From a virus: a DNA stretch of 26,876 nt. A model generated the notes under the pieces. The model ran no database searches and was not told the origin of the DNA. It saw nothing but the letters and a program-made list of their open reading frames with translations. The stretch covers positions 1 through 26,876 of IMG/VR virus record IMGVR_UViG_3300023116_003677; one strand, 5' to 3'. Positions 1 through 26,876 of this stretch are shown piece by piece. The translations under genes were made by a program, and so were the position numbers. The number at the start of each line of letters is the position of its first letter. Position 1 is the first letter of the stretch.

Positions 1-32
1 CCCTTCTTGCCCTTGTTCGCGGACTTGGCCAT
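1..32 (-). CDS. 5' end of a lysine-rich protein, truncated by window edge
   Basis: ATG at 32 opens MAKSANKGKKG and continues beyond the window. The codons use C or G at the third position (GCC AAG TCC GCG AAC AAG GGC AAG AAG), unlike the AT-rich neighbours. This suggests a well-expressed small basic protein. AGAAG sits just upstream as a weak ribosome-binding site. It lies in a different frame from the membrane ORF that also covers this stretch; both may be real with an overlap. Only ten residues are visible, so no function is assigned. Confidence 0.4.
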   Translation of the reverse strand, partial: MAKSANKGKK

Positions 33-150
33 CTTCTTTTAGTTCCTTAAATGATAGGAGTAAAATATATATAACACAATATAAAGTAAATGCTAATCCA
101 CAACAAAGAAGAATAATAACACTCCAAACAGGATCGTTTATATCACTCAC
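1..150 (-). CDS. small membrane protein, GTG start, runs off left edge
   Basis: A reading frame opens with GTG at 150, inside the stop of the preceding gene (the GTG overlaps the GAG-TGA end at 143-145), and stays open to the window edge. It begins MSDINDPVWSVIILLCCG and has one strongly hydrophobic span at about residues 9-33, followed by a charged tail (KELKEDG). AAGGA lies two bases upstream of the GTG, a rather short spacing. Past position 32 it overlaps another candidate start in a different frame, so only the first 39 or so residues are convincing. It is the last visible member of the small-membrane-protein run downstream of the lysozyme-like gene. The family is not recognised; a lysis accessory role is only a guess from position. 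Confidence 0.5.
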   Translation of the reverse strand, partial: MSDINDPVWSVIILLCCGLAFTLYCVIYILLLSFKELKEDGQVREQGQEG

Positions 151-700
151 AGTCCTTCACCATTGTGGCGACATCACCACCAATATCTGCTCCCTTATCC
201 TGAGCAAACATTGTTACCCATCCCGCAGCCAACCAACCAATATAAGGAATGCTACTAAACCATGGGGCAACAGCAGCACCAGCACTAGCTCCAACCATTC
301 TACCTGCATTTTCGCCACCACCTTCCGCCTTGATACACTCGACTTGTTGGGCAGTCAACTTTCCCGCTCCACCACCCTGGAGATGCGTTGCTCCGTCCAT
401 GGTGTATTGTTCTTGTTGAATGATATTAGTGTTTCCACCGATACCAAAAAATCCATTCTTTTTATTAACAACCCTATCCTTAGTCATCACCTTAGGATCA
501 TTAGAATTGTATTTGATTTTATATCCATCTCTACCATACTCAACTGTATAAGAAGTGTAATTACCAACAGGTAGATTAGGAAAAATGGGACGGTTGATTA
601 GGTGTCCAACCATCCCCAAATGTGCAATACCAAACAGAGTGCCTACTCCAATAGCAGCCCACTTAAATGGCGACTTCGGTGGCACAATGTTTGGTTTCAT
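143..700 (-). CDS. membrane-anchored hypothetical protein (185 aa)
   Basis: The protein starts MKPNIVPPKSPFKWAAIGVG and has one N-terminal hydrophobic helix at about residues 13-35. A hydrophilic middle (about 45-125) is rich in Gly, Asn and Gln. Near the C-terminus, about 135-168, is a small-residue/hydrophobic stretch (GASAGAAVAPWF...GWLAAGWVTMFA) that could be a second membrane or glycine-zipper-like segment. AAAGGA lies 8 bases before the ATG, supporting this start. It follows the 52-codon gene upstream by one base (TAAAATG), so it is translationally linked to the lysis-type cassette. I do not recognise the family. A spanin-like or envelope role is possible from the single anchor plus periplasmic-sized domain, but this is inference. 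Confidence 0.75.
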   Translation of the reverse strand: MKPNIVPPKSPFKWAAIGVGTLFGIAHLGMVGHLINRPIFPNLPVGNYTSYTVEYGRDGYKIKYNSNDPKVMTKDRVVNKKNGFFGIGGNTNIIQQEQYTMDGATHLQGGGAGKLTAQQVECIKAEGGGENAGRMVGASAGAAVAPWFSSIPYIGWLAAGWVTMFAQDKGADIGGDVATMVKDCE

Positions 701-701
701 T

Positions 702-860
702 TTACCATTCCTTTAATTGTTTATCTAAATCTTTCAATTCAGAATAATACTCACATGGATATTCCATTGAAATCAAATCATCTTGTAACATCATCTCTGT
801 TCGACAATATCCATTACCAATTTCCATGTGTCCAACAATAAACAAAGTAAGTAACATCAT
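702..860 (-). CDS. small secreted or anchored protein (52 aa)
   Basis: This short gene fits exactly between its neighbours: it starts at 860, five bases after the stop of the two-helix membrane gene, and ends one base before the next ATG. The product starts MMLLTLFIVGHMEIGNGYCR. It has a very short hydrophobic N-terminus, two cysteines (residues 19 and 36) and an acidic, aromatic-rich middle (SMEYPCEYYSELKDLDKQL). A second ATG directly follows the first. The tight packing argues that it is real. The function is unknown; a short signal-like N-terminus plus paired cysteines would fit a periplasmic peptide. Confidence 0.6.
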   Translation of the reverse strand: MMLLTLFIVGHMEIGNGYCRTEMMLQDDLISMEYPCEYYSELKDLDKQLKEW

Positions 861-864
861 TGTT

Positions 865-1329
865 CTATACCGTAGGCATTACAGGTGGTTCGCCGTCTTT
901 CTTGGGAGCGGCAGTTGAGATTTGAAGAGGTGCTTGTTCAATACGAATCGTTTGAGCAGGAGCAGTTGAAGCTGCAGCAGCAATCAGTTTCTCCAAGTCT
1001 GCCTTAGATACACCACCAGCATTACCCATCTTCATCGTTCCGTCACCAGACTTCTTAGCAGTCTGAACGCCGAAGGTAGCAAGAACTCCAGTGAACACAG
1101 AAGCAATGAAAGTAGGATCAAGTTTCTGTTCGGGAATACCAAAAGCGGGTGGTAACTTAATATATGCAAGAGTCAGAATGCCACCACTCCAAACAAGAAT
1201 GCCAAGGCGAACCATGGTGCTGATTGCTTCTAACTGACTTTCATGATCAGTGGCAGCATCTTTAATTTTTCCAAGAAAACCTTTTTTCTTCTCTTCTTCT
1301 TTAGAAACTTCTTTTACTTCTTCAGCCAT
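865..1329 (-). CDS. two-helix membrane protein, holin candidate (154 aa)
   Basis: The layout is a highly charged N-terminus (MAEEVKEVSKEEEKKKG), an amphipathic stretch, a hydrophobic helix at about residues 40-58, a short loop, and a second hydrophobic helix at about 70-88 (FIASVFTGVLATFG). An Ala/Pro/Gln-rich soluble tail follows. Two closely spaced helices with charged ends, in a cassette with a secreted lysozyme-like protein, fit a class II holin topology. That is inference, as no holin family motif is certain, and a virion membrane protein is also possible. An AATAAATA late box lies just upstream and no clear Shine-Dalgarno is seen. The gene can therefore be transcribed separately from its upstream neighbours. 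Confidence 0.75.
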   Translation of the reverse strand: MAEEVKEVSKEEEKKKGFLGKIKDAATDHESQLEAISTMVRLGILVWSGGILTLAYIKLPPAFGIPEQKLDPTFIASVFTGVLATFGVQTAKKSGDGTMKMGNAGGVSKADLEKLIAAAASTAPAQTIRIEQAPLQISTAAPKKDGEPPVMPTV

Positions 1330-1351
1330 GAAATTGGAGACAGCGCACTCC

Positions 1352-1359
1352 TATTTATT
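1352..1359 (-). promoter_or_regulatory. T4-type late promoter box (AATAAATA)
   Basis: The minus strand reads GAATAAATAG, close to the T4 late consensus TATAAATA. It lies 22 bases before the ATG of the two-helix membrane gene, overlapping the last codons of the upstream gene. The expected start site, about 7 bases downstream, leaves a leader of roughly 15 bases. Confidence 0.5.
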
Positions 1360-1582
1360 CAAAAATTGGTTTAATTTGAGGTGGATTAAACTCATCACGA
1401 ACTGCTTTCATAACATGCTTAGGGACACCGTAGTATCCCATATGCATCCAGACACAATCAATATAACGCAAGTCTTCACGATCTGCATCTAGTGTTGTCA
1501 TATCACAATAATAGATGATATCTTGGGGGACCTCAATCTTTTTCCAAGTGATAGGTTCTTCAATAAAGAATGGTACAGTCAT
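1355..1582 (-). CDS. conserved-type hypothetical protein (75 aa)
   Basis: The soluble product starts MTVPFFIEEPITWKKIEVPQ and has several acidic/aromatic stretches, including a central DADREDLRYIDCVWMHMGYYG. There is no membrane span or signal. Its ATG shares the A of the upstream TAA stop (TAATG), so translation is coupled to the metallopeptidase-like gene. No family is recognised. The position within a lysis-type operon says it is a late gene but not what it does. Confidence 0.7.
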   Translation of the reverse strand: MTVPFFIEEPITWKKIEVPQDIIYYCDMTTLDADREDLRYIDCVWMHMGYYGVPKHVMKAVRDEFNPPQIKPIFE

Positions 1583-2247
1583 TAATTAATAAATCCTTTT
1601 TCACGCAGCCATTTTTCAGTCAGTGGTGTGGGTTCATAAATCTCCCACATCTTACCAGTAGTACAAGCATCAAGTGCTTTAGCAGTCATACCTTGAGTCA
1701 TACCTGCCCATTTTGCTTCTGCTTCAAAAGGAACAGCAGACTTGGGATAACTCTCCTCCACAATATCACGCCAAACTTGTGGAACCTTTTCCTCTGGATA
1801 GATGAGAGCAATTAAACTATTCTCGATAGTTCCTGCCATACAGTCTTGTGCAGAGTGCCAACCCTCATGACGCATCACAGTCATAAGTACATGAGGACGA
1901 TGCACAAAAGCATCATTCAGATAAAAGTTGTTTGATACTGTATGATATACTCCACGATGTCCTGGGGGGAAATACTTTTCATGCCCTAGAAAAACCATAA
2001 CTCCGATTTTATCAAGGGATACCAGCATCGAGTCAAACTCGTCAGCAACAAGATCAAAATTAGAATTAGGAAACTCTTTACGAATATCGTTGATACTCTT
2101 GATTCGTCGGACATCTTTGGTGCATTCTCGTGTAATCATGCAACCCATAGAATCCATACTATAGAATCCTTTTTTAAGTTTTGGTTCAGCAAAAGCAGGC
2201 ATCACAAAGGATGCTGCTGCTAACATAGACAAAGCAAGTTTTTTCAT
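1582..2247 (-). CDS. secreted HExxH metallopeptidase-like protein (221 aa)
   Basis: A classical signal peptide (MKKLALSMLAAASFVMPAFA, cleavage before EP) precedes a mature domain of about 200 residues. MRHEGWHSAQD at 125-135 contains the zincin signature HExxH (H127, E128, H131). Acidic residues about 45 further on (E175 and E177 in FEAEA) could give the third zinc ligand of a gluzincin. Cysteines at 36, 42, 136 and near 195 could form disulfides in the periplasm. The gene begins with a 4-base ATGA overlap, so it belongs to the cassette headed by the secreted lysozyme-like protein. A periplasmic protease could help break the envelope or process an envelope protein. The family is not identified beyond the motif, and the activity is inferred. 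Confidence 0.75.
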   Translation of the reverse strand: MKKLALSMLAAASFVMPAFAEPKLKKGFYSMDSMGCMITRECTKDVRRIKSINDIRKEFPNSNFDLVADEFDSMLVSLDKIGVMVFLGHEKYFPPGHRGVYHTVSNNFYLNDAFVHRPHVLMTVMRHEGWHSAQDCMAGTIENSLIALIYPEEKVPQVWRDIVEESYPKSAVPFEAEAKWAGMTQGMTAKALDACTTGKMWEIYEPTPLTEKWLREKGFIN

Positions 2248-2480
2248 AGTCCAGGAACAGAAGGAATAGCACCACCAGTCGCTGATGGCATTTTTGGCAT
2301 AGCACCTTGAATCATACCAGGAAGTGCTCCAGCAACTGCATCTGTTGCTGCTTTGACAGCCTGCTCCTTAGCAGATTCAATCAGTGCATCTTTGTTCAGA
2401 AGAACATAGGTACTTCCACCAATCAAAACTAAAGAAGTTAACCCCGAAAGTAAAGCGATTGCGTTAATTACTTTTTGCAT
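2244..2480 (-). CDS. small single-span membrane protein (78 aa)
   Basis: The N-terminus is a hydrophobic helix (residues 5-28, INAIALLSGLTSLVLIGGSTYV). An Ala-rich amphipathic segment follows (SAKEQAVKAATDAVAGALPG), then a Met/Pro/Gly-rich tail ending SVPGL. It overlaps the upstream gene by 17 bases and the metallopeptidase-like gene by 4 (ATGA). The small size, single anchor and late-cassette position would suit a lysis accessory such as a pinholin, antiholin or spanin partner, but the sequence does not decide this. Confidence 0.7.
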   Translation of the reverse strand: MQKVINAIALLSGLTSLVLIGGSTYVLLNKDALIESAKEQAVKAATDAVAGALPGMIQGAMPKMPSATGGAIPSVPGL

Positions 2481-2682
2481 AGTATGCCTCGTAATATTTT
2501 ACAATACCAAATGTACTGGCATTGCCTTGTGAAACCCAATCATGAGCACACTCATAAATGGATTGATTTGAATATTTAGGAACTACTCCTTCCATTTGAT
2601 GTCCAAATTTTGCAAGAAGAATTTTAAGTGCTTCCGTTCGCACTTTCATTCTATCATCAGAGTAGCGCCAGTCTTCGTTCAT
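2464..2682 (-). CDS. small soluble hypothetical protein (72 aa)
   Basis: The product starts MNEDWRYSDDRMKVRTEALK and is predicted mostly helical, with no membrane segment. Its ATG overlaps the stop of the lysozyme-like gene by 4 bases (ATGA) and its 3' end overlaps the next gene by 17 bases. A late-box-like CTAAATA at 2573-2579 lies inside this gene and encodes ordinary codons here, so it was not counted as a promoter. The function is unknown. Confidence 0.65.
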   Translation of the reverse strand: MNEDWRYSDDRMKVRTEALKILLAKFGHQMEGVVPKYSNQSIYECAHDWVSQGNASTFGIVKYYEAYYAKSN

Positions 2683-3299
2683 GAATACACAAGTTTCTTA
2701 GTATAGTTATAAGCGTAAGTTTGACGAGCACCTTTGATGCCCCAACCTAACCAATAGTAAGCAGCAACCATGTACTGATCAACTGTTTGTCCATTTCCTT
2801 CAAACTCAGGAAGGTATTTCTGGAAAGTATATTCGTTAATCATGTATGCAGTTTGTCCCTCAAGACTGGAGGGATCGTAACCATACTTCTTAGCAAATCT
2901 ACCTAGCCCCAGATAACGGTTCGTAGTGGTCCACTGAATGAGTCCGTAACCACCGCGATGGCAACGATTGTAAGGAACTCTAGCACCTCCCTCGCAGATG
3001 TTGGGATGGAAGTTGCTTTCTGATTTAATATTCCCCAGAATTGTTGCAAGAGCATTTCTATCTGTAATTTTTGTTTTCTCTTGAAGTTTTTCTAAAACAT
3101 ATTGCTCATTCTTATTGCATGTAGGACACTTCCAAGTTTTTTCTTCTACTTCAATTTCAACTACCTTTTTGGCATCAATAAAACCAACTACAGGTTCTAC
3201 AGTAAGAGCTGGAGGGTTTTTAATTTCGCTGATTGAGGGGTAAGCACAAGCAGCGGGAATAGAAGTTGCCAAAATAAGTGGCAGGAATTTTTTAAGCAT
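2679..3299 (-). CDS. secreted phage lysozyme-like protein (endolysin candidate)
   Basis: The 206-residue protein has a signal sequence (MLKKFLPLILATSIPAACA) whose cysteine at 18 makes an imperfect lipobox. It then has a linker with a CPTC pair (58-61) and a C-terminal domain from about residue 75. That domain resembles the phage tail-lysozyme/transglycosylase-like fold: LGNIKSESNFHPN at 88-100, with E94 the likely catalytic acid, and RGGYGLIQWT at 115-124. A conserved aromatic stretch (AAYYWLGWG) follows near 179-187. Such domains cleave peptidoglycan. The signal suggests Sec export, or a signal-anchor endolysin that needs only membrane depolarisation. It heads the late operon behind a CTAAATA box. 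A virion-associated lysozyme is the main alternative. Confidence 0.8.
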   Translation of the reverse strand: MLKKFLPLILATSIPAACAYPSISEIKNPPALTVEPVVGFIDAKKVVEIEVEEKTWKCPTCNKNEQYVLEKLQEKTKITDRNALATILGNIKSESNFHPNICEGGARVPYNRCHRGGYGLIQWTTTNRYLGLGRFAKKYGYDPSSLEGQTAYMINEYTFQKYLPEFEGNGQTVDQYMVAAYYWLGWGIKGARQTYAYNYTKKLVYS

Positions 3300-3357
3300 T
3301 AAAACAAATTGAATTCGACATCCGTTATGGAAATCGGATTTCCTACGGCACTTTGCA

Positions 3358-3364
3358 TATTTAG
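3358..3364 (-). promoter_or_regulatory. T4-type late promoter box (CTAAATA) for the lysis-type operon
   Basis: The minus strand reads GCTAAATATG, about 58 bases ahead of the lysozyme-like ATG at 3299. It follows the peroxiredoxin terminator directly, so it is the first promoter-like site for the downstream operon. No -35 element is needed for T4-type late transcription. Confidence 0.5.
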
Positions 3365-3365
3365 C

Positions 3366-3390
3366 AAAAAGGAGGCAGTTAAGCCTCCTT
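3366..3390 (-). terminator. rho-independent terminator after peroxiredoxin
   Basis: On the minus strand a perfect 8-bp stem (AAGGAGGC / GCCTCCTT, loop of 6) runs into TTTTT. It lies 30 bases past the peroxiredoxin stop and closes the hli/peroxiredoxin operon. Confidence 0.85.
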
Positions 3391-3419
3391 ACAAATCATA
3401 TCAAGTTTTAAGTGTACTG

Positions 3420-3962
3420 TCAAGCAGTAACGGGTTCCCGTGTTGCAGTCTTCACATATTCCAGGACTGCTTCAGGAGTGGTTTCTCCATAGGGATCGTC
3501 AGCAGCGTTATCACATCTGCCAGGTTCTTCAAACAGTTTCTCAATGATACAATTATCAACCACAGCAGCATAACGCCAGGAACGCTCACCAAAGCCAAGA
3601 TTAGACTTACGAACTAGTTGTCCCATTGCACGAGTGAAGTGAGCATTACCATCGGGGATGAGTTTTACTTTCTCAATACCCTGATCTTTTGCCCAGGCAT
3701 TCATTACAAAGCCATCATTAACAGAGATGCAGTAAATAGCATCGATACCAAGTTGAATAAACTCTTCATATCGCTCTTCAAATCCAGGGAGTTGATAAGC
3801 ACTGCAAGTAGGAGTAAATGCACCAGGCAAACTAAAAATAACCACACGCTTATCAGTAAAGAGATCCAAGGATGGTGTAGTAATAAACTCTCCATTCTCA
3901 CGGAATACAAATTCTACTTGGGGTACTTGATACTGTTCTTTACGCATTTTTACTTCTATCAT
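3420..3962 (-). CDS. peroxiredoxin, Prx5/type II (AhpC-TSA/redoxin family)
   Basis: The 180-residue enzyme would reduce hydrogen or alkyl peroxides in the cytoplasm. The peroxidatic motif PGAFTPTCS lies at 46-54 (C53). A second cysteine in AIYCISVND (C78) is 25 residues on, the same spacing as the peroxidatic and resolving cysteines of plant-type PrxII. The length matches this family. R126-R129-type residues (FGERSWRY) are also present. ATG at 3962 follows the upstream stop with one base between (TAAAATG). A second ATG at 3947 has AGAAG before it and could be the true start. It is the last gene of the hli operon, so it is likely made early with the Hli proteins to limit photo-oxidative damage during infection. 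The thiol donor is unknown and probably host glutaredoxin or thioredoxin. Confidence 0.9.
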   Translation of the reverse strand: MIEVKMRKEQYQVPQVEFVFRENGEFITTPSLDLFTDKRVVIFSLPGAFTPTCSAYQLPGFEERYEEFIQLGIDAIYCISVNDGFVMNAWAKDQGIEKVKLIPDGNAHFTRAMGQLVRKSNLGFGERSWRYAAVVDNCIIEKLFEEPGRCDNAADDPYGETTPEAVLEYVKTATREPVTA

Positions 3963-3963
3963 T

Positions 3964-4092
3964 TTAGTTAATTGGATTATAAGCGGGAATCATTTTACCC
4001 CCGCCAAAGTCATCATCATCGTCAGCACCATTGTTACCAAGGGCGCTGATGAGAATCCACATCCCTAGCATCATGGTTGCTAACAATAACAT
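3964..4092 (-). CDS. small membrane protein coupled to second hli (42 aa)
   Basis: The ATG shares its A with the hli stop (TGATG). The product has a hydrophobic helix (MLLLATMMLGMWILISALG) followed by GNNGADDDDDFGGG and a short tail ending AYNPIN. The acidic cluster would sit on one side of the thylakoid or plasma membrane. A longer frame in the same phase, reading through the hli gene, is not plausible because the hli frame there is clearly real. The function is unknown; coupling to an Hli suggests the two are made in equal amounts. Confidence 0.7.
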   Translation of the reverse strand: MLLLATMMLGMWILISALGNNGADDDDDFGGGKMIPAYNPIN

Positions 4093-4199
4093 CACCAGAT
4101 ACCAGGAATGATTTGGCCAGTAGCAGCATAACTGCCCATTGCGGCAACGATACCAATCATCGCTGCCCAACCATTAATACGTTCTGCTTTTTCGTTCAT
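4092..4199 (-). CDS. hli: high-light-inducible protein (Hli), 35 aa
   Basis: The whole protein is one chlorophyll-binding helix of the LHC/Hli type, MNEKAERINGWAAMIG followed by IVAAMGSYAATGQIIPGIW. The motif has Glu6 and Asn9 in place, but Trp stands where many family members have the Arg that pairs with the Glu; a subset of marine Hli proteins appears to share this. Hli proteins bind pigment in thylakoids, protect photosystem II and quench excess energy. AAGGAG lies 9 bases before the ATG. It is co-transcribed with the first hli, two small membrane genes and the peroxiredoxin. Confidence 0.9.
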   Translation of the reverse strand: MNEKAERINGWAAMIGIVAAMGSYAATGQIIPGIW

Positions 4200-4210
4200 T
4201 GTGTTTCTCC

Positions 4211-4297
4211 TTAATAAGTTTCAGAAAGTTTTTCTACAGAGTATGCAAGGATGCAAAAGAAAGTGACTGTGGTAACTGTCCAGACAACTGCTGCCAT
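4211..4297 (-). CDS. 28-aa membrane peptide coupled to first hli
   Basis: The ATG shares its A with the stop of the upstream hli (TGATG). The peptide starts MAAVVWTVTTVTFFCILAYS and ends VEKLSETY, so it is a single membrane helix with a short charged end. Its stop lies 11 bases before the second hli ATG, just ahead of that gene's ribosome-binding site. The same arrangement follows the second hli, which supports this tiny gene being real. It has no known function; it could be an Hli partner or assembly peptide. Confidence 0.65.
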   Translation of the reverse strand: MAAVVWTVTTVTFFCILAYSVEKLSETY

Positions 4298-4491
4298 CAG
4301 AAGACGCCGAAGTAAAGATTACCAGTCAGAGCATAAGAAAGGAATCCTGCGACGATACCCATCATAGCCCAGCGCCCATTAGTGCGCTCTTTAACCATGT
4401 TGGGAGTCAGCATACCGTAGTTCTCATAATACATTACGGGTTCTTTGGCAAACATGTTTTGCTGCCCGTACTCGTTAGTTGTTACAGTCAT
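4297..4491 (-). CDS. hli: high-light-inducible protein (Hli), 64 aa
   Basis: The C-terminal half carries the canonical chlorophyll a/b-binding-like helix, KERTNGRWAMMG at about 34-45 with Glu35, Asn38 and Arg40, followed by IVAGFLSYALTGNLYFGVF. The N-terminal 30 residues (MTVTTNEYGQQNMFAKEP...) are hydrophilic. I placed the start at the ATG at 4491 because AAAGGA lies just before it. The longer TTG start at 4518 would fall inside the promoter -10 box. It is the first gene of the operon and probably expressed early in infection to keep host photosynthesis running. Confidence 0.92.
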   Translation of the reverse strand: MTVTTNEYGQQNMFAKEPVMYYENYGMLTPNMVKERTNGRWAMMGIVAGFLSYALTGNLYFGVF

Positions 4492-4517
4492 TTCCTTTTG
4501 TAAAGATTTATAACACA

Positions 4518-4546
4518 ATTATATAGCAAATATAAAGGGGTGTCAA
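4518..4546 (-). promoter_or_regulatory. perfect-consensus sigma70 promoter for the hli/peroxiredoxin operon
   Basis: The minus strand carries TTGACA (4541-4546), a 17-base spacer, and TATAAT (4518-4523), a full match to the bacterial housekeeping consensus. The predicted start near 4511 gives a 20-base leader containing AAAGGA before the hli ATG. The -35 box lies in the loop and descending arm of the terminator of the gene upstream. Confidence 0.85.
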
Positions 4547-4553
4547 GCACCCC
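4531..4553 (-). terminator. hairpin terminator after the 64-aa membrane gene
   Basis: On the minus strand, GGGGTG-CTTGA-CACCCC (4537-4553) is followed by TTTATATTT. The T-run is interrupted, so termination may be partial. The hairpin contains the -35 box of the hli promoter. Confidence 0.6.
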
Positions 4554-4592
4554 CATGTTACGGTTTCCCGACAAATTGTTCATCAGATTACA

Positions 4593-4787
4593 TTAGTCTT
4601 TGAAATCTGGATTTTTTCTAAGAAAATTTCTCACATAAGAATTGACATCAGTATCCATTTGATAATGTGCATGAAGGTGAATTCCTTCAATCAAAATAAG
4701 TGCTACTAATAGAATAGTTGGAATCAACCACAATTCATTAGCAAGTTTCCTAATACTGGTTTTTTTCTTGGGATTTAATTTACTCAT
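4593..4787 (-). CDS. small single-span membrane protein (64 aa)
   Basis: A basic N-terminus (MSKLNPKKKTSIRKLANEL) precedes a hydrophobic helix at about 20-38 (WLIPTILLVALILIEGIHL). A hydrophilic tail with His residues and NSYVRNFLRKNPDFKD follows. The positive-inside pattern predicts a cytoplasmic N-terminus. It is an isolated single-gene unit with a terminator on each side. No promoter box was recognised in its short leader, so it may depend on read-through from the beta-barrel gene. The function is unknown. Confidence 0.65.
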   Translation of the reverse strand: MSKLNPKKKTSIRKLANELWLIPTILLVALILIEGIHLHAHYQMDTDVNSYVRNFLRKNPDFKD

Positions 4788-4793
4788 ACTAAT

Positions 4794-4818
4794 AAAAAAG
4801 GGACTCCGAAGAGTCCCT
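4794..4818 (-). terminator. strong rho-independent terminator after the beta-barrel gene
   Basis: On the minus strand, a perfect 8-bp stem (AGGGACTC / GAGTCCCT) with tetraloop TTCG is followed by TTTTTT. It lies 21 bases past the stop of the outer-membrane-protein gene. Confidence 0.9.
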
Positions 4819-4839
4819 CAGTTTTATCTGATTAAGTTA

Positions 4840-5205
4840 TCAGAAGCTGTACTTCACGCCAACCTTGGTGCCGTAGGAGTTGCTTCTACCGTTAGCACCA
4901 GTAGCGAGAGCGAACTCACCATAGACGCCCAGGTTCTCGGTAGCAGCGACAGAACCGCCAACCTTACCAGAGAAAACGGTGTCGCTGGTGCCGCCGTCAG
5001 GGCTAACCAGGGAAGGACCGCCTTGGACATAGTAACCCAGAGCGCCGGTGGAACCTTCGTAACCGACGTGCAGATCGGTAACAGTGCCAGCGTAGTTGCT
5101 ACCAGTGAAACCAGAGTTGGCTTCAACGTTCACATAAGGACCTGCCATTGCAGCGCCAGCGAAAAGGGGAGCAGCAGCCAGAGCTGCGAATGCGGATTTA
5201 ATCAT
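4840..5205 (-). CDS. small outer-membrane beta-barrel protein (121 aa)
   Basis: A signal peptide (MIKSAFAALAAAPLFAGAAMA) precedes a mature domain of about 100 residues with alternating hydrophobic and polar residues, many Gly, Tyr and Val, and the C-terminal aromatic signature KVGVKYSF of outer-membrane barrels. The size suits about eight strands. The codons are GC-richer than the neighbours, which suggests host origin or high expression. I chose ATG 5205 because GAGGT precedes it; a GTG at 5247 would put 14 polar residues before the signal. An outer-membrane protein made by the phage could mask the receptor (superinfection exclusion) or alter permeability. This role is inferred. Confidence 0.75.
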   Translation of the reverse strand: MIKSAFAALAAAPLFAGAAMAGPYVNVEANSGFTGSNYAGTVTDLHVGYEGSTGALGYYVQGGPSLVSPDGGTSDTVFSGKVGGSVAATENLGVYGEFALATGANGRSNSYGTKVGVKYSF

Positions 5206-5328
5206 TTTAGATACCTCGTAATTTTTACTTGTGGAATGGTTACCCACAGATGAAGGGGGAGTTCGACTTTCCCCGCTTAAACATTTTAAGACAGAACCGT
5301 TGCGAGTAGTTGAGGCATTGGTTAGTCA

Positions 5329-5348
5329 AATTGGCACATGTGCCAATT
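5329..5348. promoter_or_regulatory. perfect 20-bp palindrome at predicted transcription start
   Basis: AATTGGCACATGTGCCAATT reads the same on both strands. It begins within a base of the start site predicted from the sigma70 boxes just upstream, so it could be a repressor operator or a 5'-end RNA hairpin. It has no T-run on either side, so it does not look like a terminator for the glycosyltransferase operon. The rest of the 143-base leader has further hairpins: GGGG...CCCC near 5251-5273 and TGTGG...CCACA near 5230-5248. Confidence 0.6.
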
Positions 5349-5355
5349 GTTATTT

Positions 5356-5384
5356 ATCTTAAAACAACTTTAAGAATTTGTCAA
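5356..5384 (-). promoter_or_regulatory. sigma70-type promoter for the beta-barrel gene, overlapped by a late box
   Basis: TTGACA (5379-5384) and TAAGAT (5356-5361) are separated by exactly 17 bases. The -35 overlaps the stop codon of the glycosyltransferase operon's last gene. GATAAATA (5351-5358), a T4-late-like box, overlaps the -10. The gene could thus be transcribed both early and late. Confidence 0.55.
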
Positions 5385-6202
5385 GGGGTTGGGTTTTCCG
5401 TCCTCTTGGTGGCAGTGTTCTCTGTGATTCTGCCTAGGTAAGGATCATAGTTCATGTAGTCCTTAATGTCAATACTTGAACCGTTCTGTTCCCAGAAAGA
5501 AGATTGAGCTTGATAATTTCCTTTATGGAATGCATCAACATGCTCTGGGTGAATACTAGAACCCAATTCAGTTCTATAAAGAAGAAGAGGAATTGAGTAA
5601 GTATTACCCGAATTGTAGATTAAATCGTCTGCAACTGGACGTGGTTTACAACCATTATCAAGTTTATACTTATCTCCACGACAATGAAGCCTTACAAGTT
5701 TCTCAGCATGATATCTGTTGATTACATAACATGCTGTAGAGAAGTCATTAACAAACCTCTTATGAAGTTTGACATGAATATCTCCTGTACAAATAATAGC
5801 AATCTGAACTACATCATAATCATATGGAAAGTGTGCATAGAAATCAGTCCAAGTAAAGTTCCAGAAACGAACTAAATCTAGACTACAATCATCCTCCATG
5901 ATAATCGCATAAGGACTATCAGAGGTTTCCAGATAGTGTTTAATTGCTTTCAGGTGAGACGTTGTACATCCAATCTCCCCAGAAGTCATCATCTCTGGAT
6001 ATCGTCCAGAGATAATATCACTCAAGTCATCATCTCTACCATCATAGGCAGAGATACGCTCATAGTTTTCTACTTCCCAATACTTAAATTGGTTCTCCAT
6101 ATACTCACGTCTCTCTGGTTGTCCATCGAGATTGAGATAATAGATTGGCCCAATATTCTTAAGTTTGAATGTGGACTTATTTTTATCTAACAACTCATTC
6201 AT
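5381..6202 (-). CDS. glycosyltransferase family 25 (LPS/glycan) protein
   Basis: The 273-residue protein matches GT25 organisation: IYYLNLDGQPERRE at 20-33, GEIGCTTSHLKAI at 75-87, and the metal-binding acidic motif IIMEDDCS at 101-107. GT25 enzymes transfer hexoses, often galactose, onto LPS or protein-linked glycans from nucleotide sugars. It is the last gene of the long operon, starting with an ATGA overlap. The C-terminal 40 residues beyond the catalytic core are polar and unassigned. The donor and acceptor cannot be told from sequence. Confidence 0.85.
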   Translation of the reverse strand: MNELLDKNKSTFKLKNIGPIYYLNLDGQPERREYMENQFKYWEVENYERISAYDGRDDDLSDIISGRYPEMMTSGEIGCTTSHLKAIKHYLETSDSPYAIIMEDDCSLDLVRFWNFTWTDFYAHFPYDYDVVQIAIICTGDIHVKLHKRFVNDFSTACYVINRYHAEKLVRLHCRGDKYKLDNGCKPRPVADDLIYNSGNTYSIPLLLYRTELGSSIHPEHVDAFHKGNYQAQSSFWEQNGSSIDIKDYMNYDPYLGRITENTATKRTENPTP

Positions 6203-7056
6203 AGAACTAACCAGTCAGGACAATAAAGATCTTTAGTGTCTTTGTCTGCGTATGCAGGGCCAAACCACATCTTAGGAGCGATAACCTTTTTGTTTGGGTT
6301 TGAAATTAACCAAGCACCCCACCAACTCAGACTACTATTAGCAATAATAGCATGAGAACATAAAGACATCAAGCACAAGTCAGCGTATGGTGTATAAGAA
6401 CCATCATCATACTTTTCTTGTGGTTCTGAAATTAAGAATCTATCACCAGAGAAGAACTCTTGTTCTTTAACCCACTCAGGAGAGTCAGAGAATACAACAA
6501 CTGGTTGATTATCATCAAACTCAGCAAGTGCTCTTTCATAATACTCAAGAGGTTGAACAGGGTGCATTGAACCACACTGAGTATAACTCCACTTGAATCC
6601 ACGCGGATCTACAAGATTAGGATCTCCACGACGAACATGAAGCATAATAGGCTCTTGTCCCTCAAGAGTATCCATCATCTCTTTACATGGGCCAAGATGC
6701 TCATCATGGAAAGTGTAATCTTTACGAATCTCATCAGAAATATGCTTAAAGTATTTTTCTGATTGGAAGAATCCATGAAGACTTACATTGTCAGGACACT
6801 TTTCTACAAGTTCATCATCAAAGTGAAAGAATCTCTCTTGAACATATTGATAATGTTCCATGACATTTAGATTTTCATCCTTCACAGATTCTAGTTTGAA
6901 ACAACTGTGAAGACTGTAGTTCTCAATACCTTTACGATTAAATGGAGGAATACACCATTCATAACCATGCTTGGCAGCAATGCCTCTTAGAGCAGCATAT
7001 TCAAACATCTGATTGCCAAGTCTACCAAGACTTCCAATTTGATTAAACGCTAACAT
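6199..7056 (-). CDS. GT11 alpha-1,2-fucosyltransferase-like protein
   Basis: The GT11 landmarks are in order in 285 residues: GRLGNQMFEYAALRG at 11-25, the donor-binding HVRRGD at 140-145, and NSSLSWWGAW at 240-249, followed by VIAPKMWFG. The family transfers fucose (or a related GDP-sugar) in alpha-1,2 linkage to a galactose acceptor. Because the operon begins with a GDP-mannose 3,5-epimerase-like gene, GDP-L-galactose is also a possible donor. It overlaps the upstream gene by 14 bases and the downstream gene by 4. Confidence 0.9.
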   Translation of the reverse strand: MLAFNQIGSLGRLGNQMFEYAALRGIAAKHGYEWCIPPFNRKGIENYSLHSCFKLESVKDENLNVMEHYQYVQERFFHFDDELVEKCPDNVSLHGFFQSEKYFKHISDEIRKDYTFHDEHLGPCKEMMDTLEGQEPIMLHVRRGDPNLVDPRGFKWSYTQCGSMHPVQPLEYYERALAEFDDNQPVVVFSDSPEWVKEQEFFSGDRFLISEPQEKYDDGSYTPYADLCLMSLCSHAIIANSSLSWWGAWLISNPNKKVIAPKMWFGPAYADKDTKDLYCPDWLVL

Positions 7057-7858
7057 ATTTCTTTAGATATTCTTGCTGTGAATAGTATTCAATAAGACTT
7101 TCTTTACTCATTGATTGAATCTTTTCCCACTCCTGCATGTTTGATTGCATGTGTGGATTGGAGAACCAAGAGTTTTCTCCTCTTGCATGTTCTAAATGAT
7201 AAACATAATTTTCGATTCTTCCAACATTATATCCTAATGTATTGAACCTGTAAAATCTTTCTTTATCTTCTGGAGCATAAGCTTTGAAGTTTTCATTCTC
7301 CAGTCCGCCATCAATATAAACTTGACGATTAAAGAACTGAACCCAACCAAAATCTGAGGTATGAAGATTAGAAACTTCATCAAGGTAATCGTAGTTTTTT
7401 GTTTGCAAAAATCTAGAGACTACAGAATCATCTGCCTTCACTTGCTTCTGATACATTCCACTTCCGTAAGGATACACAACGTCATGTGTCCCATCGATGA
7501 TTCTACGATATGCAGTTTCATATGATTCTAATGGGAGAATAGCATCACAATCATAGTTAACAACTACCTCTGTATCTGATTCCATAATCATTTCATTTAG
7601 AACCCTCTGCCTATGAAACAGAGGTTCATCACTTTTCTCAAAGATATGCTTTACGTTAATATCAACTTCAAGAATATCTTCTAAGATAGGAAGAGCATCT
7701 CTTTCAAATACAGATTCTGAATCTACTTCTTTAATTATAATATTAGTATCAAAGTTTTCTAAAAGAAATGCTGTGCTGGTAATGACATTCCTTAGCCTAT
7801 CCGAAGATTCAATACGAATAGGGATAACGAATGTTGCTTTTGATAAATCAATTCTCAT
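7043..7858 (-). CDS. GT-A fold glycosyltransferase (GT2/GT27-like)
   Basis: The protein opens with a beta-strand typical of GT-A enzymes (MRIDLSKATFVIPIRIESSD). It has an acidic metal site in VVNYDCDAILP near residue 105 and a second conserved region, GGLENENFKAYAPEDKERF, near 185. That region resembles the acceptor-side motif of GalNAc/galactosyltransferases. I start at ATG 7858, which overlaps the upstream stop by 11 bases; the upstream TTG at 7879 is less likely. The substrates are unknown. Confidence 0.75.
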   Translation of the reverse strand: MRIDLSKATFVIPIRIESSDRLRNVITSTAFLLENFDTNIIIKEVDSESVFERDALPILEDILEVDINVKHIFEKSDEPLFHRQRVLNEMIMESDTEVVVNYDCDAILPLESYETAYRRIIDGTHDVVYPYGSGMYQKQVKADDSVVSRFLQTKNYDYLDEVSNLHTSDFGWVQFFNRQVYIDGGLENENFKAYAPEDKERFYRFNTLGYNVGRIENYVYHLEHARGENSWFSNPHMQSNMQEWEKIQSMSKESLIEYYSQQEYLKKYVSV

Positions 7859-8606
7859 CAGGATACCTTCTATCAACAAAAAATTCTGAATGCTTGTTAT
7901 AGATATGCTCTAGTTCCTTCTTATTTACCAACCAAGTTCTTGAAGAATCTGAGATAGTTGCATCATATTTTGTGTGTGCAGAACTTGTGCGATTGTCATG
8001 TTCTCTGTTTGCAATGAGAACATCTTCAACGATAGCAGGAAGTCCGAATTGAATTCTCTGTCTATGGTATAACTCAGTATCAACAAAAAGATTTAAATCG
8101 TGATCCATTCCCAAGTAAGAACCTTTGAGAAATGCTGTGCAAGAGGGACTACCTAAAAGATTATCTCCCTCAAGCATTTTTGGTGTCCATCTAGGAACAC
8201 AATCTCTATGAGTTTCAACACCATCTGTAGTGTGAGTAAACCCATGAAGCAACCACTTCACACCAGGAACAAAGGCTTCATTAATCTTTTCAAGTGCTTG
8301 ATTATTGACAAAGATATCATCTTGATAGATTAATTTTAAAATTTTTCCTTCTGCATTTTCAAGGGCACAATCTGTATTTGGTGCTAGATATCCACGTCCA
8401 TTTGGATTACTGATATAAGTAATCTCAAAGTCATAAGGACAGTTACGACACCATTCCATAATGACATCATCTTTACTATGATCCGAAATGACTACATCAA
8501 AATCCTGAAAAGTTTGACATGCAAGAGAATCAAAGAGTTCTGTCAAATACTGAACACCCTTTCCATTGTATTCATAAGTTGGAATACATACACTAATTTG
8601 CGACAT
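7848..8606 (-). CDS. family 2 glycosyltransferase
   Basis: This is a 252-residue GT2 enzyme. The N-terminus ISVCIPTYEYNGKGVQYLTE and the strand FDVVISDHSKDD form the nucleotide-binding half. LKLIYQDDIF near 90-99 supplies the DxD-like metal site (QDD). A later conserved region, SPSCTAFLKGS, follows. No membrane segment was seen, so it would be a soluble transferase. The ATG at 8606 lies in the stop region of the upstream GT11 gene (14-base overlap). Donor and acceptor are unknown. Confidence 0.85.
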   Translation of the reverse strand: MSQISVCIPTYEYNGKGVQYLTELFDSLACQTFQDFDVVISDHSKDDVIMEWCRNCPYDFEITYISNPNGRGYLAPNTDCALENAEGKILKLIYQDDIFVNNQALEKINEAFVPGVKWLLHGFTHTTDGVETHRDCVPRWTPKMLEGDNLLGSPSCTAFLKGSYLGMDHDLNLFVDTELYHRQRIQFGLPAIVEDVLIANREHDNRTSSAHTKYDATISDSSRTWLVNKKELEHIYNKHSEFFVDRRYPDEN

Positions 8607-9408
8607 CAATATACTCCCATTCGTTTACAAACAAGTCAGTAGCATCTTCACCTTTAGCACCAAACCATAGTTTGGGGCCAATCACATTATTGTGTCCTGC
8701 CAACCATGCTCCCCACCAAGAGAAAGTAGAGTTAGCAATAATATTATAGTTACACATAGACATCAAACACATATCATGAATGTTGTCACTCTCAGAGATA
8801 AAGAATCTATCATCAGCAAAGAACTCATGCCCAAATGCCCACTGAGAATCATCAGTGAATACAAATACAGGAATGTCCTTTGGAAGTTTGGAGAGTGCTT
8901 CCTCATAATAACTCATAGGAAGAACAGGGTGAAAATCTGATTTATGAAGATAATCAGTCCTACGAATGTGTAGTGAGATTGCTTCAGAAAAACCTTCATC
9001 AACTACAATCTCTTTCCAGATATCATCACATAGTTTCTTTACTTCATCACGAAACTCAAAGTCCTTACGAAGTTCTTCTTCAATATGAAAGAAGTATCTT
9101 TCTGTTTGAAAGTAACCATAAAGATTTACATTGTCAGGACAAGTTTTTACAAGTTCTTTATCATACCTAAAAGAACTTTCCTGTTTATATCCTGCTTCTA
9201 ACATACCAACATTCTTAACTCCAGGCATCTTAAATGCCATGAAGAGTTTGTGTTGTTGCTCCTCATCAACAAATTCATCGTCGGTTCTAGGCCCATCAGG
9301 AATGATAAAATCATATCCACGAGCTGCAGCAATTCCTCTAGTTGCTGCATATTGGAACATTTGATTACCAAATCTTCCGTTCTTTCCAATGTGATTATGT
9401 CCAATCAT
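8593..9408 (-). CDS. GT11 alpha-1,2-fucosyltransferase-like protein (second copy)
   Basis: The 271 residues follow the same pattern as the 6199-7056 paralogue: GRFGNQMFQYAATRGIA at 11-27, HIRRTDYL at 147-154 (the GDP-fucose-binding His-x-Arg-Arg motif), and NSTFSWWGAW at 226-235. Shared blocks such as CPDNVNLYGYFQTERYF show that the two genes arose by duplication and then diverged. It begins with an ATGA overlap. The two paralogues probably act at different positions of the same glycan. Confidence 0.9.
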   Translation of the reverse strand: MIGHNHIGKNGRFGNQMFQYAATRGIAAARGYDFIIPDGPRTDDEFVDEEQQHKLFMAFKMPGVKNVGMLEAGYKQESSFRYDKELVKTCPDNVNLYGYFQTERYFFHIEEELRKDFEFRDEVKKLCDDIWKEIVVDEGFSEAISLHIRRTDYLHKSDFHPVLPMSYYEEALSKLPKDIPVFVFTDDSQWAFGHEFFADDRFFISESDNIHDMCLMSMCNYNIIANSTFSWWGAWLAGHNNVIGPKLWFGAKGEDATDLFVNEWEYIDVAN

Positions 9409-10106
9409 GCTAGTTCAACTCCAGGGGGTAATCTATAATGGAATCCAAATGGTGTTACTCCTTCACACTCAGGCACTCTGGTTTCCTGTGAGAACCTAAC
9501 TGCTACATCTACAGGAGCATATTTGCATCCTTGCTCAATAAAAATGTGTCTATTATGGACGCACACATTACCGTCCTCATGATAGTTTACCACACCTTCA
9601 GGCATCCAGTAAAAATCACTATTATTAGTTTCCCAAGGAACTTCTACCTTTGTAGGAACCTCAAGAAACTTTTTACTTCTCAATGAGAATCCACCATTAC
9701 CTACTCGGTGGTGATTACCAAATGGATCGATATAAGCATCCTCAACATATGCCCAAGGAGCACCAATGTAATCATACTCAAGCCATGCATTATCCCACTT
9801 GTCGGGGTACAAAACAAATCCATCTGGTTGAACAAGTAGACAATGTGTTGTATCTACATGTTCATGAAGGTGATAAACAACATAGTAATTATAATCATCA
9901 TAATTTTTGATATCACGAGCAGGAGTTTCCATCACGATACCATCATTCTCAAGAGAACGATTGTTGTCAATCTGTTCTTGAGTGGTGATTATTTTTACAT
10001 TACCAAAGTTGATACCTGCCATACTTGTATAGACACCCCGAAGAGTGCCACTCAAGTCATCTGTAGTGTCTACAGAAATTAATGTAACATCAGGCAAATC
10101 AATCAT
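9405..10106 (-). CDS. DUF5672-type putative glycosyltransferase
   Basis: The 233-residue protein has LLVQPDGFVLYPDKWDNAW, then YDYIGAPWAYV, then VGNGGFSLRSKKFLE. This series is characteristic of the DUF5672 family found in bacterial and phage glycan clusters and thought to be GT-A-like. It overlaps both neighbours by 4 bases. The family assignment rests on these motifs by eye. Enzyme activity is inferred from the family and context. Confidence 0.7.
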   Translation of the reverse strand: MIDLPDVTLISVDTTDDLSGTLRGVYTSMAGINFGNVKIITTQEQIDNNRSLENDGIVMETPARDIKNYDDYNYYVVYHLHEHVDTTHCLLVQPDGFVLYPDKWDNAWLEYDYIGAPWAYVEDAYIDPFGNHHRVGNGGFSLRSKKFLEVPTKVEVPWETNNSDFYWMPEGVVNYHEDGNVCVHNRHIFIEQGCKYAPVDVAVRFSQETRVPECEGVTPFGFHYRLPPGVELA

Positions 10107-10993
10107 AAGTCACCTTCATAAATGTTTGATGTTTTCTTATACTCTTCCCATTCTACCCTACATTCTTCAGGTGTAAAGAGTTCACCATCCCTATCCATAT
10201 AATAGGTTGGGTAACTATATATGCTACACCCAAGACTCCACCATCCTTGAGACAAATTATGGTGGAACCAGTACTTAGGAGCAATACAATACTCTAGAGT
10301 TTCACTTGTCCATAATGGAAAACAAGAGAATGTTGAAGTTGTGCAGATAACATTTCTTGCATTCTTGATAGCCACATAATCCCATGCAACATCAACATGG
10401 TATGCAGGGTACTCTGGCAACATCCTATTGGCAGTTTTTACATCATCAGTGACAATGCAGAACTCCATGTTGGGATTGTATTCACGCATTCTTTGGATTG
10501 CTTTAGTCCAATAACTACGGGGAACAAATCCACCAGCATTACCAACCATGTCACCACCACGGAAGTTCATGACACAAATGTTCTTTCCGTTTGTGTCCAT
10601 ATGTTCGTGCTCTGGACGAACTTTCAACCAATCTTTAACCAAATCAAGTCTGTCGCCAAAGTAATCTTCTGATTGAAGATTGCCATAGATTATATGATTA
10701 TCTGGAATTGATAAAAGTTTTTTATCAGTTAGACGAATATCTGTCCTCAGATACTTGTCAGTATGAAATCCATGACGATACTCATCATATCTGGTTAAAT
10801 TATCAGGAACTTCTTTACCATAATCAAGGTTCATAAAATAGAAACCTTTCTTATTGACTCTTGAGTCTCCAGCACTCTGAAGTCCAGTGATACCAAAGTC
10901 ATACCCAAGCCTGTGGGCAAGCATTCTGATTGTCACATAACAAAACAGTTGATTGCCCAGTCCTTGTCCATGAAGAAACTCAGTTGCTAGCAT
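10103..10993 (-). CDS. divergent GT11-like fucosyltransferase
   Basis: The 296-residue protein keeps the GT11 skeleton with altered motifs: GQGLGNQLFCYVTIRMLAHRLG at 9-30, NFRGGDM at 143-149 in place of HxRRxD, and TSTFSCFPLWTS in place of NSxxSWWGAW. A GYDFGI stretch and a YWFHHNLS region align with the paralogues. Loss of the His and one Arg in the donor site may mean another GDP-sugar is used. It overlaps its neighbours by 14 and 4 bases. Confidence 0.75.
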   Translation of the reverse strand: MLATEFLHGQGLGNQLFCYVTIRMLAHRLGYDFGITGLQSAGDSRVNKKGFYFMNLDYGKEVPDNLTRYDEYRHGFHTDKYLRTDIRLTDKKLLSIPDNHIIYGNLQSEDYFGDRLDLVKDWLKVRPEHEHMDTNGKNICVMNFRGGDMVGNAGGFVPRSYWTKAIQRMREYNPNMEFCIVTDDVKTANRMLPEYPAYHVDVAWDYVAIKNARNVICTTSTFSCFPLWTSETLEYCIAPKYWFHHNLSQGWWSLGCSIYSYPTYYMDRDGELFTPEECRVEWEEYKKTSNIYEGDL

Positions 10994-12275
10994 ATTTCTT
11001 TACTACACTTTCAATATAACCAATCATCTTATCGTTGATTGTTGGAGAGCAACCAAGGAAGAAAACAAGATCCAGAACTTGATTAGCATTCGGATATTTG
11101 TTTGCATCATCAAGGTGAGAGTATCCAGGGTGTAGAAGAATATTTCCTGCAAAGTAATTTCTAGTTTGAACTTTATTATCCTCAAAGTGCTTAACAAGAG
11201 AATGTTTGAGTTCTTTGTTTCCACACAAAACAGGAACACCAAACCAACTTGTTTCTGCGTTTGATTGCTCACTCATAACACGAACTCCAGGGATACCCTC
11301 AAGGATTCTATGAAGTTTGTTTTTATTGGCACGACGCTTGGCATGAATCTCTTCAAACTTAAGCAGTTGAACTGAGCCAACAGCACCTTGCATGTCCAGA
11401 GGTTTGAGATTATATCCCATGTTGCCGAACACATATTTGTGATCAACAATGTCATGATACTTTTCCAACCACTTATCAAACCTACGTCCACACACACCAT
11501 TAGTGAGTAGATTCTGCTGTCCAACACAATAACAACCACGTCCCCACCAAGCAAAAGAACGTGCCAAATCAACGATTGCTTTAATGTTGGAAGACACCAT
11601 GCCACCTTCAACGGTGCAGAGGTGGTGAGCAGGATAGAAGGAGCAAGATGCTGCAACAGCACGATCTGTCAGATACTTATCATTCCACTTGCTACCAAGA
11701 CTATCACAATTGTCTGCAATCAGTTCCAAATTATGCCTATCAAGAATGTCATAAAGAGCATCCATATCATAGGGATTGCCCAATACAGGAGAAGAGAATA
11801 CTGCTCTAGTTTTATCAGTGATTTTTTCTTCAACCTGAGACAAGTCCCAGTTCAAATCATCCCAAGTAATATCAACAAATACTGGTTTCAGTCCTGCCTG
11901 GACAATAGGAGCCACAGTAGTAGCGAAACCACAAGCGCAAACAATAATTTCATCACCATCGTTCCACCCAAAGTATTTTTTTAGAGCAGCAATCATTACT
12001 AGGTTCGCGGAGGAACCAGAGTTAACCATTACAGAATGCTTGAATCCAAACTTCTGAGAAAACTCATGCTCAAACTTATTAACTTTCTCGCCAGAAGACA
12101 ACCACTTACCCTTCATAATTGAATGAATGAGTTCCCTTGCTTCTAGTTCGTCCCAATAAGGGCCAGAATAGTAGACAGGTTTTCCTTCTTCCCAATCTTT
12201 GTTAGCAATAAAAGGAAAGATGTCATCATCCATTTCCTTTGCAGACTCGATAAAAGTATCAATTAGTTGGTACAT
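10980..12275 (-). CDS. PLP/[2Fe-2S] sugar 3-dehydrase, E1/RfbH type (DegT/DnrJ/EryC1 superfamily)
   Basis: The 431-residue protein has the aminotransferase fold-I pattern (NSGSSANLVMIAALKKYFG, VDITWDDLNWD, ADNCDSLGSK). The PLP-lysine is replaced by His in SFYPAHHLCTVEGG (H217), the mark of 3-dehydrases (RfbH/AscC and ColD) rather than aminotransferases. C190, C248, C250 and C262 give C-x57-C-x1-C-x11-C. The E1 enzyme of Yersinia has C-x57-C-x1-C-x7-C for its [2Fe-2S] cluster and a His 27 residues after the first Cys, as here. E1 removes the 3-hydroxyl of CDP-4-keto-6-deoxyglucose on the way to 3,6-dideoxyhexoses, with a reductase partner (E3). No reductase is visible in the window, so a host one would be needed. 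Confidence 0.88.
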   Translation of the reverse strand: MYQLIDTFIESAKEMDDDIFPFIANKDWEEGKPVYYSGPYWDELEARELIHSIMKGKWLSSGEKVNKFEHEFSQKFGFKHSVMVNSGSSANLVMIAALKKYFGWNDGDEIIVCACGFATTVAPIVQAGLKPVFVDITWDDLNWDLSQVEEKITDKTRAVFSSPVLGNPYDMDALYDILDRHNLELIADNCDSLGSKWNDKYLTDRAVAASCSFYPAHHLCTVEGGMVSSNIKAIVDLARSFAWWGRGCYCVGQQNLLTNGVCGRRFDKWLEKYHDIVDHKYVFGNMGYNLKPLDMQGAVGSVQLLKFEEIHAKRRANKNKLHRILEGIPGVRVMSEQSNAETSWFGVPVLCGNKELKHSLVKHFEDNKVQTRNYFAGNILLHPGYSHLDDANKYPNANQVLDLVFFLGCSPTINDKMIGYIESVVKKYASN

Positions 12276-13081
12276 AATTCTTTAATGATTTCTTCTAATG
12301 AAATTGATGGAGTAAATCCAAGTTGAGTTAATCTTGAGGTATCAAGCCAAAAATCTTTTGCTTGCACTATCTTATGAAACTCTGGTGCTTCTCTAGATTT
12401 TATCTGAGAGTTTGAATTTAAATATTCCTTTGCCAAACTTATTATATCACCAATCCTTGTTGGTTGTCCACTACCAATATTATAAACTTTATTAATGTCT
12501 CCACTATCACATATAAGTTTTATTGCTCTACAGACATCATTCACATGCATCACATCACGAATTGGTGTACCTTCATCATACAAATAAACATCCTCATTAT
12601 TTTTGAGTAGTTCAATCATATAACTCAAAGCATTTTTCTTGGCAGAAAGTTTTCCATCACCTTTTCCAAGAACATTACAAAGTCGCATGATTCTATAATT
12701 GACTTTATATGTCCTGCAGAAGGAAATCAATAAATCCTCTGCTGCTTTCTTTGTGATTGAATAAAAACCAGTTGGGTTGCAATGATATTCTTCCTTGGCT
12801 GGAAGATCAGTTTCACCATAAACAAACCAAGAACTAATAAAGTTAAATGTAATATCAGATTCTCTACAATAATCTAATACTTCACAAAGAACTTTTAAGT
12901 TTGTATCTACATCCAAAGTGATATTTGAATGAACATTGTAATTATCTACCGTTGAAATAAGATAAAGGATATCTTTTGACTTTGGTTTTCTTTCTTCTCT
13001 ATCTTGCTTTAAAACAGATTCTGGATAAAGATTACAAAATCTACTACCCACAAATCCCGAAGCACCATATACAGATATCAT
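12263..13081 (-). CDS. NAD-dependent sugar epimerase/dehydratase (extended SDR)
   Basis: This is an extended short-chain dehydrogenase of 272 residues. The Rossmann motif is GASGFVGSRF at 5-14, the catalytic Tyr and Lys are in GFYSITKKA near 129-137, and NIGSGQP lies in the substrate-binding half. The N-terminal half is shorter than in GalE, with no long insertion. It overlaps the dehydrase gene by 13 bases and probably acts on the same nucleotide sugar, as a 4-ketoreductase, epimerase or dehydratase. Which one is not clear. Confidence 0.85.
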   Translation of the reverse strand: MISVYGASGFVGSRFCNLYPESVLKQDREERKPKSKDILYLISTVDNYNVHSNITLDVDTNLKVLCEVLDYCRESDITFNFISSWFVYGETDLPAKEEYHCNPTGFYSITKKAAEDLLISFCRTYKVNYRIMRLCNVLGKGDGKLSAKKNALSYMIELLKNNEDVYLYDEGTPIRDVMHVNDVCRAIKLICDSGDINKVYNIGSGQPTRIGDIISLAKEYLNSNSQIKSREAPEFHKIVQAKDFWLDTSRLTQLGFTPSISLEEIIKELCTN

Positions 13082-13776
13082 AGTTTCTCCTGCAAATCTT
13101 CAGTCCACATCATATAAAGTAACCTCTCAATTAGATATGACTCCCCAGATGTACTCTGGAACTCTTCAGGTGGCTCGTATGAAACAAAGAACTGAAGTTT
13201 TTCATAGAATTGTTTACTAAATTTGAGAATGTTTGCTCTGGGTACAACATAATTGCCACCAGGAGCAAACCTATTATAAGGAAAATTGGGCGGATTTACA
13301 AACAATTTATTCAACATTTCAGGGAAAGTTGCAAAGTGTCTGGTATAAATTGTTTGATTTGATACTGCTTCCCATGTTGGTTGAATAAATCCACCACCAT
13401 TAACTACAAAGGAAGTGGATTCATGAAACCTTTCAATAGGCAAGAAATACTCTGCAGTAAGAGCACGATAGAACCTTTCACTAGTTGTATAGTACTCTGC
13501 TCCTCCTCTATCTTCAGGACGTTGAAACATATTTCCTTTAATGAAAATACAAACATCAGGAAGAGTTTCATAATGTTCTACAATATATCGCATAATATCG
13601 TAGATATTCTCACCAACATTGGGAGAACGAATGCTCTCACCAAGATGACTCCAGTCCTTTACTTCATCACTTCTATCATAGATGATAGTATTCTCGGGAG
13701 AGAATCCATAATCATATGTTGTTGAGAGCCACTCTAGATCAGAATTATGATTTGATACTACTAAGGTTTTTTCCAT
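13078..13776 (-). CDS. hypothetical protein, DUF3431-like, in glycan operon
   Basis: The 232-residue soluble protein starts MEKTLVVSNHNSDLEWL. Two regions recall the DUF3431 family found near glycosyltransferases: PNVGENIYDIMRYIVEHYETLPD (residues 52-74) and FAPGGNYVVPRANIL near 170-184. The family match is from memory of these motifs and is not firm. ATGA and 16-base overlaps tie it to the operon. It is a likely glycosyltransferase or glycan-related protein by context only. Confidence 0.6.
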   Translation of the reverse strand: MEKTLVVSNHNSDLEWLSTTYDYGFSPENTIIYDRSDEVKDWSHLGESIRSPNVGENIYDIMRYIVEHYETLPDVCIFIKGNMFQRPEDRGGAEYYTTSERFYRALTAEYFLPIERFHESTSFVVNGGGFIQPTWEAVSNQTIYTRHFATFPEMLNKLFVNPPNFPYNRFAPGGNYVVPRANILKFSKQFYEKLQFFVSYEPPEEFQSTSGESYLIERLLYMMWTEDLQEKL

Positions 13777-14684
13777 GTTTCAAAAAAATTATAGATGTCA
13801 AGTTTGGATAAGTCCATTCTTTGTGCATCAATGAAGAGTTGATTGTTTTCAGTTAGCAACTCTTCTGTAACTTGAGAGTAGTCATCAACAAAAAGAACAG
13901 GATAATCTTTAAACAAATGTTCAAGGTATGGAGTGCGTTTCATAACTGGCACTCTACGCATGTAGATAGTTTCCCAGTTTCTATGACAATCAATTGCATT
14001 TCCTCTAGGACAGAGAACAAATTTACAACTTCTCATCCTCTCAAGGAACGTTGAATAATCAACTCTCCCCTCGTCTACAACTGTCCACGAATAATTCTTA
14101 AATCTATCTCTAAGTCCTTTTCTTTCTGAATGCGAATCTTCACTAATGCTCACATGTAAAAGTTTGTGTGCATCAGACACACTCACTTTCATTTGTTCTT
14201 TAAGAATTTCAATTCTATTGTCTGCGGGAGTCATTCTTCTCTGAACACCATAAGGTGCTGCTACTACCTTTCCACCATGAGATACTGCATTAACAGCACA
14301 TATACGGACAACATTATCTGGAATGGATTCAAAAATATACTCATCAGTAGAAGTATCTTCTAGATTAGTAAAAATAATAAACTTCATGTCAGGGAAGTTC
14401 GCACAGAGTTTTAGAAGATTACTTCTCTGCATCATTGCACTAACAATTGGCCAATCCTGCGGTTTTACATCTTCTATTTTTCTTTCATACAAACGAATGT
14501 TGTCAATAAAAAGAGTCATATAATCACGACTCTTCTTGACTTCAAACATCTTAGAAATGAACTCTGTGTTAAACAGATTTGCATCTTTCATGAAGTGAGA
14601 ATAAATTCTTCCCCATTGTCCAGATTGCTCACCAAACGAATAATCACAGAGTTGAGACAATAAAACTCCTTCAATCAGTTCCAT
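13761..14684 (-). CDS. exostosin-like putative glycosyltransferase
   Basis: The C-terminal half of this 307-residue protein has FLERMRSCKFVLCPRGNAIDCHR, then NWETIYMRRVPVMKR. This follows the exostosin/GT47 pattern, where a 'KF-LCP-G' strand is followed by a residue-rich donor site and 'E-i--g-iPVi'. The N-terminal half is unassigned. There is no membrane segment. It overlaps the GT17 gene by 10 bases. The activity is inferred; a GT-B nucleotide-sugar transferase is most likely. Confidence 0.6.
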   Translation of the reverse strand: MELIEGVLLSQLCDYSFGEQSGQWGRIYSHFMKDANLFNTEFISKMFEVKKSRDYMTLFIDNIRLYERKIEDVKPQDWPIVSAMMQRSNLLKLCANFPDMKFIIFTNLEDTSTDEYIFESIPDNVVRICAVNAVSHGGKVVAAPYGVQRRMTPADNRIEILKEQMKVSVSDAHKLLHVSISEDSHSERKGLRDRFKNYSWTVVDEGRVDYSTFLERMRSCKFVLCPRGNAIDCHRNWETIYMRRVPVMKRTPYLEHLFKDYPVLFVDDYSQVTEELLTENNQLFIDAQRMDLSKLDIYNFFETWKKP

Positions 14685-15532
14685 GGTTTAATAAGATTGG
14701 TATATTTGTCTTGATTATTCCGAATATATTCAGGATAGGATTCATCAATAGGAACAGTTTTAATACCAATGTTTCTACCAAAAGGATCAATACCTTTTTC
14801 AATCCTCTCTTCTGCACTTGCAATATTGTGTGCAGTGTTGTTCTCAGTGTGCTCGTAAGAAGCAAGTTTTAATTTATAATTCTCAGCATCACCTAGGAAA
14901 CTAAAGTGCCAACCACCGTTCTCAATTCGATATGCATTGACATGATTTCCACGATGCTCATCAATCGTAGTTCCTTTTAGATATTTCCAAGTGCAGAGAC
15001 GAGTTCCCATCCAATCATCTTGATATAGGAAGTTCAGTTTAAAGTAATATGCATTACAAAGAGTGACATAATGATTATCAGGATTAAACCAAGAGGTATC
15101 TTCCAATACTAGTGGATTGATAATTTCATCAGCATCACTTGTCAGAATTAAATCTCCATCCTCTGGGCCTGCTTTTTCAATACCAAAGCAACTAGCATTT
15201 CGATTATAAACTGCTCGCTGGAAACGGATAGGAAGATTGATAAAAGGAGTTCCGTAAGGATCGATATCTTTATATGCAATATGAAACTTAGATCTCTCTA
15301 ACATATGAGAGAAGTCATTTGGAATCTCTTCAGTAATATTGTGAATAATTTTATGATTCCATTTAGCAAATCTACTCTTATTCTCCTCATAGTAAAGTGG
15401 TTTGGGATTGCCACTAACAGTCCAGGGAGATTCTGTAAGAACAAAGTAATCCACAACATCGTTGAGGATATTAAGTCTCATCTCAAGCAAGTCAAGTTCA
15501 TTAAAAAAGATGAACGAATCAAATACTCTCAT
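14675..15532 (-). CDS. glycosyltransferase family 17 protein
   Basis: The 285 residues match GT17 from the first residue: MRVFDSFIFFNELDLLEMRL, then DVVDYFVLTESPWTVSGNPKPL. Later come the metal-site motif LTSDADEIINP near 130-140 and GGWHFSFLGDAE near 207-218. The named GT17 enzyme is beta-1,4-mannosyl-glycoprotein beta-1,4-N-acetylglucosaminyltransferase, but bacterial and phage members probably use other acceptors. It is soluble here, lacking the eukaryotic membrane anchor. It overlaps the upstream gene by 14 bases. Confidence 0.9.
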   Translation of the reverse strand: MRVFDSFIFFNELDLLEMRLNILNDVVDYFVLTESPWTVSGNPKPLYYEENKSRFAKWNHKIIHNITEEIPNDFSHMLERSKFHIAYKDIDPYGTPFINLPIRFQRAVYNRNASCFGIEKAGPEDGDLILTSDADEIINPLVLEDTSWFNPDNHYVTLCNAYYFKLNFLYQDDWMGTRLCTWKYLKGTTIDEHRGNHVNAYRIENGGWHFSFLGDAENYKLKLASYEHTENNTAHNIASAEERIEKGIDPFGRNIGIKTVPIDESYPEYIRNNQDKYTNLIKPWN

Positions 15533-16322
15533 TTTGATACTCCAAAATAAATTTACGTTGTTCTTCGTTGTTTCTCCAAGTTTTTAACTCAATATAATTC
15601 CCAAGTTCCATCATATTAACCTCAACACCATCAGTCACAATTAACATCTCTGGATTTAAATGCTCATCAAGATAAAGATTTGTACAATAAAACTTTTGAA
15701 TGTTTGATGAACATAAAGCAGCTGCAACAGCAAATGTTCCAGTACCAGATGATGCCAAGTTCTTTGCTCTCATAAGAGTTGCAAAGTCTTCAGCAACCGA
15801 TTTAGATTGAACTGTTACCTTTTCAATTTTTCTAAGTTCGTCAACAATTGGATTATAGTTATCTGGTTCCGTTACCACAATAACTTTCTCATATTCTTCA
15901 ATCAGAGTTAGATAATAACAAAGAGGATTGGGAACATAATCATGAGGAGGATTATGTTCATGTGCAAAAATATCCCCACTGCGAATATGAATGACTATAG
16001 TATCCTCATCAAATGCATCATCTACAGAAAACTTAAATGCAGGAACAACATACTCTTTTGCAACCTGCCCAATGTTTTTATAAAGGTAGTTGATATTAAT
16101 ATCAAAGTCTTTATTGCTGGTGTTGTAATGGAAGAACCTATTTGGCCTTACCATCGTTTTTTCTTCTTGATTGACAGCAAACATTTCAATCAATTCATGA
16201 GGTGGAGTAAAGAACCCATCACCAGATAAAGAAGAATAAATTATACCATTACAAATTTGCTGTATGTTGTTTCCCAATCTACCATACCAATGAGAAACTG
16301 TATTTAATATCCTACTACTCAT
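15519..16322 (-). CDS. fucosyltransferase-fold protein (GT11-related)
   Basis: The 267-residue protein begins with SHWYGRLGNNIQQICNGIIY (10-29), matching the 'GxLGNQ' opening of GT11/GT23-type transferases. HIRSGDIF at 112-119 replaces HxRRxD, and ASSGTGTFAVAAALCSSN near 190-207 replaces the usual Trp-rich motif. It is the most divergent of four such proteins in the cluster. The ATGA overlap with the methyltransferase gene upstream couples its translation. The donor sugar is unknown. Confidence 0.7.
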   Translation of the reverse strand: MSSRILNTVSHWYGRLGNNIQQICNGIIYSSLSGDGFFTPPHELIEMFAVNQEEKTMVRPNRFFHYNTSNKDFDININYLYKNIGQVAKEYVVPAFKFSVDDAFDEDTIVIHIRSGDIFAHEHNPPHDYVPNPLCYYLTLIEEYEKVIVVTEPDNYNPIVDELRKIEKVTVQSKSVAEDFATLMRAKNLASSGTGTFAVAAALCSSNIQKFYCTNLYLDEHLNPEMLIVTDGVEVNMMELGNYIELKTWRNNEEQRKFILEYQNESI

Positions 16323-16945
16323 ATCAACTCTTGCCTAATATAAAAAGCATCACCCCAGGTTCCCCCCATCCAGTCAGTTTCTACTCTAATCATATCATAC
16401 TCTTTAAGAAATTCATCAATTTCTTCAATTAAAGCATTGTTTTCATACACCTCAGTATTATTAACTTCAGTATAAACACAATCAATTTTTTCTAAAGTTT
16501 TTCTTGCTCCTTTCAAAACCTCAAGTTCATATCCTTGAGTATCCATATTCAGAAAATTAAAGTCATGGTTCTCTGGAATCACAGAATCCATTGTTACCAT
16601 TTCAACGGTTTCTTTTCTATCAAAGATAATATTTGGATATTGCTCTAAAACATGTTTAGGATTCAAAATAGAACTGCAGAGTCCATCATCATTACATGTC
16701 ATCTCTACAGTTTCACAACTATTTCCTAAAGCCTTATTAATCAGAGTTACATTATCAAATCCAACTGACTCAACAACTGCAGACAATTTTTGAAATGGAA
16801 CTTTCTGGGGTTCAAATACAATCAGGTTGGTAACATTGTTCTTTTTATATGTTTCCATCTCCTGCCCAATGTGGCCACCGACGTGAATCACACCAGTGAC
16901 TTTTACACCATACTGTTTAACTAACGAAGCATAACTTAAAAGCAT
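16319..16945 (-). CDS. FkbM family methyltransferase
   Basis: This is a compact 208-residue SAM-dependent methyltransferase. Motif I is GVIHVGGHIGQEMETY at 18-33, followed by the acidic LIVFEPQKVPF at 41-51. The FkbM core then has DFNFLNMDTQGYELEVLKGA near 128-147. FkbM-type enzymes O-methylate sugars, among other substrates. Within the glycan operon, methylation of a sugar hydroxyl is the likely role. It starts 3 bases after the previous stop, the only non-overlapping junction of the operon. Confidence 0.85.
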   Translation of the reverse strand: MLLSYASLVKQYGVKVTGVIHVGGHIGQEMETYKKNNVTNLIVFEPQKVPFQKLSAVVESVGFDNVTLINKALGNSCETVEMTCNDDGLCSSILNPKHVLEQYPNIIFDRKETVEMVTMDSVIPENHDFNFLNMDTQGYELEVLKGARKTLEKIDCVYTEVNNTEVYENNALIEEIDEFLKEYDMIRVETDWMGGTWGDAFYIRQELI

Positions 16946-16948
16946 TTA

Positions 16949-17638
16949 TCAACCTCCAAAGATACATTCCGTTGACTCTTTTGAGAGTCTACTTTTTTGA
17001 ACAAACTTTTCTACAATCTCTGCATCAACTACAGTTGGATCGACGTACCAATCTTCATATGGATTATTCTGATTAGCAACATTACGAACAACTAGTTGAT
17101 AACCTTTTGATAGAAGAATCTCCATTGCTTCTTCTCCAGCGTCTGGGCCATCCTTATACACGTCTGTTTCATAAGTGATTACAGAGAAACGATAATCATC
17201 CAGAGGAAGTGCTTTCAGAGCATTCAGAGTTTGCCATGCTGGTTCAATATCAACCTGAAGATAATCAATCTGTCTAGGATAATTCCTTTCTTCAAACAAT
17301 TTTTTATAATCAAAGGTTGTTGCATCAGCACAGATACACTTGTTCTCTCTCAGAGAATTGAATTCACCAATCTTAGATTCATCAAGTTCAAAGGAAACTC
17401 CATTCCAACCAAACTGTGTTTCAAGGAGATATGAATTGCTAATGATTACTGGATGATCGGCACCAATCTCAACATATGTTCCGCTCCTTTTTCCATCTAG
17501 AATACTCAAAGCAAACATATCCTGAAATGCCTGAGAATAATTATTCTCAATGTCTTCAACTCCAGGAAACTTGTAACGAAGTTTTTCTAAATCGGATTTA
17601 AAATACCGATTGCAATCTGGGAATGTAAATTCAGTCAT
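16949..17638 (-). CDS. FkbM-like SAM-dependent methyltransferase
   Basis: GTYVEIGADHPVIISNS gives the SAM-binding loop at about residues 54-70, and WNGVSFELDESK follows with the acidic residue that binds the ribose. QIDYLQVDIEPAWQTLNALK near 120-139 matches the FkbM 'D-D-eG-E---l' region. The length is 229 residues from ATG 17638, which shares its A with the upstream stop (TGATG); the in-frame TTG at 17650 is less likely. Two methyltransferases in one operon suggest two methylated positions, or two sugars, in the final glycan. Confidence 0.8.
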   Translation of the reverse strand: MTEFTFPDCNRYFKSDLEKLRYKFPGVEDIENNYSQAFQDMFALSILDGKRSGTYVEIGADHPVIISNSYLLETQFGWNGVSFELDESKIGEFNSLRENKCICADATTFDYKKLFEERNYPRQIDYLQVDIEPAWQTLNALKALPLDDYRFSVITYETDVYKDGPDAGEEAMEILLSKGYQLVVRNVANQNNPYEDWYVDPTVVDAEIVEKFVQKSRLSKESTECIFGG

Positions 17639-18630
17639 CAGTTTTTCCAATAATCGTAAATGTCTTTTGTGATTTCATAATCCATATTCTTTACCTTTCT
17701 GTTTGGTTGTTTTATAGCCCAAACAAACATAGAATCAATCAACTCTTCAAGGTTAGTTTCATCCTTAAAGTCTAGCATAGTTTTTGCTTTTGTATGATCG
17801 CAATAGGCATGTTTAACCTCATGACGTGGTTCTCCATGTTCAATCGGAACTTCATACCCATACTTTCTACCAATCTTTTGAACTGCTTCAGCAACCTCAT
17901 TTAAACTGAAATGCTTGTCTGCACCAATGTTAAATGTTTCGCCATCATGTTCTGTCAAAAGTCTATCAAATGGTTCCATGTAATATTTGATATCAGAGAA
18001 CGCACGAGTCTGTTCCCCATCACCATATACAAGGATTGGTTGTCCATTCAAAGTTTTGCGAATAAAGATACCAATTACATTACGATACTTATCCCAAATG
18101 TTTTGATAGATACCAAGAACATTATGAGGACGAACAATATTATATCGAAGTCCAAACTGCTCATGAGCCAGTTTCAAATCACACTCTACAGCATACTTTG
18201 CAATACCATAAGGATCAATAGGTTGAGGACGCTTATCTTCAGTGAACGGAGGTTCTTGTTCACCATAAACTGCCATGCTTGAAGTAAAGATAAACTTAGT
18301 ATTATGAGCAACACACTCATTAATCAAATTAGCAGAGCAGATAAGGTTGTTTCTATAGTTGAAATTGCGAATAAAAGGAGACAAACCCTCAGCAGCATAA
18401 GCGGCAAAGTGAAAAAGAACATCTGGTTTATGCTCTTCAAACAACTCTACAACTTTCTTTCTTCTTTCTAAGTCAAACTTTGCAAAGGTAAACTTCTCTC
18501 CTTTGGGCAGAAATGCTTTATACCCTCCAGAGAGATCATCAATACCAATAACTTCATGGCCATTAGCAAGTAAGTGTCTTGTGTAGTTTGCGCCAAGCAA
18601 ACCAGCACATCCAGTTACAAAAATTTTCAT
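17638..18630 (-). CDS. NAD-dependent epimerase, GalE/UDP-glucose 4-epimerase-like
   Basis: This is an extended SDR of 330 residues. The Rossmann motif is VTGCAGLLGANYTRHL at 5-20, followed by IDDLSGG. TSSMAVYG supplies the catalytic Ser region, and DPYGIAKYAVE the Tyr-Lys pair, near 140-150. The later VYGDGEQTRAFSDIKY and FNIGADKHFSL match GalE-type sugar epimerases. The length agrees with GalE. It overlaps both neighbours by one base (TGATG). The exact sugar (UDP-Glc/GlcNAc or another) is not fixed by sequence. Confidence 0.88.
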   Translation of the reverse strand: MKIFVTGCAGLLGANYTRHLLANGHEVIGIDDLSGGYKAFLPKGEKFTFAKFDLERRKKVVELFEEHKPDVLFHFAAYAAEGLSPFIRNFNYRNNLICSANLINECVAHNTKFIFTSSMAVYGEQEPPFTEDKRPQPIDPYGIAKYAVECDLKLAHEQFGLRYNIVRPHNVLGIYQNIWDKYRNVIGIFIRKTLNGQPILVYGDGEQTRAFSDIKYYMEPFDRLLTEHDGETFNIGADKHFSLNEVAEAVQKIGRKYGYEVPIEHGEPRHEVKHAYCDHTKAKTMLDFKDETNLEELIDSMFVWAIKQPNRKVKNMDYEITKDIYDYWKN

Positions 18631-19484
18631 CAGTATCCATACTCCTTTTTCATTTCAGCGAAAACTTTTGCGATTCCATCACCTAGATTTGTTTTTGGCA
18701 ACCACCATCCTTGAATATAGTTGTCTGCTTCGTTTCTCTTATCCATCTGAACACTATCTTTAGCTAATCCAGGTTTGATTTTTACATCATACTTTCCAAT
18801 CAAATTGAATTGCCCCTGAATAATCTCAGCAACGCTTTTAATCGATTCTGAGCGGAAGGAAGTAATGTGAAGAGGATCTGTTGATTTGAAGTCTGCATAA
18901 TGTTCCATTACAGTTTCAAGTGCTTCACAACAATCTTCAGCGTAGAGGAACTGTCTTTCTTCAGTACCATCAGTGAGCATTTCAAACTCACCTTCCTCAA
19001 ATCCACGTTTAATAAAGTCGGTGATTACATGAGATTTTTCATGATCTTTCTCAATACCATAGACATTCCAGAACTTAACAATCAGTCCGCCAAGATTTTG
19101 GGTGTACATTTCACCAACACGCTTCATAACTCCATATGGTGAGTAAGACATGTTACTCATCTGAGAGGAAGCAAACACAAATGGCTTACGGTATTCTTGC
19201 AAATACTGGAATACATTTGCCATCATCCGCGTATTGTTATTGATAAACTCATAGGTATGCTGATACTTTTTCAGATACCTAGAACCACCAACATCAAAAG
19301 CAAGGAAGAATACAAAGTCAGCAAGACGAATGTCATGCATGAGTTTTGTATTAGGAATCGTTCTCAAATCATACTCTTCGCCATTAGTAACATCAAACTC
19401 AGTTACTTCATGTCCTTTTGTACGTAGATAATCTGTCAGATAGGCACCAATTTGCCCCGCAGAACCAAGGATTAATACTTTCAT
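18630..19484 (-). CDS. NAD-dependent sugar epimerase/dehydratase
   Basis: This is an extended SDR of 284 residues. The nucleotide-binding motif GSAGQIGAYLTDYLR lies at 7-21, and ASSQMSNMSYSPYGVMKRVGE near 105-125 carries the Ser/Tyr/Lys catalytic set. LTDGTEERQFLYAEDCCEA is the usual 'G-g-q-Rdfiyv-D' sugar-binding stretch. Many residues after the Rossmann motif differ from GalE, so it is a separate specificity from its two neighbours. ATGA overlap upstream and TGATG downstream. Confidence 0.85.
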   Translation of the reverse strand: MKVLILGSAGQIGAYLTDYLRTKGHEVTEFDVTNGEEYDLRTIPNTKLMHDIRLADFVFFLAFDVGGSRYLKKYQHTYEFINNNTRMMANVFQYLQEYRKPFVFASSQMSNMSYSPYGVMKRVGEMYTQNLGGLIVKFWNVYGIEKDHEKSHVITDFIKRGFEEGEFEMLTDGTEERQFLYAEDCCEALETVMEHYADFKSTDPLHITSFRSESIKSVAEIIQGQFNLIGKYDVKIKPGLAKDSVQMDKRNEADNYIQGWWLPKTNLGDGIAKVFAEMKKEYGY

Positions 19485-20527
19485 CGATTTTTAATTTGCT
19501 CCTGAATCCAGTTATAAGTCTTGCGAATACCCTCTTCCAAAGTCTGAGAATAATCCCAATCCAGTTTCTCACGAATCAAATCATTATTTGAGTTGCGCCC
19601 ACGAACTCCCAGAGGCCCATCAATATGAATCTTTTGAACTTCTTTACTAGCAACCTTAGCAGCAGTCTCTACCAGTTGATTAATAGTAACCATCTCTTCA
19701 GAACCAATGTTGACTGGCCCCATGAAATCACTATCCATCAATCGTCTAGTTGCTTCAATACATTCGTCAATGAACAGGAAGGAACGAGTTTGTAAACCGT
19801 CTCCCCACACCTCGATTGCTCCACCATCCTCTGGGAGGTAAGCCACTTTACGGCAGATTGCAGCTGGAGCCTTCTCTCTTCCACCCTCCCAGGTGCCCTC
19901 TGGCCCAAAGATATTATGGTAGCGGGCAACACGAACAGGAATACTATAATTCCTATTATATGCAAAATAGAGTCGCTCAGAGAATAGTTTTTCCCATCCA
20001 TATTCGGAATCGGGGTTAGCGGGGTATGCGGATTCTTCACGGCAGTCGGGGTTGTCAGGATCCAGTTGATTGTGCTCTGGATACATGCAAGCAGAACCAG
20101 AGTAGAAGATTTTTGTTTTGTTCAGTTCAGTCAACTCATTCAACTTTTGCTGCTCATCAAGAACATTCAGGTTGATAGTTACTGAGTTATGCATAATATC
20201 TGCATCGTTCTCTCCAGTGAAAACGAAACCTGCTCCACCCATATCAGCAGCAAACTGATAGATTTCATCAAAAGGTTCTGCAAATTTATCAGCAATGTCT
20301 TTATAGAAATTGCCAAGATATCCGGTAAATCTAATGGCACGGTGAACAAGATTTACATCACGAAGATCTCCAATAACAAACTCATTTGCTTTCGTAGAAG
20401 AAAACTCAGGGTACTTTAAGTCAACTCCACGAACCCAATATCCCTCTTCGCGGAGACGCTTTACCATATGACTTCCAATAAAGCCACCAGCACCAAGCAC
20501 AAGTGCTGTTTTCTTATAATCGCTCAT
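19481..20527 (-). CDS. GDP-mannose 3,5-epimerase-like protein
   Basis: The 348-residue SDR matches plant-type GDP-mannose 3,5-epimerase (GME) along most of its length. GAGGFIGSH is at 12-20, ADMGGAGFVFTGENDADIMH at 94-113, YSGSACMYPE at 142-151 with the catalytic C147, and SEYGWEKL with Y176 and K180. FGPEGTWEGGREKAPAA (207-223) and WGDGLQTRSFLFIDECIEA follow. GME converts GDP-D-mannose into GDP-L-galactose and GDP-L-gulose. It is the first gene of the 18-gene operon and would supply its activated sugar. No clear Shine-Dalgarno precedes the ATG, while structured RNA, a terminator and a TATAAT box do. Confidence 0.88.
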   Translation of the reverse strand: MSDYKKTALVLGAGGFIGSHMVKRLREEGYWVRGVDLKYPEFSSTKANEFVIGDLRDVNLVHRAIRFTGYLGNFYKDIADKFAEPFDEIYQFAADMGGAGFVFTGENDADIMHNSVTINLNVLDEQQKLNELTELNKTKIFYSGSACMYPEHNQLDPDNPDCREESAYPANPDSEYGWEKLFSERLYFAYNRNYSIPVRVARYHNIFGPEGTWEGGREKAPAAICRKVAYLPEDGGAIEVWGDGLQTRSFLFIDECIEATRRLMDSDFMGPVNIGSEEMVTINQLVETAAKVASKEVQKIHIDGPLGVRGRNSNNDLIREKLDWDYSQTLEEGIRKTYNWIQEQIKNR

Positions 20528-20553
20528 GAAATGTGAAAACTCATATATTATGT

Positions 20554-20582
20554 ATTATACAAAAAAAGGATGGTTTATGCAA
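20554..20582 (-). promoter_or_regulatory. possible sigma70 promoter for the glycan operon
   Basis: A perfect TATAAT (20554-20559) lies 17 bases from TTGCAT (20577-20582), which matches the -35 consensus at only 3 of 6 positions. The start site would be about 20 bases before the epimerase ATG. It overlaps the terminator T-run, so the operon could start here or be fed by read-through. Confidence 0.4.
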
Positions 20583-20590
20583 CCATCCTT
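20561..20590 (-). terminator. rho-independent terminator or attenuator upstream of the glycan operon
   Basis: On the minus strand a perfect 10-bp stem (AAGGATGGTT / AACCATCCTT, loop of 5) is followed by TTTTTTT. It lies between the structured region and the epimerase ATG, so it may end the 245-aa gene transcript or act as the expression platform of the RNA element before it. Confidence 0.85.
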
Positions 20591-20597
20591 GATTCCG

Positions 20598-20696
20598 TTT
20601 AGGTATGCAGGCTCGCCACTTGCCCTTTGACTGGAGGCAAGAAACCAGGCGGGAGTTATCCCATCCGCACCACCAGTTCTTATGGAAAAACTGGAA
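20598..20696 (-). ncRNA. candidate wcaG-type structured RNA (5' leader of the epimerase operon)
   Basis: The gap between the 245-aa gene and the epimerase gene holds several hairpins on the minus strand: CCAGTT...AACTGG (20674-20695), GGGATAACTCCC (20651-20662), and CTTGCC...GGCAAG (20619-20641). CCAG in the last loop could pair with CTGG just upstream to form a pseudoknot. The wcaG RNA motif is a cis-regulatory RNA reported from cyanophages, upstream of exopolysaccharide epimerase (wcaG) and high-light genes. Location and context fit it well. I could not compare with the covariance model, so the assignment is a hypothesis. Confidence 0.45.
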
Positions 20697-20698
20697 AC

Positions 20699-21436
20699 CT
20701 ATTTAAGGAAATGAAATGGACACTTAGACTCTTTATTTTTAAAGAGGAGATTTTTAATAGATTGTGGTATGTTTCCATGGAAATGATATATAACTCCTGA
20801 TGTTCTAGATGCCTTTCTAAGTATTTCCTCTGGTGGTTCTGCCTTTCTAACAATAAATCCATCATCAAAATTTGATGAATAGAAAGATAATTGGGCGATA
20901 GGATCACCACGTTTGATGATAACTGGTTTATCAGTATCAACTACATCAAATGCAAAACTAATAGGGCGAACCCAATTGGATAGATTAAACCAACCACCGA
21001 CACAAACTAAATTATTATTCAATGATGATAAAGGGTGTGGTTTTTGTTCTAACCAAATATTTTTTTGCTTAGTCCAAATAAGAAACCTAGGAATGTTTAA
21101 TTGAAGTGTTGTTCTTTCTGGAGAACACCATAGTCCTTTTGCATCAAACGTAGGCGAGAAATATGTGTTAAATTCTTCTTGGGTAATGTTTGGACACTTA
21201 ATGTATTTTTGCTTGGTATCAATATAGATGTGTAGATCAACTGGAGATCTAACTGTATAAAGTCTATTTGATTTGTGTTTCCAAGCAGGACAAACAGAAT
21301 ATACAGCATTGCTCGGACTTTGACTGTATTCTGATTCTAGATCAAACCCAACACCATCTAATGAAAATGGTGAATTGAGAATTGCACCATGTCCTTCTCC
21401 ATGATACTGGATATACTCGATTAGTTTATTTTTCAC
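20699..21436 (-). CDS. hypothetical protein (245 aa), beta-rich
   Basis: The product is soluble, with many short hydrophobic beta-like stretches and features such as CPAWKHKSNRLYTVRSPVDLHIYID. An IIKRGDPIAQLSFY segment near 175-188 superficially recalls the 'KGDRIAQL' strand of dUTPase-like folds. The rest does not follow dUTPase, and the family could equally be DUF6065-like. It is a single-gene unit in front of the terminator. Homologues occur, to my knowledge, in phages, but I do not name a function. A weak Shine-Dalgarno (GTGAAAA) precedes the ATG. Confidence 0.7.
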   Translation of the reverse strand: MKNKLIEYIQYHGEGHGAILNSPFSLDGVGFDLESEYSQSPSNAVYSVCPAWKHKSNRLYTVRSPVDLHIYIDTKQKYIKCPNITQEEFNTYFSPTFDAKGLWCSPERTTLQLNIPRFLIWTKQKNIWLEQKPHPLSSLNNNLVCVGGWFNLSNWVRPISFAFDVVDTDKPVIIKRGDPIAQLSFYSSNFDDGFIVRKAEPPEEILRKASRTSGVIYHFHGNIPQSIKNLLFKNKESKCPFHFLK

Positions 21437-21477
21437 TTTGCATCAGAAACAAAACTATTAATATGGCAAGAAAACTA

Positions 21478-21696
21478 TCAGAGATTCTTTGCTGCTCCAG
21501 GTGATGCTTGTTTTAGGACTGCAATCACTTCAGCAAGTTTTGCTTCAAGTGCTGCGATTTTTCCTTCATCTGCACCACCACCACAAGGAGTATGTGCTTG
21601 CGCTTCTAATTTTTGAAGTCTTGATTCAACTTCAACATCATATTTCGACATTGCCGCACCGCTTGAGGATTTTGCTGCTGTTCCTTTTGTTGCCAT
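21478..21696 (-). CDS. small coiled-coil late protein (72 aa)
   Basis: The N-terminus MATKGTAAKSSSGAAMSKYD is low-complexity. It is followed by two heptad-like segments, YDVEVESRLQKLEAQA and GKIAALEAKLAEVIAVLKQA, separated by a CGGG turn. This predicts a short helical hairpin or coiled coil. A CTAAATA late box 22 bases upstream suggests late expression, so a virion or scaffold peptide is plausible. AAAGGA is inside the gene, but the leader has no strong Shine-Dalgarno. The family is not recognised. Confidence 0.7.
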   Translation of the reverse strand: MATKGTAAKSSSGAAMSKYDVEVESRLQKLEAQAHTPCGGGADEGKIAALEAKLAEVIAVLKQASPGAAKNL

Positions 21697-21718
21697 GTTT
21701 AAGAATTAACTCTTGAGT

Positions 21719-21725
21719 TATTTAG
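21719..21725 (-). promoter_or_regulatory. T4-type late promoter box (CTAAATA)
   Basis: The minus strand reads ACTAAATAAC, placed 22 bases before the ATG of the coiled-coil gene. That is the spacing seen for the other late boxes in this window at 1352 and 24973. Confidence 0.6.
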
Positions 21726-21727
21726 TT

Positions 21728-21814
21728 TTAAGGGGTCTTTATGACTCCACCAGTTCTGTTATAGTCCATCCGTGACTGAGGGGGGTATCCCGACCAGGGC
21801 AGGTTTAAAGTCAC
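21728..21814 (-). CDS. possible 28-aa ORF in an otherwise non-coding gap
   Basis: From GTG 21814 a frame reads to TAA 21728 and gives MTLNLPWSGYPPQSRMDYNR, then TGGVIKTP. It has no clear Shine-Dalgarno. The residue mix is not obviously random, but the stretch also has RNA-like inverted repeats (AGTC...GACT near 21811-21825, GGAGTC...GACCCC near 21733-21750). It contains the 11-mer AGAACTGGTGG that also occurs in the candidate wcaG RNA. It is equally likely to be a leader or a structured RNA. Confidence 0.3.
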   Translation of the reverse strand: MTLNLPWSGYPPQSRMDYNRTGGVIKTP

Positions 21815-21825
21815 TCCGCGACTAT

Positions 21826-22026
21826 TCAACAATCATCCCAGTGCTCATAATACTTTGAAGCATTAATTTGATTATGCCTTTTCCAGTATTTCGTAAAGAT
21901 ACTATTGATTGTAGAATAATAAGGTTCATTAGCAGAAGGTTGTCCGTTATTTTCTGCTTCACGAAGAAAATGAAGAATACAATCTTCTTCTTCTTGAGTT
22001 AAAGGAATTTGATTAAAAATTGACAT
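21826..22026 (-). CDS. hypothetical protein (66 aa)
   Basis: The small soluble protein starts MSIFNQIPLTQEEEDCILHF. It is acidic at the N-terminus and aromatic/basic in the second half (FTKYWKRHNQINASKYYEHW). There is no membrane segment and no recognised motif. It starts 3 bases after the previous gene and is the last of three genes transcribed from the consensus promoter at 22534-22562. That promoter suggests early expression, possibly in host takeover, which is inference. Confidence 0.65.
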   Translation of the reverse strand: MSIFNQIPLTQEEEDCILHFLREAENNGQPSANEPYYSTINSIFTKYWKRHNQINASKYYEHWDDC

Positions 22027-22029
22027 AAT

Positions 22030-22299
22030 TCAATCATCATCTTTAATATAACAAGGAACACAATCTGGATCTAACCATTTAGCATATTCAGAGTCTTCAA
22101 TAGCAAGAAGCATTTGATCTCCGTTATCAAACAAATAGATATCAGAATACTTTTTAGTGTATTCATCTACTTTTTGCAGACGAAAATCAGGATTTCCATT
22201 TAATTGAATATGGCCCTTTTGAACAAATCGATAAGGAAATCGTTCATGAATAATAATAGTCTTAGTTGAAGCAACGGACTTAGGATCCAGATCGTTCAT
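22030..22299 (-). CDS. hypothetical protein (89 aa)
   Basis: The soluble protein starts MNDLDPKSVASTKTIIIHER and has alternating beta-like stretches (FPYRFVQKGHIQLNG, SDIYLFDNGDQMLLAIEDSEYA). Its C-terminus contains CVPCYIKDDD with a CxxC-like pair. No family is recognised. The ATGA overlap with the upstream gene couples it to that early-type unit. Confidence 0.65.
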   Translation of the reverse strand: MNDLDPKSVASTKTIIIHERFPYRFVQKGHIQLNGNPDFRLQKVDEYTKKYSDIYLFDNGDQMLLAIEDSEYAKWLDPDCVPCYIKDDD

Positions 22300-22511
22300 G
22301 CCACCTCCACAGTTTCAAGATCTTGGAATAGATATTCCATGAGCATTTCATAGTCGTCCAAAGGATCTCCAGAGAATACTACACCTTCATTTTCGTAGTA
22401 CCGACGAACCTTTTTGTAGAGTTTCGGATTCTTTACATCAAGGAAAAATTCGCCGTTTGCTGCACCACGAAGGGTTTGAATGTCTTTCTTGAATTTTGAA
22501 GTGAGTGCCAT
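22296..22511 (-). CDS. hypothetical protein (71 aa), first gene after a consensus promoter
   Basis: The product starts MALTSKFKKDIQTLRGAANG, with a basic N-terminus, a central KNPKLYKKVRRYYENEG, and a strongly acidic C-terminus (DPLDDYEMLMEYLFQDLETVE). It is predicted mostly helical. The predicted transcription start lies only 16 bases before the ATG and no Shine-Dalgarno is visible. Its strong promoter points to early expression. The function is unknown. Confidence 0.7.
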   Translation of the reverse strand: MALTSKFKKDIQTLRGAANGEFFLDVKNPKLYKKVRRYYENEGVVFSGDPLDDYEMLMEYLFQDLETVEVA

Positions 22512-22533
22512 CGTTTTGATTGATTACCCAGTT

Positions 22534-22562
22534 ATTATAGGGGTTTGACAGAGAACTGTCAA
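22534..22562 (-). promoter_or_regulatory. perfect-consensus sigma70 promoter
   Basis: TTGACA (22557-22562), a 17-base spacer and TATAAT (22534-22539) lie on the minus strand. The -35 begins 2 bases after the 3' end of tRNA-Met. It drives the three small genes 22511 to 21826. Confidence 0.85.
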
Positions 22563-22563
22563 G

Positions 22564-22636
22564 TGGGGGATGTGGGGATTGAACCCACCTCAGCCGAATT
22601 ATGAGTTCGGTGCATTCACCAGATTGCTAATCCCCC
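22564..22636 (-). tRNA. tRNA with CAU anticodon (Met, or Ile if lysidine-modified)
   Basis: The 73-base cloverleaf has acceptor GGGGGAT/ATCCCCC, a 3-bp D stem, anticodon stem CCGAA/TTCGG with loop CTCATAA, and T arm GTGGG-TTCAATC-CCCAC. No CCA is encoded. CAU could be elongator Met or Ile2. Since a tRNA-Ile(UAU) is the next gene, Met is favoured. Confidence 0.92.
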
Positions 22637-22639
22637 TGG

Positions 22640-22711
22640 TAGGAATGTCGGGAATTGAACCCGATTGACTCCGTTATAAGCAGAGCGCATTAACCAATAT
22701 GCGACATTCCC
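22640..22711 (-). tRNA. tRNA-Ile(UAU)
   Basis: The 72-base cloverleaf has acceptor GGGAATG with CATTCCT (a G-U first pair), D stem GCAT/ATGC, anticodon stem CTCTG/CGGAG with loop CTTATAA, and T arm TCGGG-TTCAATT-CCCGA. Anticodon UAU reads AUA directly. Most bacteria instead use a lysidine-modified CAU tRNA. No CCA is encoded. Confidence 0.9.
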
Positions 22712-22894
22712 TCAGGATGCTTCGTTGTGTTCTGTGTATATGCGTATGAGTTCATCATCCGCTGGTATCATTACTGCTCTCTCGCCTGTTATTATATTCT
22801 CTACACCTATTGTCTCACCATTTTCTACTCTGTTCAGAAGAGTGTCCCAATTCTCTTGCCAGTATTCCACTGAATAAAAATCCATAGTTGACAT
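22712..22894 (-). CDS. Phd/YefM-like antitoxin (60 aa), no toxin partner seen
   Basis: The sequence follows the Phd/YefM antitoxin pattern: a short N-terminal strand, then NWDTLLNRVENGETIGVEN (residues 15-33), matching the 'L--lL--Ve-Ge-i-it' helix and turn. TGERAVMIPADDELIR, the 'g-pvAvlip-e' strand, follows. Such proteins bind DNA as dimers and neutralise a co-encoded RelE/YoeB/Doc-type toxin. No toxin gene lies alongside, only tRNAs: its stop abuts the 5' end of tRNA-Ile. The ATG at 22894 or the one at 22885 could start it, and neither has a Shine-Dalgarno. A phage antitoxin might counter host toxin-antitoxin defence. The function is inferred. Confidence 0.6.
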   Translation of the reverse strand: MSTMDFYSVEYWQENWDTLLNRVENGETIGVENIITGERAVMIPADDELIRIYTEHNEAS

Positions 22895-22903
22895 ATTTAG
22901 ACA

Positions 22904-22977
22904 TCGGGGCGATAGGATTCGAACCTACGGCATCCGCCTCCCAAAGACGGCGCTCTACCAAACTGAGCTACGCCCCG
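22904..22977 (-). tRNA. tRNA-Pro(UGG)
   Basis: The 74-base cloverleaf has acceptor CGGGGCG/CGCCCCG, D stem GCTC/GAGC, anticodon stem CCGTC/GGCGG with loop TTTGGGA (anticodon TGG), and T arm GTAGG-TTCGAAT-CCTAT. No CCA is encoded. A consensus promoter lies 18 bases upstream. Confidence 0.95.
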
Positions 22978-22994
22978 TTGTTGTTTACCTGATA

Positions 22995-23023
22995 ATTATA
23001 CTACTTCTTATGGTGCTTGTCAA
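22995..23023 (-). promoter_or_regulatory. perfect-consensus sigma70 promoter for tRNA-Pro and downstream genes
   Basis: TTGACA (23018-23023), a 17-base spacer and TATAAT (22995-23000). It lies largely inside the last codons of the 50-aa membrane protein gene, whose TTTGACAAG codons form the -35. Confidence 0.85.
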
Positions 23024-23153
23024 ATGGTGCCCAGTGCTGCCAGTTGTATTTGTGGACTGCCCAGATACCCATAATAGGTACGAAGACCATAATGTAACAA
23101 ATAAATCCAAGAAATAAATCGTTGTTTAATGCTGATGCTGCGAAGTGTCCCAT
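23001..23153 (-). CDS. small membrane protein with His-rich tail (50 aa)
   Basis: The peptide starts MGHFAASALNNDLFLGFICY and has one hydrophobic span, about residues 13-33 (LFLGFICYIMVFVPIMGIWAV). The tail HKYNWQHWAPFDKHHKK is aromatic and basic. The ATG shares a base with the upstream TAA (TAATG), so the two small membrane genes are coupled. The promoter for tRNA-Pro sits in its 3' end. It looks real from codon continuity and coupling. The function is unknown. Confidence 0.65.
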   Translation of the reverse strand: MGHFAASALNNDLFLGFICYIMVFVPIMGIWAVHKYNWQHWAPFDKHHKK

Positions 23154-23239
23154 TATTGATCCGATAATATAGAAACTAAAAAAATGAATATACCAAATGA
23201 AAGCATTAAAATTAATATTAATCCTTGAGAAAAGTCCAT
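23153..23239 (-). CDS. 28-aa membrane peptide
   Basis: The short frame encodes MDFSQGLILILMLSFGIFIF followed by LVSILSDQ, essentially one membrane helix. TTGTAGATTT precedes the ATG and there is no clear Shine-Dalgarno. The one-base overlap with the 50-aa gene is the main support. It could be a partner of that protein. Confidence 0.45.
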   Translation of the reverse strand: MDFSQGLILILMLSFGIFIFLVSILSDQ

Positions 23240-23253
23240 AAATCTACAATTTA

Positions 23254-23391
23254 CTATTGATCTATCCCAAGTTCCCTTAAATAATCGATCCACCACTGAG
23301 GATCCTTTTTCATCTTCCACAGGGGAACAGATTGACCCTTCTCAGAGTAATACTCCTCAAGGGCTTTATCGATAGTCTGTGCGACTTCCAT
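23254..23391 (-). CDS. hypothetical protein (45 aa)
   Basis: The product starts MEVAQTIDKALEEYYSEKGQ and continues SVPLWKMKKDPQWWIDYLRELGIDQ. It is a predicted helix followed by a Trp-rich segment. I place the start at ATG 23391, preceded by AGAGGA. An upstream ATG at 23472 in the same frame would overlap the neighbouring gene by more than 100 bases. With this start the overlap is 26 bases. The function is unknown. Confidence 0.6.
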   Translation of the reverse strand: MEVAQTIDKALEEYYSEKGQSVPLWKMKKDPQWWIDYLRELGIDQ

Positions 23392-23575
23392 ATTCCTCTT
23401 CCTCCTCATCAACGTCTGCATATGCATTTTCCACATAAGGTCCGTGTGGTTTGAGTGATTCTGCTTTGACATACTTTTGTTCGTCGTTGACTGCCGAAAT
23501 CCACAAACTAAGTTTCATAATAATCCATATAAGTGCGAGTGGAAAAAAACAAGCAACCAAGATTAATGGTTTCAT
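23366..23575 (-). CDS. membrane-anchored acidic protein (69 aa)
   Basis: An N-terminal hydrophobic helix (MKPLILVACFFPLALIWIIM) is followed by a soluble acidic tail with DVDEEEEEYGSRTDYR at the C-terminus. It could be a type I signal anchor. The ATG overlaps the previous stop (ATGA). The acidic run coincides with the purine-rich ribosome-binding site of the next gene. The function is unknown. Confidence 0.65.
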   Translation of the reverse strand: MKPLILVACFFPLALIWIIMKLSLWISAVNDEQKYVKAESLKPHGPYVENAYADVDEEEEEYGSRTDYR

Positions 23576-23730
23576 TCTTCGTCCTCATCGTGATCGTAAG
23601 TTAATCTACAGTCCCACCAATCATCCTCTTCATAGAGTGGACATGGTTCTTCAAATAGGTGAGCAATTCTAAGTTGATGAATCCGTTCTCGGAGCCCTAT
23701 GTAAAACTCCTTTTTTTCTTCCTCGTTCAT
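23572..23730 (-). CDS. acidic small protein (52 aa)
   Basis: The frame runs MNEEEKKEFYIGLRERIHQL and ends LTYDHDEDEE, with a WWDC motif in EDDWWDCRLT. It is highly acidic at both ends and helical in the middle. It is flanked by coupled genes (ATGA overlap downstream, 6-base gap upstream). Strongly acidic small phage proteins sometimes mimic DNA or bind host proteins, but there is no direct evidence for that here. Confidence 0.6.
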   Translation of the reverse strand: MNEEEKKEFYIGLRERIHQLRIAHLFEEPCPLYEEDDWWDCRLTYDHDEDEE

Positions 23731-23736
23731 CTATAT

Positions 23737-23925
23737 CTATAGAGAAATTGATAGTCCTGGAAAAAGTGGTGGGATAACACCAATAAGTCTTAGAAGTCCC
23801 TCAGCAAATAAAGCAAGAACCACCCAACCAACGCACATGCTAATGATAGAAGCATTACGGTTGTGTCGTCGTATTGCTGCATCAATCATCTCCTGAACTT
23901 CTTCTTTAGTCACTGGGGTAGTCAT
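23737..23925 (-). CDS. small membrane protein with helical N-terminus (62 aa)
   Basis: MTTPVTKEEVQEMIDAAIRR is a soluble amphipathic helix. It is followed by a hydrophobic helix (about 26-52, IISMCVGWVVLALFAEGLLRLIGV) and a short proline-containing tail. The charge pattern puts the N-terminus in the cytoplasm. It overlaps the preceding gene by 20 bases. The family is not named; it may anchor or oligomerise via the N-terminal helix. Confidence 0.7.
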   Translation of the reverse strand: MTTPVTKEEVQEMIDAAIRRHNRNASIISMCVGWVVLALFAEGLLRLIGVIPPLFPGLSISL

Positions 23926-24154
23926 TTTCCAATTCCGTAAGTCTTTTAGCCCATGTTACTCCGCCATCTTGACCTCTACATGGATTAATACAATCATCGT
24001 TACCATGATTATTACAAACTAAACCAGCAAGATCAAGTTCATTTCCTTTCTTGCCAGTTCCAGACCAGTAGTGCTCTCCATTAATCCAGAGAGCCCCACA
24101 TTTTTGGCATTCCTTTCTTTCCAGGGAAAGATCGGACAGCTCTTTATTGGTCAT
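23906..24154 (-). CDS. putative zinc-binding protein (82 aa)
   Basis: The protein starts MTNKELSDLSLERKECQKCG. It has a CxxC pair at about residues 16-19 and further cysteines and histidine in LVCNNHGNDDCINPCRGQD, suggesting one or two zinc sites. GALWINGEHYWSGTGKKGNELDLAGLVC makes a compact domain. I place the start at ATG 24154, which has AAGGAG upstream. The earlier start in frame is a TTG. The role is unknown; DNA or RNA binding is possible for such knuckles. Confidence 0.7.
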   Translation of the reverse strand: MTNKELSDLSLERKECQKCGALWINGEHYWSGTGKKGNELDLAGLVCNNHGNDDCINPCRGQDGGVTWAKRLTELENDYPSD

Positions 24155-24362
24155 TCTTGTACTCCTTAAGGAACTTTTCAAACTCGGTTGTGTCCTTAAT
24201 CAGTTGTCTCTTAAGTTTCCAACCCATTAGTTTCATTTGAACTCTTATACCAGCATATCGAACTTGCAAATCCAAATACTGAATGAGTCGTATAGTTGAA
24301 TCATACCCAGCATATGCTACTAATGCAACAAATGTCAGCATTAGAAGATAAAAGAGCGTCAT
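24144..24362 (-). CDS. small membrane protein with basic tail (72 aa)
   Basis: It starts MTLFYLLMLTFVALVAYAGY (one membrane helix). A long amphipathic and basic region (RLIQYLDLQVRYAGIRVQMK, LMGWKLKRQLIKD) and an acidic end follow. The last 11 bases overlap the next gene. The N-terminal helix looks like an uncleaved signal anchor. The function is unknown. Confidence 0.7.
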   Translation of the reverse strand: MTLFYLLMLTFVALVAYAGYDSTIRLIQYLDLQVRYAGIRVQMKLMGWKLKRQLIKDTTEFEKFLKEYKNDQ

Positions 24363-24437
24363 TAGTGTATTTCGATATATCTGTATATAGATGATACACT
24401 ATTTCTTAATTATTGCGTAGTATATCTTAATACTTAA

Positions 24438-24524
24438 CGGAAGGTGGGAGAGTCGAACTCCCAAGGGCTTTAACACCTCAACTGTTTTCAAGACAGGTTC
24501 CGTCACCAATCGGATTGACCTTCC
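24438..24524 (-). tRNA. tRNA-Ser(UGA)
   Basis: The 87-base class II tRNA has acceptor GGAAGGT/ACCTTCC, anticodon stem CCTGT/ACAGT with loop CTTGAAA (anticodon TGA), a long variable arm (about 19 bases) and T arm with TTCGACT. The discriminator is G. Its 5' end contains the last codons of the preceding CDS. Confidence 0.93.
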
Positions 24525-24703
24525 AGATAATCCTTTTCATTTTGATAAGGATGTTTTTGTTTAGACCAGATCTCATAACCTTCTACAAGATCTGGAATCA
24601 ACCACTGATCCACCCGATAGCAATACTTCCAGTTGACAGGTTGAATGCAATTCATTACGACAACCTGAAAGAATGCTACTAGATGAATCCAGAAACTAAG
24701 CAT
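24503..24703 (-). CDS. small membrane protein (66 aa) ending inside tRNA-Ser
   Basis: A hydrophobic N-terminus (MLSFWIHLVAFFQVVVMNCI) is followed by a Trp/Tyr-rich soluble part (VDQWLIPDLVEGYEIWSKQK) and an acidic end. The stop lies 22 bases into the tRNA-Ser gene, so the last codons are the tRNA's acceptor and D arm. The ATG shares a base with the upstream stop (TAATG), supporting it as a real gene. The function is unknown. Confidence 0.6.
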   Translation of the reverse strand: MLSFWIHLVAFFQVVVMNCIQPVNWKYCYRVDQWLIPDLVEGYEIWSKQKHPYQNEKDYLEGQSDW

Positions 24704-24951
24704 TAACGAACTTCAAAATCAAGTCTGCGAACTTTACGTCTACGTCTTGATTCTTGGTAAGCAAGTTCTTCTCTAGAGAAGTGACTATTAATCTTCTCTT
24801 CTCTGTCATATGATACCATAACAACCTTATCTAAGTCAACAGCTCCAACTTTACTACCTACAAGATTCATTTGATTAGGGCACCCACAAGTCTGTAGTTT
24901 ATTTGTGCTGGTTAACTCTGTGTTGCATTCTTTACATCTTACGATAATCAT
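24703..24951 (-). CDS. zinc-ribbon-like protein (82 aa)
   Basis: It starts MIIVRCKECNTELTSTNKLQ and continues TCGCPNQMNLVG. The two CxxC/CxC pairs (C6/C9 and C22/C24) are typical of a zinc ribbon. The C-terminal half ends with a basic run (ESRRRRKVRRLDFEVR), suggesting nucleic-acid or membrane binding. A CTAAATA late box 22 bases upstream, next to tRNA-Val, would start a late transcript here. The family name is not certain. Confidence 0.75.
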   Translation of the reverse strand: MIIVRCKECNTELTSTNKLQTCGCPNQMNLVGSKVGAVDLDKVVMVSYDREEKINSHFSREELAYQESRRRRKVRRLDFEVR

Positions 24952-24972
24952 GATTCAGATCAATTGGTGTTT

Positions 24973-24979
24973 TATTTAG
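24973..24979 (-). promoter_or_regulatory. T4-type late promoter box (CTAAATA)
   Basis: The minus strand reads ACTAAATAAAAC immediately after tRNA-Val, 22 bases before the ATG of the zinc-ribbon gene. It switches a run of tRNA genes to late small-protein expression. Confidence 0.55.
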
Positions 24980-25051
24980 TGCTTGAAGAGGGGATCGAAC
25001 CCCCGACCGCCTCGGTGTAAACGAGATGCTCTACCGCTGAGCTATTCAAGC
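24980..25051 (-). tRNA. tRNA-Val(UAC)
   Basis: The 72-base cloverleaf has acceptor GCTTGAA/TTCAAGC, D stem GCTC/GAGC, anticodon stem TCTCG/CGAGG with loop TTTACAC (anticodon TAC), and T arm CGGGG-TTCGATC-CCCTC-like. The discriminator is A. No CCA is encoded. Confidence 0.93.
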
Positions 25052-25055
25052 AAGG

Positions 25056-25127
25056 CTCCTCCGCCTGGATTCGAACCAGGGACCAATCGATTAACAGTCG
25101 ATAGCTCTACCGCTGAGCTACAGAGGA
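25056..25127 (-). tRNA. tRNA-Asn(GUU)
   Basis: The 72-base cloverleaf has acceptor TCCTCTG/CGGAGGA, D stem GCTC/GAGC, anticodon stem ATCGA/TCGAT with loop CTGTTAA (anticodon GTT), and T arm CCTGG-TTCGAAT-CCAGG. Only 4 bases separate it from tRNA-Val. The upstream gene's stop codon abuts its 5' end. Confidence 0.95.
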
Positions 25128-25295
25128 TTACAGGGGTTTAATACCCTGCTCCTTACAGAGTTTAAAGTAGAGTTTATAATACCTCTTCTTCATCTCATCA
25201 AGGATTTTATTGTCCTCTTCAAAACCCAACCTTTTGGTGTGCATATAACACCCCTCAAGTTCACCTATTAATAATAAGATTCTTATTGGGTCCAT
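25128..25295 (-). CDS. small helical hypothetical protein (55 aa)
   Basis: I start at ATG 25295 (MDPIRILLLIGELEGCYMHT); the earlier in-frame codon is TTG. The rest, KRLGFEEDNKILDEMKKRYYKLYFKLCKEQGIKPL, is charged and helical. It fills the space between tRNA-Gly and tRNA-Asn exactly: the stop ends one base before tRNA-Asn. No Shine-Dalgarno was seen. It could instead be spacer sequence, but the codons run clean. The function is unknown. Confidence 0.5.
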   Translation of the reverse strand: MDPIRILLLIGELEGCYMHTKRLGFEEDNKILDEMKKRYYKLYFKLCKEQGIKPL

Positions 25296-25311
25296 AACGA
25301 AAAAGGACAAG

Positions 25312-25383
25312 AGCGGAGTATCGGAATCGAACCGACGACATCTAACTTGGAAGGATAGCGTTCTACCGCTGAACTAACTCCGC
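25312..25383 (-). tRNA. tRNA-Gly(UCC)
   Basis: The 72-base cloverleaf has acceptor GCGGAGT/ACTCCGC, D stem GTTC/GAAC, anticodon stem CTATC/GTTAG with loop CTTCCAA (anticodon TCC), and T arm GTCGG-TTCGATT-CCGAT. The discriminator is U. Confidence 0.93.
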
Positions 25384-25390
25384 AGGTCGG

Positions 25391-25441
25391 GTCTTATATG
25401 AGAGAGGAGGTGGTGGTGGTCTCTCTCAACGCCCATAAGAC
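25391..25441 (-). other. two-part hairpin in the tRNA-Gly leader
   Basis: A 7-bp outer stem (GTCTTAT / ATAAGAC) encloses an 8-bp perfect inner stem (TGAGAGAG / CTCTCTCA) with a 14-base loop. The loop is purine-rich on the plus strand; on the minus strand it reads ACCACCACCACCTC. It lies between the promoter at 25443 and tRNA-Gly, so it is probably a 5' processing signal or leader structure. Confidence 0.6.
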
Positions 25442-25442
25442 A

Positions 25443-25471
25443 ATCATATCAGGTGGTTGATAGATTGTCAA
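25443..25471 (-). promoter_or_regulatory. sigma70 promoter upstream of tRNA-Gly
   Basis: TTGACA (25466-25471), a 17-base spacer and TATGAT (25443-25448). The -35 begins 2 bases after the end of tRNA-Arg. Confidence 0.75.
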
Positions 25472-25472
25472 G

Positions 25473-25545
25473 CGACTCAGGTTGGGGTCGAACCAACGAC
25501 CGACTGCTTAGAAGGCAGTTGCTCTATCCACTGAGCTACTGAGTC
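25473..25545 (-). tRNA. tRNA-Arg(UCU)
   Basis: The 73-base cloverleaf has acceptor GACTCAG/CTGAGTC, D stem GCTC/GAGC, anticodon stem ACTGC/GCAGT with loop CTTCTAA (anticodon TCT), and T arm GTTGG-TTCGACC-CCAAC. The discriminator is G. Confidence 0.95.
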
Positions 25546-25553
25546 ATGAGACA

Positions 25554-25582
25554 ATCATACTAGATGTAGTAGTGATTGTCAA
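25554..25582 (-). promoter_or_regulatory. sigma70 promoter upstream of tRNA-Arg
   Basis: TTGACA (25577-25582), a 17-base spacer and TATGAT (25554-25559). The flanks resemble those of the promoter before tRNA-Gly (TTGACAATC... and TATGATTGTC), which suggests a copied promoter cassette. Confidence 0.75.
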
Positions 25583-25583
25583 G

Positions 25584-25665
25584 TGGGCAGGGAGGGATTT
25601 GAACCCCCGTAGGCAGAGCCAGCGGATTTACAGTCCGCCTCCATTAACCACTCGGACACCTACCC
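25584..25665 (-). tRNA. tRNA-Tyr(GUA)
   Basis: The 82-base class II tRNA has acceptor GGGTAGG/CCTGCCC with one G-U pair, anticodon stem GCGGA/TCCGC with loop CTGTAAA (anticodon GTA), a long variable arm of about 13 bases, and T arm ending CCCTC. It is the first tRNA of the cluster in transcription order. Confidence 0.95.
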
Positions 25666-25674
25666 GATGAACTA

Positions 25675-25703
25675 ATTATAGAGGTTCTTCCCATTCTTGT
25701 AAA
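25675..25703 (-). promoter_or_regulatory. sigma70 promoter upstream of tRNA-Tyr
   Basis: TTTACA (25698-25703), a 17-base spacer and TATAAT (25675-25680), about 10 bases before tRNA-Tyr. A hairpin AGCTaTAAGT-ATT-ACTTAAGCT (25705-25726) lies directly upstream of the -35 without a T-run. Confidence 0.7.
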
Positions 25704-25749
25704 GAGCTTAAGTAATACTTATAGCTCCCCTTGGAACCGGACAAGCCAA

Positions 25750-25778
25750 ATTCTACTTATGATTCAGAAGACTGTCAA
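25750..25778 (-). promoter_or_regulatory. second sigma70 promoter upstream of tRNA-Tyr
   Basis: TTGACA (25773-25778), a 17-base spacer and TAGAAT (25750-25755), directly after the terminator at 25783. The 84-base leader has no convincing coding frame. Together with the promoter at 25675 it forms a tandem pair. Confidence 0.6.
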
Positions 25779-25782
25779 GCAC

Positions 25783-25810
25783 AAAAAAAGAGGAGTCCTA
25801 AGACCCCTCT
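25783..25810 (-). terminator. rho-independent terminator after the acidic 66-aa gene
   Basis: On the minus strand a 9-bp stem with one G-T pair (AGAGGGGTC / GACTCCTCT, loop TTAG) is followed by TTTTTTT, 21 bases past the stop at 25831. Confidence 0.85.
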
Positions 25811-25830
25811 AGAATGTTCTGTAAGACCCC

Positions 25831-26031
25831 TCAACCTTCGTCTAGGCAAAGGAGGTCGATGTCTTCGCCTTCTGGTTCAATCCACTCCGCAAACTCCTGG
25901 TAGACCGCGTATGCGTCATCTAGACGGCCATCGTCATGATGCTTTTGAGCCACTTCTTCGTGAATCTCACCAACACGCTCAACTGCCCAGTCACGGATGT
26001 GGGAAATAACGTCTTCAGTCGTCTTTTCCAT
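25831..26031 (-). CDS. acidic hypothetical protein (66 aa)
   Basis: It starts MEKTTEDVISHIRDWAVERV and continues GEIHEEVAQKHHDDGRLDDA, then YAVYQEFAEWIEPEGEDIDL. The protein is nearly all helix and very acidic, with no membrane segment. ATG 26031 overlaps the nuclease gene's end by 17 bases. Longer in-frame starts would lie fully inside the nuclease gene. A terminator follows it. Homologues seem common in cyanophages, but I cannot name a function. Confidence 0.7.
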   Translation of the reverse strand: MEKTTEDVISHIRDWAVERVGEIHEEVAQKHHDDGRLDDAYAVYQEFAEWIEPEGEDIDLLCLDEG

Positions 26032-26458
26032 AATAATCTTTTCGGTAGTACCTTGAGAGGATGTTCCCATTGTAGTAGCGTGGGGTTCCGTCGTCAAGGG
26101 ACTCGGTGAGGACATTATTGGTGAAGAGTTGTCTTGTTTCTTCGTAGTTTGTTTTGCCAGCTGTTTTATGTAGAGACAAGATAGTTCGACTAAAATTTTG
26201 TCTCCCCAATCGTTCAATTTCTTCTTTAAGTTCCGGACAAGACCCATAATACTTTTTCCAATCAGATTCTTTCTTTACTCTGCGTTTCTTTCCTGGAGGT
26301 TTTCGATGCGACCAAAAATACTTTCTCCCAATGTACGCTCGTCCGTTGGTGAGATTGGTAATGAGATAAACAAAGCCGTAGTAGTCCCGAATATCGTCAC
26401 TAGTAAAAGGTCTCTCACAATAAATCCATGGGTTTTCATAATCAATACCTGTACTCAT
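26015..26458 (-). CDS. GIY-YIG nuclease (homing or Seg-type)
   Basis: The 147-residue protein contains the GIY-YIG core as YGFVYLITNLTNGRAYIGRK (27-46; VYL and YIG are the two signature strands). The basic KKRRVKKESDWKKYYGS and NFSRTILSLHKTAGKTNYEETRQLFTNN follow; the Glu in NYEE is the likely catalytic residue. The extended insertion with ESDWKxYYGS matches a phage GIY-YIG subgroup. It has no visible DNA-binding C-terminal domain. It lies between nrdB and the tRNA nursery, a common resident site for phage freestanding endonucleases. ATG 26458 is used; TTG 26461 is the in-frame alternative. Confidence 0.8.
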   Translation of the reverse strand: MSTGIDYENPWIYCERPFTSDDIRDYYGFVYLITNLTNGRAYIGRKYFWSHRKPPGKKRRVKKESDWKKYYGSCPELKEEIERLGRQNFSRTILSLHKTAGKTNYEETRQLFTNNVLTESLDDGTPRYYNGNILSRYYRKDYYGKDD

Positions 26459-26603
26459 CAATTATATCAAATACCTTGTTTAGGTATTTATGTGCCAGTC
26501 CTCTAGCTTCTGATCCATACTTATGTTCTTCCCAGTAGAGATCATTTTTAAGTCTTTCTAACTTAGTTTTAATTTCTGCTACAGTTATTTCGTTGCGTGG
26601 CAT
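26442..26603 (-). CDS. small helical protein (53 aa) downstream of nrdB
   Basis: The frame runs MPRNEITVAEIKTKLERLKN and continues DLYWEEHKYGSEARGLAHKY, ending DIIDEYRY. It is a helical, charged protein with a probable coiled-coil segment. Its 3' end overlaps the nuclease start by 17 bases. The ATG lies one base after the nrdB terminator T-run, so it needs read-through or an unseen promoter. The function is unknown. Confidence 0.65.
   Translation of the reverse strand: MPRNEITVAEIKTKLERLKNDLYWEEHKYGSEARGLAHKYLNKVFDIIDEYRY
26485..26491 (-). promoter_or_regulatory. possible T4-type late box (ATAAATA) before the nuclease gene
   Basis: The minus strand reads ACATAAATACC, 27 bases before the nuclease ATG and inside the preceding gene. 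Because it also encodes His-Lys-Tyr codons, this may be chance. Confidence 0.3.
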
Positions 26604-26629
26604 AAAAAAAGGGGAGTATTACCTCCCCT
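26604..26629 (-). terminator. rho-independent terminator after nrdB
   Basis: On the minus strand GGGGAG-GTAATA-CTCCCC (26611-26628) is followed by TTTTTTT, 13 bases past the nrdB stop. Confidence 0.9.
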
Positions 26630-26641
26630 ATCTAGCATATA

Positions 26642-26876
26642 TTAAAGTTGGAAACCACTGAATGTGTCCTTTTTCACATCTTGTTTAATTCCACCTACCA
26701 CATAACTTTCAACCTCTGTCTCTTGTGGTGCCACCTGGAGTCCCTTAGAGGAGATCCAGTGCTGTGTCCAGGGGAGTGGGTTGTTCTTTGCTGAAATATC
26801 GTATTGGGGTTTTAATCCAATTGATTTGAGTCTTCTATTTGCTATCCATTCAACGTATTGCTGAAGAAGTTTGTCG
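26642..26876 (-). CDS. nrdB: ribonucleotide reductase small subunit, C-terminal end (partial)
   Basis: The open end of the window reads DKLLQQYVEWIANRRLKSIG, then LKPQYDISAKNNPLPWTQHW, and it ends VKKDTFSGFQL. These are the C-terminal landmarks of class I NrdB: the YVEW-A--RL--IG helix, the NP-PW... segment, and an acidic/aromatic tail that docks into the large subunit. Class I RNR turns ribonucleotides into deoxynucleotides for phage DNA synthesis. About 77 residues are present; the N-terminal di-iron ligands and radical tyrosine lie outside the window. T4-like cyanophages commonly carry nrdA-nrdB. Confidence 0.9.
   Translation of the reverse strand, partial: DKLLQQYVEWIANRRLKSIGLKPQYDISAKNNPLPWTQHWISSKGLQVAPQETEVESYVVGGIKQDVKKDTFSGFQL

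Follow-up and report, generated by a model that had tools for sequence, protein, structure and literature searches.

A stretch of DNA of 26,876 bases from the IMG/VR collection (the window), derived from a virus of photosynthetic bacteria, carries between 4546 and 3366 on the minus strand a cassette of two high-light-inducible (Hli) proteins, a Prx5-type enzyme and two micropeptides that is very probably dedicated to photoprotection, most likely sparing the light-harvesting apparatus of the host while it is infected. The cassette itself is already known; the apparent novelty within the sources searched lies in a 28-aa micropeptide (p28) and in the link between a 42-aa membrane protein (p42) and the short hli. 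The photosynthesis genes of cyanophages have been heavily studied, yet in S-PM2 and S-SM2, where p28 stands behind hli and exactly fills an unannotated gap, no separate gene has been called for it, and if p28 is translated, the existing transcriptome and proteome sets of infected Synechococcus have been analysed without it.

Gene content and order of the cassette

The unit opens with a promoter of full sigma70 consensus, TTGACA-17-TATAAT (4518-4546, minus strand; 12/12 match). It is followed on the same strand by hli1 (4297-4491), which encodes an hli03-type high-light-inducible protein of 64 aa (phrog_178, E=2.9e-25); p28 (4211-4297), a single-TM micropeptide of 28 aa (MAAVVWTVTTVTFFCILAYSVEKLSETY); hli2 (4092-4199), which encodes a short Hli of 35 aa (phrog_178, E=4.2e-19); p42 (3964-4092), which encodes a TM protein of 42 aa; and prx (3420-3962), which encodes a Prx5/type II peroxiredoxin of 180 aa. 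An intrinsic terminator hairpin, AAGGAGGC-TTAACT-GCCTCCTT with a T-run (3366-3390, minus strand), closes the unit; it was missed by the consensus scanner and has a folding energy of -14.2 kcal/mol by RNAfold. The promoter, the order of the five genes and the terminator had all been described in an earlier note on this DNA, together with the fusion of both hli stop codons to the next ATG as TGATG, and each of these elements is present, with 1-nt stop/start overlaps at hli1/p28 and at hli2/p42. That description was accurate as far as it went; it left the strand unstated and did not mention that hli2 is of the short type. Overlapping stop and start codons are common elsewhere in this compact window, so that coupling alone is weak evidence of partnership.

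A BLAST search of phage records returned 371 matches, nearly all of them from Synechococcus and Prochlorococcus phages, and in annotated relatives (e.g. DSL-LC02, S-SZBM1, S-WAM1) hli, ferredoxin (petF), small unknown proteins, a short hli and peroxiredoxin form one block. The commonest order in the viral-contig loci is hli1 p28 petF hli2 prx (68 loci), followed by hli1 p28 hli2 prx (14), hli1 p28 petF hli2 p42 prx (12), hli1 petF p28 hli2 p42 prx (10) and the window's own order, hli1 p28 hli2 p42 prx (8), these being counts of contigs picked by similarity to the window and not of independent lineages. In relatives petF sits between p28 and hli2, and the window is without it; set against the orders in relatives, the order of the window identifies it as the petF-less variant of the hli03/petF/peroxiredoxin cassette of T4-like cyanophages. 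Both tiny ORFs are conserved in this comparison of synteny across cyanophages, and the lack of conservation that the earlier note had named as counting against its reading did not occur. Directly upstream of the cassette (5381-20527, minus strand) is a long run of genes whose translations, judged by eye, are glycosyltransferase-like and sugar-nucleotide/epimerase-like; LPS clusters near hli03 have been reported for some cyanophages (PMC3037559).

The p28 micropeptide and the p42 membrane protein

The comparison gathered 137 instances of p28 (65 distinct proteins), of which 131 are exactly 28 aa long; ATG is the start codon in every instance except one. The consensus is MTExIFTxTSVAFFVLLxYSVEQLSETY, in which the C-terminal ETY is conserved and the ending TY is near-fixed. 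When viral contigs were searched with nothing but the p28 alignment, without regard to gene context, at least 530 stretches were confirmed; in the best 80 of these at least 530, the nearest gene upstream is hli1 in 76, the gene that follows is petF in 49 cases and hli2 in another 21, and the length is 28 aa in 79. The junction of hli1 and p28 takes the form TGATG in 39 of the 137 instances and has a gap of 9-14 nt in another 67, and p28 is sometimes found directly behind petF or hli2 instead of hli1. The proposal that each Hli is made together with a tiny partner of its own is thus upheld insofar as the micropeptides are conserved and tied to hli, but a one-to-one relationship overstates the case, and the TGATG coupling recurs in relatives at a part of the hli1/p28 junctions only.

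By tblastn, at least 152 GenBank phage records contain p28, and no Prochlorococcus host appears in the name of any of them. In every GenBank record inspected, these being part of the 152, p28 has no separate CDS; in the cases checked, the feature under the match is the neighbouring hli, and in S-RIM4 a different frame is called at the p28 site. A profile search of 26 whole records (W01-W26) gave convincing scores in 8 phages of a set of 10 and in 3 of a set of 16. By this search p28 is present in 11 of 20 non-Prochlorococcus phage records, absent from Syn9, Syn19, S-SSM7, S-ShM2 and others, and missing in each of the six Prochlorococcus phages tested (P-SSM2, P-SSM4, P-HM1, P-HM2, P-RSM4, P-SSM7), which hints at a host-specific role. 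Because p28 is missing from many phages that bear hli1, it is not required for Hli function. It has no match in Pfam, PHROGs, NCBIfam or PDB, and no description of it was found in the literature; scans of bacterial and archaeal genomes with the p28 and Hli1 alignments found no relative, a weak result since the Hli1 query also matched none. Annotation has apparently overlooked p28, which appears to be new within the sources searched.

Other small proteins occupy the same position in some loci. A 27-aa ORF of S-TIM61 (MALLATVAILMATFAGAAFLTQDGSET), annotated in the slot coupled to hli1, was compared with p28, but its sequence spoke against homology, and the p28 profile gives no match at its position. 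Membrane peptides of 25-27 aa are found in the TGATG-coupled slot behind hli1 in S-TIM61 (L264:1404-1487) and in one contig (L132), and in other loci the slot behind hli1 is taken by a membrane protein of 62-73 aa (phrog_961).

The p42 protein consists of a TM helix, an acidic DDDDD linker and a GGGKMIPAY tail, and matches the profiles phrog_905, phrog_7843 and phrog_17393, all of unknown function, with E values from 1.4e-6 to 9e-4. A profile of the p42 family gathers approximately 53 distinct members that have the membrane helix, the acidic run and a GGxMxP tail, and in 44 of the 53 distinct cases the start codon lies at -4 to +1 of the stop codon of a short hli. In the distant phage P-HM1 a family member is located directly behind hli04; the family also occurs elsewhere in the genome, e.g. 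in S-MbCM6. No match was obtained by tblastn with p42, though the profile finds relatives; tblastn serves short acidic peptides poorly. The systematic link between p42 and the short hli appears to be new within the sources searched.

Conservation of this kind makes it highly probable that p28 is a real translated protein. That p28 acts with the Hli proteins is an evenly balanced proposition, and p42 has about the same chance of acting with the short Hli. An unlikely though not negligible alternative is that the micropeptides are directed at something else (photosystem I, cytochrome b6f, NDH-1 or the docking of ferredoxin) and share only a transcript with hli, p28 possibly acting with PetF. The position of petF within 14 nt behind p28 in most loci, and of p28 directly behind petF in some, would fit this alternative, with the window as a derived petF-less case; but p28 persists in cassettes without petF (the window, S-PM2, S-SM2), hli is adjacent to p28 except in a few contig-edge or displaced loci among the best 80 of at least 530 stretches, and by sequence p28 matches none of the known small subunits of the photosystems, b6f or NDH, whether as families or as solved chains. 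It is improbable that p28 and p42 are leader-like ORFs for reinitiation between hli and the next gene, setting protein ratios with the peptides as by-products: translational coupling would account for the 1-nt overlaps or short gaps that flank p28, whereas a pN/pS of 0.34 over 80 distinct DNAs and codon-position entropies of 0.74, 0.30 and 1.27 indicate selection on p28 at the protein level, its length is fixed, its C-terminal ETY is conserved and its place in the operon is not constant. Reading frames that arose by chance in compact phage DNA would be very short, like these ORFs, and missing from nearly all annotations, and overlapping genes are common in the window, but this explanation is scarcely credible for 65 distinct proteins, nearly all of 28 aa with an ATG start and also recovered blind to gene context, at sites where the other forward frames are open in just 3 of 80 and 6 of 80 cases, or for a p42 whose GGxMxP tail is kept in distant phages. 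If p28 does act with the Hli proteins, it may be a virus-specific single-helix subunit, encoded by many Synechococcus phages and missed by annotation for its size, that during infection joins the two phage Hli proteins on photosystem II of the host (or on the CP47 module) as a viral equivalent of a photosystem assembly subunit; this more specific proposal is possible but less likely than not.

The Hli pair, the peroxiredoxin and transcription

The Hli1 protein of the window keeps the canonical ExxNGR motif (as ERTNGR) and has an N-terminal arm, QNMFAKEP, that resembles those of HliA, HliB and Psb34. Such an arm, N[x][FWY]AxEP, characterises 148 of 156 distinct Hli1; all 135 distinct short Hli2 lack it, and the arginine of the chlorophyll-binding motif is kept in 153 of the 156 Hli1. 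The N-terminus of Psb34 resembles that of HliA/B and probably occupies the same binding site at CP47/PsbH (PMC9458560). The Psb34 model NF033486 matches ten of ten sampled Hli1 (best E=1.6e-5) below its curated cut-off; with the window protein scoring 22.4 bits (E=8.4e-5) against a cut-off of 45 bits, and with ExxNGR present, assignment of Hli1 as Psb34 was rejected in favour of Hli. A search of the PDB with the Hli1 arm only gave no match. Hli2 has no N-terminal arm, and its gene has a ribosome-binding site of its own (AAGGAG). Its motif in the window is ERINGW, with NGW in place of NGR; the residue at this position is W in 71 and R in 62 of the 135 distinct short Hli2, and only one armed Hli1 has NGW. 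Without the usual arginine, pigment binding by an NGW form of Hli2 is uncertain. In the record of S-SM2 a short hli of 36 aa (L255:1397-1507) without a gene call lies next to the p42-like gene T4-GC_1257. The presence of the arm in Hli1 and its lack in Hli2 suggest that armed Hli1 and armless Hli2 resemble the quenching pair of HliA/B and HliC on CP47.

The active site of prx, PGAFTPTCS, conforms to the PGAFTPxC pattern of Prx5/type II enzymes. The protein matches phrog_2281 ('peroxyredoxin antioxidant') with E=6.5e-74, and its best solved relatives are HI0572 (PDB 1nm3, E=9.7e-45) and chains of human Prx5. It is a member of the Prx5/type II family and a predicted peroxidase. With two Hli proteins and a Prx5-family peroxiredoxin identified by family matches, the notion of a self-contained photoprotection package is supported; the wider idea, which adds two Hli-linked tiny proteins, is upheld in part and gains strength from the comparative data.

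A promoter with at least 11 of 12 consensus positions precedes hli1 in 73 of 97 distinct upstream sequences, almost always 25-28 nt before the ATG, and this recurrence at a nearly fixed distance makes the cassette promoter very likely to be functional. A 12/12 match is not unique to this site, being found also at 23023 and 22562 in the window, and sigma70-consensus promoters are widespread in cyanophage genomes of this kind. The designation of the operon as early-type is not supported, given these widespread promoters and the RNA-seq results with the Prochlorococcus phage P-HM2, in which all auxiliary metabolic genes, hli labelled among them, fall exclusively in the middle cluster (PMC5082946); PMC5082946 also describes expression timing as conserved across the T4-like cyanophages.

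The cassette promoter is part of a composite element (4554-4518, minus strand) with a terminator-like hairpin, GGGGGTG-CTTGA-CACCCCT (4536-4554, minus strand; -11.7 kcal/mol), which has most of the -35 hexamer (TTGAC) in its loop and is followed by a T-rich stretch that also serves as the promoter spacer. At this site 52 of 115 distinct upstream sequences have stems of 6 bp or longer, compared with 8 of 575 shuffled controls, and the arms of the hairpin vary among relatives with pairing kept. Similar elements are found at other gene boundaries of cyanophage genomes (also loci L305, L308 and L309); thus, the combination is a general device and not specific to hli. The hairpin is likely to be the terminator of the upstream gene. 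At the other end of the cassette, a second promoter, TTGACA-17-TATGAT (3423-3395, minus strand; 11/12), overlaps the prx stop codon, so that the cassette unit may not be the sole transcript there. This promoter has the terminator hairpin at about its start site (3423-3366, minus strand), and the pair recurs in several relatives with differing hairpin arms; its candidate purposes are a short RNA or a 5' hairpin of the next transcript. In many relatives prx is followed by hairpins with T-runs whose arm sequences are different.

Proposed mechanism and comparison with known systems

The best explanation as a whole, which is favoured on balance, combines a photoprotection cassette, an Hli pair on CP47 and micropeptide helpers. 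A single sigma70-driven transcript, probably of the middle phase, would carry the cassette. In photosystem II that is being assembled or has been damaged, CP47/PsbH would be the docking site for the HliA/B/Psb34-like N-terminus of armed Hli1. Armed Hli1 would pair with armless Hli2 as host HliA/B does with HliC, and the resulting dimer would bind chlorophyll and carotenoid and dissipate energy. The single-helix membrane peptides p28 and p42, presumably translated right behind the hli genes, would take their place in the membrane next to the two Hli proteins and stabilise or tune this pair, in a role comparable to that of Psb35, the host protein that keeps Hlips stable on the CP47 module (PMC9458560); by this analogy a Psb35-like role is possible but doubtful. 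The Prx5-type enzyme would clear the peroxides that arise when electron transport keeps running in the light although carbon fixation by the host has been switched off. The armed and armless Hli pair and the two hli-linked micropeptides thereby constitute a testable model of photosystem II upkeep during infection.

The likeness of p28 and p42 to host Psb35 is one of proposed role only, that of a small membrane partner of Hli. The entries phrog_905, phrog_7843 and phrog_17393 have the TM helix, acidic run and GGxMxP tail of p42, and the library gives no link to a short hli. One armed Hli, with an N-terminus like that of HliA/B and Psb34, and one short armless Hli recall the arrangement of HliA/HliB and HliC on the CP47 module of Synechocystis (PMC9458560, PMC12142464); as a difference, phage Hli2 is only 35-40 aa long and has NGW for NGR in half of its distinct forms. 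The closest known system is the hli03/petF/peroxiredoxin region (T4-GC_267 and its neighbours; DSL-LC02, S-SZBM1, S-SCSM1, S-WAM1). Unlike that region, the window is without petF and without the protein of approximately 88 aa of the T4-GC_41 type, and has p42 between hli2 and prx. Like that region, it combines hli1, a short hli and a Prx5-type antioxidant in one block near a consensus promoter; as in DSL-LC02, the cassette of the hli03 region often adjoins glycosyltransferase genes, and many known phages with this region do have p28, though not as a separately called gene.
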